Shown here piece by piece: positions 1 through 64,000 of a stretch of DNA of 64,000 nt. Every line of letters begins with the position of its first letter. The stretch's first letter is position 1. The stretch is from Alloyangia pacifica (GTDB taxonomy: Bacteria > Pseudomonadota > Alphaproteobacteria > Rhodobacterales > Rhodobacteraceae), in the NCBI RefSeq assembly GCF_020524285.1, contig NZ_JAIVKX010000005.1:62001-126000 (forward strand). Reading direction: 5' to 3'. A program made the translations under genes and the position numbers. The notes under the pieces are model-generated. The model was given only the letters and a program-made list of their open reading frames with translations, did no database searches and was not told the origin of the DNA.

Positions 1-354
1 CGGCGCCGTGAGGTTGAGCGCGATCGTCTCCGCCGTTTCCGAAAGCGCCTGTTCGGACAGCGGCTTCACGCTGCCGACCGCCCCGGCGTTGTTCACCAGC
101 ACGTCGATCTCGAGCCCGTCCAGCGCCTCCACCATCTGCTCGGGTCGGGTGATGTCGCAGGCCAGAGGCCGAACGCCGGGAAGCGCGGCCACGGTTTCAA
201 GCGCAGCCTCCGAGCGCGCCAGCGCGTAGACGGTCAGCCCTGCTTCGGCCAGATTGCGGGTGATGCCGGCGCCGATGCCGCGCGAAGCGCCGGTGACAAG
301 CGCGGTGCGATAGGTCTTGGGGAAGGACATGGTCTGCTCCGTGAGAGGGGTCAT
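1..354 (-). CDS. Short-chain dehydrogenase/reductase (C-terminus outside window)
   Basis: NAD(P)-dependent oxidoreductase of the SDR family; 118 N-terminal residues are visible and the catalytic YxxxK region lies beyond base 1. The Rossmann motif TGASRGIG is at residues 21-28, Asp67 follows beta-strand 3, and NNAG is at residues 88-91. I start at 354 because this ATG shares its bases with the TGA of the upstream 290-residue gene (ATGA overlap); an in-frame ATG at 330 would remove eight residues and matches the usual SDR N-terminus better. It is co-transcribed with that gene, so its substrate probably belongs to the same unidentified pathway. Family sure, substrate unknown. Confidence 0.88.
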   Translation of the reverse strand, partial: MTPLTEQTMSFPKTYRTALVTGASRGIGAGITRNLAEAGLTVYALARSEAALETVAALPGVRPLACDITRPEQMVEALDGLEIDVLVNNAGAVGSVKPLSEQALSETAETIALNLTAP

Positions 355-1223
355 GCGTCGAGGGTGGCGCGATAGGCTTCGTTGATCGGGTCCCAGGCGA
401 TCTGCAGATCGAGCCAGGCGGCGATGCGCCCGGCGATGACGATGCCGAGATCCACCAGTGCGGCAAGCTCGGTGCCGGGATCGGCGAAGGCCCGTTCCAG
501 CGCAAAGAGCGCGTCGGCGCTGCTGGTCATGTGGCAGAAGTCCCGCAGCCGGGTGGCGGCCTTGTTCGACGCCAGCGCACCGGCATAGCGCAGGTTCGCC
601 TCGGCATCTGTCGCCAGCCGCTCGCGCAGCCACCACAGGGTTTCATGCAGTACGCGGGCCTCGGATTCCGCGGCGAAGACCGGACCGGCCGGATGCATGA
701 TGGCGCGGCTGTCGCGCAGCGTCGCGATGTCGGCAGGGCAGGCGGCCCAGAGCATATCGCGGGCGCGCTGCAGCGTGTCCGGCAGCGACGGGTGATCGAA
801 AGGCGCAAGCGGCGTGACGCCCTCCGGATCGGTGAGGGAGAGCGCGCCGTCAAAGAGCGTCCGGCCCTGTTCTCGGCGCAGCCGCGCGGCCAGTTCGGTG
901 ACCCGTTCGACCGGCCCGTCGAGCTGGCCCAGCACCGTGACGGAGGCGGTCTCGGCCTGCAGCGGCGCGAAGGTGATCTCGAGGAACTGCCGCACCGGCC
1001 AGTAGATGAAGGCGCCGGGTTGCGCCGACAGCACGTCGACGCTGCCCTCGGGCGCCTCGACGAAGGGCGCATGCCAGTAGATATGGCTGCCCGCGATCTT
1101 CGGCGTGTGGAGTTGCGCCGGCAGCGGCAGTAGCCCGGCCAGACGCGCCAGCGTGCGCGGCGCGAGGTCGGTGTGGCAGTCGATGGCAAAGCTTTCGTCG
1201 AGGATGGTCAGGTCGAGGCGCAT
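351..1223 (-). CDS. 290-aa protein with cyclophilin/DUF3830-like N-terminus, copy A
   Basis: Unassigned function. Residues 1-130 resemble the small beta-barrel cyclophilin-like DUF3830 type (a PRTLARLAGLLP stretch, then GSHIYWHAPFV and AFIYWPVRQFLEITF). The remaining ~150 residues are probably helical, with the conserved stretches SRAIMHPAGPV, HETLWWLRE and RLRDFCHMT. No signal peptide or membrane segment is seen. A same-length paralogue lies at 11322-12194 with all these blocks conserved. The stop overlaps the start of an SDR gene, and the other copy likewise overlaps a dehydrogenase. This suggests a partner or binding subunit, or an enzyme acting just before the dehydrogenase; that is inference. 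The DUF3830 resemblance is from memory of the family pattern. Confidence 0.8.
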   Translation of the reverse strand: MRLDLTILDESFAIDCHTDLAPRTLARLAGLLPLPAQLHTPKIAGSHIYWHAPFVEAPEGSVDVLSAQPGAFIYWPVRQFLEITFAPLQAETASVTVLGQLDGPVERVTELAARLRREQGRTLFDGALSLTDPEGVTPLAPFDHPSLPDTLQRARDMLWAACPADIATLRDSRAIMHPAGPVFAAESEARVLHETLWWLRERLATDAEANLRYAGALASNKAATRLRDFCHMTSSADALFALERAFADPGTELAALVDLGIVIAGRIAAWLDLQIAWDPINEAYRATLDA

Positions 1224-1370
1224 TCTATGTCCTGTTGGCGGTGGCTCGGAGCGAGGAGGGCTGCCGCGGCGGCGCGGAGCGGGCGCCCGGCCATATGGCA
1301 GATGAAGTCGCTCAAAGGTGTCCGATATTTGGGCATCCAGCGGAGCTGAAGGCAAGTTTCGAAGGATCTG

Positions 1371-1380
1371 TGTTATAACA
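1371..1380. promoter_or_regulatory. Palindrome in the 1224-1460 divergent promoter region
   Basis: The perfect 10-bp palindrome TGTTATAACA lies 80 bases before the monooxygenase start and about 150 before the minus-strand gene, in an AT-rich patch that stands out from its GC-rich surroundings. It could be an operator or contain a -10 element (TATAAC). A weaker match to the AAGTGT-type site of this island, AAGGTGTCCGATATTT, begins at 1315. Both readings are tentative. Confidence 0.35.
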
Positions 1381-1460
1381 TATTGTAAATACCGCTTCGC
1401 CGTGGTTTGCAAGAGCAAGCAATGCGGAAATGCGCTCAGACAGCCCAGCAGGAGAATGAA

Positions 1461-2747
1461 ATGACCGTCGCGAAGTACTGCATCATCGGAGCCGGTGCGG
1501 CAGGGATGGCCGCCCTCAAGACGCTGACCGACGAGGGGTTCGAGGTCGATTGCTATGAAAAGAGCGACCGGGTCGGGGGGCATTGGCACACCGACTACGA
1601 AGCGCTCCATCTGATCACGCCGCGCGACGGCTCGGGTTTCGACGGCTTCCCGATGCCCGCCGACTATCCGGTCTATCCCAGCCGTGACCAGGTGCGCGAC
1701 TACATGGAAGCCTATGCGGACGCCTTCGGCCTGCGCGAGAGGATCCAGTTCAACACCGAGGTGCGCGATGTCTCGCCGCGCGGCACGCGGGGCGAGGCGG
1801 GCTGGACCGTGACTTTGGCGAGTGGCACGCAGATCAACTACGATGCGGTGATCGTGGCCAATGGCCACCTTTGGGATCCGCGTCTGCCCTCGGTCGCCAA
1901 GGATTTCACCGGCAAGTCGCTGCATTCGGGCCGCTACGTGAACACCGGCGACATCGAGGGCCGCGTGCTGGTCGTCGGCTTCGGCAATTCGGGCTGCGAT
2001 CTTGCGGTGGATGCGGCGCAGTCGCGGCTCGACGTGAGCATCGCGGTGCGCCGCGGGCAGGTCTTCCAGCCCAAGACGCTGATGGGGCGTCCCCGCGCCG
2101 AGCTGCCCTTCCTGTCGCAGCTTCCCGCCGAGCTCCAGACCATGATGACCAACGCGCTGGTTGCCGTCTCGAAGGGCACGTATGCGGACTACCCGGGTCT
2201 GCCCGAACCCGAGACCTATGATCTGGACAAGCAGCCGCCGGTGGTCAACGACCTGCTGCTCTACTGGATCCAGCACGGCCGCATCAAGGTGCGCCCCGGG
2301 ATCCAGAGCATCGCGGGCAAGCAGGTCACCTTCACCGACGGGCGCACCGAGACGTTCGACACGATCCTCTGGGCCACCGGCTTCAACCCGACGCTGCCGT
2401 TCCTCGACGACGCTCTGCTCGACTGGCAGGACGGCACGCCGCTGCGGACGGCGGCGGCGATCCTGCCGACGACGATGGAGTCGCTCTATTTCGTCGGCCT
2501 CTGCGCGCCGCGCGGGGCGCAATGGCCGGTCTACTGCAGGCAGGCTGGGCTGATCGCGCAGATGCTGCGGCTCCAGGAAACCGGCGTCCGCGACCTCGCG
2601 GCCCGCTTCCGCGCCAGCGACGCGCCGGAAACCGGCATCGATATCGTGCGGCGCAAGTGGGAGGCCGATTTCGAGGCGACCCGCCGCAGCCTCGCGGTGC
2701 TCGCGAAAACCGTAGACCGGACGCCCGATCTCGTCCGAGGCGCCTAG
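1461..2747 (+). CDS. Flavin-containing monooxygenase (FMO family)
   Basis: 428-residue FAD/NADPH monooxygenase expected to oxygenate a nucleophilic N or S atom, or to act as a Baeyer-Villiger enzyme. It has an FAD-binding GAGAAG at the extreme N-terminus, the FMO fingerprint FxGxxxHxxxY (FTGKSLHSGRY) near residue 150, an NADPH-binding GFGNSG about 20 residues later, and the ATGF-type motif (WATGF) near residue 310. The start follows AGGAGAATGAA and gives the normal FMO N-terminus; an upstream in-frame ATG at 1407 would add 18 unsupported residues. It is divergent from the 290-aa/SDR operon and followed 142 bases later by a ProC-like gene on the same strand. Substrate unknown. Confidence 0.9.
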   Translation: MTVAKYCIIGAGAAGMAALKTLTDEGFEVDCYEKSDRVGGHWHTDYEALHLITPRDGSGFDGFPMPADYPVYPSRDQVRDYMEAYADAFGLRERIQFNTEVRDVSPRGTRGEAGWTVTLASGTQINYDAVIVANGHLWDPRLPSVAKDFTGKSLHSGRYVNTGDIEGRVLVVGFGNSGCDLAVDAAQSRLDVSIAVRRGQVFQPKTLMGRPRAELPFLSQLPAELQTMMTNALVAVSKGTYADYPGLPEPETYDLDKQPPVVNDLLLYWIQHGRIKVRPGIQSIAGKQVTFTDGRTETFDTILWATGFNPTLPFLDDALLDWQDGTPLRTAAAILPTTMESLYFVGLCAPRGAQWPVYCRQAGLIAQMLRLQETGVRDLAARFRASDAPETGIDIVRRKWEADFEATRRSLAVLAKTVDRTPDLVRGA

Positions 2748-2889
2748 GGCCTGTCGCGCGGTGGGCCGCCGAGGTTCCGCCGCGCGGCTGGCAATGGCGG
2801 CAGGGGGCAGTCGGCACAGGCGCCCCTGTGACGGTCGAAAGCTCACTCGCGAGATGGCGCGCTTCAGACGCAGCAAGAAGGAACGACTG

Positions 2890-3693
2890 ATGAAAATCCT
2901 CTTTGTCGGATGCGGCAACATGGGCGCGGCGATTGCCGCCGGTGCGCTGCGCAAGATCCCGGGGCTGGCGCTCTCGGTGGTCGACCCCGATGTGGCCCGG
3001 GCGCAAGCCCTGCTTCCCGACGACCGCGTGACATTCCACGCCGACATCACCGCCGTGCGGGACGAGACCTTCGACGCCACAGTGCTGGCGATCAAGCCGC
3101 AGATGTTCCACGCGCTGCCCGAGGACGCGCTGCTCGCGCAGGGCTTCGGGCTTGTCGTGTCGATCATGGCCGGCGTGACGCTTGCGGGTCTTCAGCACAA
3201 GCTGGGCCACAGCCGCATCGTGCGGACCATGCCGAACCTTCCGGCGCTGGTCGGCGCGGGTATGACGGTCGGCTACGCCGCGCCGGACCTAGCCGCCGGG
3301 GACCGTCCTGTCGTTGAAACCCTCTTCGCCGGTTCGGGTCAGTTCGCATGGCTGCCCGAAGAGACGCTCGTCGATTCCGCCACCGCGGTCGCGGGCAGCG
3401 GGCCGGGATATGTCTTCGCCTTCGCCGAGCACATGATCGCGGCGGCGCAAGCGGTGGGTCTCGAGGCAGAGCTCGCCGACAGGCTGGTACGCCAGACGTT
3501 GCTGGGCGCCGCGAGCCTGCTGCACTCCGATCCGCGCACGGCCGCCGAGCTGAAGCAGGCTGTGACCAGCAAGAAAGGGACGACCGAAGCCGGTCTCGGG
3601 GTGTTCGAGGGCCCCGGCGGGCTGCCGGACCTCTGCCGCAGCGGCGTTGCCGCGGCGCGGGATCGGGCGCAGGAGCTTTCGAAGGCCGGATAG
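2890..3693 (+). CDS. Pyrroline-5-carboxylate reductase family imine reductase (ProC-like)
   Basis: 267-residue NAD(P)H-dependent imine reductase of the ProC fold. The Rossmann motif GCGNMG is at residues 8-13; the P5CR helical dimer domain follows, with AVAGSGPGYVF and the C-terminal signature VTSKKGTTEAGLGVFE. In canonical P5CR the residue just before the GxT of this signature is Gly, Ala or Asn; here it is Lys. The start is supported by AAGGAACG upstream. Its place between a flavin monooxygenase and aspartate dehydrogenase suggests a catabolic imine/amine step rather than housekeeping proline synthesis, so I withhold the proC symbol. Family sure, role uncertain. Confidence 0.85.
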   Translation: MKILFVGCGNMGAAIAAGALRKIPGLALSVVDPDVARAQALLPDDRVTFHADITAVRDETFDATVLAIKPQMFHALPEDALLAQGFGLVVSIMAGVTLAGLQHKLGHSRIVRTMPNLPALVGAGMTVGYAAPDLAAGDRPVVETLFAGSGQFAWLPEETLVDSATAVAGSGPGYVFAFAEHMIAAAQAVGLEAELADRLVRQTLLGAASLLHSDPRTAAELKQAVTSKKGTTEAGLGVFEGPGGLPDLCRSGVAAARDRAQELSKAG

Positions 3694-3721
3694 GGTCGGC
3701 GGCCTGCCCGGGGCGGCCGCG

Positions 3722-4528
3722 TCAGAAGTCGGCGCGGGCGAAGGCTTCGAGCACTGCCGCCTCGATGCTGAGCGCCGCGAGATGCGAGGTCTTGGGGTTG
3801 CTCGGCAGCGGCCGGTTTTCCACCGCGAAAGACATGGTGCCGAAGTCGCCGCTGGCCTCGATCTGGTGGCAATTGGCGCGCGCCGCCGGGTCGGCGACCA
3901 GTTCCACCCGTGTCGCGTCGAGTCCCGTGCCCGCAAGCGCGATGGCGGCGGCGACATTGGCATTCTTCGGAAACGCCTTTGCGGCTTCTCGGGCGGTGCC
4001 TTCGAAGAAGGTCAGCGGCGCCTCTAGCGTTTCCGCATCGAAGACCTCCTCTGCCGGCGATCCGGCCCAGGCGCGCGGCGGTTTGATGCCGCGATAGGTC
4101 ACCGCATCGAGCCCCGCAAGCCGCGCGGCGCGCAGCAGGTCGAGCCCGCCCACGGCCCCGGCCACCGGGATGACACGGCTCCCTCCAGCCTCGGCCGCGC
4201 GGGTCAGGCGCTCGCGCAGCGCATCGTCGCAGAGCGCTCCGATCGAGACGATGGCAACATCCACTCCGGCGGCCAGCAGCTGCGGCACATGCTCTGCCAA
4301 GGCGTGATGGCCGGCGCATTCCACCACGAGATCGGGCCGCGACGCGGCGAGATCCCCGGCGGTGCGGTGCACCGCGATTTCCGAAGGTACGCTGCGTGCG
4401 CTGTCCGGCGCCAGCAGGCAACTGGTGATCTGCGGCCCCTGGGGGCGCGCGGCGAGGTTGCCCTGCAGGCTTCGCGCCATGGCGCCAAAGCCGATCACGG
4501 CGACGGAAGGTCTGGGGGCTGTGGTCAT
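3722..4528 (-). CDS. L-aspartate dehydrogenase family protein
   Basis: 268 residues, the typical size of NAD(P)-dependent L-aspartate dehydrogenase (NadX/AspDH), which interconverts aspartate with iminosuccinate or oxaloacetate plus ammonia. Visible are a Rossmann GFGAMA near residue 13, VVECAGHHA, the substrate-domain block YRGIKPPRAW and PKNANVAAAIALAG, and the C-terminal NPKTSHLAALS. The C-terminus converges on the ProC-like gene. It lies on the same strand as the cupin and hydrolase genes, 121 bases downstream, and that gap could hold its own promoter. In this catabolic setting it may act on an amino acid other than aspartate, or in nitrogen release. Confidence 0.85.
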   Translation of the reverse strand: MTTAPRPSVAVIGFGAMARSLQGNLAARPQGPQITSCLLAPDSARSVPSEIAVHRTAGDLAASRPDLVVECAGHHALAEHVPQLLAAGVDVAIVSIGALCDDALRERLTRAAEAGGSRVIPVAGAVGGLDLLRAARLAGLDAVTYRGIKPPRAWAGSPAEEVFDAETLEAPLTFFEGTAREAAKAFPKNANVAAAIALAGTGLDATRVELVADPAARANCHQIEASGDFGTMSFAVENRPLPSNPKTSHLAALSIEAAVLEAFARADF

Positions 4529-4649
4529 TGTCGAACGTCCAGTCTTGATGCCGGTCGGGTCTGCGGCAGCATGTCAAAAAGACAGCGGCGGCGCACCACG
4601 TTGTTTGCACGTAATTTTCCCAAGGCCCCTTGCGCGGGTGCGAGTGCTG

Positions 4650-5444
4650 TCATGCGACCTCGGACAGAAAGACGCGAAGCGCGGCAATCATCGGGCCGGG
4701 GTCCGCCACCGGATGGAAATGCCCGCCAGGCAGGGAGTGCAGCCGCGCGCCCGGAATGGCGGCGGCGATCTCGTGCGACATGGCTGGGGGCAGAAGGATG
4801 TCATCCGCAGCGGGAAGGACAAGCGTCGGCAGGGCGACGCGGGGCAGATCGTCGAGGCAATCATGCGCAAGCAGCATACGAATGCGCGCCGCGGTCACAT
4901 CGAGCGGTGCGAGCTTGTCCGCCGCCGCCGCGCGGCCCGCGCGTAGCGCCGGTTCGCGCGCATCGAGGTACTCGGGCGTATGGCCAAAGACATCGGTGAG
5001 CGCCTGATACGCCTCGGTGAGCCCGGCCTCGAGGATCGCCGCCCGCGCTTCGAAGATCGCCCTGAACCGGGCGTCGGCGCGCGCCCAAGAGCAGGAGATC
5101 GTCACGCTTGCAAGATTCGCGGGCGGCGCAACCGCCAGCATCTGCGCGACCGCGGCGCCGGTCGAATGCCCGACAAGGTGCACCGGCCCGTCCTGCGCCG
5201 CGATCAGCCCGGCCACGTCGCTGGCGATCAGCGCCAGTGAATAGGCGCGTTCGGGCCTGTCGCTGCGTCCGGCGCCGCGATGGTCGGTGGCGATGACCCG
5301 GAAATCCGGCGCCAGCCCCTCCGCCGTGCCGGTCCAGAACCTGCCGTCGCCGCCGAGGCCGGGCAGCAAGAGGACGGTCGGCCCGCCCTCGCCATAGAGA
5401 TCGTGATGTATCCGGCAGCCGTCTGCCGCGACGTGGACCGGCAT
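4650..5444 (-). CDS. Alpha/beta-fold hydrolase
   Basis: 264-residue soluble alpha/beta hydrolase. The nucleophile elbow is GHSTG with Ser94; the likely acid is Asp214/215 (PAADD) and the base His242 (GGHFHP). An oxyanion-type LLLPGLGGDG lies near residue 30 and a DHRGAGRSDRP block near 60, as in lactonase/esterase and 3-oxoadipate enol-lactonase-like enzymes. The start lies three bases after the cupin stop, so the two are one transcription unit. No lid domain or signal peptide is obvious. It probably cleaves an ester, lactone or thioester intermediate of the island's pathway; the exact substrate cannot be read. Confidence 0.88.
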   Translation of the reverse strand: MPVHVAADGCRIHHDLYGEGGPTVLLLPGLGGDGRFWTGTAEGLAPDFRVIATDHRGAGRSDRPERAYSLALIASDVAGLIAAQDGPVHLVGHSTGAAVAQMLAVAPPANLASVTISCSWARADARFRAIFEARAAILEAGLTEAYQALTDVFGHTPEYLDAREPALRAGRAAAADKLAPLDVTAARIRMLLAHDCLDDLPRVALPTLVLPAADDILLPPAMSHEIAAAIPGARLHSLPGGHFHPVADPGPMIAALRVFLSEVA

Positions 5445-5447
5445 GGT

Positions 5448-5975
5448 TCAGCCCTGGCCGGGTTGGTACTGGTCTTCGAGCGGCTTGCCGAAGACGGTGG
5501 CCTGTTCGATCTCGAGCACGTTTTCGGGGCGGGGGAAGTTCACCGGCACCTTGTCGCCGGGTTGGCGCGGACGTCCGATGAGGCGGAAGAAATCCTCGAG
5601 CCCATTGGGATTGATCAACCAGACCCAGCGCATGTCGGTGCTGCCCTCGTTGATGAACATGTGCCGCACGCCCTTGGGCAGAAAGACCACCGTGCCGGGC
5701 TCCATCGGATAGTCGATGCCGCCGATGACCGCGCGGCCGGTCCCTTCGATCACAAAGACCGCTTCCTCGTTCTCTTCATGGGTATGCTCGCGCACGTAGC
5801 CACCCGGAGCGACGTTCTGCGTGCCCATGGCAAAGGGGAACTCCATGCCCACGATATGCGGCGCCAGCGCCACGTCGATGTGACCGTTGGCCGGCACCGG
5901 CTGCCAGTAGCTTTCGCGCTCCGCCGGTCCGGAGACATGGACGCCGATCTCGGCGCTCTGCTGCTTGGTGTCCAT
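5448..5975 (-). CDS. Cupin-domain protein
   Basis: 175-residue single-domain cupin. The first cupin motif is EHTHEENEEAVFVIEG and the second is PGTVVFLPKGVRHMF, supplying the usual three-His-one-Glu metal site. It may be a metal-dependent isomerase or dioxygenase-like enzyme, or a binding protein. The C-terminal ~40 residues (from RPRQPGDK) are not part of the barrel core. First gene of a minus-strand operon with the alpha/beta hydrolase, divergent from an FAD oxidoreductase, with an AAGTGT-type operator about 50 bases upstream. Confidence 0.88.
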   Translation of the reverse strand: MDTKQQSAEIGVHVSGPAERESYWQPVPANGHIDVALAPHIVGMEFPFAMGTQNVAPGGYVREHTHEENEEAVFVIEGTGRAVIGGIDYPMEPGTVVFLPKGVRHMFINEGSTDMRWVWLINPNGLEDFFRLIGRPRQPGDKVPVNFPRPENVLEIEQATVFGKPLEDQYQPGQG

Positions 5976-6026
5976 TTCTTGATCTCCTGTTCGCCGTAGG
6001 ACCGCGTTCGGGCCGTGTTTCTAATT

Positions 6027-6040
6027 AAGTGTCGACAATA
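6027..6040. promoter_or_regulatory. Operator-like inverted repeat, site 1 (AAGTGT-CG-ACAATA)
   Basis: Lies in the 127-base gap between the divergent cupin and FAD-oxidoreductase genes. It shares 12 of 12 leading bases (AAGTGTCGACAA) with site 2 at 9373 and the AAGTGT-N2-ACA core with sites 3 and 4. A second GTG/CAC-type element, AGTGGACACATT, follows directly at 6042-6053. The likely binder is the FCD-type GntR protein encoded at 9393-10163; FadR-subfamily regulators bind short GT...AC inverted repeats. Confidence 0.55.
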
Positions 6041-6102
6041 GAGTGGACACATTAGGTTTGGCCGGTCAAGGTCCGCTCATGCGACCAAGAGGAATTGAAG
6101 AC

Positions 6103-7746
6103 ATGTCTGCTGAAGAAAGTTTCGATGTGGTGGTGATCGGCTCGGGGTCCGCCGCCTGCTCGGCCGCATTGCGCGCGGCGCGCGGCGGGTTGCGGGTGCT
6201 TGTGGTCGAAAAGTCCGAGAAGCTCGGCGGCACCTCGGCCATGTCGGGCTCGGGCATCTGGATTCCGGCCAACCACGTCGCGGCGCGCGAAGGCGTTGCC
6301 GACAGCCGCGAAGAGGCGATCGACTACATCCGGCGCGCCATGCCGCCGGGCTGGGCCGAGACCGAAGACGGGCTTTGGGAGTCTTTTGCGGACCACGGCC
6401 CGGACATGCTGAAATTCGTCGAGGAGAACACGCCGCTGAAACTGCGGCTGATCGAGGAGCCGGATTCGATGCCGGACCTGCCGGGCGGCAAGCTGCGCGG
6501 GCGCATGGTCTCGCCGATGCCGCTGTCGCGCAACCTGCTGGGCGAGGATGCGAAGCACCTGCGCCGGTCGACGCTGAAGCACAGCTTCACCTACCAGGAG
6601 ATCGTCAACAGCGACGTCTACCACCACCCGGTCCGCGCCGGCATGAAGCTCTGGCCGCGGCTGCTGTGGCGCGTGCTGACCAATGCCGGGGGGCAGGGCA
6701 CGGCGCTGATGACCGGCCTCATCCGGGGCTGCAAGGACGCTGGCGTGGAGTTTCGCCGCAGCACGCCGGCCAAGGCGCTGCTGCGCGACGAGACCGGCGG
6801 GGTGATCGGTGTCGAACTGGCGGAGGGCAAACGCGCGATGGCGCGCCGCGGCGTGGTCATCGCCTCGGGCGGCTTCGAGTGGGACGAGACCATGCTCAAG
6901 CAGAACTTTCCGGGCAAGATGGACCGGATCGGCAGCCCGCGCAGCAACACCGGCGACGGCCAGCGCATGGCAGCGGCGGTGGGGGCCAAGCTCGACCGCA
7001 TGGATCAGGCGAACATCTATCCCTGCCTGCCCACCCGCTACGAGGGCAAGCCGCACGGGCTGCCGATCAGCTGGCAGACCGAGCTGCACTCGATCATCGT
7101 CAACCGGCACGGCAAGCGTTTCTTCAGCGAAGCGGATTTCAACATCGGCGAGTATCTCGACGAGCGTGACCCCGAGACCGGCGAGAACATCCATTTGCCC
7201 TGTTACCTGATCGGCGAGCGCCGCTTCTTGCGCCAGTCGCTGCCTTTCCAATGGTACCAGCGCTACGAGAAAGGCTGGGTGATCCGCGCGGGCAGCCTCG
7301 ACGAGCTGGCGGATAAGACGGGCCTGCCAGCACATGCGCTGAAGCAGACCGTGGCCGAGTTCAACGCTATGTGCGAGGCGGGCCGCGACCGCGCCTTCGC
7401 GCGGGGCGAAAGTGGCTGGGAAAGCTACAAGGCGCATAGCACGGGCGGCGCTCCGGCGTCGGGCATCGAGGCGGCCCGCGAACGCGGCATGGACAAGATC
7501 GAGAAGGGGCCGTTTGTGGCGGTGCGGATGAACCTCACCACGATCGGCACCAAGGGCGGCGCGCGGACCAACGAAAAGGGGCAGGTGCTGCGCGAGGACG
7601 GATCGATCGTGGCCGGGCTCTACGCGGCGGGTCTGGCGATGGCCAACCCGATCGGCACCCGCGCCGTGGGTCCCGGCACGACCATCGGGCCGAATATGAC
7701 TTGGGGCTATATCGCGGCCGAAACGATGCTGAAGCAGAACCGCTGA
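6103..7746 (+). CDS. FAD-dependent oxidoreductase, fumarate reductase/3-ketosteroid dehydrogenase type
   Basis: 547-residue flavoprotein of the FAD_binding_2 (fumarate reductase / 3-ketosteroid delta-1-dehydrogenase) family, which dehydrogenate C-C bonds or reduce activated alkenes. FAD-binding VVVIGSGSAACSAAL is at residues 8-22, EKSEKLGGTSAMSGSG at about 40-55, and the C-terminal FAD block GTRAVGPGTTIGPNM is followed by TWGYIAAE. The start is set by AAGAGG ten bases upstream. No Tat signal, so cytosolic. It is preceded by operator-like site 1 and followed by a strong terminator. The substrate is probably not a steroid, given the surrounding genes. Confidence 0.87.
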   Translation: MSAEESFDVVVIGSGSAACSAALRAARGGLRVLVVEKSEKLGGTSAMSGSGIWIPANHVAAREGVADSREEAIDYIRRAMPPGWAETEDGLWESFADHGPDMLKFVEENTPLKLRLIEEPDSMPDLPGGKLRGRMVSPMPLSRNLLGEDAKHLRRSTLKHSFTYQEIVNSDVYHHPVRAGMKLWPRLLWRVLTNAGGQGTALMTGLIRGCKDAGVEFRRSTPAKALLRDETGGVIGVELAEGKRAMARRGVVIASGGFEWDETMLKQNFPGKMDRIGSPRSNTGDGQRMAAAVGAKLDRMDQANIYPCLPTRYEGKPHGLPISWQTELHSIIVNRHGKRFFSEADFNIGEYLDERDPETGENIHLPCYLIGERRFLRQSLPFQWYQRYEKGWVIRAGSLDELADKTGLPAHALKQTVAEFNAMCEAGRDRAFARGESGWESYKAHSTGGAPASGIEAARERGMDKIEKGPFVAVRMNLTTIGTKGGARTNEKGQVLREDGSIVAGLYAAGLAMANPIGTRAVGPGTTIGPNMTWGYIAAETMLKQNR

Positions 7747-7768
7747 GCGGGTGTTCGGCTGAAGAGTG

Positions 7769-7799
7769 AAGGGCCCGCCCGCAGAGGACGGGCCCTTTT
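7769..7799 (+). terminator. Rho-independent terminator
   Basis: Stem AAGGGCCCG (7769-7777) pairs with CGGGCCCTT (7789-7797) and runs into TTTTG. It ends the FAD-oxidoreductase transcript; because the stem is palindromic it may also serve the convergent minus-strand gene ending at 7818. Confidence 0.85.
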
Positions 7800-7817
7800 G
7801 CTATGGCCGGTGGCGGA

Positions 7818-9116
7818 TCAGTCCAGACTGTCGCGAATCCGGTGGTAGGGGTGGATATGGTTGGCCACCTGCGTCGCGACCCAATGCGACGGCACGGTGC
7901 GGATCGGTGTCACCGGCAGCGGCATCTGATCGTCGCTCAGAACCTCGGCGGCGTTCTCGCCCAGATGGCGCCCGAGCGAGAAGGAGGCCGCGACGCCGCG
8001 CCCCGAATAGACGCCGCCGAACATCAGCCCGTCGCCAAGCCGGAAGAGCCGCGGCTTGCGATCGGGCACCACGGCAAAGGACCCCTCCCAGTAATTGTCC
8101 ACCTTGGCCAGCGGCCCAAGCTGTGGAAACGCATCCTCGAGCATCCGCTGGATGCGCCGGAGGCCGCGCTGCTCGGCATTGTGCCAAAGCGTGTGGGTGC
8201 CGCCGGTCACGATGCGGAAGTCGCAGTCGTAGTGGAACGCCCGGATGTCGCGGCGCGTGTCCGAGACCCCGACATTGCCCACGAAGATCTGCGCGCGCAG
8301 CGGTTCGGGGATCGGCTGCGTGGCGGCGTCATAGACCCGGAAGGGAACCATCGCCTTGCCAAGCTTCGGCCAGATGTCCCGGGTCAGCGCATTTGTCGCC
8401 AGAACCACCTTGCGCGCCCGCACGGTGCCGCCCTTGCAGGTCACCCGCCAGAGCGGGCCCTCGCGGGTCAGGCTCTCGGCGCGGCTGTTCTCGAAGATCG
8501 TGACGCCAAGCCCCTCGAGCGCCGCGGCGAGGCCGGTCACGAGGCCGAACGGGTTGATGTGGCCACCGTTGCGCGCCTTCAACGCTCCGAGATAGCGGCT
8601 GCCGGTCACCCGCGACGCCTCGGCCCCGTCGAGCCATTCGACCTCATGCCCGCGCGCCTTCCACTCTTCGTACACCGCCTTGCCACGTGCCAGCGCCGCG
8701 TCGCTGTGGCAGGGCTGCAGCCAACCGTTCTGCACCGCATGCGCCTCGATCCCGAACCGTCGGATGGTGTCGAAGAGATAGGCGGCGGAGCCCTTGATCA
8801 TCTCGTTGTAGCGCGTGCCCACCGTGGACCCGAAGGCGGCCTCGATCTCGGAGGGAGAAGACTTCGAGTGATGCGGGACCACCTGCCCGTTGTTGCGCCC
8901 CGACGCGGCGGAGCCGATCTCGTTGCCCTCCAGCAGCATGACCTTCAGCCCCGCCTCGATCGCGCCAAGCGCGGTGCCGAGCCCGGTGAGCCCGCCGCCG
9001 ATCACCAGCAGGTCGGTCTCGACCTCGCCGGAAAGGCTTGGCGCTGCGGTGCGCGCCGCGACGGTCTTGCGCCAGAGGTGCGGGGTCTTCCAGTCGACCT
9101 CAGCGATCGAGGACAT
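7818..9116 (-). CDS. FAD-dependent amine/amino-acid oxidoreductase (DadA/PuuB type)
   Basis: 432-residue DAO-fold flavoprotein that should oxidise a secondary or primary amine or D-amino acid. It has the dinucleotide-binding LLVIGGGLTGLGTAL near residue 36, GSAASGRNNGQV (the ASGRNxG motif of gamma-glutamylputrescine oxidase-like enzymes), and C-terminal GDGLMFGGVYSGRGV. Methionine 1 (MSSIAEVDW) is chosen because the coding pattern fades upstream, although no convincing Shine-Dalgarno precedes it; an in-frame start at 9272 would add 52 low-quality residues. A hairpin (9136-9154) lies just before the start. Transcription probably begins near operator site 2, leaving a leader of about 250 bases. 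Confidence 0.85.
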   Translation of the reverse strand: MSSIAEVDWKTPHLWRKTVAARTAAPSLSGEVETDLLVIGGGLTGLGTALGAIEAGLKVMLLEGNEIGSAASGRNNGQVVPHHSKSSPSEIEAAFGSTVGTRYNEMIKGSAAYLFDTIRRFGIEAHAVQNGWLQPCHSDAALARGKAVYEEWKARGHEVEWLDGAEASRVTGSRYLGALKARNGGHINPFGLVTGLAAALEGLGVTIFENSRAESLTREGPLWRVTCKGGTVRARKVVLATNALTRDIWPKLGKAMVPFRVYDAATQPIPEPLRAQIFVGNVGVSDTRRDIRAFHYDCDFRIVTGGTHTLWHNAEQRGLRRIQRMLEDAFPQLGPLAKVDNYWEGSFAVVPDRKPRLFRLGDGLMFGGVYSGRGVAASFSLGRHLGENAAEVLSDDQMPLPVTPIRTVPSHWVATQVANHIHPYHRIRDSLD

Positions 9117-9135
9117 GGTGCACCGAAGGGGCTTG

Positions 9136-9154
9136 GGCACCTGACCAAGGTGCC
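9136..9154 (-). other. Hairpin in the long leader of the amine oxidoreductase
   Basis: GGCACCT (9136-9142) and AGGTGCC (9148-9154) form a 7-bp stem with loop GACCA, 20 bases before the start codon at 9116. It could mask the translation start, which has no clear ribosome binding site. The rest of 9117-9372 shows no gene I can support. Confidence 0.35.
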
Positions 9155-9372
9155 GACATTCCGAGTCTGATCGCTTCAGTGCCCGCCGAGGTGGCGAGGA
9201 GAGCCGCTGAAATCTGCGAGGCTGCGCCGCGTTGCATTCCCTGTTCCCTGTGTTCGTGCCGCCCCTCGGCAACCGGATCTCGGGGGCTGAGGGGGTGGCT
9301 CGTGTCTCTTGCGCCGCGGTCCAGCGGACTGCGGTACCGGCATGGGAGCAAAGGAATGCGTTACGGTCAATA

Positions 9373-9386
9373 AAGTGTCGACAAAT
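9373..9386. promoter_or_regulatory. Operator-like inverted repeat, site 2 (AAGTGT-CG-ACAAAT)
   Basis: Seven bases beyond the stop of the GntR gene and upstream of the minus-strand amine oxidoreductase. Identical to site 1 over AAGTGTCGACAA. Its place between the regulator and the next gene in the same direction suggests a separate, regulated promoter for the oxidoreductase. On the minus strand a TTGACC hexamer follows it directly. Confidence 0.55.
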
Positions 9387-9392
9387 ATGTCT

Positions 9393-10163
9393 TCATTTTT
9401 CTACTTCGGGGGTCTCTTTTCGTGCCGCGCGCTTTTTCCGCCTCTGAAGCGGGCTGGTCTCGGCCTCGTAGACCTGGAAAAGCGCGTCCTTGAGGGCGCG
9501 TTGAGTCGCCGAAACCGTCATCTCGATGTGCCGGCGCAGCGCCGCCTCGCCGCCCTCCAGATCGCGCCGCAACGCGGCATCGACGATCTCGTCATGCGCG
9601 TGCACCTGGTTGGTGTCATGGCTGACGTGCTCGATCTGGATGCGCCGGATGAAGCGGATGCGCGCGTTGATTGCGCTGAGCTGCACCGGGATCTCGAGGT
9701 TGCCGGACAACTCGGCGATCAACATGTGAAAGCGTTCATCCAACTCGAGGATCTCGTCCGGCGCCCGCATCTGATAGCCGTCGCGCACCGAGCGCCAGAA
9801 CTCCGCGAAGCGGTCGAGCTCGGCCTCCTCGGCGCGCTCGACCATCAGGCGGAACGCCGCGATCTCGATGATCGCGCGCAACTCGTAGAGATCCAGCAAT
9901 CCGTCCGTACTTAGCGGTCGCACGTGGAAGCCGCGGTTCGGCGCGAACTGGACGAAGCCTTCGCTCGCGAGGCGGTTCAGCGCTTCCCGGATCGGGGTCC
10001 GTGACAGCTCCAACTCGCGCGAGAGCTGTACCTCGTTGATCCGCTCGTTGGGCCGAAGCTTGAATTCGACCAGCAGCTTGCGAACCGTCTGATAAGCGCG
10101 CTCGGCGCTGTCCGCGCTGCGCTTCGGCTTGGACTTCGCCTCGGGAGCTGACTTTTCGGGCAT
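9393..10163 (-). CDS. GntR-family transcriptional regulator, FCD (FadR/VanR) type
   Basis: 256-residue repressor-type regulator. The N-terminal winged helix is at about residues 20-85, with the recognition region LSRELELSRTPIREALNRLASEGFV. The C-terminal all-helical FCD ligand domain (about 95-230) carries metal-site candidates in DERFHMLIAELSGN and HAHDEIVDAAL. A basic tail (RRKKRAARKE) closes the protein. It is central in the island and probably binds the four AAGTGT-type sites at 6027, 9373, 12583 and 12666; this is inference from location and repeat type. No such site is visible before its own start; an unrelated inverted repeat is at 10254-10286. Confidence 0.92.
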   Translation of the reverse strand: MPEKSAPEAKSKPKRSADSAERAYQTVRKLLVEFKLRPNERINEVQLSRELELSRTPIREALNRLASEGFVQFAPNRGFHVRPLSTDGLLDLYELRAIIEIAAFRLMVERAEEAELDRFAEFWRSVRDGYQMRAPDEILELDERFHMLIAELSGNLEIPVQLSAINARIRFIRRIQIEHVSHDTNQVHAHDEIVDAALRRDLEGGEAALRRHIEMTVSATQRALKDALFQVYEAETSPLQRRKKRAARKETPEVEK

Positions 10164-10253
10164 CTAGGTCCTTTCACCTGGGATAGGCGTCCCTCAGGAG
10201 GCATCAAAATGTATGCAGAGAAATAGCGCACTTTGCGTGCCGAGCGAAAGAAG

Positions 10254-10286
10254 CCTGTGTCTTCCGGACGTTGCGGAATACACAGG
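10254..10286. promoter_or_regulatory. Inverted repeat upstream of the GntR gene
   Basis: Arms CCTGTGTCTTCC (10254-10265) and GGAATACACAGG (10275-10286) match with one mismatch around a 9-base loop. It lies 91 bases before the GntR start and 128 bases after the stop of the dehydrogenase gene. It has no T-run, so I favour an operator over a terminator. The rest of 10164-10413 shows no gene. Confidence 0.4.
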
Positions 10287-10413
10287 TACAAACTCACCTG
10301 GTCACCTTCATCGGGGCCACCGAGCCCGGTCCATGGGACCCGACAGGGCCCGGAACCGGGCGCGCGACCTGCGGTCTTCTGCTCGCAGCGCACCCGGCCC
10401 GAGGCCCCGCGGG

Positions 10414-11325
10414 TCAGAGGGGTCCGCGCTCTCCGATCAGCTTCAGCATCGACACGATCGCCGCGTCACGGTCGGCCCGCAGGGCCTCGCGGTCCTGCAA
10501 AAGCCGCTCAGCGGCCGTCGCCACGATCTCGCGCGTTTCCGCGTTCAGCGTGGCATCGCCGAGGTCTGCCCAGATATCCTCGTAGGTCTGGCCGTACTTG
10601 CGCAGGAATTCGGCCATGCCCTCGGCATTGAGCCCGTTCGAGATGAACGCGCCCTGCACGCCCCACTTCGGGCCCGGCCCGTAGATGAAGGCGCGGTCGA
10701 TGTCCTCGACGCTGGCCACCCCGTCGCGCAGCAGCGCGATGGCCTCGCGCCACATCGCGCCCATAAGCCGCAGGGCGAGGTGCCCGGTGATCTCGCGGGT
10801 GAGCAGAACCGGCTTCTTGCCGATGGCATCATAGACCGCGCGGGCGCGTGCCGGAACGTCCGGCGCGGTCTGCTCGCCGCCGACGATTTCCACCAGCGGC
10901 ATGATATGCGCCGGGTTGAACGGGTGGGCGAGCACGATCCGTTCGGGACGGGCGCAGCGGGCCTGCATCTCGGTCACAAGCAGCGCCGAGGACGACGAGG
11001 CGATGATCACCTCGTCCTCCACATGGCGCTCGATCTCCGCCAACAGCGCCTGCTTGAGATCGAGCGCCTCGGGCCCGCTTTCCTGCACGTAGTCCACCCC
11101 GGCCAGCGCCTCCGCCATGTCGTCGAAGACCTCGATCTCGCCGGGCGCGATGGCGGGGCCGTGCAGCTCCGCCAGATCGGCGAAAAGACCGTCGCGCAGA
11201 GCCGCAAAACGGGCAGGGGCCTCGGGGTCGGGGTCATGGACCCGAACGTCGAAGCCATGGTGGGCGAAGGCGGCGGCCCAGCGTTGACCGATCACGCCGA
11301 AGCCGACGATGCCGATGGTCTTCAT
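10414..11325 (-). CDS. 3-hydroxyacyl-CoA / L-carnitine dehydrogenase family protein
   Basis: 303-residue NAD-dependent dehydrogenase of the 3-hydroxyacyl-CoA dehydrogenase superfamily; the short form without hydratase domain resembles L-carnitine and L-gulonate dehydrogenases. Rossmann GFGVIGQRW starts at residue 8; the catalytic region has SSSSALL, then AHPFNPAHIMPLVEIV with the His and the Glu of the dyad. Start ATG overlaps the stop of the 290-aa protein copy B (ATGA), so the two are translationally coupled, as copy A is with its SDR. The C-terminus is helical. Oxidation of a 3-hydroxy group on a small acid is likely; the substrate is not known. Confidence 0.87.
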   Translation of the reverse strand: MKTIGIVGFGVIGQRWAAAFAHHGFDVRVHDPDPEAPARFAALRDGLFADLAELHGPAIAPGEIEVFDDMAEALAGVDYVQESGPEALDLKQALLAEIERHVEDEVIIASSSSALLVTEMQARCARPERIVLAHPFNPAHIMPLVEIVGGEQTAPDVPARARAVYDAIGKKPVLLTREITGHLALRLMGAMWREAIALLRDGVASVEDIDRAFIYGPGPKWGVQGAFISNGLNAEGMAEFLRKYGQTYEDIWADLGDATLNAETREIVATAAERLLQDREALRADRDAAIVSMLKLIGERGPL

Positions 11326-12194
11326 GCGTCGTCCCTCGTGCCGGAGAGCGCGGCCCGGAAGCCTTCGTTGAGGTCGTTCCAGGGGATTAGCAGGTCGATC
11401 CATGCGGCGATGCGCCCGGCCACGAGGATCGCCTCGTCCAGCAGCGCGGCCAGCGGCTGATCGGGGTCCGCTGCTGCGGCCTTGCAGGCAAACAGCAGTT
11501 CGGGCGTCTCGGTCATGTGGCAGAAGTCGCGCAGGCGCGATGCGGTGCGGTCCAGTGCGAGAGAGGCCGAGACACGCAGCGCGTGGTCTGTCTCGGTGCC
11601 GAGCGCGCCGCGGATCCACCACAGGGTTTCGTGCAGGGTGCGGGCCTCGGACTCCGCCTGCATCACCGGGCCGACCGGATGCATGATCGCGCGCGAGCCG
11701 GTCAACGCGAGAATGTCCGCAGGGCAGTCCGCCCAGAGCGCGCGGCGGCCCTGCCACAGCGCTTCGGGCACATCAGGAGCGGCGGGGCTGGCGGGCGCGG
11801 CATCCGTGCGGACCAGCGTGCCGTCAAAGCGCCGATGACCGGCCTCGCGGCGCAGCCGCAGCCCGAGTTCCTGGATCAGCTCCACCGGCGCGTCGATGTG
11901 TCCGAGTACGGTCACGGCGGCGGTCTCGGCCTGCAGCGGCGCGAAGGTGATTTCGAGGAACTGGCGCACCGGCCAGTAGATGAACGCGCCGGGTCGCGCC
12001 GCAAGCACGTCCACCGCGCCCTCCACGTCGGTGACGAAGGGCGCATGCCAGAAGATGTGGCTGCCGGCGATCTTTGGGGTGTGCAACTGCAACTGCATGG
12101 GCAGGCAATCGGCGAGGGCGGCCAGCGTCTTGGGGGCCCCGTCCGAGGTGATGATCGGGCAGCGAATGCCGTCGGCTTCGAAGATCAGCTCCAT
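11322..12194 (-). CDS. 290-aa protein with cyclophilin/DUF3830-like N-terminus, copy B
   Basis: Exactly the same length as copy A (351-1223) and clearly paralogous: LHTPKIAGSHI, WHAPFV, GAFIYWPVRQFLEITFAPLQ and AETAAVTVLG in the N-terminal half, then SRAIMHPVGPV, HETLWWIR, RLRDFCHMT and VAGRIAAWIDLL in the C-terminal half. No catalytic motif I recognise, no export signal. It sits between a NIPSNAP gene (10-base gap) and a dehydrogenase (4-base overlap). Two divergent copies in separate operons of one island suggest they handle two related intermediates or form a heteromer. Confidence 0.8.
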   Translation of the reverse strand: MELIFEADGIRCPIITSDGAPKTLAALADCLPMQLQLHTPKIAGSHIFWHAPFVTDVEGAVDVLAARPGAFIYWPVRQFLEITFAPLQAETAAVTVLGHIDAPVELIQELGLRLRREAGHRRFDGTLVRTDAAPASPAAPDVPEALWQGRRALWADCPADILALTGSRAIMHPVGPVMQAESEARTLHETLWWIRGALGTETDHALRVSASLALDRTASRLRDFCHMTETPELLFACKAAAADPDQPLAALLDEAILVAGRIAAWIDLLIPWNDLNEGFRAALSGTRDDA

Positions 12195-12204
12195 CGTCGC
12201 GGCC

Positions 12205-12543
12205 TCAGCGCTTGATCCGGCCGGTCCGGGGATCGCAGAAGGACACCGGCTTGACGATCTGGTTGCGCATGTCGAGCAGGTAGTCGGTTTCGATCACCTT
12301 GAGACGGTAGGCCTGCCATGCCGGATCGGCTTCCATCTTGTCTCGGCGCTCCTCGCGATCCGCCAGGCTCTCGTAGGGCCAGATGTGGATCGCCCGGGAG
12401 AGATCGCCGATATGCGTCTGGTAGAAGCCGATCGGCTCGTTGAGGTAATGCAATTGCAGGGGCAGGCCGATCTCTTCGTAGAGCTCGAGGAATTTCGGCA
12501 GCATGTTCGGTTTCGCGGTGTAGATGCGGTGATCGAAGATCAT
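12205..12543 (-). CDS. NIPSNAP family protein
   Basis: 112-residue dimeric alpha/beta-barrel-type protein of the NIPSNAP family. It has the typical N-terminal MIFDHRIYTAKPNML and a mid-protein HIWPYESLADREERR, and ends with a basic TGRIKR. Such small proteins often sit in bacterial degradative clusters; their biochemical role is mostly unproven, with monooxygenase- or isomerase-like activity sometimes suggested. First gene of the minus-strand operon NIPSNAP, 290-aa copy B, dehydrogenase. Its promoter region carries operator-like site 3, a perfect-armed inverted repeat 40 bases upstream. Confidence 0.85.
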   Translation of the reverse strand: MIFDHRIYTAKPNMLPKFLELYEEIGLPLQLHYLNEPIGFYQTHIGDLSRAIHIWPYESLADREERRDKMEADPAWQAYRLKVIETDYLLDMRNQIVKPVSFCDPRTGRIKR

Positions 12544-12582
12544 GGGGGCGGGCTCTCCTTGGTTTCTCCCGAGGAACGATCA

Positions 12583-12596
12583 AAGTGTAGACACTT
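12583..12596. promoter_or_regulatory. Operator-like inverted repeat, site 3 (AAGTGT-AG-ACACTT)
   Basis: The best copy of the set: six-base arms AAGTGT and ACACTT are perfect inverted repeats around AG. It sits 40 bases before the NIPSNAP start on the minus strand and about 70 bases from site 4, in the divergent gap to the SDR gene. Confidence 0.6.
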
Positions 12597-12665
12597 GCAA
12601 GTCAAAAGGCGCCCGAAGACCGCGTCGTCCCTTGCTGCGCGATGATCTGCCATTATTGTCGGCAC

Positions 12666-12679
12666 AAGTGTGCACACTA
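12666..12679. promoter_or_regulatory. Operator-like inverted repeat, site 4 (AAGTGT-GC-ACACTA)
   Basis: Five of six arm positions match as an inverted repeat. It ends directly before an ATG at 12680 and 12 bases before the chosen SDR start at 12692. A bound regulator here would block the SDR promoter or its transcription start. Confidence 0.55.
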
Positions 12680-12691
12680 ATGGAGCGACAG

Positions 12692-13453
12692 ATGGATCTG
12701 AACGGCAAGGTTGCCATCGTGACCGGGGGCGCCTCTGGCATCGGCGAAGCGACCGTGGCGCTATTTCATGCCCAGGGGGCGCAGGTCCTCTTGGCCGACA
12801 AGGATGCGGCGCGGGCCGAGGCTGCCGCACGGCAGATCGATCCGGACCTGCGCACCGTCGTGCCCTTCGCTGCGGATGTCTCGCGCGCCGCGGATGCGGA
12901 GGCTGCGGTTGCGGAGGCGGTTTCCCGCTTCGGGCGGCTCGACATCCTCGTCAACAACGCCGGTTATGGCATTCGGGCCAGCGTGACGGGCACCTCCGAG
13001 GCGGATTGGGATGCGCTCATGGCGGTCAACCTCAAGGGGGTCTTCCTGTTCTCCCGCGCCGCGATCCCGGTGATGGAAGCGCAGGGCGGCGGCGTCATCG
13101 TCAACACCGCATCCAATGCCGCCCTCGTCGCGATCGCCGACCGCGCCGCATATGTCGCGTCGAAGGGCGCGGTCGCGGCGCTCACGCGGGCCATGGCGGT
13201 GGACCATGCGGCGCAGAACATCCGCGTCAACGCGGTGGCGCCCGGGACGACATGGTCGCCCTATTTCGACGAGATCCTGAAAACCCACGAAGACCCCGAC
13301 GGCTTCGTCGCAGGTTTGAATGCCCGCGCGCCGATGGACCGCACGGCGCGCCCGTCCGAAATCGCCGAGGCGATCCTCTGGCTCGCGTCGGACCGCTCGT
13401 CCTACGCGACCGGGTCCGTCATGGTGGTGGATGGCGGCATGACCGCGTGGTGA
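12692..13453 (+). CDS. Short-chain dehydrogenase/reductase
   Basis: 253-residue classical SDR with TGGASGIG at residues 11-18, NNAGYG near 90, the catalytic Ser in NTASNAAL, YVASK as the YxxxK pair, and a C-terminal VMVVDGGMTAW. Start at 12692 is chosen because GGAG lies seven bases upstream; the ATG at 12680 would place the operator against the codon and add four residues. Divergent from the NIPSNAP operon and controlled by the same 150-base region with sites 3 and 4. Probably oxidises an alcohol intermediate of the island's pathway. A strong terminator follows. Confidence 0.9.
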   Translation: MDLNGKVAIVTGGASGIGEATVALFHAQGAQVLLADKDAARAEAAARQIDPDLRTVVPFAADVSRAADAEAAVAEAVSRFGRLDILVNNAGYGIRASVTGTSEADWDALMAVNLKGVFLFSRAAIPVMEAQGGGVIVNTASNAALVAIADRAAYVASKGAVAALTRAMAVDHAAQNIRVNAVAPGTTWSPYFDEILKTHEDPDGFVAGLNARAPMDRTARPSEIAEAILWLASDRSSYATGSVMVVDGGMTAW

Positions 13454-13573
13454 TACCCGCTGATCCGGGTGCGCAGGCTGCGCCGCCGGAATGAGGCCCG
13501 GCCCCAGCGCGGGAGAGGCTGGCTGCTCCTCTTGTCCCGCCCTTGCGGAACGGATGCGTGGCTCGACGAAAGT

Positions 13574-13610
13574 GGAGCGGCGCGGCCCTTGGGTCGCGCC
13601 GTTCCTGTTT
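13574..13610 (+). terminator. Rho-independent terminator
   Basis: A 14-bp stem (13574-13587 with 13592-13605, two G-T wobbles) with loop CTTG, followed by TGTTT. It terminates the SDR transcript between convergent SDR and pobA. Confidence 0.8.
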
Positions 13611-13627
13611 GGCGTTCTGTGAGTGAT

Positions 13628-14809
13628 TTATTCCAGCGGCAGGCCGACGTAATTCTCCGCGATGCTGCGCGAGGCGGCCTCGGAACTGGCGAGATACTCG
13701 AACTCCGCCTTCTGCATGCGCGCCTCGAAGGGCGAGTTCTCCGGGAACTGGTGCATGAGCGTCGAGAGCTGCCAGGAGAAGCGCTCGACCTTCCACACCC
13801 GTGCAAGGACCGTCTGGGAGTAGGCATCGAGATGCGCGTCATTGCCGGCGTAATGCTCGATCAGGCCACGCGCCAGAAGCCGCACGTCGGCCACGGCGAG
13901 GTTGAGCCCCTTGGCGCCGGTCGGCGGCACGATATGCGCCGCGTCCCCGGCGAGGAAGAGGTTGCCGTAGCGCATGGGCTCGGCGACGAAGGAGCGCAGC
14001 GGCGCGATGGACTTCTCGAAAGACGCCCCCGTCTGAAGGTTGGCCGCCGCGTCCGGTCCTAGACGCGTGGCGAACTCCTCCCAGAACCGATCGTCGCTCC
14101 ACTCCTCGACGCTGTCCGACAGGTCGCACTGAATGTAGTAGCGGCTGCGCGTCTCCGAGCGCATCGAGGCCAATGCAAAGCCGCGCTGGTGGTTGGCGTA
14201 GATCAGCTCGTGGTTGACCGGCGGTTGATCGACCATGATGCCGAGCCAGCCGAAGGGGTAGACGCGCTCGAAGGTCTTCAGCACGTCCTTCGGGATCGCC
14301 TGCCGCGACACGCCGTGGTAGCCGTCGCAACCGGCCACGTAGTCGCAGCTCACCGTGATGTCTTCGCCCTCGTGGGTGAAGCTCACCTGCGGCGCGCCGG
14401 ACTTCAGCGCGTGCGGCGTGACGTCCTCGACGTTGAAGAAGAACTGCTGGCCCTGCGCGAAGCGCTTGTCGAAGAGGTCCTTGGTCACCTCGGTCTGGCC
14501 GTAGACCATAACCGACTTGCCGGTCAGCCCCGCGAGATCGATGCGGTGCCGCGCCCCGTCGAAGGCCAGCTCGAAGCCGTCGTGTGGGATGCCTTCGCGG
14601 TGCAGCCGCTCGGCGACCCCGGCCTCTTCCAGCGCGGTGACGGTGCCCTGTTCCAACACCCCGGCGCGGATGCGCCCCTCGATATAGGCGCGGTCCTTGC
14701 GGTCCAGCACCACGGTGTCGATCCCGGCGTTGGCCAGCAGTTGCGAGAGCAGCAGCCCGCTGGGCCCGGCGCCGATGATGCAGACCTGTGTCTTGATGGT
14801 TCGTGTCAT
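13628..14809 (-). CDS. pobA: 4-hydroxybenzoate 3-monooxygenase
   Basis: 393-residue class A flavoprotein hydroxylase that turns 4-hydroxybenzoate into protocatechuate with NADPH and oxygen; the length equals the well-known PobA enzymes. FAD-binding IIGAGPSGLLLSQLL is near residue 11, the PobA-typical RIRAGVLEQGTV near 46, the DG motif in AGCDGYHGVSR, and GNLFLAGDAAHIVPPTGAKG near 285. Last gene of the minus-strand operon dctP-dctQ-dctM-pobA, with a ten-base gap after the permease. An AraC-type activator gene diverges from the operon. Protocatechuate ring-cleavage genes are not in the window. Confidence 0.95.
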   Translation of the reverse strand: MTRTIKTQVCIIGAGPSGLLLSQLLANAGIDTVVLDRKDRAYIEGRIRAGVLEQGTVTALEEAGVAERLHREGIPHDGFELAFDGARHRIDLAGLTGKSVMVYGQTEVTKDLFDKRFAQGQQFFFNVEDVTPHALKSGAPQVSFTHEGEDITVSCDYVAGCDGYHGVSRQAIPKDVLKTFERVYPFGWLGIMVDQPPVNHELIYANHQRGFALASMRSETRSRYYIQCDLSDSVEEWSDDRFWEEFATRLGPDAAANLQTGASFEKSIAPLRSFVAEPMRYGNLFLAGDAAHIVPPTGAKGLNLAVADVRLLARGLIEHYAGNDAHLDAYSQTVLARVWKVERFSWQLSTLMHQFPENSPFEARMQKAEFEYLASSEAASRSIAENYVGLPLE

Positions 14810-14819
14810 CGCGGGTTCC

Positions 14820-16202
14820 TCACAATACGCGCGTCAGGAAGAGAGTCAGGCTCGGCACGAGCACCAGGATGGCGACGCGCACCAGCTCGATGGCGAAGAA
14901 GGGGGCGACGCCGCGGAAGATCGTCGAGATCTGCGTCTTCGGGGAGAAGGACTTGATGACGAAGACGTTCATGCCAACCGGCGGGGTGATCAGCCCGAGC
15001 TCCACCACGATCAAGGCCAATATCCCGAACCAGATCCGCAGGTCGGAGTTCGACATGCCGAAGGCGGCGGTCTCGGCGGTGATGTAGTCGCCGCCGTTGA
15101 GCTGCACGAGCACCGGCCAGAAGAACGGCACGATGACCAGGATCATCGACAGGCTCTCCATGAAGCAGCCCAGCACGATGAGGATCAGCAGCATCGCCAC
15201 GAGGATCACATAGGGATCGAGCGACGAGGCCGCGGCCCAGTCCGACAGCGCTCCGGGCAGACCCGAGCGGGCGAAGAAACCCTTCAGGATGTCGGCCGAG
15301 AACAGGATGAAATAGATCATCGAGGCGGTCTTGGCGGTGGCCAGCAGCGCCGCCTTGAGGCGCGCCCAGGTCAGCCCGTCGTTGGAATAGCCGCGCAGGA
15401 TCAGGCCGTAGACGAGGATCAGGAACACCCCGACCGCGGCCGCCGGCGTCGGCGTGAAGAGCCCCATGCCGAGGCCGAGGATGATCGAGCCGAAGATCAG
15501 CGCCACCGGCAGCAGGCGGCGCAGCGAGCGGCGCACCTCTTCATCGCTGATCGGGGTCAGCTCGGGGGCGAGCGCGGGGTTGCGGGCGATGCGCAGGCGG
15601 ATCACCACGAGGAACATGATCACGGCAAGGATGCCGGGAATGATCGCAGCCTGGAACATCTCGAGGATCGAGGCCTCGACGACGATTGCGTAGATTACCA
15701 GCGCCACTGAGGGCGGGATCAGAATGCCGAGCGTGCCGCCCGCGGCGAGAACGCCGGTCGACAGGCCCTCGTCATATTTCAGCCGGCGCAGTTCCGGCAG
15801 CGCGACGCGGCTCATGGTCGAGGCTGTGGCGATGGAGGATCCGCTGACCGCACCGAAGCCACCGCAGGCGAGGATTGTCGCCATGGCGACGCCGCCGCGG
15901 ATCTTGCGGGTCATCACGCTCAGCCCCTGAAAGAGGTCACGGCTCAGCCCTGTTTCTGCGGCGAGAAAGCCCATCAGTACGAAGAGCGGCACGACCGACA
16001 GGTCGTATTTGGCCACGCTGTTCCACAGCGCGGTCTTGAACTGCATGAGATAGGGCACGAATTTGATGAAGGGCGAGGCGAGGCTCAGCGCCCATGTGCC
16101 GACGATACCGGTGAGGATCATCGCCAGCGCCACGGGGATGCGCAGCATGATCATCGCAAAAAGGCCGACGAGGCCAAAGACACCGATCAGTTCACTGTGC
16201 AT
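14820..16202 (-). CDS. TRAP transporter large permease (DctM family)
   Basis: 460-residue polytopic inner-membrane subunit that drives Na+-coupled solute uptake in a tripartite TRAP system. About 12-14 hydrophobic segments are seen from the N-terminus (GVFGLVGLFAMIMLRIPVAL) to the C-terminus. The conserved family blocks GFGAVSGSSIATASTMSRVA, GGTLGILIPPSVALVIYAI and LITPPVGMNVFVIK are all present. It overlaps the small permease gene by 11 bases and precedes pobA by ten, so the transported solute is probably 4-hydroxybenzoate or a related aromatic acid. Confidence 0.92.
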   Translation of the reverse strand: MHSELIGVFGLVGLFAMIMLRIPVALAMILTGIVGTWALSLASPFIKFVPYLMQFKTALWNSVAKYDLSVVPLFVLMGFLAAETGLSRDLFQGLSVMTRKIRGGVAMATILACGGFGAVSGSSIATASTMSRVALPELRRLKYDEGLSTGVLAAGGTLGILIPPSVALVIYAIVVEASILEMFQAAIIPGILAVIMFLVVIRLRIARNPALAPELTPISDEEVRRSLRRLLPVALIFGSIILGLGMGLFTPTPAAAVGVFLILVYGLILRGYSNDGLTWARLKAALLATAKTASMIYFILFSADILKGFFARSGLPGALSDWAAASSLDPYVILVAMLLILIVLGCFMESLSMILVIVPFFWPVLVQLNGGDYITAETAAFGMSNSDLRIWFGILALIVVELGLITPPVGMNVFVIKSFSPKTQISTIFRGVAPFFAIELVRVAILVLVPSLTLFLTRVL

Positions 16203-16701
16203 GGGACACCTCCTGTCCGAAGGTTTCCATCAGCGCCGCGATGGCCCAGAGCAGGCACGACAGGACGGCAGTCGGCATGAAAACCCACACGGGCCAGCCC
16301 AGCACGGCGGTTTCTACATTGTCGGAGCGGGTCTCGATGGTGCCGTAGATCAGCATCACCGCCATGGTCAGCGCGAGCGCGGTGACCAGCAGGCCCGAAA
16401 GGATTTCGACGCCGCGGCGCGCCCAGTCCGGTGCCTTGTCCATGAAGATGTCCACGGCGGCGTGCCCGCCGTGCAACTGGCAATAGGGGAACATGGCAAG
16501 GGCCGCGACGCCGATCAGCATCGTCACCCCGTCCTCGTAGCCCGACAGACCCGGGACGTCGCCGCCCCAGAGCCCAGCGATCATATCCGCCGTGAAGCCG
16601 GCGGCGTTGACGGCCGTCGCGAGGACGATGACGAGCAGCACGAGGCCGCCCGCCAGCGCCCATGTCGCGATGACCCCGGAAATCAGGGATCGAATGGACA
16701 T
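16192..16701 (-). CDS. TRAP transporter small permease (DctQ family)
   Basis: 169-residue membrane subunit with four predicted helices (near residues 12-32, 55-72, 92-118 and 135-155), the normal DctQ layout. Family-like features are the short hydrophilic piece DIFMDKAPDWARRGVE after helix 2 and the periplasmic ETRSDNVET region. It lies seven bases after the binding-protein gene and overlaps dctM. It connects the binding protein and the large permease; its exact transport role in the family is structural. Confidence 0.9.
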   Translation of the reverse strand: MSIRSLISGVIATWALAGGLVLLVIVLATAVNAAGFTADMIAGLWGGDVPGLSGYEDGVTMLIGVAALAMFPYCQLHGGHAAVDIFMDKAPDWARRGVEILSGLLVTALALTMAVMLIYGTIETRSDNVETAVLGWPVWVFMPTAVLSCLLWAIAALMETFGQEVSHAQ

Positions 16702-16708
16702 GTCAGAG

Positions 16709-17746
16709 TTACTCGGAGTGCTCTGCCACGGCAGCGCGGGCCTTTTCGATCAGCGCTTGGCCATCGATGCCCTTGCTTTCGGCTTCGGCCAGCCAGCGGC
16801 CCGCCACGGCCTCGAACGGCCCGTCGAAGGCGGCGGAGGCTTCGGCAGACAGGGCGACCACGGAGTTGCCCGCGTCTTCGGCCATCTGCTTGCCCACCGG
16901 CTCGATGCCGTTCCACTTCACGCCCATCTCCTCGGCCAGCGCGCGGCCGGAGTGGTCGTCGATGATCTTCTGCAGATCCTCGGGCAGCGACTCGTAGCTG
17001 TCCTTGTTCATCGCGAAGAGGAAGGTCGAGGTGCCGAAGCGCTTGCCGCCGTCCAGCTCGACCGAGGAGTCGGTCAGCTCCGACAGGCCGAGCGGGATGG
17101 CGACCTCGAAGGGCACGAGCGCCGCGTCGACCACCTTCTTCGACAGCGCCTGCGGCAGTGCGGGCACCGGCATCGCGACCGGCTCGGCGCCCAGTTCCTC
17201 GATCACCCATGCGCCGGTGCGCGAGGGGCTGCGGACCTTCAGGCCGGCGAAGTCCTCTGCGCTCTCGACGGTGCGACCCGCGAGGTGCAGCGCGTTGCCG
17301 GCGTGGACGTGGACGAGGATCGGGTGGACGTCCTCGAAGTCGGCGGCGAGGTCGTCGATCATGTCGTTGATGGCAAGGTTCGTGGCACGGGCGTCACCGC
17401 CATGCACGTTCGGCAGCTCGAACACTTCGAGATGCGGGAAGCTGCCCGGGGTGTAGCCCGGCAGGGTCCAGGCCAGATCGACCACACCGTCACGCACCTG
17501 GCTGAAGAGTTCGGGCGGCGAGCCGCCGAGCGACATGGCCGGAAAGATCTCGAAGTGGATGCGTCCGCCGGACGCGTCCTCGATGGATTTGGCCCAGGGC
17601 TCGAGCAGCACCGTCTGGGCCGGAGACTTCGGGCTCAGGAAATGGTGGATCGAGAACTGGAACTCCTGCGCGAAGGCGGGCGCGGAAATGGCGATGGTGC
17701 TGAGCGCCGTGGCCAGCCCGAGCACGTTGCGACGGGTGATGGTCAT
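16709..17746 (-). CDS. TRAP transporter solute-binding protein (DctP family)
   Basis: 345-residue periplasmic binding protein. A signal peptide with RR near the N-terminus and cleavage after APAFA (residue ~25) is followed by FSIHHFLSPKSPAQTVLLEP. DctP features are PELFSQVRDGVVDLAW, LKVRSPSRTGAW, which carries the ligand-carboxylate arginine region, and VDAALVPFEV. Start follows GGGAGGACC. First gene of the operon with pobA, so it is predicted to bind 4-hydroxybenzoate or another aromatic carboxylate. The arginine that salt-bridges the solute carboxylate in this family is compatible with that. Confidence 0.92.
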   Translation of the reverse strand: MTITRRNVLGLATALSTIAISAPAFAQEFQFSIHHFLSPKSPAQTVLLEPWAKSIEDASGGRIHFEIFPAMSLGGSPPELFSQVRDGVVDLAWTLPGYTPGSFPHLEVFELPNVHGGDARATNLAINDMIDDLAADFEDVHPILVHVHAGNALHLAGRTVESAEDFAGLKVRSPSRTGAWVIEELGAEPVAMPVPALPQALSKKVVDAALVPFEVAIPLGLSELTDSSVELDGGKRFGTSTFLFAMNKDSYESLPEDLQKIIDDHSGRALAEEMGVKWNGIEPVGKQMAEDAGNSVVALSAEASAAFDGPFEAVAGRWLAEAESKGIDGQALIEKARAAVAEHSE

Positions 17747-17783
17747 GGTGGGTCCTCCCTTAATGGTGCCGATGAAAATAACC

Positions 17784-17837
17784 TTTTCGATCCGGCGCGG
17801 AATGAACGCGACGCACAAAAACTTGCATTTTTCGATC
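17784..17837. promoter_or_regulatory. Direct repeats in the dctP/araC divergent region
   Basis: TTTTCGATC occurs at 17784-17792 and again at 17829-17837, 45 bases apart, inside the 135-base gap between the TRAP operon and the AraC-type gene. AraC-family activators usually bind direct repeats, so these are good candidates for its sites. Confidence 0.5.
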
Positions 17838-17881
17838 ATGTCGAGATCATGGCCGTGGCGTAAACACGGCAAGGAGGGCGC

Positions 17882-18763
17882 ATGGCGCGTCTGATTCCGA
17901 CCTATGAGCTATACGGAGAACTGCTTTCCGGCACGCTTTCAGACCCGATTCACCTCGAGACGATCTACGAACGCAGCAGCAAGCTTGATTGGACAATCCG
18001 ACTTCACCGCCACAGCCGGTTGCTGCAGGTCTTCCTCTTCCGCACCCCCAGCGTGAAGTTCCGCGTCGGCGACGGGGATCATCGCACCAGCGAGCCGCTT
18101 CTGCTCGTGGTGCCCCCGGGCACGCCGCACGGGTTCCGCTTTCCCGAGGACGTCAACGGCGATGTGCTGACCATTCCCATATCCGAGATCCACCCGCCCG
18201 TGCTCGATCGGCTCAGGCAGGTGACCCAGCCGTTCGCGGGGTTTCTTGCGCAGTCCGAAACACCGCGTTTTGCCGATGTCGATGCGCTGATGCGGCAGCT
18301 CGGCGCGGCCTATCATTCGGTCGGCAGCGAGCGCGAAGCGCTGCTCCGGGCGCTCAGCCACGCCATCGTGCTGACGCTGATCGAGGAACTGCGCCGCACC
18401 GCCCATATTGACGCCGGGCATGCTGGCGCCGAGCTCAGCCGACATGAGGCGCAGGCCCAGGCATTTTGCGAGCTGGTCGAGCAGCGTTTCGCTGAAACGG
18501 TCACCGTCGAGGACTATGCCCGCGTCATCGGCGTGTCGGCGCCGCACCTCACGCGCATCTGCAAACGGGTTCTCGGGGTTTCCCCGAACGAGTTGGTCCG
18601 ACGCCGCCGGATGCTCGAGGCCAAGCGACTGCTGACCTACACCCGCCTGCCGGTGCTCGACATCGCGCATCGCGCAGGCTTCGGCGATGCCGCCTTCTTC
18701 AGCCGCACCTTCAAGGCGACCTTCGACGTCACCCCGTCAGAGTTCCGAAAGCGATCCGACTGA
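17882..18763 (+). CDS. AraC-family transcriptional regulator (PobR-like)
   Basis: 293 residues: an N-terminal cupin-type sensing domain (PPGTPHGFRFPEDV near 80) and a C-terminal AraC double helix-turn-helix (about 195-290) with VEDYARVIGVSAPHLTRICK and the second-helix signature LDIAHRAGFGDAAFFSRTFK. Start supported by AAGGAGGGC. Divergent from the dctPQM-pobA operon, a position matching PobR-type activators that respond to 4-hydroxybenzoate. I infer that role and do not assign the symbol. A short hairpin terminator follows. Confidence 0.9.
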   Translation: MARLIPTYELYGELLSGTLSDPIHLETIYERSSKLDWTIRLHRHSRLLQVFLFRTPSVKFRVGDGDHRTSEPLLLVVPPGTPHGFRFPEDVNGDVLTIPISEIHPPVLDRLRQVTQPFAGFLAQSETPRFADVDALMRQLGAAYHSVGSEREALLRALSHAIVLTLIEELRRTAHIDAGHAGAELSRHEAQAQAFCELVEQRFAETVTVEDYARVIGVSAPHLTRICKRVLGVSPNELVRRRRMLEAKRLLTYTRLPVLDIAHRAGFGDAAFFSRTFKATFDVTPSEFRKRSD

Positions 18764-18808
18764 GGCCCGCCCGGAGGTTCGCCGCGCCCGTGCGGCATCT
18801 TGGGCAAC

Positions 18809-18829
18809 GCCCGTGTTTCGGGCTTTAAA
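18809..18829 (+). terminator. Probable rho-independent terminator
   Basis: Short stem GCCCG/CGGGC with loop TGTTT followed by TTTAAAG, 45 bases after the AraC-type gene. The five-pair stem is weak but the context fits. Confidence 0.5.
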
Positions 18830-18893
18830 GGGACGACATGCGTATTGCGCCAAGCGCCCGTGGGAGCCGCGCCTCGCCGGGCGGCAGCGCGGC

Positions 18894-19418
18894 TCACCAA
18901 CCGGCGGAGCGCTCGGCGGACACGTATTTTCGGATGCCGTGGAAGAAGATGTCGATCTCCAGCGCGAGACCGACCTCGAAGTCGTTGAGCTCCGCGCCAC
19001 TCCAGCGGTGCTGCTCGAGACGGGCGAGGAAGTCCCGGCGGGTCTGGTCGTCCTGCGAGTCCAGCGGCAGTGTCGCCGCGGCCCGCAGCAGGTCGATGCG
19101 CCTGTGCACCTCGCGCATGCCCGAGAAGGCTTCCATCATCGGGCGCGTCAGGCGCGGGTCCTGCTGCCAGGAGCGGCCGCCGAAAATCTCCTGAACTACG
19201 CGGTTGCCGGCGCCGAGGCAGTCATAGGCAACGCAGCCCGGAAATCCTTCCTGCGTCAGCCTGTCGTGGATCGTGCAGCTGTGCCCGGAGAGGTTGCGGC
19301 ACGGCTCGCCCGGGTTCTTGTCGAAGGCGAAGTCCTTGCCCTTGTCGAAGGCCAGCGCGATGCAGCAAAGCGCCGCGCATTTCGAGCAGTCTGTCTTGAG
19401 AAGGTCGGTCTGAGGCAT
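18894..19418 (-). CDS. Cysteine-cluster protein (YkgJ-like N-terminal motif), unknown function
   Basis: 174 residues. The N-terminus has a Cys-rich metal-binding-like arrangement: CSKCAALCC at residues 11-19, then CRNLSGHSCTIHDRL and GCVAYDCLGAG. The CxxCxxxCC start and the later C...HDR resemble the YkgJ/Fe-S or Zn cysteine-cluster family. The remainder is helical, with no signal or membrane segment. The gene stands alone between convergent AraC and the small membrane protein. The length and second half do not match a family I know, so the function is open. Confidence 0.75.
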   Translation of the reverse strand: MPQTDLLKTDCSKCAALCCIALAFDKGKDFAFDKNPGEPCRNLSGHSCTIHDRLTQEGFPGCVAYDCLGAGNRVVQEIFGGRSWQQDPRLTRPMMEAFSGMREVHRRIDLLRAAATLPLDSQDDQTRRDFLARLEQHRWSGAELNDFEVGLALEIDIFFHGIRKYVSAERSAGW

Positions 19419-19623
19419 TGAGGCTATCGGTCTTCCATCGTCCGCTCAGGGGAAAGGCGCGGGGCGAGGTATCCCGCGAAACGGCTCCGGAATGCAAGGA
19501 CCGGCCTTTTTCGGTCAGCAAACAGATCGGGTGGGCGGTTTGTCGGCGCAAGAGCGCAACTCCGCTGGTCGCCAAGCGGCCCGCGGGGATTCGGTCGGGC
19601 GTGTACGGCACGCAAGGCGGGTG

Positions 19624-19878
19624 TCAGGCGCGACTGCCGGGGCCTTCCTGCTTGTCGTCCGGATCATTGTAGTCGTCCGGGTTGAAATCCTCGGGGTCGA
19701 ATGCGTCCTCGTCCTCGCCAATCCCGGTGACATAGGTCGTCCCTGTTTCTTCATCGAAGACAAGCCCGTAGTTTGCGCGGCCCTCCGACTTGTACCGCAG
19801 ATACTCGTGGATACCTGCGTAGACGAAGGCCAGCGCGAAGGGCGAAAGCAGTAGGGCGGTGATCAGCTGTGCGTTGAT
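19624..19878 (-). CDS. Small single-span membrane protein, possible ATC start
   Basis: About 84 residues: one transmembrane helix (LITALLLSPFALAFVYAGI), then a hydrophilic, very acidic tail (DEDAFDPEDFNPDDYNDPDD). In this frame an ideal GAAGGAGG is followed six bases later by ATC at 19878-19876, directly before AACGCACAG. No ATG is in frame nearby; the only other start is a GTG at 19947 with no Shine-Dalgarno that would sit at or before the predicted transcription start. I therefore take ATC, a rare non-canonical start, as likely; GTG at 19947 (107 residues) remains possible. Function unknown. Confidence 0.65.
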   Translation of the reverse strand: MNAQLITALLLSPFALAFVYAGIHEYLRYKSEGRANYGLVFDEETGTTYVTGIGEDEDAFDPEDFNPDDYNDPDDKQEGPGSRA

Positions 19879-19948
19879 GTGATGCCTCCTTCGATATCCA
19901 ATTTGCAAAAAGGGGTGATGGGCCGGCGACCGAAAATCTTCATTCACA

Positions 19949-19978
19949 GTGTAACATTGACCCCGGTGGCGATTTCAA
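19949..19978 (-). promoter_or_regulatory. Candidate sigma-70 promoter for the small membrane protein
   Basis: On the minus strand TTGAAA (19978-19973) and TTACAC (19954-19949) are separated by 18 bases. This would start the transcript near 19942, about 65 bases before the ATC codon. Confidence 0.4.
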
Positions 19979-20342
19979 CAGGTGTGAACAGGGTATTTCG
20001 CCAAGGTCGGGCTGCATGATGCGAACCCGACGTCATGATCTTCGCAAACGACCTCGGCCCCGGAGACCGGTCGCAGAGATGATGACGCCCTGGGCACTCG
20101 GGCGCTTCTGTCTGGCTATATGGACGCCCGACGCGCGATGGCAAGGCATGGCGCGTGAAGACGGGCATGGGGTCTGCCTTCCAAACAGGGGCCTCGGCAC
20201 CGCTGGTGACCCTCTGCCGAAGGCGCCTATTGTCGCCAATCTGGAACCAGTCTGTACGCGCATATTAGGTATCTTATTCTCGCATAGGTAGTATGCAGGA
20301 GGGACAATTCTTCGTGATGACTGAATACGGACCGTCCGACTC
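19979..20342. other. Gene-free region before the multicopper oxidase cassette
   Basis: About 360 bases with no coding region I can support. The last 80 bases are AT-richer (TATTAGGTATCTTATTC near 20266-20282) and probably hold the cassette promoter. A GGAGGG at 20299 precedes out-of-frame GTG/ATG codons, not the oxidase start, so a short leader peptide is conceivable. I see no tRNA or clear riboswitch fold. Confidence 0.4.
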
Positions 20343-21920
20343 ATGCCGCAGGCCAAGCCCGATCCCACCACCATTCACGGACCAGGGTTCAGTCGCAGGA
20401 TGTTGCTGCTCTCGGCGGCCTCGGTCGGTGGGGCTGTGGTTCTCGGCGCGGGCTCGGTAACACGTGCGCTCGCGGCGGGGGCCGAGACCGAGGTGCCCGC
20501 GAGGTCGCCGCTCGGGCTGGCCGCCGACCTGCACAACCCGCGCGAGGTGCTGTCGGCGGGCGGGCGCTTCCGGCTCGACCTGACGATGACGCAGTCGCGG
20601 ATCGAGCTGCCCTATGCGATGGCGGACCTGCGGCTCTACGAGGGCGAGATCCCGGGGCCCACCTTCCGTGTGCGTCCCGGCGACGACATGGAAATCACCC
20701 TGCACAACGACATGCCGCCGAATGCCGATCCGGCGCCGGCGGTGCTCAACACGCCCAACGAGTTCAGCACGACGAACCTGCATTTCCACGGCTTCCACGT
20801 CAGCCCCAAGGGCAATTCCGACAACGTCTACCTGCAGATCCACCCCGGCGAGAGCTTCAACTACATCGTGCGCCTGCCTCAGGACCACCCGGCGGGGAAC
20901 TACTGGTACCACCCGCATCGCCACGGCTCGGTGGCGCTGCAGGTGGCCTCGGGCTGCGGCGGCATGATGATCGTCGGCGGCACGCTCGATGAGGTGCCCG
21001 AGGTGGCCGCCGCGATCGAGCGGGTTCTGGTCTTCCAATGCCCGGTGGTCGACCCCAAGGCCGAGGACCTCGACAGCTACGACACCATCTGGTCGCTGGA
21101 CGCCGAGCGCTTCTGGCTGGTCAACGGCCAGTACCACCCGCGCATCTACATGCGGGCCGGAGAGGTGCAGCACTGGCGGATGCTCAACGCCGGGGACCAG
21201 CAGTTCCTGCCGATGACGCTCGACGGGCTCGAGCTCTGCGAGATCGGCTTCGACGGCAACCCCTATCCCGAGGCGCGGCCGACCGAGGAGGTCTTCCTCG
21301 CGCCCGGCAACCGCATGAACCTGATGGTCAAGGCGCTGGAGCCGGGCAGCTACACGCTGCGCCGGCCCGCCTTCAGCCAGGGCAAGCAGCCGCTCGACGA
21401 GGTGGTGCTGGCCGAGGTCATCGTGCTGCCCGCGGACACCAGCCGCATCGCACCTGACGTGAAGATGGGCACCGAGCTGCCGAAGGGGCCGTTGCCGAAG
21501 AACAAGATCCTCACCGACATCGCCGATGACGAGATCGTCCGGACCCGGCAGATCGTGCTCGGCGTCAGCGACGAGAAGGGGATGTTCAAGGACACGGTGT
21601 TCACCCTCAACGGCGCCCCCTTCGACCCGAAGCGCGACGACATCGTCGCCAGGCTCGGCGAGGCGGAGGAATGGGAGCTGGTGAACACCACGCCCTTCCC
21701 GCATCCGATCCACGTGCACGTGAACCCGATGCAGGTGATCAAGATCAACGGCGAGCCGCTGGCGCATCCGCAATGGCAGGACACCATCGCCGTGCCCGCC
21801 GCGGGCACCGTCACACTGCGCATGCGCTTCACCGATTTCGACGGGCGGTTCGTCATGCACTGCCACATCCTGCCACACGAAGACCTGGGGATGATGCTCA
21901 ATGTCGCCATTCAGGCTTGA
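20343..21920 (+). CDS. Tat-exported multicopper oxidase
   Basis: 525-residue laccase/CueO-like enzyme that couples one-electron oxidations to reduction of oxygen to water in the periplasm. The N-terminal SRRMLLLSAAS followed by a hydrophobic stretch to ALAAG is a twin-arginine signal. All four copper motifs are intact: HFHG (His147, His149), WYHPHRHG near 185, HPIHVH near 457, and HCHILPHEDLGMM with Cys507 between His506 and His508. There is no methionine-rich insert as in CueO. First gene of a six-gene operon; the next start lies inside its last codons. The ribosome binding site is weak. Possible terminal oxidase for the dehydrogenase downstream. Confidence 0.93.
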   Translation: MPQAKPDPTTIHGPGFSRRMLLLSAASVGGAVVLGAGSVTRALAAGAETEVPARSPLGLAADLHNPREVLSAGGRFRLDLTMTQSRIELPYAMADLRLYEGEIPGPTFRVRPGDDMEITLHNDMPPNADPAPAVLNTPNEFSTTNLHFHGFHVSPKGNSDNVYLQIHPGESFNYIVRLPQDHPAGNYWYHPHRHGSVALQVASGCGGMMIVGGTLDEVPEVAAAIERVLVFQCPVVDPKAEDLDSYDTIWSLDAERFWLVNGQYHPRIYMRAGEVQHWRMLNAGDQQFLPMTLDGLELCEIGFDGNPYPEARPTEEVFLAPGNRMNLMVKALEPGSYTLRRPAFSQGKQPLDEVVLAEVIVLPADTSRIAPDVKMGTELPKGPLPKNKILTDIADDEIVRTRQIVLGVSDEKGMFKDTVFTLNGAPFDPKRDDIVARLGEAEEWELVNTTPFPHPIHVHVNPMQVIKINGEPLAHPQWQDTIAVPAAGTVTLRMRFTDFDGRFVMHCHILPHEDLGMMLNVAIQA

Positions 21921-22209
21921 CCTCGCGGCGCTCGCGCTGCTCGCACCCTGCGCCGCGCTGGCCGAGGATGCCCCGGCGGTCCCCGCCAGCGTCTCGACCT
22001 GCGTCTCCTGCCACGCCGCCGACGGCAACCCGCTGGTGGCGGGCGTGCCGATCCTGGCGGGCCAGCGCGAGGATTACCTGCAGAGCGCGCTGAAATCCTA
22101 CCGCTCCGGCTACCGCAAGGGCGGCATGGCGGACGTCATGGAGATCTACGCCAAAGAGCTTTCCGACAGCGACATCGAGGAGATCGCCAAATGGTTCAGC
22201 GCAAACTGA
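21901..22209 (+). CDS. Periplasmic monohaem cytochrome c (c4/c553-like)
   Basis: 102 residues: Sec signal peptide (LDLAALALLAPCAALAE), then one CVSCH haem site (Cys34, Cys37, His38), GQREDYLQSALKSY and a GGMADVM region giving the methionine ligand, and a final IEEIAKWFSA helix. This is the class I c4/c553 half-domain pattern. It overlaps the oxidase gene by 20 bases and the next gene by 19, so expression is tightly coupled. A natural electron carrier between the GMC dehydrogenase and the multicopper oxidase or the respiratory chain; this role is inferred. Confidence 0.92.
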   Translation: MSPFRLDLAALALLAPCAALAEDAPAVPASVSTCVSCHAADGNPLVAGVPILAGQREDYLQSALKSYRSGYRKGGMADVMEIYAKELSDSDIEEIAKWFSAN

Positions 22210-22883
22210 TCGCCGCCCTGCTGGGGCTGACCCTCGCCGGGCCGGTGATGGCCGCGGACCTCGTCTACCTGACCAGCGCGGAAGGCGAGGACCGGCTGCT
22301 CGGGGCCGAGATGAACCGCGACTACTTCCCGCTTGCCTCCTATCTCGAGTACGAGCAGATCCTGACCTTCTGCGGCCCCGCCTCGGTCGCCGCCGTGGCC
22401 AATTCGCTCGACGTCTCGCGGCCCTCGCCGGACCGGCTCTACCCGTGGACGCTGTTTACCCAGGACACGCTGTTCAACGCGGCGAACCAGGAGCTGAAAC
22501 CCTACGCCCAGGTCGAGCACGAGGGGCTGACTCTGGCCGAGCTCGACACCTTCATCGAGAACCTCGGGATGACGGCGGAGCACCATTTCGCCGACGAGAC
22601 CCCGGTGGACGCGCTGCGCGCGGCGCTCAAGACCACGCTCTCGGACCGGGGCGCGCGATTCATCGCCAACTACTCGCGCAAGGCGCTGCCGCAGGAGGGC
22701 GACGGGCACATCTCGCCGGTCGCCGCCTATGACGAAGACACCGACAGCGTGCTGATCCTCGACGTGGCCAAGTACAAGTACCCGCCGGTCTGGGTCACGG
22801 TGGAGACGCTGCACGCGGGCATGATGATGACCGACAGCGGCTCCAACCGCTCGCGCGGGTTCGTCGTGGTTTCGGCGCCATGA
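22191..22883 (+). CDS. Secreted phytochelatin-synthase-like cysteine peptidase/transpeptidase
   Basis: 230 residues with a Sec signal peptide (LIAALLGLTLAGPVMAAD). The papain-like triad of phytochelatin synthases is visible: Cys61 in TFCGPASVAAVANSL, His173 in GHISPVAAYDE, Asp191 in LILDVAKYKYPPVWV. The His-Asp spacing of 18 equals that of plant (Cys56/His162/Asp180) and cyanobacterial enzymes. Short prokaryotic homologues cleave glutathione to gamma-Glu-Cys and some make little phytochelatin. Exported location and the oxidoreductase neighbours are unusual. It could act on a thiol peptide, or process a partner of the cassette. Overlaps both neighbours. Confidence 0.85.
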   Translation: MVQRKLIAALLGLTLAGPVMAADLVYLTSAEGEDRLLGAEMNRDYFPLASYLEYEQILTFCGPASVAAVANSLDVSRPSPDRLYPWTLFTQDTLFNAANQELKPYAQVEHEGLTLAELDTFIENLGMTAEHHFADETPVDALRAALKTTLSDRGARFIANYSRKALPQEGDGHISPVAAYDEDTDSVLILDVAKYKYPPVWVTVETLHAGMMMTDSGSNRSRGFVVVSAP

Positions 22884-23365
22884 GCCCGGCACCGCAGTCC
22901 CGCCGCGCCGTGCTGAGCGGTGGCGCCAGCCTCGTCGCCATGGCGGCGCTGCCGGGCGGCGCGCTGGCCGCCTCGCTGAACGGCGCCCGCGACCGGGCGA
23001 TGTTCCGCTCGATCCTCTACGCGCTCGCCGGACCGGTGAGCGTCGCGCCGCAGCTTCTCGACAGCGTTACCGCACTCTTCGAGGCAAAGTTTGGCGCATC
23101 CGCGGTGGATGTGCTCTCGGCCCATGCGGCGCAGGCCGGGGTCGCGCCGCTGCTCGAGCCGCAGGAGGACGCGGGCCGCGAGGCGCAGCTGCAATGGCTG
23201 ACCGAGGCGCTGTTCACCGGCACCTCCGATCCCGAGGACGACGGTGCCCGCATGATCAACTACCCCCACGCGCTGGGCTGGAAATCCCTCAGCTTCGGGA
23301 AGGCGCCGGGGCTCTGCGCCGGGCCCGACTTCGGCTACTGGTCCGAGGCATGGAGCGCGGCATGA
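22880..23365 (+). CDS. Tat-signal small subunit of the GMC dehydrogenase
   Basis: 161 residues. SRRAVLSGGASLVAMAAL is a twin-arginine signal; the mature part is helical, with LDSVTALFEAKFG and a C-terminal GWKSLSFGKAPG and SEAW. Size, Tat signal and position directly before a GMC oxidoreductase match the gamma (hitch-hiker) subunits of FAD glucose, sorbitol, fructose and gluconate dehydrogenases. These carry the signal-less catalytic subunit through the Tat system. Overlaps the upstream gene (ATGA) and the GMC gene (ATGA). Confidence 0.8.
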   Translation: MSPAPQSRRAVLSGGASLVAMAALPGGALAASLNGARDRAMFRSILYALAGPVSVAPQLLDSVTALFEAKFGASAVDVLSAHAAQAGVAPLLEPQEDAGREAQLQWLTEALFTGTSDPEDDGARMINYPHALGWKSLSFGKAPGLCAGPDFGYWSEAWSAA

Positions 23366-24978
23366 GCGAACCGGGCGATCTCTCCGCCGACATCGTCGTC
23401 GTCGGCTCGGGCATGGGCGGCGCGCATCTGTCGCGCAGCCTCGCCGAAGCCGGGCGCGACGTGCTGGTGCTCGAGGCCGGGGGGCGCAAGACGCGCGGCG
23501 AATACCTCGCGGATTTCTACGAGAACCCGGTGAAGGGACCGCAGGCGCCGTACCCGAGCCAGGACTTCGCACCGCATCCCACCGACACCGATTACGACGC
23601 TTTCTACGACCAGGCGGGGCCCGCGCGCTTCGTCGGGGCCTACCTGCGCATCTACGGCGGCACAAGCTGGCACTGGACCGGCTTCGCCGACCGGCTCCGC
23701 CCCGAGGACTTCCAGGCCGCCACGCTCTACGGGCGCGGGGCCGACTGGCCGATCGGCTACGATGATCTGCTGCCCTACTACCGGCAGGCGGAAGCGCGCT
23801 GGGGGGTCGCCGGTGATCCGGCGCACACCTGGGGCGCGCCGCGCGCGGCGGAGGATCCCTATCCGATGCCGCCGATCCCCGCGTCGTACATGGACAAGCA
23901 GATCCAGAGCCAGGCGCTCGACGCCATGGGGCTGAACGCCGCGATCTTCAGCCATGCCCGCAACTCGCTGGTGCACGACGGGCGCCCGCCCTGCTGCGGC
24001 AACAACACCTGCGTGCCGATCTGCCCGATCAGCGCCAAGTACGACGCCTCGGTCGACATGGACAAGGCGGTGGCCGCGGGCGCGCGGATCGAGCTGCAGG
24101 CTCTGGTGACCCATGTTGCGGTGGGCGAAGACGGCAAGGTCAGCGGCCTCACCATCCGCCGCCCCGACGGCACCACCCAGAGCGTCACGGCAAACACCTA
24201 CGTGCTGGCCTGCCACGCCATCGAGACCCCGCGCCTGCTGCTCAACTCGAAGCAGGAGAGCGCCCCGAACGGTGTCGCCAACGGCAACGACCAGGTCGGG
24301 CGCTACCTGCTCTCGCAGTGGAACGTCGATGTCTGGGGGGAGGTGCGCGATCCGGTCTACCCCTACCGCGGGCCGCAGCAGACCTCGGGCATCACCGAGT
24401 ACCGCGACGGCGCCTTCCGCAAGGACTACGCGCCCTTCGGCACCTCCTTCATGAACAACGGCTGGAGCGGCAATTCCGACGCAACCAAGCTGTCGAAGGC
24501 GCTGATTGCCAAGGGCATGCGCGGGGCGGCGCTGGTCAAGGCGCTCGACGGCCAGATCGGGCGGCACGTGCGGCTCAACTCCTCGGCAGAGACGCTGGGC
24601 AGCCCCGACAACCGCATCACCCTGTCGGACCAGGTGGACAGCGCGGGCATCCCCAAGCCGCGCATCGCCTTCACCGTGGACGATTACACCAACGCCGGGA
24701 TCAAGGTCGCCACCGACGTCTCGCGCGAAGTACTGACCCGCATGGGCGCGCCCGAGGTGCAAACCAACGATCCCTACCTGTCGAACGCGATCATCGGCGG
24801 CACCACCCGCATGGGCACCGATCCCAAGAATTCGGTGGTGACCCCCGACCTGCAGAGCCACCAGCACGACAATCTCTACATCCTCGGAGCCAGCACCCAC
24901 GTGAGCTGCCCGGTCAACGCCCCCTCGCTCACCATCGCTGCCATGGCGATCCGGCTCGCCGGGCACCTCGGGGCATGA
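23362..24978 (+). CDS. GMC-family FAD dehydrogenase with 3Fe-4S-type cysteine motif
   Basis: 538-residue catalytic subunit of a periplasmic alcohol, sugar or lactone dehydrogenase. FAD motif VVVGSGMGGAHLS begins at residue 12 and GGTSWHWTG near 100. Cys211, Cys212 and Cys217 in CCGNNTCVPICP have the C-C-x4-C spacing that binds a 3Fe-4S cluster in bacterial FAD-glucose and fructose dehydrogenases. The C-terminal HVSCPVNAPSLT supplies the catalytic His and Asn. No signal peptide, so export would rely on the preceding Tat subunit. The usual triheme cytochrome subunit is absent; the monohaem cytochrome at 21901 is the only haem protein here. Substrate unknown. Confidence 0.9.
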   Translation: MSEPGDLSADIVVVGSGMGGAHLSRSLAEAGRDVLVLEAGGRKTRGEYLADFYENPVKGPQAPYPSQDFAPHPTDTDYDAFYDQAGPARFVGAYLRIYGGTSWHWTGFADRLRPEDFQAATLYGRGADWPIGYDDLLPYYRQAEARWGVAGDPAHTWGAPRAAEDPYPMPPIPASYMDKQIQSQALDAMGLNAAIFSHARNSLVHDGRPPCCGNNTCVPICPISAKYDASVDMDKAVAAGARIELQALVTHVAVGEDGKVSGLTIRRPDGTTQSVTANTYVLACHAIETPRLLLNSKQESAPNGVANGNDQVGRYLLSQWNVDVWGEVRDPVYPYRGPQQTSGITEYRDGAFRKDYAPFGTSFMNNGWSGNSDATKLSKALIAKGMRGAALVKALDGQIGRHVRLNSSAETLGSPDNRITLSDQVDSAGIPKPRIAFTVDDYTNAGIKVATDVSREVLTRMGAPEVQTNDPYLSNAIIGGTTRMGTDPKNSVVTPDLQSHQHDNLYILGASTHVSCPVNAPSLTIAAMAIRLAGHLGA

Positions 24979-26432
24979 ACGGGCTCGGGCTTCTCCTGCT
25001 GGTGCCTTTGGTGCTGCTCGGCAACGGGCTGCGCTCGGTCATCGCCTCCACGGTCTTCGTCTCGGAAGGCAGCTTTGCCAGCTTCCTGTCGATCACCGTC
25101 GAGGCCACGGCGGCGATCATGGAGCTGCTGATGGGCGCGGTGCTGGTCTCGCTGCTCGTCGCGCCCTGGCTGATGCGCCGGATCCCGGCGAAGCGCCTCG
25201 CGGTCTGGATGTGCCTGCTGGCGGGGACGGCGGCGCTGGGTCTGGCGGCGCTGTTCCGCTTCGCCCCGCCGGTCGACACGCGGGTGGCGCTGGTGGTGCT
25301 GCTCTTTCCCATGGCGGGTTTCGGGCTCGCCACGCTGGCGCCGATCTCGCAGGCTTGGACGGGGCTCGGCGGGCCGCGCTGGGACAAGTTCCTGACCGGC
25401 GTGTGGTCGGTGGCCATGCCGCTGGCCTTCCTCGTCACGCCGCAGCTGGTCCGCGTGGTCGCCCCGCGGCACGGGCTCGACATCTTCTTCGCCGGCTTCG
25501 CGATGGTCGTGCTGCTGCTGATCGGCGCGATCCTCCTGCTGCGCCGGCGTGCGCCGGAGGAGACGGGCGAGGCGGCACCGGCGCAGCTGTCGGGGCGGCT
25601 GATGCTGGCGGCGCTGGCGGCGCTGATGCTCTTCGAGGGGGTGACCTTTCTCACCTCGCTCGAGACCATCCGCTCGCCCTTCGTGCTGCCGCTCGCCGCG
25701 CTCTTCGCCGCGAGCCTGTGGTACCTGCAAAGGGTCTGGCGGGCCGCGCCGCGCAGCGCCGCGAGCGATCCCGCCACCCGCCGCCGCATCGCCGCGCTCT
25801 TCGCCGCGCTCTTCCTGCTGAACGTGGCGACCACCGGCTTCTTCGACACCGCCTACCTGGTGCGCCACGCCTGCTCGACCACGCTGATCGACGACCGCGC
25901 CACGCTGGCGGCGCTGGCGCAGGTGATCGCCGCCACGGGCACCGCCGCGGCGCTGGCGCGCTGGAGCCTGCATATCCCGCTCATCGTCGCGGGCATCGGC
26001 ATCGCCGCGCTGGGACTGGTGTCCTACCTCGCCTATCCGGGGCTGCTGGTGCTGAGTTTCTACCCGATCCCGGACAATGCCATCTTCGTCGGCTCGCGCC
26101 TGCTCACCGGCTTCGGCAGCGGCATGGCGACCACGGCGACGATCTTCGCCGTCGGCCGGATCGCGGGGCCGAAGAGCGGGGCGCAGCTGTTCCTCGCCTT
26201 CGTCATCATCATCGGCACCGAGATCGGACTCGAAGGCTTCGAGCTTCTCAGCCAGCTGGTCACCCTGTCGAACGGCAGCACGCTGCCGCCCTACACGCTG
26301 ATCTTCCTGGTGCAGGCGGGGCTCGCTCTTGTCGCGATGCTGCCGCTGGTCTTCGGATCGTTTGGGGCCGCGCCCTCGTCGCCGCCATTGCCCATTCCGG
26401 GCACCGGTGGCGCGAAGCGCGTGGGGAGCTGA
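24975..26432 (+). CDS. Polytopic membrane protein, MFS-like
   Basis: 485 residues, almost all hydrophobic, with about 12 helices and a central loop near RRRAPEETGEA. Fragments such as RWDKFLTGVWSVAMPL and GSGMATTATIFAVGRIAG suggest a major-facilitator-type transporter, but no family motif is decisive. ATG overlaps the GMC stop (ATGA), making it the last gene of the cassette. A transporter for the dehydrogenase's substrate or product, or for the thiol peptide made by the phytochelatin-synthase-like protein, would fit. The stop codon lies inside a perfect palindrome (26425-26448). Confidence 0.75.
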   Translation: MNGLGLLLLVPLVLLGNGLRSVIASTVFVSEGSFASFLSITVEATAAIMELLMGAVLVSLLVAPWLMRRIPAKRLAVWMCLLAGTAALGLAALFRFAPPVDTRVALVVLLFPMAGFGLATLAPISQAWTGLGGPRWDKFLTGVWSVAMPLAFLVTPQLVRVVAPRHGLDIFFAGFAMVVLLLIGAILLLRRRAPEETGEAAPAQLSGRLMLAALAALMLFEGVTFLTSLETIRSPFVLPLAALFAASLWYLQRVWRAAPRSAASDPATRRRIAALFAALFLLNVATTGFFDTAYLVRHACSTTLIDDRATLAALAQVIAATGTAAALARWSLHIPLIVAGIGIAALGLVSYLAYPGLLVLSFYPIPDNAIFVGSRLLTGFGSGMATTATIFAVGRIAGPKSGAQLFLAFVIIIGTEIGLEGFELLSQLVTLSNGSTLPPYTLIFLVQAGLALVAMLPLVFGSFGAAPSSPPLPIPGTGGAKRVGS

Positions 26433-26512
26433 CGGATCCGTCAGCTCCAGGGGGGAGGAGGCGCGATGGGACGCCGAAGGGTCCGACCCTTTGGCGGCGC
26501 CCATCCTCCCCT
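26425..26512. terminator. Palindrome plus long stem-loop between convergent transcripts
   Basis: A perfect 24-bp palindrome (arms GGAGCTGACGGA) overlaps the stop of the membrane protein gene. It is followed by a larger nested hairpin: GGGGAGGA with TCCTCCCC outside, GATGGG (26465) with CCCATC (26500), and AAGGG/CCCTT (26477-26491) at the tip. There is no long T-run, but the structure probably ends both converging transcripts. Confidence 0.6.
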
Positions 26513-26537
26513 CGGTATTCTGTCTGCGCGCGGAGGC

Positions 26538-26810
26538 TCAGACCTTCGCGCCCTTGTGCCGGATGGCGCAGCCGACAAGCCCGGCGAGGATCCCGACGAT
26601 GGTCGAGACGCTGTAGTCCAGCGTCGTGACCGGCACCTCCGCCGAATGGTGACCGCCGAGGATCAGCGGCGAGAGCACCCCGATGGCACCGCCGAGGATC
26701 GGCGCGACGATCCAGTTGCGCGTCGTCATGCCGAGCGCGACTCCGAGGATGCCGGGCAGGCCGAGGATACTGCCCCCGATGGTGCCGAGTAGATCAAGCA
26801 GGCTCAGCAT
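26538..26810 (-). CDS. Small membrane protein, unknown function
   Basis: 90 residues with about three hydrophobic segments (LGTIGGSILGLPGILGVALGM, NWIVAPILGGAIGVLSPLIL, VSTIVGILAGLVGCAIR) linked by short loops, one of them containing GGHHSAEV. No family recognised. It is 51 bases downstream of napC on the same strand with AGGGAGA before the start, so it is probably the last gene of the nap transcript. A role in nitrate respiration is not shown. Confidence 0.7.
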   Translation of the reverse strand: MLSLLDLLGTIGGSILGLPGILGVALGMTTRNWIVAPILGGAIGVLSPLILGGHHSAEVPVTTLDYSVSTIVGILAGLVGCAIRHKGAKV

Positions 26811-26861
26811 GGTGATGTCTCCCTTCTGTGTGCGCGGCGGCAGGCACTGCCCTGCGTCCGG

Positions 26862-27563
26862 TCAGTCGGCGGCGAAGCCCAGGTAGGACTTGATCGAGGC
26901 GAGATCGACGCGGGACGCGGTGCCGGGGATCCGGCCTTGCGCCAGCGTCTCGACGACGTGCTGGTATTCCTCGAGGTAGCCCGGCGCGAGGTCATGCGCG
27001 ATGCCCTGGTGGCAGTCGATGCAGGTCATGTTCTCGTCGACCGCGCGCTGATGGTTTTGCGCGGCCCGCGTCTCCTGGATGGTGAAATCCATGTACTCGA
27101 AAGCGTGGCAGTTGCGGCACTCGCGGCTGTCGGTCGCCTTCATCTTCTTCCACACGGCCGCGGCCATCTCGAGCCGCCGCTCCTCGTATTTCTCCGAGGT
27201 GTTAATGGTGCCCCGCAGCTCGTGGTAGACGTCCTTCACCGCCATCACCTTGGCCTTCATCTTGTACTGCCATTCATGCGGCACGTGGCAGTCCGAGCAG
27301 ATCGCCCGCACGCCGGAGTGGTTGTTGTAGTGGATGGTCTCGCGGTACTCGCCGAGGTTGGTTTCCATCGAATGGCAGGAGATGCAGAACTCTTCGGTGT
27401 TGGTCAGCTCCAGCGACCAGTGGAAGCCGCCCCAGAACAGGATCCCGGCCAGGAACCCCGCGATCAGCAGGAAGCCGGCGCTGAACAGGCCGGTGGGGCT
27501 CCAGAAAGCGTCCCATATCCGGAGCAGGATGTTGCGGCGGCGGTGCCCGTGGTTGTCCGGCAT
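26862..27563 (-). CDS. napC: Tetrahaem cytochrome c quinol dehydrogenase NapC
   Basis: 233-residue NapC/NirT protein that oxidises membrane quinol and passes electrons to NapAB. One N-terminal membrane anchor (GLFSAGFLLIAGFLAGILFW) precedes four CxxCH haem sites: CISCH, CSDCH, CRNCH and CIDCH. Conserved features include HSMETNLGEY after haem 1, WQYKMKAKV and the final HQGIAHDLAP. It follows napB by 27 bases. With napGH also present, the cell has two possible quinol-oxidising routes to NapA. Confidence 0.95.
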   Translation of the reverse strand: MPDNHGHRRRNILLRIWDAFWSPTGLFSAGFLLIAGFLAGILFWGGFHWSLELTNTEEFCISCHSMETNLGEYRETIHYNNHSGVRAICSDCHVPHEWQYKMKAKVMAVKDVYHELRGTINTSEKYEERRLEMAAAVWKKMKATDSRECRNCHAFEYMDFTIQETRAAQNHQRAVDENMTCIDCHQGIAHDLAPGYLEEYQHVVETLAQGRIPGTASRVDLASIKSYLGFAAD

Positions 27564-27590
27564 CTCGTCTCTCCCCGTTCGGTCCTTGCG

Positions 27591-28034
27591 TCAGCGCGAC
27601 GTGCTGGAGGCTTCGAAGTCGTTGCCGACAAGCGTGGGCGCATCCGCCTGCGGCACGTGGCACTGGGTGCAGAACCAGCGGGTGCCGGCCACCGTGTCGA
27701 GCTGGGTGCCGTCGCGGTCGAGATAGTGGGTCATCGACAGCGTCGGCGCGCCCCGGTCGCCGGCGTTGGTCCAGTCGTGGCAGCTCAGGCACTGGTTGGT
27801 GCGCAGGTCGATCTGGTACTGGGTCATGGAGTGCGGGATGGTCGGCGGCTGCTGGCGGTAGTTGCGCACCTCGCGGCCCTCCTGCTGCGGGTAGACCTCG
27901 GGCGGCGTCAGCTCCTGGTCGACGGCGGCACCGCGCAGCGACTGGATGCCTCCGGAGGTCTGCGCCACGACCAGCCCCGCGATGAGCAGGGGCGAGGCGA
28001 GGGCGGCGATCTTGGCGATGACCGGCAGTTTCAT
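27591..28034 (-). CDS. napB: Dihaem cytochrome c subunit NapB of periplasmic nitrate reductase
   Basis: 147-residue small subunit that feeds electrons to NapA. Signal peptide to about residue 25 (SPLLIAGLVVAQ), two haem sites CLSCH and CTQCH, and the NapB-typical REVRNYRQQPPTIPHS and FCTQCHVPQADAPTLVGNDF near the C-terminus. Lies between napH (43-base gap) and napC on the minus strand. Confidence 0.95.
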   Translation of the reverse strand: MKLPVIAKIAALASPLLIAGLVVAQTSGGIQSLRGAAVDQELTPPEVYPQQEGREVRNYRQQPPTIPHSMTQYQIDLRTNQCLSCHDWTNAGDRGAPTLSMTHYLDRDGTQLDTVAGTRWFCTQCHVPQADAPTLVGNDFEASSTSR

Positions 28035-28077
28035 GGGCGCTCTCCGTGGTTGGTTGCTGTCACGCGGGGTAGGTTAC

Positions 28078-28986
28078 TCAGGCGACGGTTTGGCGGGATG
28101 GTCCGGGCGGGGAGGAGGGACCCTCGACACGGCGGTCGAAGCGGTGGGTGAAGGCGAAGACATCGACCGAGCAGACATCGACGCAGCGCCCGCAATTGGT
28201 GCAGTCGGGCGAGAGGATCAGCGGCGTCTCGCCGTCCTTGCCGCGTAGGGCCGGGGCGATGACGTGGTTCTCGGGGCAGACCGCAAAGCAATCCATGCAA
28301 TCGTCGCAGGCGGCGCGTCGCGTCGCGCTGACCCGCAAGAGGCTGTGCGTGCCGAGCAGCCCGTAGAAGGCTCCGACCGGACACAGATGCCCGCACCAGC
28401 CGCGGCGCGAGACCAGCAGATCGAAGAGAAACACCAGCGCCACCAGCGCCCAGGCAAAGCCCATGCCGAAAACCAGCCCGCGGTGCAGCATGGTGATCGG
28501 GTTGATCGCCTCCCAGGCGACGGTGCCGGTCAGCGCCGAGACGGCCAGAACCGTGCCGAGCAGCCAGAGCCGCGTGTGGCGCTTCGGTTGCCAGCCCTTC
28601 TGCAGGCCGAGCCGGTCGTGCAGCCAATGCGCCGCGTCGGTCACCGGGTTGATCGGGCAGACCCAGGAGCAATAGACCCGCCCGCCGATCAGCGCATAGG
28701 CGGCAAGCACGATCAGCGCGCCGATCAGCGCGGTCAGCTCGGGCCAGTGCCCGGCGGCGAGGCTCTGCGCCAGCACCAGCGGATCGGTCAGCGGCAGGAT
28801 GCCGAAGGTGCGCGAACCGGCCAAAGTGCCCGCCACCCACCACAGGCCGAACCAAGGGCCAAGCAGGAAGAGAAGCAGGAAAAACCCCTGCGACAGCCGC
28901 CGCAGCAGCAGGAAGCGATGCGCTTGCCACCAGCCCTTGAGGCGGATCGCCTCCACGCCGACCGGGAGTTTCGTCTTCTCCTTCAT
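28078..28986 (-). CDS. napH: Quinol dehydrogenase membrane subunit NapH
   Basis: 302-residue ferredoxin-type membrane protein. Four transmembrane helices, two cytoplasmic CxxxCP motifs ([10 protein letters not shown] and [10 protein letters not shown]), and C-terminal 4Fe-4S binding runs [13 protein letters not shown] and [15 protein letters not shown]. It oxidises menaquinol or ubiquinol with NapG and sends electrons to NapB/NapC. Its start overlaps the napG stop (ATGA). The Pro/Ser-rich tail after the clusters (PSSPPGPS) is likely disordered. Confidence 0.93.
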
Positions 28987-29804
28987 TCACCCGCTCCCGG
29001 CGCCGGGAGCGTGAAGCTGGGCTCGAAGCCGCCCGGCGCGGCGAGGTTGTCGGTGCCGGGGCCTGGCAGCCGGTCGGGCAGGTCGATCACCCCCTCGACC
29101 AGCGGCCCGCCCTTTTCCTCCATCTCCTCCCAGCCCTTGCGGTAGTGCTCGGCGGGCGCGCCGCGTGCGAGCCGCAGCGGCAGCACCTTGATCGCGGCCT
29201 CGGGCAGCACGCAGCTCTTCTCGCACTTGCCGCAGCCGGTGCAGTGCTCGGCGTGGACGGTCGGGGCAAAGATCGCGTGATGCCCAGAGCGGGTGTTGTG
29301 CGACAGCTCGAGGGTGATCGCCTCGTCGATCACCGGGCAGACGCGGTAGCAGACGTCGCAGCGCAGTCCGAGGAAGTTGAGGCAGTTCTCCTGGTCCACC
29401 AGCACGGCGGTGCCCATGCGCGCCTCGTCTATGTCGGTGAGCGCCGGGTCGAGCGCGCCAGTGGGGCAGGCGGTGACGCAGGGGATGTCGTCGCACATCT
29501 CGCAGGGCACGTCGCGGGCGGTGAAGAAGGGCGTGCCGGTGGCCGGCCCGTCGGCGCCCAGCTCGGCCAGCGCCAGCGTGTCATAGGGGCAGTCCCGCAC
29601 GCACAGGCCGCAGCGGATGCAGGCGCCGAGGAAGTCGGCCTCGGGCAGGGCGCCGGGCGGACGCAGCGCTTCCGCCGGGAGCGCCCGCGCATCCCGCGCC
29701 AGCCAGGCCAGCCCGCCGCCCGCCAGCGCGCAGCCGCCGGCCATCCGCGCGGTGTCCGTCAGGAACCTGCGGCGTTGGGGCGAGAGCGGCGTGGCGGCGG
29801 GCAT
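28983..29804 (-). CDS. napG: Periplasmic ferredoxin-type protein NapG
   Basis: 273-residue Tat-exported iron-sulfur protein working with NapH. N-terminal [17 protein letters not shown] is a Tat signal. Four 4Fe-4S sites follow: [35 protein letters not shown] and [12 protein letters not shown]. Start at 29804 is supported by GAGGAGG. Encoded between napA (56-base gap) and napH. The C-terminal extension after VLPLRLARG is Pro/Gly-rich. Confidence 0.93.
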
Positions 29805-29860
29805 GACGGACCTCCTCTGGCGTCTCCCGTGGCGGTATGCGGGCCGGGCCCGGGCGCGGT

Positions 29861-32353
29861 TCAGGCGCGCGCGACCTTGCAGGCGCATTTCTTGAAGTCG
29901 GTCTCCTTGGACAGCGGGCAGGTGGCGTCGAGCGTCAGCTTGTTGATCAGCTGCCCCTCGTCGAACCACGGCACGAAGACCAGCCCCTTTGGCACCTTGT
30001 TGCGGCCGCGGGTCTCGACCCGGCTGAGCATCTCGCCGCGGCGGGTCGAGATGGTGATTTCCTGTCCGCGCCGCAGGCCGCGTTCCTCGGCGTCCTCGGG
30101 GTGCATGAACACCACCGCGGCGGGGAAGGCCCGGTGCAGCTCGGGCACGCGTCTGGTCATCGAGCCGGAATGCCAATGCTCCAGCACCCGCCCCGTGGAG
30201 AGCCAGAGATCATACTCCTCGTCCGGAGCCTCGGCGGCGGGCTCGTAGGGGGCGAAGATGATCTTCGCCTTGCCGTCCGGGTGGCCGTAGAAGGTCACCT
30301 CGGTGCCCTCGGGCACATAGGGATCGTAACCCTCGCGGAAGCGGTAGAGCGTCTCCTGCCCATCCACCACCGGCCAGCGCAGCCCGCGCGCCTGATGGTA
30401 TTGCTCGAAGGGCGCGAGATCGTGGCCGTGGCCGCGCCCGAAAGCGGCGTATTCCTCGAACAGCCCCTTCTGCACGTAGTAGCCAAAGTGCTGAGCCTCG
30501 ACATTGTCGAACCCCTCGGCGGTCTCTTCCAGCGGGTAGGCGTTCACCTGGCCGTTCTCGTAGAGCACCTCGTAGAGCGTCTTGCCGGCCAGCTCGGGCA
30601 TCTTGGCCACCAGTTCGTCGCCCCAGGCCTCCTCGACGGTGAAGCGCTTGGCAAACTCCATGAGCTGCCAGAGGTCCGACTTGGCCTCGCCCGGCGCCAT
30701 GACCTGCTGGCGCCAGAACTGGGTGCGGCGCTCGGCATTGCCGTAGGCGCCTTCCTTCTCGACCCACATGGCGGTGGGCAGGATCAGGTCGGCCGACATG
30801 GCGGTCACGGTCGGGTAGGGGTCCGAGACGGTGACGAAGTTCTCGGGGTTGCGGTAGCCTGGCCAGCCCTCTTCGTTGATATTGGCCCCAGCCTGCATGT
30901 TGTTGTTGCACTGCACCCAGTAGGCATTGAGCGTGCCGTCTTTCAGCGCGCGGTTCTGCGCCACGGCGTGCAGGCCCGGCTTTTCTGGGATGGTGCCCTC
31001 GGGCAGCTTCCAGATTTCCTCGGCATGGGCGCGATGCTCGGGGTTGGTCACCACGAGGTCGGCGGGCAGACGATGCGCGAAGGTGCCGACCTCGCGCGCG
31101 GTGCCGCAGGCCGAGGGCTGGCCGGTGAGCGAGAAGGGGGAGTTGCCCGGCTCCGAGATCTTCCCGGTCAGCAGGTGGATGTTGTAGCACAGCCCGTTCG
31201 CCCAGGACCCGCGCGTGTGCTGGTTGAAGCCCATGGTCCAGAGCGACATGACCTTGCGGTTGGGATCGGCGTATTGCTCGGCCAGCCGTTCGAGCTGGTG
31301 TGCCGGAACGCCGGACATCTCGGAGACCGTCTCCAGCGTGTATTCCGAGACCGCCGCGGCATACTCGTCGAAGTCGATCGGGGTGAGCTCGCCGGAGTTG
31401 GGGTTGGCCGCCGCTTCCTGAAGCGGGTTGGTGTCGCGCAGCCCGTAGCCGATGTCGGTGGCCGTTCGGGTGATGTTGACGTGCTTTTCGAGGAAGTCCC
31501 AGTTCACCGCGTCGTTCTGGATGATGTAATTGGCGATGTAGTTGAGGATCGCCAGGTCCGTCTGCGGCGTGAAGACCATGCCGTTGTCGGCCAGCTCGAA
31601 GCTGCGGTGCTCGAAGGTCGAGAGCACGTGCACCTGCGCGCCCGCCTTGGTCAGCCGGGTGTCGGTCAGCCGCGACCACAGGATCGGGTGCATCTCCGCC
31701 ATGTTCGAGCCCCAGAGCACGAAGGTGTCGGCATGCTCGAGGTCGTCGTAGCAGCCCATCGGCTCGTCGATGCCGAAGGCGCGCATGAAGCCGACCACCG
31801 CCGAAGCCATGCAGTGCCGGGCATTGGGGTCGATGTTGTTCGACCGGAAGCCCGCCTTCATCAGCTTGGAGGCGGCGTAGCCCTCCCAGACCGTCCATTG
31901 TCCCGAGCCGAACATGCCCACCGAGGTCGGCCCCTTCGTGGCCAGCGCTGCCTTCCATTTTTCGGCCATGACGTCGAAGGCCTCGTCCCAGCTCACCGGT
32001 TCGAACTCGCCGTTCTTGTCGTAGACGCCGCCCGACTTGCGCAGCATCGGCGTGGTCAGACGGTCGGCGCCATACATGATCTTCGACAGGAAGTAGCCCT
32101 TGATGCAGTTGAGCCCGCGGTTCACCGGCGCCTCGGGATCGCCCTGGGTGGCGACGACCCGGCCGTCCTTGGTGCCCACCAGCACCGAGCAGCCGGTGCC
32201 GCAGAAGCGGCAGGGGGCCTTGTCCCAGCGGATGTCCGAATTGCCCGGGGTCTGCGCCAGAGCGCCGGGGGCGAGCGATATGCCCGCGGCGGCGGCTGTG
32301 CTGGCGGCGGCGGTGGCCTTGAGGAAAGTCCTGCGCGAGTCCGAGATGGTCAT
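29861..32353 (-). CDS. napA: Periplasmic nitrate reductase catalytic subunit NapA
   Basis: 830 residues, the usual NapA length. It reduces nitrate to nitrite at a bis-MGD molybdenum site in the periplasm. Tat signal [13 protein letters not shown]; one 4Fe-4S cluster from CRFCGTGC and the later NRGLNCIKG; molybdenum-ligand Cys in ARHCMASAV near residue 180; C-terminal [18 protein letters not shown] and the closing [11 protein letters not shown]. The napD chaperone gene lies three bases upstream. No frameshift or truncation is seen. Confidence 0.97.
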
Positions 32354-32356
32354 GGG

Positions 32357-32629
32357 TCAGGTCTCCGGATGGGGGACGGCGGGGGATGGGCGGTGCGGAA
32401 GCTCTTCGAAATGGTGGTAGTTGATGGTCAGGGTGATCACGCCGGGGACTTGGTGCAGCTTCATGAGAATGTCCGAGGCGAAGGCCGTCTCGGTATCCTC
32501 GACAACCACCACCAGCCGCCCGTCGTCGGTCTGGGCGTGCACTTCGACGCCGTCGAACGCCTCGATCTGCGCGCGCGCCTCGGGCAGCGCGGTCGGGACG
32601 ATGTGGACAAGGCAGCCGCAGATGTTCAT
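32357..32629 (-). CDS. napD: NapA signal-peptide chaperone NapD
   Basis: 90 residues. NapD proteins bind the Tat signal of NapA in the cytoplasm until the cofactor is inserted. The ferredoxin-like pattern is present: N-terminal MNICGCLVHIVPTALPEA, central DGRLVVVVEDTET and C-terminal MLK-like HQVPGVITLTINYHHFE. Start overlaps the napF stop by four bases. The C-terminal HPET tail differs from enteric NapD but is short. Confidence 0.93.
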   Translation of the reverse strand: MNICGCLVHIVPTALPEARAQIEAFDGVEVHAQTDDGRLVVVVEDTETAFASDILMKLHQVPGVITLTINYHHFEELPHRPSPAVPHPET

Positions 32630-33144
32630 CGCGCGGCCTCCGTGAGGGGTTGGCGTTGCTCGAAGGACACCGCCGCCGCGGGGCAGGTGAAGGCGCAGGC
32701 GCCACAGCCGGTGCAGAGCGCCGCGTCCAGCACCGGCGCCGCCCGACCGCCGGTCATCAGGCGGAAGCTTATCGCGCGTATCTCGCAGGCGTCCTCGCAG
32801 GCGCGGCAGGAGATGCCAGCCAGCGACAGGCAGGTGTCCGCGATGGCGGCGGTCCAGGCCCAGTCGGACACGCTCTCGGGGAGAAGCGCTCCGGTGTCGC
32901 AGGCCTCGGCGCAGGCGCCGCAGAAGGTGCAGGCGCCCCTGGTGAAATCGACCACGGGCATCGGTGTCGCGTCATTGGTTCGCTTGGGGACGACGATCGC
33001 TGCGGGGCAGGCGCGGGCGCAGGCACCGCAGCCGCTGCAGCGCTGGGCAAAGCCGGGCTGCGCGCCGGGGGGCCTCATCTCCGGTGCCTCGGGGCGTGAC
33101 AATTGCCCCCGCAGGAAGTTGCGTCTGCTGTGCTGGGTCGTCAT
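32626..33144 (-). CDS. napF: Ferredoxin-type protein NapF
   Basis: 172-residue cytoplasmic iron-sulfur protein of the nap operon, thought to help mature NapA. N-terminal SRRNFLRG looks Tat-like but lacks a following hydrophobic stretch, as is normal for NapF. Three 4Fe-4S sites: CSGCGACARACP, CTFCGACAEACD and CTGCGACAFTCP, plus extra cysteines CRACEDAC. First gene of napFDAGHBC; no napE or napK is found upstream. Confidence 0.92.
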   Translation of the reverse strand: MTTQHSRRNFLRGQLSRPEAPEMRPPGAQPGFAQRCSGCGACARACPAAIVVPKRTNDATPMPVVDFTRGACTFCGACAEACDTGALLPESVSDWAWTAAIADTCLSLAGISCRACEDACEIRAISFRLMTGGRAAPVLDAALCTGCGACAFTCPAAAVSFEQRQPLTEAAR

Positions 33145-33487
33145 GGACGTCCTGGCCTTCCGGTGTCTCCGCGATCAATCCTGCGGAGGGGATGTATGGG
33201 CTCACACTGCCACAGGTTGTCGACTCGCTAAAGTCTCGCCCTGAGAGTTGTGGAAAATCGGCAAGAATCCGGAGGCGGGGCTGGGTCCCCTCGGGCCCTC
33301 TTGCCGCACGGGTCCCGCCGGAAGGGTCGCTCCGATCTGCGCTGGGCGCGGGGTCATGAGAGCCCATGCCCGCCAAGGGGCGATTGGTGGACAGTCTGCG
33401 CGGGACGCGCGTAGAAGGGCGGGACGGCGGGGACAATGCGTCCCGGCCCCGGACACCTGGACCAATTGGACCACAAGGACGACACGC
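33145..33487. other. Divergent promoter region nap / queG
   Basis: 343 bases without a supported gene. The first ~100 bases next to napF are AT-richer (ACAGGTTGTCGACTCGCTAA near 33212) and probably hold the nap promoter. No full FNR-type TTGAT-N4-ATCAA box is visible; only a half site, TTGATCGCGG on the minus strand near 33177. The queG-proximal part is GC-rich with no clear -35/-10. Confidence 0.4.
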
Positions 33488-34549
33488 GTGGACACCCTCA
33501 AGGCACGGCTGGTGGCGGAATCGGCGGAGGTGGGCTTTGCCGCCTGCCGCATCTGCCGGCCGTGGGACGTGCCGCAGGTGGCCGAACGGCTGGCGGCCTT
33601 CCTCGAGGCGGGCCACCACGGGCAGATGGACTGGATGGCGGAGCGCACCCATTGGCGCGGCAACCCGGCGGCGCTCTGGCCCGAGGCGCGCTCGGTGATC
33701 ATGCTGGCCGAGAACTACGGCCCGGAGCACGACCCCCGCACGGTGCTGACGCAACAGGAGCGCGCGGCGATCTCGGTCTACGCGCAGAACCGCGACTACC
33801 ACGACGTGGTGAAGAAGAAGCTAAAGCGGCTCGGGCGATGGTTGATCGACGCGGGCGCGCGCGAGCTGGGCCGCGATGCCGAGGCCCCGCAGATCAAGGT
33901 CTTCGTCGACACCGCCCCGGTGATGGAAAAGCCGCTCGGCGCAGCGGCGGGGCTGGGCTGGCAGGGCAAGCACACCAATCTGGTGAGCCGCGAGCTGGGC
34001 TCGTGGTTCTTTCTCGGGGCGATCTTCACCACGCTGGAACTGCCGGTGGACGGGGGCGAGCGCGACCACTGCGGCTCCTGCCGGGCCTGCCTCGACGCCT
34101 GTCCGACGGCGGCCTTTCCGGAGCCCTACCGGCTCGATGCGCGGCGCTGCATCTCCTACCTGACCATCGAACACGCCGGGCCGGTGGACGAGGACCTGCG
34201 GGGCTTGCTCGGCAACCGCATCTACGGCTGCGACGACTGCCTCGCGGCCTGCCCGTGGAACAAGTTCGCCGAGGTCGCTTCGGAGGTGAAGTACCACGCC
34301 CGCGACGACCTGCTGGCGCCGCCGCTGGCCGAGCTGGCGGCGCTCGACGATGCAGGGTTCCGGGCGCGGTTCTCCGGCTCGCCGATCAAGCGCATCGGGC
34401 GGCACCGTTTCGTGCGCAACGTGCTCTACGCGATCGGCAATTCGGGTCGGGCGGACTTGCGGGGCGTGGCGCAGGGGCTTTGCGAGGATGCCGACGAGAC
34501 GGTGCGCGATGCGGCCCGCTGGGCGGTGGCGCGGCTGCCCTCGGCCTGA
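33488..34549 (+). CDS. queG: Epoxyqueuosine reductase QueG
   Basis: 353-residue cobalamin- and Fe-S-dependent enzyme that makes queuosine in tRNA anticodons from epoxyqueuosine. N-terminal [13 protein letters not shown]; cobalamin-domain [45 protein letters not shown] (with the catalytic Asp in the first part) and GKHTNL; two 4Fe-4S sites [12 protein letters not shown] and [11 protein letters not shown]-terminal HEAT-like [16 protein letters not shown]. The GTG at 33488 is chosen for the AAGGA eight bases before it and the family's N-terminus. Unrelated to nap in function. Confidence 0.95.
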
Positions 34550-34581
34550 GCGCGACCTGAGCGCGGCCTGAGATCTTCTTC

Positions 34582-34663
34582 GTCCCCGCGGGGACAGCGG
34601 TGTCGCGGCCTTCCCGTCCCCCCTGTCCCCACGGGGGCACCCGTTTGCCGTCCCCGCGGGGAC
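34582..34663. repeat. Three copies of a GTCCCC-N2-GGGGAC palindrome
   Basis: GTCCCCGCGGGGAC occurs exactly at 34582-34595 and 34650-34663; a variant GTCCCCACGGGGGC is at 34625-34638. They lie just after queG, with GC-rich spacers. Could be a REP-like element, a processing site or a protein-binding array. Confidence 0.6.
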
Positions 34664-34699
34664 GGTAGCCCGGCCGCCGCGAAGGGCCCGACCTGCGCA

Positions 34700-34732
34700 A
34701 ACAGAAAGCGCCGGTGCCGAGGGATGGCACCG
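34700..34732 (-). terminator. Possible minus-strand terminator hairpin
   Basis: On the minus strand CGGTGCC (34732-34726) pairs with GGCACCG (34718-34712), loop of seven, followed by GCGCTTTCTGTTTG. It lies beyond the stronger terminator at 34922, so it may be a backup or end a short untranslated RNA. Confidence 0.45.
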
Positions 34733-34921
34733 ACGCCCACGAGGGTTCCTGGGATCCAGGAGGTTCTGACAGGAGTACGTGCCTCCTGCTCGAAAGATGG
34801 GCGGAGCGGGGCGGCACTGCAAGCGAATTCACGCGAAAGAGATCGGCGGTGTTCACGTTCTGCGTGTGTTTCGATCCGCGGCATCCGTCTAGCGTGCACG
34901 CGCGGTCACGGTGCACTGGGG

Positions 34922-34961
34922 CTGCAAAGAAAGGCCCCCCGCGTTGGAAAACACGGAGGGC
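34922..34961 (-). terminator. Rho-independent terminator of the exported-protein gene
   Basis: An 11-bp stem (34950-34960 with 34935-34945, two wobble pairs) with tetraloop TTCC on the minus strand, followed by CCTTTCTTT. It lies 68 bases after the stop at 35029. Confidence 0.8.
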
Positions 34962-35028
34962 GGTCGGGGCCACGAACACGGCTCCTTCACCACGCCTCAG
35001 CGGCGCGGATCACGTGTCAGGATCAATC

Positions 35029-35571
35029 TCAGGCGCGGTCGTCGATCAGCAGCTCGAGGCTGTCCTGCGCGGCGTAGAAGCCGATCACGTCGTCGGCGTC
35101 GTACCCCTGCGCGTCCAGTTCGGCGGTCAGCGCGTCGTTGTCCAGCATCAGCGCGCGCAGCGCCTCCAGCTCGGGCGTGGCCGCTGCGAGGGCGTCATCC
35201 AGCGCGGTGGCGCTCTCGTTCGCCTGGCCCTTCAGTTTGCTGAGCGGCAGGAGCTGCACCTCTGTCGCCTCGGATACGGCTTCGGGATCGGCCATCGCCA
35301 GGTCGGCATTGTGCAGCGAGGAGATCGCCTGCCCGTAACTCTGCGGCACATCGGCCCGCAGGTCCGACGCGGTCTGCGGCGAGACCGGCACCGTGTCGGT
35401 GACGCCCGAGCCGCTGGCGCCGGTGCTTTCGGTCATCTGCGAGGTCTCGAGCGGCGCTTCGTCCAGCGTGGCGGGGTCGGAGGCGCTGTCGGTCTGCGCG
35501 TGGGCCGCGGCGGAGAGCGAGGCGGCGGTGAGAACGGCGAGGCCGAACTTGGTGGTGGAACGGAGGGTCAT
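35029..35571 (-). CDS. Exported protein of unknown function
   Basis: 180 residues. Clear Sec signal peptide (FGLAVLTAASLSAAAHAQ, cleavage near 26). The mature N-terminus is Ser/Thr/Asp-rich and probably disordered (TDSASDPATLDEAPLE). The rest is acidic and helical, with LLPLSKLKGQANESATALDD and a C-terminal YDADDVIGFYAAQDSLELLI. No catalytic motif or cysteine. Start set by AAGGAGACC. Single-gene unit with its own terminator, divergent from msrB. Not recognised. Confidence 0.8.
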   Translation of the reverse strand: MTLRSTTKFGLAVLTAASLSAAAHAQTDSASDPATLDEAPLETSQMTESTGASGSGVTDTVPVSPQTASDLRADVPQSYGQAISSLHNADLAMADPEAVSEATEVQLLPLSKLKGQANESATALDDALAAATPELEALRALMLDNDALTAELDAQGYDADDVIGFYAAQDSLELLIDDRA

Positions 35572-35895
35572 CTTGGGTCTCCTTGCAGTCTGGGTGCGTC
35601 CTTGGTCGTAGCTCCGGTGCGCTTCGTCGCGCCGGTCAGAGAGGTAATGCGCGGGAGCGGCCTTCGGATCCCTCGATGCCCGCAAGGTGAGCGCGGCGTG
35701 TACTTCGGGCAGGGACTCGCCGGAATGAGGGGGCCATATGCGGCGGTGCGCCGCCGGTTCCGGGCAGAAGGGCGGCGCGGGCGGCGGGCTGCTGCCGCGC
35801 GCTGCGAAATCGGCAAAGGCGCGCCTGCGAAGGGGGCTTTGCATTGTCCGCCGCGCACCCCATCTTAAGGCCAAGATCAAAGACCGGAGGAATCC
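35572..35895. other. Divergent promoter region before msrB
   Basis: 324 bases without a supported gene. A candidate sigma-70 promoter for msrB is TTGCAT (35839-35844), 17-base spacer, ATCTTA (35862-35867). A small GGCGG/CCGCC hairpin lies near 35740. Nothing else stands out. Confidence 0.4.
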
Positions 35896-36345
35896 ATGGC
35901 GACCTATGAACGCAATCCAGACGTGATCGCGACGCTCGACCCCGAGCAGTACCGCGTCACCCAGGAGAACGGCACCGAGCGGCCGGGCACCGGAAAGTAT
36001 CTCGACAACAAGGCGGCGGGCATCTACGTCGACGTCGTTTCCGGCGAGCCGCTCTTCGCCTCGTCCGACAAGTACGACAGCGGCTGCGGCTGGCCGAGCT
36101 TCGCCAAGCCCATCGAGCCCGCCCATGTGGCCGAACTGCGCGACACCACCCACGGGATGATCCGTACCGAGGTGCGCTCGACCCATGGCGACTCGCACCT
36201 CGGCCACGTCTTTCCGGACGGGCCGATGGACCGTGGCGGCCTGCGCTACTGCATCAACTCGGCCTCGCTGCGCTTCGTACCGCGCGAGGACATGGAGGCC
36301 GAGGGCTATGGCGCCTATCTCGATCAGGTGGAGGACGTGGCATGA
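35896..36345 (+). CDS. msrB: Peptide-methionine (R)-S-oxide reductase
   Basis: 149-residue repair enzyme that reduces methionine-R-sulfoxide in proteins. The family core is present: [30 protein letters not shown], and the catalytic Cys in [11 protein letters not shown]. The two CxxC zinc-binding pairs of many MsrB proteins are absent, so this is a zinc-free form. Its stop overlaps msrA (ATGA), and GGAGG precedes the start. No signal peptide; cytosolic. Confidence 0.96.
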
Positions 36346-36851
36346 GCACGGAACGCGCAGTACTGGCGGGTGGCTGTTTCTGGGGTATGCAGGATCTGAT
36401 CCGCAAGCTGCCGGGGGTCGAGGCCACGCGCGTCGGTTACACCGGCGGCGACGTGCCCAACGCCACCTACCGCAACCACGGTACCCATGCCGAGGGCATC
36501 GAGATCCTCTTCGATCCCGAGACCATCAGCTACCGGCGGATCCTCGAGTTCTTCTTCCAGATCCACGATCCGACGACGCTCAACCGGCAGGGCAACGATC
36601 TGGGCATGAGCTACCGTTCGGCGATTTACTACGTCGACGAGGCGCAGAAGGCCGAGGCGCTGGACACCATTGCCGACGTCGACGCCTCGGGAATCTGGCC
36701 CGGCAAGGTGGTGACCGAGGTCGCGCCGGTGGGCGATTTCTGGGAGGCCGAGGCAGAGCACCAGGATTACCTCGTGCGCTATCCCGGCGGCTACACCTGC
36801 CACTTCCCGCGCCCCGACTGGGTGCTGCCGCGGCGCGATGCGGCGGAATGA
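36342..36851 (+). CDS. msrA: Peptide-methionine (S)-S-oxide reductase
   Basis: 169-residue partner of MsrB, acting on the S-sulfoxide. Catalytic GGCFWGMQD is at residues 10-18; further family blocks are [40 protein letters not shown] and the YRSAIYY block. A Tyr-rich C-terminal [19 protein letters not shown] contains one likely resolving Cys. Translationally coupled to msrB, so both stereoisomers are repaired from one transcript. A perfect hairpin follows. Confidence 0.96.
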
Positions 36852-36870
36852 GCGGCAACTTTTGACGAGC

Positions 36871-36899
36871 GAGAGGCGGCGCGGATTGCGCCGCCTCTC
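36871..36899 (+). terminator. Strong hairpin after msrA
   Basis: A perfect 12-bp stem (arm GAGAGGCGGCGC) with loop GGATT, 19 bases after msrA. No T-run follows, so it may stabilise the 3' end rather than terminate by itself. Confidence 0.6.
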
Positions 36900-36974
36900 A
36901 CGATGCGCCGGGGGAACCGGCCCGGCGGCGCCCGCGTTCGCCCACAGGATGAGACCCGCGAAGGACCACCCCAG

Positions 36975-37595
36975 ATGAGCAGCGCCGCCGCGCCCGAGAC
37001 CTCCCGAGACACCGCCACGGATCGCCCGGTCGGCGAGATCGTCGACCGCCTGCAGGAGGCGGCGCAGGGCGCGCGCGTCTCGCTGCGCGACATGGTGGAG
37101 AGCTTCGGCGAAAGCTCCTTCATCCCGGCGCTGATGGTGCCCGCGCTGCTGGTGGTCTCGCCGCTGTCGGGGATCCCGCTGTTCTCGACCTTCTGCGGGT
37201 TGCTGATCGCCTTCATCTCGGGGCAGATGCTGATCTCGCGGCGCCATCTGTGGTTGCCGGATTTCCTCATGGCGCGGAACTTCGACGGGCCGAAGGCGCG
37301 CAAGGGGCTGGGCAAGCTGCGCGGCCTCGGGAACTGGCTCGACCGCAACGCCCGCAGCCGCCTGCGGCTGATGACCGCCGGCCCGATGCGCAAGCTGCTG
37401 CAGGCGGTCTGCCTGCTCTGCGGGCTGGCGATGCCGTTCCTCGAGCTGGTGCCGTTTTCTTCGTCGATCCTCGGTCTGACGGTGCTGTGCTTCGCCACGG
37501 CGCTGCTGGTGCGCGACGGGCTCTTCGCCAGCATCGGTTGCGTCACGCTGGCGGCGGCGGTGCTGGTGCCCCTGATGGTTGCGGGGGTGATCTGA
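36975..37595 (+). CDS. ExoD-family membrane protein
   Basis: 206 residues resembling ExoD proteins, first linked to exopolysaccharide synthesis in rhizobia; biochemical role unclear. Typical parts are DRLQEAA and GESSFIPALMVPALLVVSPLSG near residue 50, GLLIAFISGQML, and two C-terminal membrane segments (LLQAVCLLCGLAMPFLELVP and SIGCVTLAAAVLVPLMVAG). Start at 36975 follows CACCCCAG without a clear Shine-Dalgarno. Monocistronic, convergent with a small membrane-protein gene. Confidence 0.85.
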   Translation: MSSAAAPETSRDTATDRPVGEIVDRLQEAAQGARVSLRDMVESFGESSFIPALMVPALLVVSPLSGIPLFSTFCGLLIAFISGQMLISRRHLWLPDFLMARNFDGPKARKGLGKLRGLGNWLDRNARSRLRLMTAGPMRKLLQAVCLLCGLAMPFLELVPFSSSILGLTVLCFATALLVRDGLFASIGCVTLAAAVLVPLMVAGVI

Positions 37596-37652
37596 CCCGA
37601 GAGCCGAGCGCGGGCCGATCCGAGGATCGAGCCCCGGCCCGGACCGCGGGGG

Positions 37653-37871
37653 TCACGGCATGCCGGCGCGGTTGAAGACGCCGATGATCAGCAGGGCGGC
37701 CACCGCCAGGACCACGAAAAGCAGGATCGCGCGGCGCCCCTTGCCGCGCATCTCCGGGTTTTCGGGCAATTGCACGGGTCTGTCAGAAGCCCCGGCGTCG
37801 CCGGGGCCTGCGCGGGTCTCGTGCGGGTGGGCCACGTCATGCGCATGATTCTTGCGGTCGTCGGAGGTCAT
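37653..37871 (-). CDS. Small single-span membrane protein
   Basis: 72 residues: a hydrophilic, His-containing N-terminal half (KNHAHDVAHPHETRAG), a basic MRGKGRRA stop-transfer region, one transmembrane helix (ILLFVVLAVAALLIIGVF) and a five-residue tail. Start at 37871 chosen for GGAGGAG just upstream; an ATG at 37883 is the alternative. Last gene after the phosphoesterase, 21-base gap. Function unknown. Confidence 0.75.
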   Translation of the reverse strand: MTSDDRKNHAHDVAHPHETRAGPGDAGASDRPVQLPENPEMRGKGRRAILLFVVLAVAALLIIGVFNRAGMP

Positions 37872-37892
37872 GGGCTCCTCCATGCTTGGGTG

Positions 37893-38747
37893 TTACCTGT
37901 TCGGAACGCCCGAGGTGGGACGCGGTTCCCGCTCCGCGGCAGAACGCACGGGCCACTCGGGGCTGCGCTCCCAGCCCTGATCGCCGAAACTGTAGTGCCG
38001 GCGCTCTGCCTCGACGAAGTGATGTTCGCGGGCGATCATGCGGCGGATGCTGGCGCTGTGGCTCTCGAGATCAAGGATCGCGAAATCGTTCTCCTGCCCG
38101 CGGAGCCGGGTCGAGAGCCCCGTGCCCACATGCACCTGCAGCACCTGTGCGCCGTGCTTGCGCGACAGGAACGGCTCGGTGCGCCAGCGGTGCAGATGGC
38201 CCGAGAGCACGAGGTGGGCGCCGCATTCCGAGAGCCGCTCGATGGCCTGGTCGGCATCGCGCATCAGAGACTTGTCGACATCCGCGTCCTGCTCGAAAGG
38301 ATGGTGGGCAAGCACCACGTTGAGCCCCTTTTCCTCCGAGAAGATCCGGCAGGCCTGACGCATCTGCAGCCAGCGGATCTTGCCCCGCTGCCAGCGGAAG
38401 CGGTCGACGGTGTTGAAGCCGACCACGGTCAGCCCCGGCAGGCGCTTTACCGGCATCATTTCTTCTGTGATGAAGCGGCGGTAGCGGCGGTAGGGGCGCA
38501 CGAAGCGCAGCCAGAGATTGTCGAGCGAGACATCGTGGTTGCCGGGCACCGCCATCCACGGCGCCTGCAGCTTGCGCAGGAAGGCACGGGCTTCGCGGTA
38601 CTGGCTGCAGCGGGCGCGCTGGGTGAAATCGCCGGTGATCGCCACGAGGTCGGGCTTGGCGACGTTCACCGCGCGCAGCAGCGGGTCCAGAAGCTCGGGC
38701 GCGCTGCGCCCGAAATGCAGGTCGGAAAGGTGGATCAGGCGGGTCAT
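37893..38747 (-). CDS. Metallophosphoesterase
   Basis: 284-residue calcineurin-like phosphoesterase with the full dinuclear metal set: DLHFG (residues 9-13), GDFTQ near 39, GNHD near 70, AHHPF near 146 and GHLH near 182. Similar to cyclic-nucleotide phosphodiesterase/Icc-like enzymes; substrate not readable. Start overlaps the stop of the diacylglycerol-kinase-like gene (ATGA), linking it to lipid or phosphate-ester metabolism. No export signal. Confidence 0.92.
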   Translation of the reverse strand: MTRLIHLSDLHFGRSAPELLDPLLRAVNVAKPDLVAITGDFTQRARCSQYREARAFLRKLQAPWMAVPGNHDVSLDNLWLRFVRPYRRYRRFITEEMMPVKRLPGLTVVGFNTVDRFRWQRGKIRWLQMRQACRIFSEEKGLNVVLAHHPFEQDADVDKSLMRDADQAIERLSECGAHLVLSGHLHRWRTEPFLSRKHGAQVLQVHVGTGLSTRLRGQENDFAILDLESHSASIRRMIAREHHFVEAERRHYSFGDQGWERSPEWPVRSAAEREPRPTSGVPNR

Positions 38748-39736
38748 GCGGGCAGGGCTTTTTCGAGGGCGGCATCGGCGGGTACTTCCGGCTCCGGCTC
38801 TTCGCGGGCGGGCACATTCTCGGCCGGGACCATGACCCGCAGCGGCTCGGGGCGGCGGCGGAAGCGGATCGGGGTCTCCATCAGCTCCTTCTCGCCATCA
38901 CGGGCCACCAGCGCGCGGGGCCGGTGGGTGTGCAGGGTGATCTCGCGCCCGGTGACAAAGCCGAACTCCTCGCCCTTCTGCGCCTTGCCCATGGCGAGCC
39001 GCAGCGAGGCGCGCACGAGCTCCCAGCGGCTGGTGCCCTTGGAGGTGAAGAGCACGAAATCCCCGTCGCGGATCGCATCCGCGCCGTCGAGGTTGAACTG
39101 CTCGAGCTGGTAGGCGCTGTTGGCGACGAAGGCGAGAGGCGTGCGCATCTCGGTCTTGCGACCATCCACCTCGACCTGCAGGCGCAGCGGCTTGCGGAAG
39201 CCGGCGAGGGCCAGCACCACCGACCAGTAGGCGGCCACGCGCGAGCGGCCCCAGCGCTGGTAGACGCCCTCGCGGGTGCGCAGGATCAGCGGGTAGATCC
39301 CCAGGCTCGCGTTGTTGAGAAACACCTCGCCGTTGACCTCGCCGAGGCTGATCTCGCGCAGGCGACCCGAGGCGAGGATGCGCACCGCGCCCTCGGCATC
39401 CTCGGGGATGTCGAGCCCGCGGGCGAAATAGTTGAACGTGCCCTGCGGGATCACGCCCATCGGCACGCCGGCCTCATGCGCGGCTGCGGCCACCGCGCCG
39501 ATCGTGCCGTCGCCGCCCGCGGCGACGACCATCGCGCAGCCGTTGCCCGCGGCCTTGCGGGCGGTGTCGAGGATGGGTCTTTCCGGCGTCAGGCCGATCA
39601 GTTCGGCCTCGAGCCCGTTCTCCGTGAAAAGCCGGGTCAGCGTCTCGCGGCGGCTCTCTTTGTCGGGGTGGTCGCCGGAGTGCTCGTTCAGGATGACACA
39701 GATTTTGCGATTGTCGGTCACTGGGGCGCTCTCCAT
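38744..39736 (-). CDS. Diacylglycerol kinase catalytic-domain protein (lipid kinase-like)
   Basis: 330 residues. N-terminal ICVILNEHSG and the nucleotide motif AAGGDGTIGAV near residue 75, then IPQGTFNYFARGLDIP, the typical DAGK/YegS family core. The C-terminal beta domain contains FVANSAYQLEQFNLDGAD. The last 40 residues are Pro/Glu-rich. Such proteins phosphorylate diacylglycerol or related lipids. Operon with a metallophosphoesterase and a small membrane protein. It is divergent from yihY across a hairpin. Confidence 0.9.
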   Translation of the reverse strand: MESAPVTDNRKICVILNEHSGDHPDKESRRETLTRLFTENGLEAELIGLTPERPILDTARKAAGNGCAMVVAAGGDGTIGAVAAAAHEAGVPMGVIPQGTFNYFARGLDIPEDAEGAVRILASGRLREISLGEVNGEVFLNNASLGIYPLILRTREGVYQRWGRSRVAAYWSVVLALAGFRKPLRLQVEVDGRKTEMRTPLAFVANSAYQLEQFNLDGADAIRDGDFVLFTSKGTSRWELVRASLRLAMGKAQKGEEFGFVTGREITLHTHRPRALVARDGEKELMETPIRFRRRPEPLRVMVPAENVPAREEPEPEVPADAALEKALPA

Positions 39737-39760
39737 CGGGGTTCCGAAAGGTCAACGCGT

Positions 39761-39786
39761 GCCGCTGCGGGCGGTTCCGCAGCGGC
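39761..39786. other. Inverted repeat in the divergent DAGK/yihY region
   Basis: Perfect 10-bp arms GCCGCTGCGG (39761-39770) and CCGCAGCGGC (39777-39786) with a six-base loop, 25 bases before the lipid-kinase-like start. Could be an operator or a leader hairpin. Confidence 0.4.
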
Positions 39787-39893
39787 CGAAGGTGTCGCAG
39801 GGCCGCGCCCGCAAGCCTCAGATTGCACCGCAAGACGGGGCGCCGCGCAACCAGTGGATTGACGCCGCGTCGGCTTCTGCGCAGGTTGCGCTC

Positions 39894-40901
39894 ATGCAAA
39901 GCAGCCCGTCCTCCTCCGCCTCACAGCCGTCCAGCGCGGCCGCCCTCGCTCGCGAAGAGCGCCTGCGCCTGCGCCACGTCGGCTTTCGCGGCTGGCTGCA
40001 CGCCCTGTGGCGGACATGGCAGCGCATGGACGAGCGCAATCTGGGGCTGATCGCCGCCGGGGTCGGTTTCTACGCCTTCCTGTCGATCTTCCCCGCCATG
40101 GCCGCGGTGATCGCGATCTGGGGCTACTGGGCCGATCCGATCGCCATCGCCGAGCAGATGGAGCTGCTCACCGACGTCATCCCCGAGACCGCCTACCAGC
40201 TCATCGACACGCAGATCACCCAGCTCATTTCGACCAACCGCTCGACGCTGCAATGGGCCTCGGTCGCCTCCATCGTGCTGGCGATCTGGTCGGCGCGGGC
40301 CTCGGTGGCGGCGCTGATCCGCGGGCTGAACGCGGTGACCGAGGCGCCGCACCGCACCAACCCCGTGCGGCGCATACTGGTCGCCTACGGCATGACCGCG
40401 CTGCTGGTGCTGGTGGCGCTGCTGGCCTTTGCGGCGGTGGTGGTGATCCCGGCCGGCATGGCCTTCCTGCACCTGCCGGCGGGGGTCGAGATCGCGGTGG
40501 AGGGGGCGAAGTGGATCGTGCTGCTCTGCGTCGTCTATCTCGCCGTTGCGCTGGTCTACCGCTTCGGGCCGAACCGGCGGCAATCGCGCATGCCGTGGCT
40601 GACGCCGGGTGCGGCGATCGCGGTGATCGCCTGGGCCGTCGGCTCCTTTGCCCTGGCCAGCTACGTGCGCAACTTCGACCGGCTGAACGAGGTCTATGGC
40701 TCGCTTGGCGCGGTGGTGGCGCTGCTGCTGTGGTTCTACGTCAGCGCGCTGGTCACGCTGCTCGGCGCGCAGCTCAACACCGAGCTGGCACGGGTGCTGG
40801 TCGCCCGCCGCGCCGCCACGGCCCGCGAGGCGGAGACAGGCCTGGAGGCCGCGTCAGGCGGGGTCGCGGGCGGGGTGGCGGAAGTTTCTGAAAAAAAGTG
40901 A
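39894..40901 (+). CDS. YihY/BrkB family inner-membrane protein
   Basis: 335 residues with six predicted helices. Family pattern: DERNLGLIAAGVGFYAFLSIFPAMAAVIAI (helix 1 region, residues ~50-79), WASVASIVLAIWSARASVAALIRGLN, and C-terminal NEVYGSLGAVVALLLWFYVSALVTLLGAQLN. Formerly called ribonuclease BN, an assignment since withdrawn for this family. The N-terminal 35 residues are Ser/Ala-rich and disordered. No strong Shine-Dalgarno; start taken from the family N-terminus. Confidence 0.88.
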   Translation: MQSSPSSSASQPSSAAALAREERLRLRHVGFRGWLHALWRTWQRMDERNLGLIAAGVGFYAFLSIFPAMAAVIAIWGYWADPIAIAEQMELLTDVIPETAYQLIDTQITQLISTNRSTLQWASVASIVLAIWSARASVAALIRGLNAVTEAPHRTNPVRRILVAYGMTALLVLVALLAFAAVVVIPAGMAFLHLPAGVEIAVEGAKWIVLLCVVYLAVALVYRFGPNRRQSRMPWLTPGAAIAVIAWAVGSFALASYVRNFDRLNEVYGSLGAVVALLLWFYVSALVTLLGAQLNTELARVLVARRAATAREAETGLEAASGGVAGGVAEVSEKK

Positions 40902-41293
40902 CGAATTGCCGGAACCAAGCCCGGGCGTCGGAGTTGAGAGGGCAAGGACGTACCACCAGTCCTGTCCCAGATACCGGGTTGCAACCCTGTCCCGACTTCC
41001 CTCATGTGGCCCGGATCGCTTCAAGGCTCCACCTTCCCCCAAGGTGGAGCCTTACCTTTTCCGGCATCGGAAACAGACCGGCGGTCTCCGCTCGACGGTG
41101 CGCCTGAGGGGCGCGTCGGGCTGAGCCCTCGCGTGGGATCGTCCACAAAGTGCCGGCAGGGGGCGCGCAGCGAGGCGCTGAGGCGCAGCCGGTGTTCCGC
41201 GAAGCTGCGCGGCCCACGGCGATTTGGTCCGTAGCGCCGCGCCATGGTACACTCCCGACATCCGCCTCGGCGGCCCGGCTCAGGAGACTTTGC
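40902..41293. other. Gene-free region after yihY
   Basis: 392 bases without a supported gene. It contains the terminator at 41023-41060 and a small GGGTTGCAACCC palindrome near 40977. The last ~100 bases before 41294 presumably hold the promoter of the next gene, but no clear hexamers are seen. No tRNA fold was found. Confidence 0.45.
41023..41060 (+). terminator. Rho-independent terminator
   Basis: A perfect 13-bp stem (arm AAGGCTCCACCTT at 41023-41035, partner 41041-41053), loop CCCCC, followed by ACCTTTT. It lies about 120 bases after yihY. Confidence 0.9.
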
Positions 41294-42256
41294 ATGGCGC
41301 GCGACTTCCCCCCGAGACTCGAGAACAGGTTTTACCTCACCGAAGCCGGCACCGAGACCGAGGTGCTCTACAAATGGGGCTTCGAGCTGCCCGAGTTCGC
41401 CATGTACCCGCTGCTTGACGACCCCGAGGCGGACGCGGTGCTGCGCGACATGTATCGGCGCTATTTCGATGTTGCCGAAGCCCATGACACCGGCCTGCTG
41501 ATCCTCGGCCATGACTACCGCGCCAGTCCCGATTGGGGCGCGAAGCTGGGCTATTCGCCCGAGGCGCTGGCGGAGATGCAGCGCCGGACCATCGCCTTTC
41601 TCGACGATCTGCGCCGCGAGTACGCGGGGCGGGTGCGCGATGCCTATATCGCCGGATGCATCGGGCCGCGCGGCGATGCCTATGGCACCGGCGGCGCCAT
41701 CACCGAGGTCGAGGCCGAGGCGTACCATTCGGTGCAGCTATCGACCCTGCGGACCACGCCTGCCGAGATGGCCATCGCGCTCACCTTCAACAATATTCCC
41801 GAGGCGGTGGGGGTGATCCGGGCGGCGCGGGCGATCGGCATCGACATCGGGGTCAGCCTGACGCTGACGACGGAGGGGCGGCTGCGCTCCGGGCCCAGCC
41901 TGCGCGAGGCCGTCGAGACCATCGACGCGCGCACCGGTGGCGGCGCGGCCTGGTTTGGCACCAACTGCGCGCACCCGCTGGAGTTCGCGCCGGCGCTGGC
42001 GGAGGGGGGCGACTGGCTGCAGCGCCTGCGCTACATCCGCCCCAACGCGGTGAAAATGGAGCAGATCGCCCTGTGCAAACTCGGCCATCTCGAGGATGGC
42101 GACCCGATCGAGCTTGGGCGCCAGATGGCCGAGGTGGCGGCGGAGCTGCCCGCCGCGGATATCCTTGGTGGCTGCTGCGGCACCGATGAGCGCCACCTCG
42201 AGACGATCGCGTCAAACGTGACCAAGCTGCTGCGCGGCGGGAAGACGCCCGCCTGA
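41294..42256 (+). CDS. Homocysteine S-methyltransferase family protein
   Basis: 320-residue TIM-barrel protein. The metal-thiolate site is visible as GTNCAHP (Cys near residue 228) and the C-terminal GGCCGTDERHL with a double Cys, as in homocysteine and betaine methyltransferases. The N-terminal TEAGTETEVLYKWGFELPEFA replaces the usual DGGxGT block, indicating a diverged subgroup; the methyl donor is unknown. Start follows CAGGAG. Next gene, a cupin, is 99 bases downstream with its own ribosome site. Confidence 0.87.
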   Translation: MARDFPPRLENRFYLTEAGTETEVLYKWGFELPEFAMYPLLDDPEADAVLRDMYRRYFDVAEAHDTGLLILGHDYRASPDWGAKLGYSPEALAEMQRRTIAFLDDLRREYAGRVRDAYIAGCIGPRGDAYGTGGAITEVEAEAYHSVQLSTLRTTPAEMAIALTFNNIPEAVGVIRAARAIGIDIGVSLTLTTEGRLRSGPSLREAVETIDARTGGGAAWFGTNCAHPLEFAPALAEGGDWLQRLRYIRPNAVKMEQIALCKLGHLEDGDPIELGRQMAEVAAELPAADILGGCCGTDERHLETIASNVTKLLRGGKTPA

Positions 42257-42355
42257 GCGCCACGCCGCCCCGGTGTCGATGGGATTGATTTGTGCGGCGG
42301 CGGCGCTTGGCGTAGCCTTTCGGGGCAGACCACCAGGGGCGGGAGGGCCAATCGG

Positions 42356-42754
42356 ATGGCAGACTGCGTCAAGCTGCGGCCCGGAGGGACCTATTCGGGC
42401 AAGCAGGGGTTCGACTACTTCGAGGGCATCGCCAAGGAAACGGTCGGGAGCCAGGGGCTGTGCATGCACCTGCTCACCATTCCGCCCGGCGGGCGCGCCA
42501 AGGCACACAAGCACGAGTCCCATGAAACGGCGATCTACGTGATCTCCGGCACCGCCCGGATGTACTGGGGCGCGCGGCTCGAGAACGTCATGGACACCGC
42601 CGCCGGAGACCTCGTCTACATCCCGCCGGACACGCCGCACCTGCCGCTCAACACCGGCACGGAGCCCGCCGTCGCGGTGGTCGCCCGCACCGATCCCAAC
42701 GAGCAGGAAAGCGTGGTGCTTCTGCCCGACCTCGAGGATCTGGTGCCCGGCTGA
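42356..42754 (+). CDS. Cupin-domain protein
   Basis: 132-residue single cupin. Metal site HKHESHETAIYVISG (two His plus Glu) and DLVYIPPDTPHLPLN (third His). The middle strand carries MYWGARLEN. Closest in look to small cupins annotated as mannose-6-phosphate-isomerase-like, but no activity can be assigned. Start at 42356 follows GGGAGGG. May be co-transcribed with the methyltransferase-like gene. Confidence 0.88.
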   Translation: MADCVKLRPGGTYSGKQGFDYFEGIAKETVGSQGLCMHLLTIPPGGRAKAHKHESHETAIYVISGTARMYWGARLENVMDTAAGDLVYIPPDTPHLPLNTGTEPAVAVVARTDPNEQESVVLLPDLEDLVPG

Positions 42755-42782
42755 GGTCGGGCGGCCTGGTGGGCGAAGCGGC

Positions 42783-43616
42783 TCAGGGATTCGGTGTCGC
42801 GCTGGCGAGCGCCGCCGTGCCGAGGGCGGATTCCATGTCGGCCACCGCGGCGATCAGCGGGGTCTGCGGCACCACGGTGAAACCGTCCGAGGCGCGGCTG
42901 AGGTCCTCGATGGTCACCAGCACGGCGGTCAGCACCACCGAGAACACCAGCGTGCGCCAGCTCAGGCTTCGGCCCTGCAACGCGGCGCGGTTGCCGATGA
43001 TGAAGACCCCCGATGCGGCGGCGAAGCTCAGCAGACTCCAGATCCCCGAGGTGATGGACTTCGAGGCGGCGGCGACGCGGCGGCTGTGGGCGTCCAGCAC
43101 CTCGGTGATGCCGCCGGCGACGAAGGTCGCGACGGGCGCGGGGACCTGGGGCGTCAGCGCCGCCATGGTCGCGGGCCAGAGCGCCGATTGCGCCTCGGTG
43201 CTCGCCGCGACGAAGGCGTCGACGTTCTCGCGCGTGGCGCGGTAGCCGGGGGGCACGATGCGGGTGCGCCCGTAGTCGAGCAGCGCCTGCTGCAGCGGGC
43301 GGCCCTCGGCGTCGGGCAGCAGATCGGCGCGCAGGAAGGCGGTGCCGAGCGCCGCCGCCTCCTCGACCACCGCCGCGACGCTGGCCTCGCGCCAGCTCAG
43401 AGTGGCGCTGAAGGTGAAGCCGAGCAGCAGGCCGAGCAGCGCCAGCAGCGCGCCGAGCGAGGCCTCGCCGGGCATCTTGCCCTCGGCGTAGCGCGCGGGG
43501 TTGCGGGCAAGCTCCATGCTGCCGAAGCGAAAGCCCGCGTAGGCGCAGGCGGGCAGGGCCAGCAGGAACAGCAGGATGATCAGCGCGAAGGGGATGGAAT
43601 GGGTTGCGATGGACAC
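42783..43616 (-). CDS. Membrane protein, bestrophin-like (DUF4239 type)
   Basis: 277 residues. Two N-terminal helices (ALIILLFLLALPACAYAGF and LGALLALLGLLLGFTFSATL), a long hydrophilic helical middle containing REASVAAVVEEAAALGTAFLRAD, and two C-terminal helices. The SWREASVxxVxEExxALGT piece after helix 2 is what I recall of DUF4239/bestrophin-like proteins. Possible ion channel or stress protein; unproven. Monocistronic, minus strand, convergent with the cupin. Confidence 0.75.
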   Translation of the reverse strand: MSIATHSIPFALIILLFLLALPACAYAGFRFGSMELARNPARYAEGKMPGEASLGALLALLGLLLGFTFSATLSWREASVAAVVEEAAALGTAFLRADLLPDAEGRPLQQALLDYGRTRIVPPGYRATRENVDAFVAASTEAQSALWPATMAALTPQVPAPVATFVAGGITEVLDAHSRRVAAASKSITSGIWSLLSFAAASGVFIIGNRAALQGRSLSWRTLVFSVVLTAVLVTIEDLSRASDGFTVVPQTPLIAAVADMESALGTAALASATPNP

Positions 43617-43751
43617 CGGGACACCTCACCTCCTGAAATCAGGCAGGCTCCGCCGAGTCGGTAATGCCGTGATCCGCGGGGCGCTCCTGACCCCTCCATG
43701 ATCCTCTATCCGGGCGATTTCGCAAAGACTTTCTTGCACCGCCCCCGGCGT

Positions 43752-43773
43752 GCTCCGGCCCGCGGGCCGGAGC
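43752..43773 (-). terminator. Perfect palindrome after the AI-2E-family gene
   Basis: A 22-bp perfect palindrome with arm GCTCCGGCCCG, 20 bases beyond the stop of the minus-strand transporter gene. Highly stable hairpin but no T-run; probable termination or 3'-end stabilising element. Confidence 0.55.
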
Positions 43774-43792
43774 AGGCGCGGGCCGGGCCGGC

Positions 43793-44830
43793 TCAGGCGG
43801 GGCGGCGGCTCGCGGGCGTCTTGCGGCCCTCGCCGATGATGTCGAAGAGGTGCAGCACGATCACCGTGGCGGGGATTGCGACGATGCCGCCGATCGGCCC
43901 CCAGAGCCACAGCCAGAACACCAGCGAGACGAAGATCAGGAAGGGGTTGATGCGGATGTGCTTGCCCACGAGCCCCGGCGTCACGAACTGCGCCTCGCAC
44001 ATGTTGAGCGCGAGGTAGACCGCCGCGGGCGCGAAGCTCATCAGCCCGTCGAAGGCCACGAGACCGTTCAGCAGCAGCCCGGCCACCATGGCCGCGGGGC
44101 CGACGTAGAGCACGTAGTTGAGCAGCGCCGCCGCGATGCCCCAGATCGGCGCGGCGGGCATGCCGATCGCCATGAGCCCCCCGGTGACGGCAAAGCCGAG
44201 CCCGACGTTGATCAGCGAGATGGTGGCGAAGTAGCGCGCCACCGAGTTCTCCGCGGCGCAGAACCGGTCGAGGATCGCGGCGGTGGTGGTGTTGTCGCCG
44301 ATCCGATGGGCCAGCCAGTTGTAGATGCTCCAGCGGGTCAGCAGGAAGAAGAACAGCCCGCCGAAGAACACCAGCGCCTGCGCCACGATCACCGGCGCGA
44401 GGTAGAGCGCATCGGTGACGCTGGGCATGGCCGATCCGTCCTCGGCCTTCTTCTGCGCCGCGCCGAGCGCCTGTTCCACCTCGTCGATGCCGCGGATCAG
44501 GTCGCGGTACTCGAAGAGGAACTTGCGGATCTCGTATTTCACCGTCGGGATCCGGTCGATGGCCGCGGTGATATAGGGCTCGGCCATGAAGGCGAGCGAG
44601 GCGATCAGGAAGAAGATCAGCACCAGCAGCAGGATCGACACGGCGCCGCGCGGCAGGCCGATCCTTTCGAGCCTGTCGGCCACCGGCGAGAAGATGATGC
44701 CGACGATCACCGCCAGCATCAGCGGGGCAAAGATGTTCTGGGCAAGCTTGAGGCAAACCAGCAGGGCCAGCCCCGCTAGGATCGCAGCGCTGACGCGCAG
44801 CACGGGGTCGGCGGTGGGGGTGCGGTTCAT
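43793..44830 (-). CDS. AI-2E family transporter
   Basis: 345-residue membrane protein of the AI-2 exporter-like (PerM/TqsA) superfamily, which includes autoinducer exporters and Na+/H+ antiporters. About eight helices. N-terminal LAQNIFAPLMLAVIVGIIFSPVADRLER, central soluble DEVEQALGAAQKKAEDG, and the C-terminal signature PFLIFVSLVFWLWLWGPIGG. Substrate cannot be told from sequence. Single gene. Confidence 0.9.
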   Translation of the reverse strand: MNRTPTADPVLRVSAAILAGLALLVCLKLAQNIFAPLMLAVIVGIIFSPVADRLERIGLPRGAVSILLLVLIFFLIASLAFMAEPYITAAIDRIPTVKYEIRKFLFEYRDLIRGIDEVEQALGAAQKKAEDGSAMPSVTDALYLAPVIVAQALVFFGGLFFFLLTRWSIYNWLAHRIGDNTTTAAILDRFCAAENSVARYFATISLINVGLGFAVTGGLMAIGMPAAPIWGIAAALLNYVLYVGPAAMVAGLLLNGLVAFDGLMSFAPAAVYLALNMCEAQFVTPGLVGKHIRINPFLIFVSLVFWLWLWGPIGGIVAIPATVIVLHLFDIIGEGRKTPASRRPA

Positions 44831-44917
44831 GAAATGGGCGGTCTCAAAGCGTGGATCATGCCCCTCAACTGCGAGATGCGGAATTTGTTCCGCGCCGCGC
44901 GCGGCCGCCTTTGTATC

Positions 44918-44960
44918 AGCCGGGCGGAAGGATTTCCGCGCCTCCGCCCGGCTTTCTTCT
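44918..44960 (+). terminator. Plus-strand terminator-like hairpin
   Basis: Perfect arms AGCCGGGCGGA (44918-44928) and TCCGCCCGGCT (44943-44953) followed by TTCTTCT. There is no plus-strand gene directly upstream, so it may stop antisense readthrough or be part of the adjoining dispersed repeat. Confidence 0.55.
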
Positions 44961-45003
44961 AGGTGAAAATATCCCGGGGTCCGGGGCAGAGCCCCGAATA
45001 TCC
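44954..45003 (-). repeat. Intergenic repeat of the Rhodobacterales GGGGCTCTGCCCC type
   Basis: On the minus strand it reads GGGGCTCTGCCCC, then a CCCCGGGATATTTTCACC stretch and AGAAGAAAG. I recognise this short hairpin-plus-TATTTT pattern as recurring after genes in roseobacter/Rhodobacter genomes. It lies 20 bases beyond the luciferase-like gene and may act as its terminator. Confidence 0.5.
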
Positions 45004-45022
45004 CCGCTGCTGGGGCCCTCGC

Positions 45023-46375
45023 CTATTCCGCCGCGCGGGCCAGCGTGTAGCGGTTGCCGGGCTCGGAGATGCCGAGGTTGCCGCGCAGGGTGCTTGCCTC
45101 GTAGTCCTCGCGGAAAAGCCCGCGACGGCGCAGTTCGGGCACCACCAGCCGGGTGAAATCCTCGAGCGAGCTGGGCAGCGTCGGGAACATTAGGATGAAG
45201 CCGTCGGCGGCGCGGGTCTCGAACCATTCCTGCATGAAGTCGGCGATCTGCGTCGGCGTGCCGGTCAGCCCGTTGCCGGTGTGGCGGCGGGCATAATGCG
45301 TGATCAGCTCGCGCATGGTGTGGCCCTGGGTGACGAACTCCTTCAACTCGTCGAAGAGCGCCTTCGAGCCCTTGGCCTTCTCCGGCATGCGCTCCATCGG
45401 GAAGGGCTTGTCGAGATCGACGCCGCGCAGGTCGGCCTCGAGGAATTCCTGCAGCATCAGCAGGCCGACATCGGGGTGCATGAGGTCCACCAGTTGCTGC
45501 GCCTTGGCCTCCGCCTCCGCCTCGGTCTCGCCGACGTTGATGACGATGCCGGGCATGATCTTCAGGTCGTCCTCGTGCCGCCCGTACCTGGCCATGCGGC
45601 CCTTCACGTTGGCATAGAAGGCGCGGTTCTTGTCGATGTTGGAGGCCAGCGAGAACACCATCTCGGCGGTGCGGGCGGCCAGTTCCATGCCGGGCTCGGA
45701 CCCGCCGGCCTGGGCGATCACCGGGCGGCCCTGCGGCGTGCGCGCGATGTTCAGCGGGCCGCGCACCTGGAAGTGCTTGCCGTGGTGGTTCAGCTCGTGG
45801 AGCTTGTGCTGATCGTGGTAGATGCCGCTGTCGCGGTCGAGCAGCAGCGCGTCGGGCTCATAGCTGTCCCAGAGGCCGAAGACCACGTCGACGAATTCCT
45901 CGCAGCGCTCGTAGCGCTCGGCATGCGGCGGCAGCCCCTCGCGGTTGTAGTTGTAGCCGGTCTCATCATGGTCCGAGGTCACCACGTTCCAGCACATCCG
46001 CCCGCCCGACATATGGTCTGCCGAGGCATAGAGCCGCGCGATGTTGTAGGGTTCGTAGTAGGAGGTCGAGGCGGTGGCGACGAAGCCCAGCTTCTCGGTG
46101 TGCTGCGACAGCGCGGTGATCGCGGTGATCGGCTCGAAACGGTTCATCTTCGTGGGCTGGCGGGCGAGGGCGGCCGGATCGCCAATGGCGGCCGCCGGGC
46201 TGTCGGCGAAGAACATGAAGTCGAGCTTTGCGGCCTCGGAGATCTGCGCGACCTTCTTCAGGTGCGACAGATCATTGGCGCCATGCACGTCGCTGCCCGG
46301 GTGCAGCCAGGCCGCCGGGTGGAAGCCGAAGGTATAGACGAACGTACCGAGTTTGAGCTGGTCGGGGCGCGACAT
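45023..46375 (-). CDS. LLM-class flavin-dependent monooxygenase (NtaA/SnaA/DszA type)
   Basis: 450-residue luciferase-like monooxygenase using reduced FMN from a separate reductase. Family blocks: [28 protein letters not shown], the [16 protein letters not shown]-type block, [11 protein letters not shown] and [17 protein letters not shown]. This subgroup acts on nitrilotriacetate-, EDTA- and organosulfur-type substrates. Divergent from hutI by 251 bases; no flavin reductase or transporter adjoins it, so the substrate is open. A TTTAG-N5-CTAAA palindrome lies upstream at 46459. Confidence 0.92.
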
Positions 46376-46458
46376 GGGGAGTCCTCTGGCAAGCGAAAGA
46401 TGCAGCGAGAATGTCGCTTGGCTGGGTTTTGGACAAGCGGGGCGGGGCTTCGCATTGG

Positions 46459-46473
46459 TTTAGTTTTTCTAAA
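46459..46473. promoter_or_regulatory. Palindrome upstream of the LLM monooxygenase
   Basis: TTTAG (46459-46463) and CTAAA (46469-46473) around TTTTT, 84 bases before the minus-strand start. AT-rich dyad typical of an operator, for example of a LysR-type regulator; the cognate protein is not identified. Confidence 0.4.
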
Positions 46474-46572
46474 GTGAAGGCGGCTGCCGAAACCTCCCGA
46501 TCCGCCCGGATCCCGTTGCGCCTGTTGGGCAGGCATCTCGGCGCTTGCACCCTGCTTTTCCCGACGGTTCGA

Positions 46573-46601
46573 TTGACAGCTCACAAATTGTATAGACATA
46601 A
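46573..46601 (+). promoter_or_regulatory. hut promoter with HutC-like operator
   Basis: TTGACA (46573-46578) and, after 17 bases, ACATAA (46596-46601) form a candidate promoter 26 bases before hutI. Overlapping its -10 is TTGTATAGACATA (46588-46600), close to the TTGTATAGACAA-type dyad known for HutC repressors. A bound HutC would block RNA polymerase directly. Confidence 0.65.
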
Positions 46602-46626
46602 AGACGCAACGACCGGGAGAATCGAG

Positions 46627-47832
46627 ATGACAATGCAACAGGTGCTGCGCGGCGGAACCCTCGTGACGCTGGAAGGCGACAAGGGCTACGGGCTGCTCGA
46701 GGGCGGCGCCGTGGCCATCGACGGCGACACCATCGCTTGGGTCGGTCCCATGGCCGACCTGCCCGACACCTTTGCCGACTGGCAGGTGACCGAGCTCGAG
46801 GGGCGTCTGGTGACGCCCGCGCTCACCGACTGCCACACCCATCTCGTCTACGGCGGCTCGCGTGCCCGCGAGTTCGAGATGCGCCTCGAGGGTGCCAGCT
46901 ACGAGGAAATCGCCCGCGCCGGGGGCGGCATCGCCTCGACCGTGCGCCACACCCGCGCGGCGGACGAGGGCGCGCTGATCGCGCAATCCCTGCCACGGCT
47001 CGATGCGCTGCTGGCCGAGGGCGTGACCACCGTCGAGATCAAGTCCGGCTACGGCCTCGACCGCGACACCGAGCTGCGCCTGCTGCGCGTGGCGCGCAAG
47101 CTGGCCGAGCTGCGTCCGGTCACCGTGGTGACCACCTTCCTCGGCGCCCATGCGCTGCCGCCCGAGTGGGAGGGCAGCAAGGCAGAGTATATCGAGCAGA
47201 TCTGCCTGCCGACCCTGCGCGCTGCCCATGCCGAGGAGCTGGTGGATGCGGTCGACGGCTTCTGCGAGGGCATCGCCTTTTCCGCCGCCGAGATGGAGCC
47301 GGTCTTCGCCGAGGCGCAGAAGCTCGGCCTGCCGGTCAAGCTGCACGCCGAGCAGCTGTCGCACCAGGGCGGCATCCAGCTTGCGGCAAACTACGGCGCG
47401 CTCTCGGCGGATCACGTGGAATACGCCACCGAGACCGACGCCAAGGTCATGGCAGAGGCGGGCATGGTCGCCGTGCTGCTGCCCGGCGCCTTCTACGCCA
47501 TCCACGAGACGCAGGCGCCGCCCGTCGCGGCCTTCCGCGCGCACAATGTGCCCATGGCGCTGTCGACCGACGCCAACCCCGGCACCTCGCCGCTGACCTC
47601 GTTGCTGCTGACCATGAACATGGGCTGCACGCTCTTCCGGATGACGCCGGAAGAGGCGCTGCGCGGGGTGACGGTGAACGCGGCCAAGGCGCTTGGCCTG
47701 ACCGACCGAGGCCGCATCGCCGCCGGTCAGCGCGCCGATCTTTGTATCTGGAACACGGACAGCCCGGCAGAGCTGTCCTATCGCATCGGGTTCAACCCGC
47801 TTCATGCCCGTATCTTTGGAGGCCACGCATGA
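46627..47832 (+). CDS. hutI: Imidazolonepropionase
   Basis: 401-residue amidohydrolase for the third histidine-degradation step, imidazolone-5-propanoate to N-formimidoyl-glutamate. Metal site [11 protein letters not shown] near residue 72, substrate-binding [38 protein letters not shown] and the Asp in [11 protein letters not shown]. Start at 46627 follows GGGAGAATC. First gene of hutI-hutH-hutG-hutU; stop overlaps hutH. Confidence 0.96.
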
Positions 47833-49346
47833 TCCTCACCCCCGGCGCCGCCACGCTGGCGCAGCTCGAACAGCTCTGGCGCAGCGATGCGCCCGCCCGT
47901 CTCGATGATGCCGCCCGCCCGGCCATCGCCGCTTCGGCCAAGGTCGTCGCCGATGCCGCCGCCGGGTCGGAGGCGATCTATGGCGTCAACACCGGCTTCG
48001 GCAAGCTCGCCTCGATCAAGATCGCGCCCGAGGATACGGCGACGCTGCAGCGCAATCTGATCCTGTCGCATTGCTGCGGGGTCGGCGAGCCGCTGCCCCG
48101 CGCCACCACGCGGCTGATGATGGCGCTCAAGCTGCTCAGCCTCGGACGCGGCGCCTCGGGCGTGCAGGTGCAGACGGTCGATCTGCTGGAAGCGATGCTC
48201 GAAAAGGGCGTGACCCCGGTGGTGCCCTGTCAGGGTTCGGTCGGTGCCTCGGGCGATCTCGCGCCGCTGGCGCATATGACCGCCGTGCTGCTCGGGGCAG
48301 GGCAGGCGGAGTTCGAGGGTGAGGTGCATCACGGCGCCGAGGCGCTGGCCAAGGCCGGGTTGGAGCCGGTGGTGCTGGGGCCGAAAGAGGGCCTCGCGCT
48401 GATCAACGGCACGCAGTTCTCGACCGCGCTGGCGCTGGTCGGGCTGTTCGAGGGCTGGCGCAATGCGCAGACCTCGATCGTCACGGCCAGCCTCACCACC
48501 GACGCGATCATGGGCTCCACCGCGCCGACCCGCGCGGAGATCCACACGCTGCGCGGCCATCGCGGGCAGATCGAAGTCGCCGCGGGCATCCGAGAGCTGA
48601 TGGAGGGCTCGGAAATCCGCGAGAGCCACCGGATCGGCGACACCCGCGTGCAGGATCCCTATTGCATCCGCTGCCAGCCGCAGGTGGCCGGCGCGGCGAT
48701 CGACCTGCTGCGCTACGCCGCGACGACGCTGGAGATCGAGGCCAACGCGGTCACCGACAACCCGCTGGTGCTCGGGCCGGGCAACATCGTCTCGGGCGGC
48801 AACTTCCACGCCGAGCCGGTGGCCTTCGCCGCCGACCAGATCGCGCTGGCGCTGTCCGAGATCGGCGCCATCGCGCAGCGCCGCGTGGCGCTGATGGTGG
48901 ACCCGGCGATGAACCACGACCTGCCGCCCTTCCTGACGCCCGCGCCGGGGCTGAACTCGGGCTATATGATCGCCGAGGTGACCACCGCCGCGCTGATGTC
49001 CGAGAACAAGCACCTCGCCAATCCCTGCTCGACCGACAGCACGCCGACCTCTGCCAACCAGGAAGACCATGTGTCGATGGCCGCCCATGGCGCGCGCCGG
49101 CTGGGGCTGATGAACCGCAACCTGTCGGTGATCCTTGGGGTCGAGGCGCTTTGTGCCGCGCAGGGCGTGGATTTCCGCGCGCCGCTGAAGACCTCGCACC
49201 GCCTCGCGCGGGTGGTGGGCAAGATCCGCACGCGCGTCGCGCCGCTGGAGAACGACCGCTACCTCGCGCCCGATCTGGAGGAAGGCGCCGCGCTGGTGCG
49301 CTCGGGCGCGCTGCTCGATGCTGCAGGACTGGAGGAAGCGCTGTGA
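47829..49346 (+). CDS. hutH: Histidine ammonia-lyase
   Basis: 505-residue lyase that deaminates histidine to urocanate, the first step. The self-forming MIO cofactor tripeptide Ala140-Ser141-Gly142 lies in [11 protein letters not shown]. Other core blocks: [11 protein letters not shown] near 50, [23 protein letters not shown], and [19 protein letters not shown]. Starts at the ATG overlapping the hutI stop (ATGA), ends overlapping the GTG of hutG. Confidence 0.97.
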
Positions 49347-50143
49347 GAAACGAGCCCGTCACCGTCAGCCGGGGCGACAGCCCCATCGTCCTCGGCCTGC
49401 CGCACACCGGCACCTACCTGCCGGACGAGATCTTCCACAAGCTCACCCCGCGCGGCAAGGAGTTGAGCGACACCGACTGGCACATCCACACGCTTTACGA
49501 AGGGCTGCTGCCCGGTGCGACCATGGTGCGCGCCACCTTCCACCGCTATGTGATCGACGCCAACCGCCCGCCGGATGGCGCCAGCCTCTATCCCGGCCAG
49601 AACACCACGGGCCTCGTGCCGCTCACCGATTTCGACGGCACGCCGATCTGGCTTGAGCAGCTGGACGAGGCAGAGATCGCCGCCCGCCGCGACGCCTTCC
49701 ACGCGCCCTACCACGCCGCGCTGCAGGCCGAGCTGGACCGGGTCCGGGCGAAACACGGCGTGGCGATCCTCTACGATTGCCACTCGATCCGCTCGCACAT
49801 CCCGTTCCTCTTCGACGGCAAGCTGCCCGATTTCAACATCGGCACCGGCAAGGGCACGACCTGCGATCCGTCGATCGAGGCCGCCGCGGCCGAGGTCTGC
49901 GCCGCTGCCGAGGGCTATACCTCGGTGCTGAACGGCCGTTTCACCGGCGGCTGGACGACGCGCAACTATGGCCGCCCCGAAGAGGGGTTTCATGCCATCC
50001 AGATGGAACTGGCGCAGGACACCCACCTCGAGAGCGAGGTGGCTCCCTATGCCTATGACCAGAGCAAGGCCGCGAAACTGCGGGTCCACCTTGCCGAGCT
50101 GCTCAAGCAGGTCGAGGCGCTCGCGCCCGCGCTTGCCAAATAA
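49343..50143 (+). CDS. hutG: N-formylglutamate deformylase
   Basis: 266-residue zinc hydrolase giving glutamate and formate from N-formylglutamate. Typical stretches: [14 protein letters not shown] near residue 17, [62 protein letters not shown] and [12 protein letters not shown] start at 49343 overlaps the hutH stop (GTGA) and follows GGAGGAAG. The formimidoylglutamate deiminase (hutF) needed to supply its substrate is not in the window. Confidence 0.95.
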
Positions 50144-50168
50144 CCCTGCCCAACGAGGAGGCCCCCAG

Positions 50169-51856
<1,688 letters not shown>

Positions 51857-51860
<4 letters not shown>

Positions 51861-53224
51861 CACATCAGACCGCCTTCGTCGAATTGGACGCAGCCTTTCC
51901 GGGCCGGATCGAACGCGGCGAGGCGGTCCGTGCGCAGCACGGGGCAGGGGACAGCTGGCATCCGGCGGCCCTGCCCGAGGCGGTGTTCATGGCGCGAACC
52001 ACCGAGGAGGTGGCGCAGGCGGTCACGCTCTGCGCCGCCCATGGCTGCCCGATCGTGCCCTTCGGCGCGGGCAGCTGCATCGAGGGGCAGGTTAACGCCA
52101 TGCAAGGCGGGCTCTGCATTGATCTGTCGCAGATGGACAAGGTGCTGCGCATCAGCCCCGAGGACATGGATTGCACCGTGCAGGCCGGGCTCACCCGGCA
52201 GGCGCTGAACGAGGACCTGCGGGCGACGGGCCTCTTCCTGCCCATAGACATCGGCGCGCACGCAACGCTCGGTGGCATGGCCTCGACCCGCGCCTCGGGC
52301 ACGATGACCGTGCGCCACGGCACCATGGCCGATCTGGTCATGGGGCTGACCGTGGTGCTGCCGGGCGGGCAGATCGTGAAGACCGGCGGGCGGGCGCGGA
52401 AGTCCTCGTCGGGCTATGACCTCACGCATCTCTTCATCGGGGCCGAGGGCACGCTGGGCATCATCACCGAGCTCACGCTGCGCCTGACCGGCATCCCCGA
52501 GGCGTCGAAGGCCGGGCTCTACAGCTTCCCCACGATCGAGGCGGCGACGCAGACCGTGGTCGAGGCGCTGCAGTTCGGGCTCTGCCTCAACCGCATCGAG
52601 CTGATGGACGCGCTGCAGGTCAAGGCGATCAACGCCTACAACAAGACCGACCTGCCCGCGCAGCCGACGCTGCTGGTCGATCTGGCCGGTTCGGAGCAGC
52701 AGGTCGACACGGACCGGGACACCTTCGATGCGCTGGCCTCGGAACACGGGGCGGTGCTGCACTCGGTCAACACGCCCGAGGACTACAGCAAGGTCTGGGC
52801 GCTGCGCCATTCGGCGCTCTATGCCGCGCGCGGCCTGCGGCCGGGGTGCAAGTCGCTGTCGACCGATGTCTGCGTGCCGGTCTCGGATCTGCCGCGCATC
52901 CTCGCCGTGACCAGTGCGGACCTCGATGCGGAGGGGATCATCGCGCCGATGCACGGCCACGTGGGAGACGGCAACTTCCACCTCGTGATGCTCTTCGACG
53001 AGGAGGATTCCGCGGAGAAGGCGCGGGTGCAGGCGGCGCATGGGCGGCTGGTCGAACGGGCCATCGCCATGGGCGGCACGGCCACCGGCGAGCACGGCGT
53101 GGGGCTGGGCAAGAAGAGCTACATGGAGGCCGAACACGGCGCGGGGCTGGATCTGATGAAGCTGCTCAAGCGCGCGGTGGATCCGGCGAATCTGATGAAC
53201 CCGGGGAAGATCTTCGATCTCTAG
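51857..53224 (+). CDS. FAD-binding 2-hydroxyacid (D-lactate/glycolate-type) dehydrogenase
   Basis: 455-residue VAO-fold flavoprotein like mammalian-type D-lactate dehydrogenase and GlcD. FAD domain [17 protein letters not shown] near 65, [17 protein letters not shown] near 140, [20 protein letters not shown]-terminal domain with metal histidines in [10 protein letters not shown] and [13 protein letters not shown] start overlaps hutU stop (GTGA), so it is translationally coupled to histidine degradation. It may oxidise a hydroxyacid from a histidine side route such as imidazole-lactate; this is inference. Confidence 0.9.
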
Positions 53225-53312
53225 TCGCGGATGACCTTCGGGTATGCGCCTGATTTTTGGGCGCTTGCCCTTGCCTGTCACAAACCCGCATGAGAAGGGC
53301 CAACGGCAGGGA

Positions 53313-53354
53313 TTGACATGCGGGACAGGCGTGGTCCCTTTTGTCTAGTCAAAA
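53313..53354 (+). promoter_or_regulatory. Promoter/operator of the amino-acid ABC operon
   Basis: TTGACA (53313-53318) is a candidate -35. The inverted repeat TTTTG-TCTAGT-CAAAA (53339-53354) contains TTGTCTAGTCAA, similar to the HutC-like TTGTATAGACA before hutI. This suggests that HutC, encoded at the end of this operon, controls both units. No good -10 was found at 17 bases. Confidence 0.55.
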
Positions 53355-53407
53355 TCGGAACCCGGCCCAAGGGATGGCAGGGACCGACAACAGGGAGACT
53401 ACTGGAT

Positions 53408-54229
53408 ATGCGCAACAAAGTCATCTCCGCACTCGCGGGTGCCGCGCTTCTGATGGGTGGGGCCGCCGCGGCCCAGGCGCAGGACGCGCTCGCCCGGATC
53501 AAGGAAGCCGGCGTCATGAAGGTCGGCACCGAGACCGCCTTTGCCCCCTTCGATTACATCGACGCGGGCGAGCACGTGGGCCTCAACATGGATGTCTTCG
53601 CCGCCATCGGCGAGGAACTGGGCGTCGAGATCGAGTGGATCACCCTCGACTGGGCCGGCGTTCTGCCGGGCCTCGAGGCGGGCCAGTTCGACGTGGTCGC
53701 GGGCCCCGCAACCATCACCGCCGCCCGTATGGAGCGCTACCGCTTCACCCCGCCGATCGCCGAGGCCACCGTGGCCCTGCTGAAGTCGGCCAAGGACGAT
53801 TCGATCACCAAGCCCGAGGACATCGCCGGCAAGACCATCGGTTCGGGCCACGCCACCGCGCAGCTCGCCCAGCTCGAAGCCTTCGGCGCGACGCTCGACC
53901 CGGCACCGGAAACCAAGGACTACGTCTCGTTCAACGAGGCCTATGCCGACCTCGCCGCCGGCCGCATCGCCGGTGTCGCCAACTCGCTGCCGAACATCGC
54001 CTTCGTGGCGCAGCAGCGCCCCGAGATCTTCGAGGTGGTCGCGCCCTTCGGTACCAAGACCTACTTCGGCTTCCCTGGCCTGAAGGACGACGACCACGCC
54101 TCGCTGATGGATGCCATCGACGCGGCGCTGCTGAAGATGAAGGCCGACGGCCGTCTCGGCGAGATGCAGCAGAAGTGGTTCGGCCAGACCTTCGACACGC
54201 CCGACGCGGTGACCGAGCCCAACATCTAA
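53408..54229 (+). CDS. ABC transporter substrate-binding protein, polar amino acid type
   Basis: 273-residue periplasmic binding protein (SBP family 3). Signal peptide to AAAQAQ (residue ~25), then VLKVGTE-like GVMKVGTETAFAPFDYIDAG, the typical LNMDVFAAIGEELGVEIEW and FDVVAGPATITAARMERYRFT. Flanked by hut genes and followed by two permeases, an ATPase and HutC, so histidine or urocanate is the probable ligand. Start taken at 53408, with AGGGAG 11 bases before it. Confidence 0.92.
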   Translation: MRNKVISALAGAALLMGGAAAAQAQDALARIKEAGVMKVGTETAFAPFDYIDAGEHVGLNMDVFAAIGEELGVEIEWITLDWAGVLPGLEAGQFDVVAGPATITAARMERYRFTPPIAEATVALLKSAKDDSITKPEDIAGKTIGSGHATAQLAQLEAFGATLDPAPETKDYVSFNEAYADLAAGRIAGVANSLPNIAFVAQQRPEIFEVVAPFGTKTYFGFPGLKDDDHASLMDAIDAALLKMKADGRLGEMQQKWFGQTFDTPDAVTEPNI

Positions 54230-54356
54230 GGCTTTCCCTGCCGGTCCGTTCACCCGGGCCGGCCCTTTCGGCCTGGCCGGCGGCCGGTCCCGCGGGACCA
54301 CCGCCGGCATTTTTCTCCCCCGCTACAGACGCCAAGCCCGAGGCAATTCCCGGAAT

Positions 54357-55001
54357 ATGAGCTGGAAACTCTTCAACCTGCTGCTCGAGGCCTCGCTGAT
54401 GACGATCTTCGTCAGCTCGGTTTCGATCCTGATCGGCCTGTTCCTGGCGATCCTGCTGTCGGCGGCGAACCTCTCGGGCATCCGCCCGCTGCAGTGGTTC
54501 GCGAAATTCTTCATCTCCTTCTTTCGCGGCACGCCGCTGCTGGTGCAGCTCTTGCTGCTCTACAACCTGCTGCCGGTGATCGGCGTGCAGATCCCCTCGC
54601 TGGTCACCGCGATCATCGGCCTGTCGATCTGCACCGCCGCCTACCAGGCCGAGAACCTGCGCGGCGGTTTCGAGGGCGTGCCCACCGGCCTTGTGGAAAG
54701 CGCCGACATGGCGGGCTTCACCCCGGTGCAGACCTTCTTCCACATCCGTGTGCCGATCGCGCTGCGGCTGACCCTGCCGGCGCTGATCAACGAGGCGATC
54801 TTGATCCTCAAGGCCTCGTCGCTGGTGTCGGTCGTCGGGCTGATCGAGCTCACGCGCATGGCGCAGAACCTCGTCGCCTCGACCTTCATGCCGCTGGAAA
54901 TCTACGCCAGCGCCGGGCTCATCTACCTGGTGATCAACCTCGTGGTGGCCACCGCCGGCCGCCAGCTTGAACGCCGCCTGCCGGGCGTGGGAGGCAAGTG
55001 A
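54357..55001 (+). CDS. ABC transporter permease, HisM/HisQ type (1)
   Basis: 214 residues, about five helices. N-terminal LLLEASLMTIFVSSVSILIGL; FFRGTPLLVQLLLLY is the early motif of polar amino-acid permeases; the cytoplasmic EAA loop is visible as ESADMAGFTPVQTFFHIRVP. Follows the binding-protein gene after 127 bases containing a GC-rich hairpin (54262-54305). Stop shares a base with the next permease start. Confidence 0.92.
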   Translation: MSWKLFNLLLEASLMTIFVSSVSILIGLFLAILLSAANLSGIRPLQWFAKFFISFFRGTPLLVQLLLLYNLLPVIGVQIPSLVTAIIGLSICTAAYQAENLRGGFEGVPTGLVESADMAGFTPVQTFFHIRVPIALRLTLPALINEAILILKASSLVSVVGLIELTRMAQNLVASTFMPLEIYASAGLIYLVINLVVATAGRQLERRLPGVGGK

Positions 55002-55669
55002 TGGGCTTTGATTTCAACGTCATCCTGTCGAAGCAGGACGAGCTGATCTCCGGCATCGCCATGACGATCTTCGTCTGGGTGGTGGGCACGTTCGCCGCCG
55101 CGCTGATCGGCTTCATCATTGCCACCGCACGGCGCTACGGCGGAGTCATCGTCGACAAGGCGCTGACCGTGCCGATCGAGGTGATCCGCGGCACGCCCTT
55201 CCTGGTGCAGCTTTTCCTGCTCTACTTCGGCGGCCCCTACATCGGTCTGTCGCTGGATGCGCTGCCCGCGGGTCTGATCGCGCTGAGCATCTACGGTGCG
55301 GCCTATTTCGCCGAGATCTTCCGGGCCGGCTACCAGTCGGTGCCGCCCGGCCACGTCGAGGCGGCGGAATGCCTCGGCTTCACCCGCGTGCAGGTTATCC
55401 GCAACATCCTGTTGCCCGAGATGGCGCTGCTGGTGATCCCGCCCTCGGTCAACATGGCGATCATCCTGCTGAAGGAAACGGCGCTGCTCTCGCTCATCAC
55501 GGTCCCCGAGATGACCATGACCGCCAGCGCCATCGGCTCGCAGGAATACGCCTTCGTCGAGGCCATGGTGCTGATCGCGCTCGTTTACTGGGTGCTGGTC
55601 GAACTGGCGGGCGTGCTGGGGCGCTTTGCTGAAAAGAAACTCTCAAGATACAGGCTGGCCAAGGCATGA
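55001..55669 (+). CDS. ABC transporter permease, HisM/HisQ type (2)
   Basis: 222 residues, partner of the preceding permease. ISGIAMTIFVWVVGTFAAALIG, IRGTPFLVQLFLLYFGGPYIG, and the EAA loop VEAAECLGFTRVQVIRNILLP that docks on the ATPase. ATG at 55001 is preferred (GGGAGG seven bases upstream) over the GTG at 54998. Its stop overlaps the ATPase start (ATGA). Confidence 0.92.
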   Translation: MGFDFNVILSKQDELISGIAMTIFVWVVGTFAAALIGFIIATARRYGGVIVDKALTVPIEVIRGTPFLVQLFLLYFGGPYIGLSLDALPAGLIALSIYGAAYFAEIFRAGYQSVPPGHVEAAECLGFTRVQVIRNILLPEMALLVIPPSVNMAIILLKETALLSLITVPEMTMTASAIGSQEYAFVEAMVLIALVYWVLVELAGVLGRFAEKKLSRYRLAKA

Positions 55670-56457
55670 GCGACAACGCGATCTCCGTTCAGCATCTGGT
55701 GAAACGCTTCGGCGAGACCACGGTTCTCGACGACATCTCGCTGGAAATCCCGCGCGGGCAGGTGTCCTGCCTGATCGGCCCCTCGGGCTCGGGCAAGTCG
55801 ACGCTGCTGCGCTGCATGGCCTTCCTCGAGGAGGCCACCGACGGCTCGATCTTCATCGAGGGCGCGCCGCTCGGCTTCGTCTACGACGGCGCCGGCAAGC
55901 GCCAGCGCCAGAGCGCGACCGAGCTGCGCAAGGTGCGCTCGCAGATCGGCATGGTGTTCCAGCAGTTCAACCTGTGGCCGCATATGACCGCGCTCGGCAA
56001 CGTGTCCGCGGCGCTGCGCCGGGTGCGCAAGCTGAGCCGTGCCGAGGCCGAGGAAAAGGCCATGGTGCAGCTGCGCAAGGTCGGGCTGGAGAACCGGGCG
56101 GGGCACTACCCCAGCCAGCTCTCGGGTGGCCAGCAGCAGCGCGTGGCCATCGCCCGCTCGCTGGCGTTGGAGCCGAAGATCATGCTCTTCGACGAGCCCA
56201 CCTCGGCGCTCGATCCGGAGCTGACCGGCGAGGTGCTGAACGTGATGCGCGGGCTCGCCTCCGAGGGCATGACCATGGTCGTGGTGACCCACGAGATCGG
56301 CTTTGCCGCCACCGTGGGCAACCAGATCAGCTTCCTCGACCAGGGCAAGCTGCTGTTCACCGATGCGCCGTCGAAGGTCTTTGCCAAGCCGCGCCACCCG
56401 CGCCTCGAGCAGTTCCTCGACACCTATCTCGACCGCGGCGCCTCGACGCTGGTCTGA
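55666..56457 (+). CDS. ABC transporter ATP-binding protein, polar amino acid type
   Basis: 263-residue ATPase. Walker A GPSGSGKST near residue 38, Q-loop VFQQFNLWPHMT, signature LSGGQQQRVAIARSL, Walker B IMLFDEPTSALDPE, H-loop VVVTHE. HisP/GlnQ-like, with a family-typical insertion (YDGAGKRQRQ) before the Q-loop. Energises uptake through the two permeases. HutC begins 11 bases downstream. Confidence 0.95.
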   Translation: MSDNAISVQHLVKRFGETTVLDDISLEIPRGQVSCLIGPSGSGKSTLLRCMAFLEEATDGSIFIEGAPLGFVYDGAGKRQRQSATELRKVRSQIGMVFQQFNLWPHMTALGNVSAALRRVRKLSRAEAEEKAMVQLRKVGLENRAGHYPSQLSGGQQQRVAIARSLALEPKIMLFDEPTSALDPELTGEVLNVMRGLASEGMTMVVVTHEIGFAATVGNQISFLDQGKLLFTDAPSKVFAKPRHPRLEQFLDTYLDRGASTLV

Positions 56458-56468
56458 CAGGAGGCGGC

Positions 56469-57197
56469 ATGAGCAAGGAGACCGCCCCCAGAGCTTCGCT
56501 GCACGATCGGATTCGCAGCGATCTCGAGGGGAAGATCCTCTCGGGTGCCTGGCCGCCGGGGCACCGCATTCCGACCGAGCAGGAGCTGCGGACGGAATAC
56601 GGCTGCTCGCGGATGACCGTGAACAAGGTGATGACCCAGCTCGCCAACGCGGGGCTGGTGCTGCGGCGGCGCAAGACGGGCTCGATCGTCATGCCGCAGC
56701 AGAGCCAGAACGCGGTGCTGGAGATCAAGGACATCAAGGACGAGGTCACCGCGCAGGGCGGCACCTACCGCCACGAGGTGGTGGAGAGGGTGCTGCGCAA
56801 GGCGGCGCCGAGCGAGGCCGGGGAATTGGGCATCGAGGAAGGCAGCGAAGTGCTGGCGCTGACCTGCCTGCACTATGCCGACGAAGCGCCGTTCTGCCTC
56901 GAGGACCGGGTGATCAACCTCGAGGTGGCGCCTGCCGCGCGCGAAGAGAGCTTTGCCGAGCTGGCGCCGGGGGTCTGGCTGCTGCGACATATCCCGTGGA
57001 GCGAGGCCGAGCACACGATTGCCGCCGTCGGCGCCTCGGCGCGGGTGGCCAAGCTGCTCGATCTGTCGGCGGGCACGCCCTGCCTCGTCATGGAGCGCCG
57101 CACCTGGCGGCAGGGCGAGACAGTGACCGAGGTCCGGCTGACCTACCCGGGCGCGGCCAACCGGCTGAGCGCGCGGTTCACGCCATCCCTGACCTGA
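56469..57197 (+). CDS. hutC: Histidine-utilisation repressor HutC (GntR/HutC family)
   Basis: 242 residues: N-terminal winged helix (HDRIRSDLEGKILSGAW near 12, then TEYGCSRMTVNKVMTQLANAG) and a UTRA effector domain with CLEDRVINLEV and a C-terminal VTEVRLTYPGAANRLSARFTP, both HutC hallmarks. Urocanate is the known inducer of this family. Last gene of the ABC operon, next to hutIHGU. Two dyads, at 46588 and 53339, fit its operator type. Start follows AGGAGGCGGC. Confidence 0.93.
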   Translation: MSKETAPRASLHDRIRSDLEGKILSGAWPPGHRIPTEQELRTEYGCSRMTVNKVMTQLANAGLVLRRRKTGSIVMPQQSQNAVLEIKDIKDEVTAQGGTYRHEVVERVLRKAAPSEAGELGIEEGSEVLALTCLHYADEAPFCLEDRVINLEVAPAAREESFAELAPGVWLLRHIPWSEAEHTIAAVGASARVAKLLDLSAGTPCLVMERRTWRQGETVTEVRLTYPGAANRLSARFTPSLT

Positions 57198-57212
57198 CCG
57201 CAGCCCCGAGCT

Positions 57213-57881
57213 TCAGCGCGGGCGGGCCCCGTCGAGGAAGAGGGTGATCGCCCGGTCGCGGCGCGCGGCACGCGTCTCCGGCGACGAGCAGAAACGCTCC
57301 GGATCGAGCAGCTTGTGGATGCCGTTGCCTAGGCACATGTCCATCAGCATCTCGGCCGCGGCATCGCAGTCTTCTGGCTTCAGGGCCAGTTCCCCCGTCT
57401 TGCAGGCTTCGGAGAGTTCGCGGGCGATGTGGCCGCGCAGGGTCAGCGCACCGCTTTCGAGAATGCTGCAGGCGAGCTTGGGGTAGGTCGGGGCCGAAGT
57501 GATCACCGCGCGCAAGAGCTCGAGCGGCGCCTCGTTGAGCGTCGGTTCCTCGTTCAGGGTCAGCAGGTGGCGCAGCCGCTCTTCCAGCGGCGCATCGCTG
57601 TTTTCGCTGTCGCGGCTGCGGAAGATTCGTTGGCCGATGCGCGCGAAGCAGGCGCCGAGCAACGCTTCGCGGCTGTCGAACATCGTGTAGATCGTGCGCT
57701 TCGACATGTGTACCTGCCGCGCAATGGCGGCGACCGAGACATCCTCGAGACCGCGCTCGGCAATCATCTGGCTGGCGGTGGACAGGACCAACTCTTCCCG
57801 GGTCTCTTGATCCATCTGCACCGGCCGTCCGCGGCGGCGAGGCGGGCTCTGGGTGTCTTCGGGAAAGTCGGAATCGGTCAT
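57213..57881 (-). CDS. TetR-family regulator of the RND pump
   Basis: 222 residues. N-terminal helix-turn-helix at about 30-75 (DVSVAAIARQVHMSKRTIYTMFDSR); C-terminal ligand domain with LRAVITSAPTYPKLACSILESG and a TetR_C-like IARELSEACKTGEL. Divergent from the RND pair with a 140-base shared promoter region, the usual arrangement for AcrR/MexR-like local repressors. Convergent with hutC. Confidence 0.92.
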   Translation of the reverse strand: MTDSDFPEDTQSPPRRRGRPVQMDQETREELVLSTASQMIAERGLEDVSVAAIARQVHMSKRTIYTMFDSREALLGACFARIGQRIFRSRDSENSDAPLEERLRHLLTLNEEPTLNEAPLELLRAVITSAPTYPKLACSILESGALTLRGHIARELSEACKTGELALKPEDCDAAAEMLMDMCLGNGIHKLLDPERFCSSPETRAARRDRAITLFLDGARPR

Positions 57882-58021
57882 TGGTGTCCTTGGGTCACAG
57901 TGTATTATCCAATTAGTTGCGCTGGCACATCTCGGCGCTTTACAAAACCATTGAGTTTCCTTATCGCGTTTCAGGACCTGTGCGCAAGATGCACGTTAAT
58001 GCTGTTTCTCGGAGCTCTCCC
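57882..58021. promoter_or_regulatory. Divergent tetR/RND promoter region
   Basis: 140 bases with AT-rich stretches: GTATTATCCAATTAGTT (57902-57918) and CTTTACAAAACCATTGAGTT (57938-57957), the latter holding a small AAAC-N6-GTTT dyad. These are the likely promoters and TetR operator, but no extended palindrome is clear. Confidence 0.4.
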
Positions 58022-59179
58022 ATGCCGATCCGCCCCGCCTCCGCCTTGCTGCGGCCCTTCGCCCTGTTTGCAGCACTGACATTCGCAACGTCCGCTGTCG
58101 CGCAGCAGGGCGAGCAGCCGCCGCAGCCCGTGACCGTCGTGACACTGAAATCCGCCGACGTGACGCTGACCACCCAGCTGCCGGGCCGGGTGCAGGCCTC
58201 CGGCGTGGCCGAGGTTCGGCCGCAGGTGGGGGGCATCATCAACGAGCGCCTGTTCGAGGAAGGCACGACCGTGAACCGCGGCGATCCGCTCTACCGCATC
58301 GATCCGGCGACCTACGAGGCGGCGAAGGCCTCGGCCGAGGCGAGCCTCGCGCAGGCGCAGGCCACGCTGGCCTCGGCGGACCGCGAGCTGAAGCGGCAGC
58401 AGGAGCTGCGCGACCGCTCCGTGACCAGCCAGCAGACGCTGGACGATGCGCTGGCCGCGCGTGACGTGGCCGAGGCCGCGGTGAAAGTGGCCGAGGCGCA
58501 GCTGCTGTCCTCGGACATCGATCTCGAGCGCACCACGATCCGCGCGCCGCTTTCGGGGGTCGTCGGCCTGTCGGACGCGACGCAGGGCGCCCTCGTTACC
58601 GCGGGCCAGTCCACCGCGCTGACCACCATCCGCGCCATCGACACGGTGAACGTCGACGTGACGCAATCCGCTGCCGAGATGCTGCGCTGGCGCCGCAGCG
58701 GCCAGGCCGCCGCGCGCGAGAGCGAGGCCGAGGTGAGCCTGCGCCTTGCCGATGGCGAGCTCTACGAGCACACCGGGCGTCTTGCCGCCGCCGAGCCGCA
58801 TGTGAACGAGCAGACCGGCGTGGTCGTGCTGCGCCTGGAATTCCCCAATGAAGACCACCTCTTGCTGCCCGGCATGTATGTGCAGGTTGAACTGCCGCAA
58901 GGCTCGGTCTACGGCGCCATCCTGGTGCCGCAGGAGGGCGTCAGCCGCGACCGCCGCGGTCGCCCGATGGCGATGGTGGTGAATGCCGACAACGTCGTCG
59001 AGACCCGGCAGCTGACCATCGAGAGCGACCAGGGCAGCCAGTGGGTCGTGAGCGAAGGCCTGGAAGAGGGCGACCGCGTCGTCGTCGCCGGGCTGCAGAA
59101 GATCGCCGAGGGTCAGACCGTGACCCCGGAGGAGCGCGCGGCCGGCGGTGCCGAAGAAACCGCCGCGGCCTCCGAGTGA
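58022..59179 (+). CDS. RND efflux periplasmic adaptor (membrane-fusion protein)
   Basis: 385 residues. Signal peptide (LLRPFALFAALTFATSAVAQ), lipoyl/barrel-sandwich RVQASGVAEVRPQVGGIINE, an alpha-hairpin rich in Ala/Gln (about 105-175, with coiled-coil character), then IRAPLSGVVGLSDATQGALV and the beta-barrel LLLPGMYVQVELPQG. AcrA/MexA type but without the lipid-anchor cysteine. The start at 58022 removes 35 upstream residues that do not fit. Followed 22 bases later by the pump. Confidence 0.93.
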   Translation: MPIRPASALLRPFALFAALTFATSAVAQQGEQPPQPVTVVTLKSADVTLTTQLPGRVQASGVAEVRPQVGGIINERLFEEGTTVNRGDPLYRIDPATYEAAKASAEASLAQAQATLASADRELKRQQELRDRSVTSQQTLDDALAARDVAEAAVKVAEAQLLSSDIDLERTTIRAPLSGVVGLSDATQGALVTAGQSTALTTIRAIDTVNVDVTQSAAEMLRWRRSGQAAARESEAEVSLRLADGELYEHTGRLAAAEPHVNEQTGVVVLRLEFPNEDHLLLPGMYVQVELPQGSVYGAILVPQEGVSRDRRGRPMAMVVNADNVVETRQLTIESDQGSQWVVSEGLEEGDRVVVAGLQKIAEGQTVTPEERAAGGAEETAAASE

Positions 59180-59201
59180 CCCCGACGCAAGGAACCTGAC
59201 A

Positions 59202-62200
59202 ATGGCACGCTTTTTCATTGACCGCCCGGTCTTTGCCTGGGTGATCTCGATCCTGATCATGGGGATCGGGGTACTCTCGATCCTCACCCTTCCGATCGCG
59301 CAATACCCCGAGATCGCGCCGCCCTCGGTGCGGATCAGCGCGCAGTACCCCGGCGCCTCGGCCGAGACGGTTGCCAATACCGTCACGCAGATCGTCGAGC
59401 AGCAGATGACCGGGCTCGACGGCATGCGCTACATGTCCTCCTCCTCGACCTCGGCGGGCACGGCGTCGATCACCCTGACCTTCGAGTCGGGCACCGATCC
59501 GGACGTGGCGCAGGTGCAGGTGCAGAACAAGCTCTCACAGGCAACGGCGCTGCTGCCCGAAACGGTGCAGCGCCAGGGCGTCACCGTGGAGAAGGCCTCG
59601 TCCTCCTTCATGATGGTGATCGGCCTGATCTCGAATGACGGCCGCATGGACCAGGCCGACCTTTCGGACTACCTGAACTCCAACCTCGTCGACGAGTTCA
59701 GCCGGATCGAGGGGGTCGGCGGGGCGCAGGTCTTCGGCGCGCAATACGCGATGCGGATCTGGCTCGACCCGTCCAAGCTCTCGGCCTTCGAGATGACCCC
59801 GTCCGACGTGGTCGACGCCGTCTCGGCACAGAACGCGCAGATCTCGGCCGGCGCCTTCGGCACGCTGCCCGCCCCCGAGGGCCAGCAGCTCAACGCCACG
59901 ATCACCGCGCAGTCGCTGCTCAGCACCCCCGAGGACTTCCGCAACATCGTGCTGCGCTCGGAAACCGACGGTGGCCTTGTGCTGCTCAAGGACGTGGCGC
60001 GGGTCGAGGTCGGCGCCGAGAACTACTCGACGATCGCGCGCTACAACGGCAAGCCCTCCTCGGGCATGGCGCTGCAGCTCGCCTCGGGCGCCAACGCGCT
60101 GGAGACCGCGGAGCGGGTCAAGGAACGGATCGAGGAATACTCGGAGTTCTTCCCCGAGGGCGTGAGCTACGTCATCCCCTATGACACCACCCCGTTCATC
60201 GAGATCTCGATCCACGAGGTGCAGAAGACGCTGATCGAGGCGATCATCCTGGTGTTCTTCGTGATGCTGCTGTTCCTGCAGAACCTGCGCGCGACGATCA
60301 TCCCGACGCTCGCCGTGCCGGTGGTCATCCTCGGCACCTTCGCGATCCTCGCGCTTGCGGGCTTCACCATCAACACGCTGACCATGCTGGCCATGGTTCT
60401 GGCCATCGGCCTGCTCGTCGACGATGCCATCGTGGTCGTCGAGAACGTCGAGCGGATCATGGAAGAAGAGGGCCTCGGCCCGCGCGAGGCGACCCGCAAG
60501 TCGATGGGCCAGATCACCGGCGCGCTGATCGGCATCGCGCTGGTGCTGTCGGCGGTGTTCGTGCCGATGGCCTTCTTCGGGGGTTCCACCGGCATCATCT
60601 ACCGCCAGTTCTCGATCACCATCGTCTCGGCCATGGCGCTGTCGGTGGTCGTGGCGCTGACCCTGACGCCGGCGCTCTGCGCAACCATCCTCAAGTCCAA
60701 GGACGCGCATCACAGCAACCGCGGCCCGCTGGGCTGGTTCAACAAGGGGTTCGACAAGCTGACCGGCGGCTATGCCGGCACCGTGGGCCACATCATCAAG
60801 CGCCCGCTGCGCATGATGGTGGTCTACGCGGCGCTTGGCTACGGCATGGTGTTCCTGTTCAACAACACCCCCACCGGCTTCCTGCCGAACGAGGACCAGG
60901 GCATCCTGATGACCCTGATCCAGGGTCCGACCGGCGCCACCGCCGAGCGCACGCTCGACGTGGTCGAGCAGGTGCAGAACCACTTCAACACCAATGAGTC
61001 CGAAGCGGTGGATTCGGTGTTCGGCGTGGTCGGCTTCTCCTTCGCGGGGCAGGGCCAGAACATGGGCCTCGCCTTCGTGCGGATGAAGGACTGGGAGGAG
61101 CGCCCGTCGCCCGCGCAGAGCGTGCAGGCGGTGGCGGGCCGGGCCTTCCCGGCGTTCATGGGCATCCGCGACGCCATGGTCTTCCCGATCGTGCCGCCGG
61201 CGGTGATCGAGCTGGGCAACGTCTCGGGCTTCGACTTCTACCTGCAGGCGCAGGGCGGCCAGACGCATGAGCAGTTGCTCACCGCGCGCAACCAGTTGCT
61301 CGGTATGGCCTCGCAGAGCCCGCTGATCGCCTCGGTGCGGCCCTCGGGGCTGGAGGACGCGGCGCAGTTCAAGCTCGACATCGACTGGCGGGCCGCCGGC
61401 GCGATGGGCGTGACCCCGACCAATGTCGGCAACACGCTGTCGATCGCCTGGGCCGGCCAGTACGTGAATGACTTCAACGACAACGGCAGGATCAAACGGG
61501 TCTACGTGCAGGGCGAACCGGACAGCCGGGCGACCCCCTCGGATCTCGAGAAGTGGCGCGTGCGCAATGCCTCGGGGGATCTGGTGCCCTTCGCCAACTT
61601 CACCAAGGAGAGCTGGACCTACGGCCCGCAAGGCCTGAACCGCTACAACGGCGTGCCGTCGATGCAGATCCAGGGCTCGCCCGCACCGGGTGTGACCACG
61701 GGCGAGGCCATGGCGGAAATGGAACGTCTCGCGGGGCAGCTGCCGCCGGGCTACCAGATCGCCTGGACCGGCCTGTCGCTGGAAGAGCGCGACTCCGGCG
61801 GCTCCGCCGGGCTGCTCTACGGCCTGTCGCTGGCGGCGATCTTCCTGTGCCTCGCGGCGCTCTACGAAAGCTGGACCATCCCCTTCTCGGTGATGCTGGC
61901 GATGCCGATCGGCGTGCTGGGCACCATGGGCGCGGCCTATTGGTTCGGCTTTGAGAACGGCGTGTTCTTCCAGGTCGGCCTGCTGACCGTGATCGGTCTG
62001 ACCGGCAAGAACGCGATCCTGATCGTGGAGTTTGCCCGCGAACGCTATGAAGAGCATGGCGAGCCGCTGCTGGTCGCGGTGAAGGAGGCGGCGCGCCAGC
62101 GCTTCCGTCCGATCATCATGACCTCGCTGGCCTTCAGCCTCGGCGTGGTGCCGCTGGTGCTGTCCACCGGCGCGGGCGCCGGCGGGCGCCAGGCGGTGGG

Positions 62201-62342
62201 CTCAGCGGTGCTGGGCGGGACCATCACCGGCACCGTGCTGGGCGTGCTCTTCGTGCCGCTGTTCTTCGTCGTGGTGATGAAGATCTTCGGCCGCAAAAAA
62301 GAGCGCGAGCTGGCTGCCAAGCGGGCCGAGATGGCGAGCTGA
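59202..62342 (+). CDS. RND multidrug efflux transporter, HAE1 (AcrB/MexB) type
   Basis: 1046-residue proton-driven inner-membrane pump. N-terminal MARFFIDRPVFAWVISIL; 12 helices with two large periplasmic loops. Proton-relay residues are in register with E. coli AcrB: Asp407 and Asp408 in GLLVDDAIVVVENVER, and Lys936 in TGKNAILIVEFARE (AcrB Lys940). No outer-membrane factor gene follows, so a TolC-like protein must come from elsewhere. Operon with the adaptor, terminated at 62366. Confidence 0.97.
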   Translation: MARFFIDRPVFAWVISILIMGIGVLSILTLPIAQYPEIAPPSVRISAQYPGASAETVANTVTQIVEQQMTGLDGMRYMSSSSTSAGTASITLTFESGTDPDVAQVQVQNKLSQATALLPETVQRQGVTVEKASSSFMMVIGLISNDGRMDQADLSDYLNSNLVDEFSRIEGVGGAQVFGAQYAMRIWLDPSKLSAFEMTPSDVVDAVSAQNAQISAGAFGTLPAPEGQQLNATITAQSLLSTPEDFRNIVLRSETDGGLVLLKDVARVEVGAENYSTIARYNGKPSSGMALQLASGANALETAERVKERIEEYSEFFPEGVSYVIPYDTTPFIEISIHEVQKTLIEAIILVFFVMLLFLQNLRATIIPTLAVPVVILGTFAILALAGFTINTLTMLAMVLAIGLLVDDAIVVVENVERIMEEEGLGPREATRKSMGQITGALIGIALVLSAVFVPMAFFGGSTGIIYRQFSITIVSAMALSVVVALTLTPALCATILKSKDAHHSNRGPLGWFNKGFDKLTGGYAGTVGHIIKRPLRMMVVYAALGYGMVFLFNNTPTGFLPNEDQGILMTLIQGPTGATAERTLDVVEQVQNHFNTNESEAVDSVFGVVGFSFAGQGQNMGLAFVRMKDWEERPSPAQSVQAVAGRAFPAFMGIRDAMVFPIVPPAVIELGNVSGFDFYLQAQGGQTHEQLLTARNQLLGMASQSPLIASVRPSGLEDAAQFKLDIDWRAAGAMGVTPTNVGNTLSIAWAGQYVNDFNDNGRIKRVYVQGEPDSRATPSDLEKWRVRNASGDLVPFANFTKESWTYGPQGLNRYNGVPSMQIQGSPAPGVTTGEAMAEMERLAGQLPPGYQIAWTGLSLEERDSGGSAGLLYGLSLAAIFLCLAALYESWTIPFSVMLAMPIGVLGTMGAAYWFGFENGVFFQVGLLTVIGLTGKNAILIVEFARERYEEHGEPLLVAVKEAARQRFRPIIMTSLAFSLGVVPLVLSTGAGAGGRQAVGSAVLGGTITGTVLGVLFVPLFFVVVMKIFGRKKERELAAKRAEMAS

Positions 62343-62365
62343 TCCTGGCCGAGACATGAGATGAC

Positions 62366-62397
62366 AGAGCGGGCCCTCGGGCCCGCTCTTCTGCTTT
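62366..62397 (+). terminator. Rho-independent terminator
   Basis: Stem AGAGCGGGCC (62366-62375) and its complement ending at 62389, loop CTCG, followed by TCTGCTTTG. Ends the RND operon. Confidence 0.85.
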
Positions 62398-62512
62398 GAG
62401 GGGGGCTGTCCGCCCGGCTTGCGTTGCGCCGTGACTGCTGAACCCCTTTGGGCTCTTTACCTTCTATCCGCGCATCGCGAAGCTGCCTCGACCCAACCCG
62501 GAGCCCGATGCC

Positions 62513-63481
62513 ATGACCCATCATCACCTCGCCGCCACGCCGCAGACCGTCCATTGGGGGCGCTTCTGGTCGGAGCTGCCGCCGGTCATGACCGTGAAAC
62601 CCGGCGAGCGGGTGACCATCCAGACCTTCTCGGGGCGCGAGGAGCTCTTGCCGGCGGAGGGCTCCGGCATGACCGTCGCTCCCGAGCTGCGGGACATCCT
62701 CGCCGCGGACCTGCCGCGCGTCGCTCACCTGCTGACCGGCCCGGTGGCGATCGAGGGCGCCATGCCGGGCGATGTGCTGAAGGTCGAGATCGAGCGCATC
62801 GAGCTGGGCGCGGACTGGGGCTTCAACCTCGTGCGCCCGGCCTCGGGCACCTTGCCCGGCGAGTTCCCGGTCTCGCAGAACGCCGTTTCGCTGATCCCCA
62901 TCGACCGCGACACGAAGACCTGTCGTTTGCCCTGGGGGGCGGAGCTGCCGCTGGCGCCCTTCTTCGGCGTCATGGGGGTGGCGCCGGCGCCGGAGTGGGG
63001 CGAGCTCACGTCGATCCAGCCCCGCCTGCACGGCGGCAACATGGACCTCAAGCTGCTGACCGAGGGGGCGACGCTCTACCTGCCGGTGCAGGCCGAGGGC
63101 GCGCTCTTCTCCTGCGGGGACGGCCATGGCTGCCAGGGGGACGGCGAGGTCTGCATCACCGCGCTCGAGACCGCGCTCACCGGCACCTTCCGCTTCGATC
63201 TGCTGAAGGCCGGGACCACGGCGATCGATCATCCGCGCGCGGAAACCGGGGCCGAGCTGATCTCGATGGGCTTTCACGCCAGCCTCGACACCGCCCTGCA
63301 GATCGCCCTGCGCCAGATGATCGCGATGGTCCGCGAGCGGGTGAAGATCAGCGAGACCGAGGCCTATCAGCTTTGCTCGCTGGCGGCGGATTTCGCCATC
63401 ACCCAGTCGGTGAACCAGGAAAAGGGCGTGCACGGCCGCCTGCGCAAGTCGATCCTCGAAAGCGGCACCGTGGCCCGCTGA
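62513..63481 (+). CDS. Acetamidase/formamidase family amidohydrolase
   Basis: 322-residue FmdA/AmdA-type enzyme hydrolysing short amides to acid and ammonia. Family blocks: GDVLKVEIERIELG near 85, AEGALFSCGDGHGCQGDGEVC with the GDxHxxQGDGE metal/active site near 205-215, and ETGAELISMGFHASLD near 245. The C-terminal EAYQLCSLAADFAITQSVN is typical. Monocistronic as far as visible; it converges on a TRAP permease gene, and an amide-type solute for that transporter is possible but not shown. Confidence 0.9.
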   Translation: MTHHHLAATPQTVHWGRFWSELPPVMTVKPGERVTIQTFSGREELLPAEGSGMTVAPELRDILAADLPRVAHLLTGPVAIEGAMPGDVLKVEIERIELGADWGFNLVRPASGTLPGEFPVSQNAVSLIPIDRDTKTCRLPWGAELPLAPFFGVMGVAPAPEWGELTSIQPRLHGGNMDLKLLTEGATLYLPVQAEGALFSCGDGHGCQGDGEVCITALETALTGTFRFDLLKAGTTAIDHPRAETGAELISMGFHASLDTALQIALRQMIAMVRERVKISETEAYQLCSLAADFAITQSVNQEKGVHGRLRKSILESGTVAR

Positions 63482-63523
63482 TCACGGGCCGGCCCCGGGG
63501 AGAGCCGACCCGCGACGGACCCG

Positions 63524-64000
63524 CTACATGCCGTAGACGAGGTCCACCAGCGAGAGAGACACCGCGGGCACGTAGGTGACGAGCAGCAGCACCAGCACCA
63601 GCACGCCCACGAAGGGCAGGTTGGTGACCGAGGTCCGCCACACGTCGGTGCGGGCGATCGAACAGGAGGTGATCAATACGCTCGCGACCGGCGGGGTCTG
63701 CTGGCCAAGCGCGATATTCAGCGTCAGCAGAATACCGAACTGGATGGGATTGATGCCAAGCTCGTGCACCAGAGGCATGAAGATCGGCACCGTCAGGATG
63801 ATCGCCGCCGCACCGTGCAGCACCATGCCGACGAACAGCAGGAAGATGTTGATGATCATCAGCACGGCGAAGGGGTTGGTGGTGATCTGGGTGATGCCCG
63901 CGGCCAGCCGCTGCGGCATCTCGGTCTCGGTGAGGTAGAGCCCGAGCACCGCCGAGGCCGCCACCATCAGCATCACCACCGAGGTCTGCAGAACCCCGTC
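63524..64000 (-). CDS. TRAP transporter large permease (DctM), N-terminal part outside window
   Basis: The last ~158 residues of a DctM-type permease, open to the window edge. Visible: LLFVGMVLHGAAAIILTVPIFMPLVHELG, NIALGQQTPPVASVLITSC (the PPxG-type conserved loop of DctM) and a final helix VLVLVLLLVTYVPAVSLSLVD. A different system from the pobA-linked TRAP at 14820. Start and operon partners lie beyond 64000. Confidence 0.9.
   Translation of the reverse strand, partial: DGVLQTSVVMLMVAASAVLGLYLTETEMPQRLAAGITQITTNPFAVLMIINIFLLFVGMVLHGAAAIILTVPIFMPLVHELGINPIQFGILLTLNIALGQQTPPVASVLITSCSIARTDVWRTSVTNLPFVGVLVLVLLLVTYVPAVSLSLVDLVYGM

Follow-up and report, generated by a model that had tools for sequence, protein, structure and literature searches.

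A conserved operon predicted to join a phytochelatin-synthase homologue to a cytochrome c, an altered GMC flavoprotein, and a multicopper oxidase

Introduction

The closest described systems to the locus considered here are the FAD glucose dehydrogenase of Burkholderia cepacia (BcGDH; PDB 6a2u and 8hdd) and the fructose dehydrogenase of Gluconobacter japonicus (FDH; PDB 7w2j and 8jej), in which a catalytic GMC flavoprotein with 3Fe-4S cysteines and a flavin-linking His pairs, via inter-subunit disulfide cysteines, with a small “hitch-hiker” subunit that bears a twin-arginine leader. Individual genes of the locus also have described counterparts, namely, the phytochelatin-synthase (PCS) homologue Alr0975/NsPCS (PDB 2btw, 2bu3, and 6tho), the bacterial laccases (PDB 6wcn and 2xu9), and the EmrB/EfpA-type MFS transporters (PDB 8zal and 8x6x). 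The role of bacterial PCS homologues is, to our knowledge, not settled, and a widespread operon in which such a homologue is linked with both a cytochrome and a flavin dehydrogenase provides a concrete, testable context for that question.

Here, we analyze six genes, A to F, that lie within a window of 64,000 nucleotides (the whole stretch of DNA under study). Relative to BcGDH and FDH, E corresponds to the catalytic subunit and D to the hitch-hiker, and a PCS homologue, a copper oxidase, and an MFS protein are added. The preliminary description of this DNA knew of no described system joining the laccase-type oxidase, the haem c carrier, and the Fe-S GMC dehydrogenase with the PCS homologue; likewise, we found no described equivalent of the operon in the open-licence literature, including the available portions of PMC3855540 and PMC12065762.

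Results

An ORF check placed A to F, all codirectional on the plus strand, where the preliminary description had them, and the ORF coordinates agree with its account of an overlap at every junction (20, 19, 4, 4, and 4 bases at A/B, B/C, C/D, D/E, and E/F, respectively). Pfam profiles matched the families it had assigned to A (Cu-oxidase), B (Cytochrom_C), C (Phytochelatin), and E (GMC). Read by eye, the N termini are of the twin-arginine type in A and D and carry hydrophobic leaders in B and C, and no export signal was seen at the N terminus of E, a pattern consistent with the earlier view that A to D would be exported by their own signals and E would not. Across the six genes, dN/dS ranged from 0.08 to 0.23 against Salipiger mangrovisoli and Alloyangia pacifica and from 0.14 to 0.50 against Paracoccus isoporae; E had the lowest value of the six in all three comparisons.

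How far does this arrangement extend beyond the window? Among 79 named loci, collected by searching with the PCS-like gene C, all six genes occur in identical order in 27, drawn from 15 named genera. Median intergenic gaps across the six-gene loci are 2, -4, -4, -1, and 2 bases, with gaps in some loci as large as 127 bases (C-D) and 219 bases (E-F). The preliminary description had regarded rare neighborhoods, or a PCS-like gene that is usually absent, as the marks of a chance assembly. Because the gene order recurs as it does, the neighborhood is not rare, the cassette is not due to chance, and the six genes stand as one conserved unit. The PCS-like gene belongs to that unit: searches with E alone (289, 394, and 378 genomes, in overlapping sets) found cassette-type E in five genomes, the window's own included, and PCS adjoins E in every one, as part of A-B-C-D-E in all five and with F as well in four. 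The ordinary relatives of E have neither A nor C in the 12 loci that were fetched. Within the genus, 6 of 20 genomes (again counting the window's own) had the six-gene order, and in one sample of 289 genomes of the class, close homologues of A, E, and F and a cassette C all fell in the same three genomes. As judged from genome sequences, the operon is common to many marine and soil bacteria.

Not every carrier has the full set. The copper oxidase is absent from seven loci that retain B-C-D-E, which therefore looks like the core of the system; a whole-genome search found an orthologue of A in none of four B-C-D-E-only genomes, and some lineages dispense with A or with F. In a PCS tree of 78 rows, 28 six-gene PCS and six of seven core PCS fall in one branch (support 100/99). 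Given that solo PCS also lie within that branch and that one core PCS (L094) lies outside it, the tree does not establish a single origin of the cassette.

Gene E (positions 23,362 to 24,978, plus strand; Pfam GMC_oxred_N/C) is homologous to the catalytic subunits of the glucose dehydrogenase of B. cepacia and the fructose dehydrogenase of Gluconobacter, matching 8hdd/6a2u at an E value of about 1e-105, and belongs to the glucose/fructose dehydrogenase complex family. The flavin-linking H104 and the 3Fe-4S cysteines C211, C217, and C221, cofactor residues of the BcGDH/FDH/SLDH complexes, are present in 35 of 35 cassette rows, as is C212 (the four cysteines span 23,992 to 24,024, plus strand). 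The roles given here to the 3Fe-4S cysteines and to the cysteine that links to D are those reported for BcGDH in the available portion of PMC6719666. Gene D (22,880 to 23,365, plus strand) is a putative small subunit of E and scores 26.0 bits against PF12318 (FAD-SLDH; cut-off, 24.2). It had no real match in the PDB by sequence, and its top three Foldseek matches were small subunits of fructose and glucose dehydrogenases, with weak E values of 0.14 to 2.2. The RR pair is present in 33 of 36 rows of D and Cys146 (23,315 to 23,317, plus strand) in all 36; together with C212 of E, these residues suggest the Tat hitch-hiker and disulfide arrangement of the BcGDH/FDH/SLDH type.

The active site of E, in contrast, is not that of BcGDH or FDH. 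At BcGDH Asn475-His476, the substrate Asn and the catalytic His, E has Ala476-Ile477 (24,787 to 24,792, plus strand), and at the catalytic Asn (BcGDH Asn519), it has Ala520, accompanied by a new invariant His513 and Asn519 of its own (24,898 to 24,921, plus strand), all in 35 of 35 cassette rows. That is, the catalytic pair reads Ile/Ala throughout the cassettes and His/Asn in 34 of 34 non-cassette relatives. In total, E has 36 positions whose residue never varies among the 35 cassette rows and is not found in the five relatives compared. With the pair lost, E is not an ordinary GMC dehydrogenase, and without the catalytic residues of its characterized relatives, E might not oxidize anything. 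It is a natural GMC enzyme in which the electron-transfer cysteines are kept and both catalytic residues are replaced.

Gene C (22,191 to 22,883, plus strand; Pfam Phytochelatin, 2.3e-53) encodes a PCS-like enzyme of the papain fold with a leader and a C61/H173/D191 triad. It matches Alr0975/NsPCS at an E value of about 4e-41 and has in common with it the domain length, the papain-like Cys-His-Asp triad, and the second-site residues (NsPCS R173, Q178, K206, and Y207), with triad and second site alike kept in 39 of 39 cassette rows. C thus has the PF05023 profile and triad, but it lacks the oxyanion-hole Gln of PF05023 enzymes: in the alignment, Glu55 (22,353 to 22,355, plus strand) replaces NsPCS Gln64, AtPCS1 Gln50, and papain Gln19. 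Glu occupies this position in all 39 cassette rows, made up of 31 of 31 six-gene-type rows (including the L181 fusion described below and also L061 and L069, each truncated at a contig end) and 8 of 8 core rows (including the cut L093). The same Glu is seen outside the cassettes, in six of the seven solo PCS that lie close to the cassette clade and in 3 of 35 PCS that are more distant, which weakens any strict link between C and E. In papain, the same Gln-to-Glu change, Gln19Glu, is reported to create nitrile hydratase activity. A reference title in the available portion of PMC3643963 records nitrile hydratase activity for papain and a mutant, and the available portion of PMC3855540 reports that AtPCS1 has very low activity as Q50A and none as Q50N. 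With its oxyanion hole altered, C cannot be taken to act as a plain phytochelatin synthase or glutathione hydrolase, and a PCS lineage in which this change is nearly fixed invites biochemistry, as does the altered GMC enzyme.

Unlike Alr0975/NsPCS, C is tied to a cytochrome c, genetically in the cassettes and physically in one relative (L181), where B and C are fused in a single ORF. Gene B (21,901 to 22,209, plus strand; Pfam Cytochrom_C) encodes a small cytochrome c of the monohaem type that has a leader, a CxxCH motif at residues 34 to 38, and Met80; C34, C37, H38, and M80 are present in 40 of 40 rows. With 102 residues and a single CxxCH, B differs from the triheme subunit of the BcGDH/FDH/SLDH complexes.

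Gene A (20,343 to 21,920, plus strand; Pfam Cu-oxidase_3/Cu-oxidase/Cu-oxidase_2) encodes a laccase-like multicopper oxidase with the three cupredoxin domains and the type 1, 2, and 3 copper-ligand motifs of bacterial laccases. All motifs of the type 1 and trinuclear centers are present (HxH 147/149, HxH 190/192, HxxHxH 454 to 459, and HCHxxxHxxxxM 506 to 517), and the 12 positions that we take to be the copper ligands of the multicopper oxidase family do not vary in any of the 30 cassette rows. In the PDB, A is matched by laccases (203 bits), by the putative oxidoreductase 3zx1 (149 bits), and by CueO (102 bits), and it scores far under the curated cut-offs of the CueO model (115 versus 525 bits) and the CopA model (86 versus 479 bits). 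It differs from the bacterial laccases in its twin-arginine leader and in its operon partners, a cytochrome c and a flavin dehydrogenase.

Gene F (24,975 to 26,432, plus strand) encodes a polytopic membrane protein of divergent sequence with a predicted MFS fold. Its AlphaFold2 model (pLDDT 83.8, pTM 0.83) matches 8zal_J in Foldseek (TM 0.72, E value 3e-9), and this predicted fold is common to the EmrB/EfpA-type transporters, to which F is only 13 to 18% identical. F had no match in the PDB by sequence and scores 14.5 bits against MFS_1, under the Pfam cut-off of 33.4; 16 of 23 F members reach MFS_1 at an E value of 0.1 or better. In Alloyangia mangrovi (L054), F is divided between two frames, by mutation or sequencing error. 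The only match of a plasmid search with F was Salipiger CCB-MM3.

Discussion

We propose, tentatively and with somewhat less than even confidence, that the operon encodes a periplasmic oxidation chain of flavin, Fe-S cluster, haem c, and copper whose substrate is a thiol of the glutathione type that the PCS homologue handles. The complex would follow the glucose/fructose dehydrogenase plan, with a thiol enzyme added and the active site made anew. D would take E through the Tat pore, a disulfide would link the two, and the cofactors of E would be a 3Fe-4S cluster and FAD, the latter probably on His104. C would sit at the cytochrome and prepare or deliver the substrate, for which a thiol of the gamma-glutamyl-cysteinyl (glutathione) type or its conjugate is the likeliest candidate, and E may oxidize it by means of a relocated His513/Asn519 center rather than the usual His/Asn pair. 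Electrons would pass from the flavin to the 3Fe-4S cluster and from there to the haem of B; in the six-gene form, they would go on, through contact with A, to oxygen, and in forms without A, B would pass them to another acceptor. F would carry substrate or product over the inner membrane.

The dehydrogenase-to-oxygen chain of the preliminary description is thus retained in part. The parts list fits a route from FAD through 3Fe-4S and haem c to copper, but the catalytic pair of E is gone, and A is not essential, being absent beside B-C-D-E in seven loci. A and B could instead act separately. We speculate further, while considering it rather unlikely, that B-C-D-E is a two-step machine, in which a papain-fold PCS whose oxyanion hole carries a catalytic Glu acts on a gamma-Glu-Cys compound to give an intermediate of the thioimidate or thioester type, the relocated-His/Asn GMC enzyme oxidizes the product, and the electrons go to the fused or adjacent cytochrome c. 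We know of no such two-step chemistry in either family; if true, a reaction of the phytochelatin-synthase type would here feed an oxidation chain.

Could E have ceased to be a dehydrogenase altogether? Hydroxynitrile lyase is a GMC-fold flavin enzyme that is non-redox, and E might be such an enzyme or an electron hub, with C or A as the real substrate enzyme. The exchange of the catalytic His and Asn for Ile and Ala, while the electron-transfer cysteines stay in every cassette row, is consistent with this idea, but the new invariant His and Asn that the alignment puts next to the old site and the 36 cassette-specific invariant positions point to a new specificity rather than decay, and the dN/dS of E, the lowest of the six genes, also speaks against it; we regard it as improbable. 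C, for its part, might serve in maturation: as a papain-like protease or ligase, it would process B or E, or load one of them, and would not act on the substrate. Its position between B and D-E, its fusion to B in L181, and an oxyanion residue that speaks against plain glutathione hydrolysis would all suit such a role. Against it, all 39 cassette rows retain the substrate-site residues of PCS, and the absence of C from the 12 loci with an ordinary E implies that such flavoproteins mature without it, so that we find this role unlikely.

The subunit plan of BcGDH, FDH, and SLDH raises the prospect of an ordinary dehydrogenase for sugars or alcohols in the periplasm, served by a cytochrome and an oxidase, the PCS gene being a passenger. 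This prospect, already weakened by active-site residues that differ in every cassette row, sits poorly with a PCS that adjoins all five cassette-type E genes found without a PCS query (the window's own included) and is once fused to B, and we give it very little credence. Copper handling, which the preliminary description had suggested, would have A oxidize Cu(I), C act on copper thiol chelators, B and E-D recycle electrons, and F export the complex. The full ligand sets of A would fit, as would its match to 3zx1, presumably a metal-oxidizing enzyme. Plant PCS enzymes, moreover, work on metal-thiol substrates, according to the available portion of PMC3855540. Nonetheless, A resembles laccases more than CueO and falls well short of the cut-offs for CueO and CopA, it is missing from the B-C-D-E form and from the four genomes of that form searched in full, and ORF clustering around 37 loci, with clusters judged by eye, revealed no gene of any kind at a fixed place outside A to F across the six-gene loci. 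No finding points to copper handling, which we rejected as a first choice and judge quite unlikely. The oxidation chain on a PCS-handled thiol remains our preferred reading, and Thalassospira, Kiloniella, and Salipiger, all cultured environmental bacteria, are carriers in which the operon could be deleted.

The surroundings of the cassettes yielded neither a substrate nor a regulator, which counts against the preferred chain. ABC-transporter-like ORFs occur in 13 of the 37 loci at scattered places, and some flanking genes are common within Kiloniella only or within the Roseomonas group only. TRAP genes adjoin the window cassette and occur in CCB-MM3; as a cluster, they occur in only 4 of the 37 loci. 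In a second set of neighborhoods, comprising 36 PCS loci (34 non-cassette loci plus L094 and L095), two redox genes recur. One is a B-like cytochrome, in L094, L095, L096, and L128; the other, in three loci, is a GMC gene of a different type that by eye resembles choline dehydrogenase, about 1 kb from the PCS gene in L125 and L130 and 7 kb from it in L123.

A conserved six-gene unit

Re-examination of the window bears out the layout in the preliminary description, namely six plus-strand open reading frames (ORFs) that overlap by 20, 19, 4, 4 and 4 bases, and Pfam confirms the families given there for four of the genes: a three-domain multicopper oxidase (A, 20343-21920), a cytochrome c (B, 21901-22209), a phytochelatin-synthase (PCS) domain protein (C, 22191-22883) and a GMC oxidoreductase (E, 23362-24978). 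Pfam also assigns D (22880-23365) to the FAD-SLDH-type small subunits. The last gene, F (24975-26432), had nothing above the Pfam cut-off in the Pfam search; its AlphaFold2 model, built from a 23-row alignment, has an MFS fold (pLDDT 83.8), with an EmrAB-type pump as the best Foldseek match (TM 0.72). Across the six genes, dN/dS was 0.08 to 0.23 against Salipiger mangrovisoli and Alloyangia pacifica (lowest in E) and 0.14 to 0.50 against Paracoccus isoporae (highest in B and F, then D).

Gene order is kept beyond close relatives. An alignment of cassette PCS proteins served to scan named genomes, and when the 79 best of 210 confirmed loci were searched with all six cassette proteins, A-B-C-D-E-F stood on one strand in 27. 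The genera are Alloyangia, Salipiger, Nitratireductor, Paracoccus, Aliiroseovarius, Yoonia, Mameliella, Thalassospira, Kiloniella, Rhizobium, Agrobacterium, Neorhizobium, Hoeflea, Chelativorans and Aquibaculum. Counted among the 27 is the Alloyangia mangrovi locus L054, in which F is broken across two reading frames around 12833-14195, through either mutation or sequencing error. Contig ends cut L061 (A to E seen), L069 (A to C seen) and L093 (B-C seen). A core form, B-C-D-E without A, occupies seven loci (L088-L092, L094 and L095), with a distant MFS gene downstream in L094. In Mesorhizobium hawassense (L079, around 9737-10669), the PCS gene follows a degraded copy of B and seems to be left over from a cassette that was lost, and in two Tepidamorphus MAGs (L096 and L128) a solo PCS adjoins a divergently read B-like cytochrome c. 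C stands alone in the remaining 39 of the 79 loci; locus counts are not all independent, given near-duplicate rows (L062 and L063; L091 and L092, with identical PCS).

Because the scan was made through C, the presence of C in these loci is built in. Approached from the other genes, F was present in 3 of 289 class genomes sampled, and A above 55% identity and E above 60% identity occurred only in those same three. Wider searches with E, in overlapping samples of 394 family and 378 phylum genomes with few candidates scored per genome, added two cassette-type E genes. In all five genomes with such a gene (G000, the window's own, G195, G293, G404 and G1012), A, B, C and D adjoin E, and F is present in four; the PCS gene, as first proposed, is part of the unit. 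Neither A nor C was found near ordinary E relatives in the 12 surroundings fetched, from 34 relatives found.

Within the window's genus sample, 6 of 20 genomes (its own included) carry the PCS gene at ≥90% identity, the five relatives also having the other five cassette genes, in order, and the cassette was found on plasmid NZ_CP014600.1 of Salipiger sp. CCB-MM3. Thus, even inside the genus the unit is accessory, and in at least one case a plasmid carries it.

A remodelled flavoprotein and its partner

Among solved structures, E comes closest to two catalytic subunits, those of B. cepacia glucose dehydrogenase (BcGDH) and of Gluconobacter fructose dehydrogenase. According to excerpts of PMC6719666, the BcGDH 3Fe-4S cluster is held by Cys212, Cys218 and Cys222, Cys213 is bonded to small-subunit Cys152, His105 is the probable covalent FAD link, and His476/Asn519 are the likely catalytic pair. 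In 35 aligned cassette rows (the window, 27 six-gene loci and seven core loci), the four Cys and the flavin-binding His never vary, and His476, Asn475 and Asn519 of BcGDH are invariably replaced by Ile, Ala and Ala. The catalytic His and Asn are retained in 34/34 E relatives at about 35-44% identity. Four more cassette-type loci from genome searches (L143, L144, L149 and L160) have the cassette pattern in E. Two of the altered positions align with H1147 and N1146 of fructose dehydrogenase, which the molecule names in PDB entries 8k6j and 8k6k mark as mutation targets. E has also gained invariants, including His513 and Asn519 (numbering of the window's E), both in one C-terminal loop; in all, 36 positions are invariant in cassette rows and not shared by any of the five relatives used for comparison. 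Kept cysteines and flavin His, with catalytic His and Asn replaced, argue that E is a remodelled enzyme whose wiring would be retained and whose usual chemistry would be lost.

D is the partner subunit of E, on thin sequence evidence: 5 of 29 members match PF12318 at an E-value of 0.01 or better, and a sequence search of the PDB gave no match. A Cys in its C-terminal tail, invariant in 36/36, resembles BcGDH Cys152 in position, and a Foldseek search with its model (pLDDT 77.5) ranks small subunits of fructose and glucose dehydrogenase in the first three places, at weak E-values.

The PCS-like protein, the cytochrome and the copper oxidase

Both the triad and the second-site residues known from NsPCS (the bacterial PCS-like glutathione hydrolase Alr0975) are conserved in C across 39/39 cassette rows, whereas the oxyanion-hole position, Gln64 in NsPCS, is Glu in 31/31 six-gene-type rows (those of the window and the 27 loci, of L061 and L069, and of the L181 fusion) and in 8/8 core rows (L093 included). 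Among solo PCS that lie near the cassette clade, six of seven likewise have Glu, as do 3 of 35 other PCS, two of these being the Tepidamorphus proteins beside a B-like cytochrome; the remaining 32 have Gln. Since solo PCS share it, the Gln-to-Glu change is a mark of this PCS lineage more than of the cassette itself. In papain, Gln19Glu brings a gain of nitrile-hydratase activity. The existence of a papain mutant tied to this activity is backed by a reference title in PMC3643963; excerpts of PMC3855540 make the oxyanion Gln the equivalent of papain Gln19, contributing to the oxyanion hole and needed in the plant enzyme AtPCS1, and those of PMC12065762 have NsPCS hydrolyzing glutathione to gamma-Glu-Cys and glycine. 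An archaeal-labelled PCS (L100, a Euryarchaeota MAG) has the same Glu; the other five cassette genes were not found at this locus, and the label could stem from faulty binning.

B keeps CxxCH and one Met in 40/40 rows. In genome G404 (L181:5220-6209), B and C form a single 329-residue ORF with a leader, Cytochrom_C at 27-93 and Phytochelatin at 120-322; no second leader was seen by eye. This fusion, a single case, supports a PCS acting next to the cytochrome on the periplasmic face of the membrane.

Copper-ligand motifs of A are kept in 30/30 rows. Its nearest relatives are laccases, then 3zx1, a putative oxidoreductase that we take to be metal-oxidizing; scores against the CueO and CopA models fall far under the cut-offs. 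None of four core-form genomes searched had an A orthologue (two without a match at 1e-10, two with weak matches only).

Proposed mechanism

From the parts, we infer a FAD/3Fe-4S/haem/copper chain. Substrate electrons would pass in E-D through FAD and 3Fe-4S to the haem of B, a cluster-to-haem step that spans 7-8 Å in BcGDH (excerpts of PMC9727119), and in the six-gene form they would continue from B through A to oxygen. We posit that C, at the cytochrome, most likely readies a gamma-Glu-Cys-type thiol for E, and that F probably carries substrate or product; the thiol is suggested by C alone and could be wrong. The separate parts come from known families, and we rate the unit as a kind of FAD/3Fe-4S/haem c dehydrogenase complex whose chemistry may prove to be new. 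Among the open-licence papers searched, none appeared to describe the operon or a cytochrome-PCS fusion, and to our knowledge neither the gene combination nor the remodelled E nor the Gln-to-Glu lineage of C has been described before.

Other loci and window neighbours

A GMC gene of another type, by eye choline-dehydrogenase-like, occurs at solo PCS loci L125:1614-3374, L130:11025-12788 and L123:2804-4624, about 1 kb from the PCS in the first two and 7 kb away in the third; the encoded proteins of the first two share 52% identity with the L123 protein. This is possibly a second PCS-GMC pairing. At L128 there is also an adjacent large protein with no Pfam match, by eye like the L094 proteins at 7921-9501 and 14394-15980. 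Three Neoroseomonas loci (L088, L090 and L093) have a long ORF upstream of core B, in L090 a SulP-type permease with STAS and cNMP-binding domains and by eye alike in the other two.

Directly behind the cassette, on the minus strand, is a periplasmic nitrate reductase cluster (26862-32353), with NapA, NapG and NapH over the cut-offs and NapC- and NapB-like genes under theirs. A 4-hydroxybenzoate 3-monooxygenase (13628-14809, minus), a DctM/DctQ/DctP TRAP transporter (14820-17851, minus) and an AraC regulator whose closest match is HpaA (17882-18763, plus) suggest that 13628-18763 serves the uptake and degradation of aromatic acids. A luciferase-like monooxygenase is encoded at 45026-46375 (minus).
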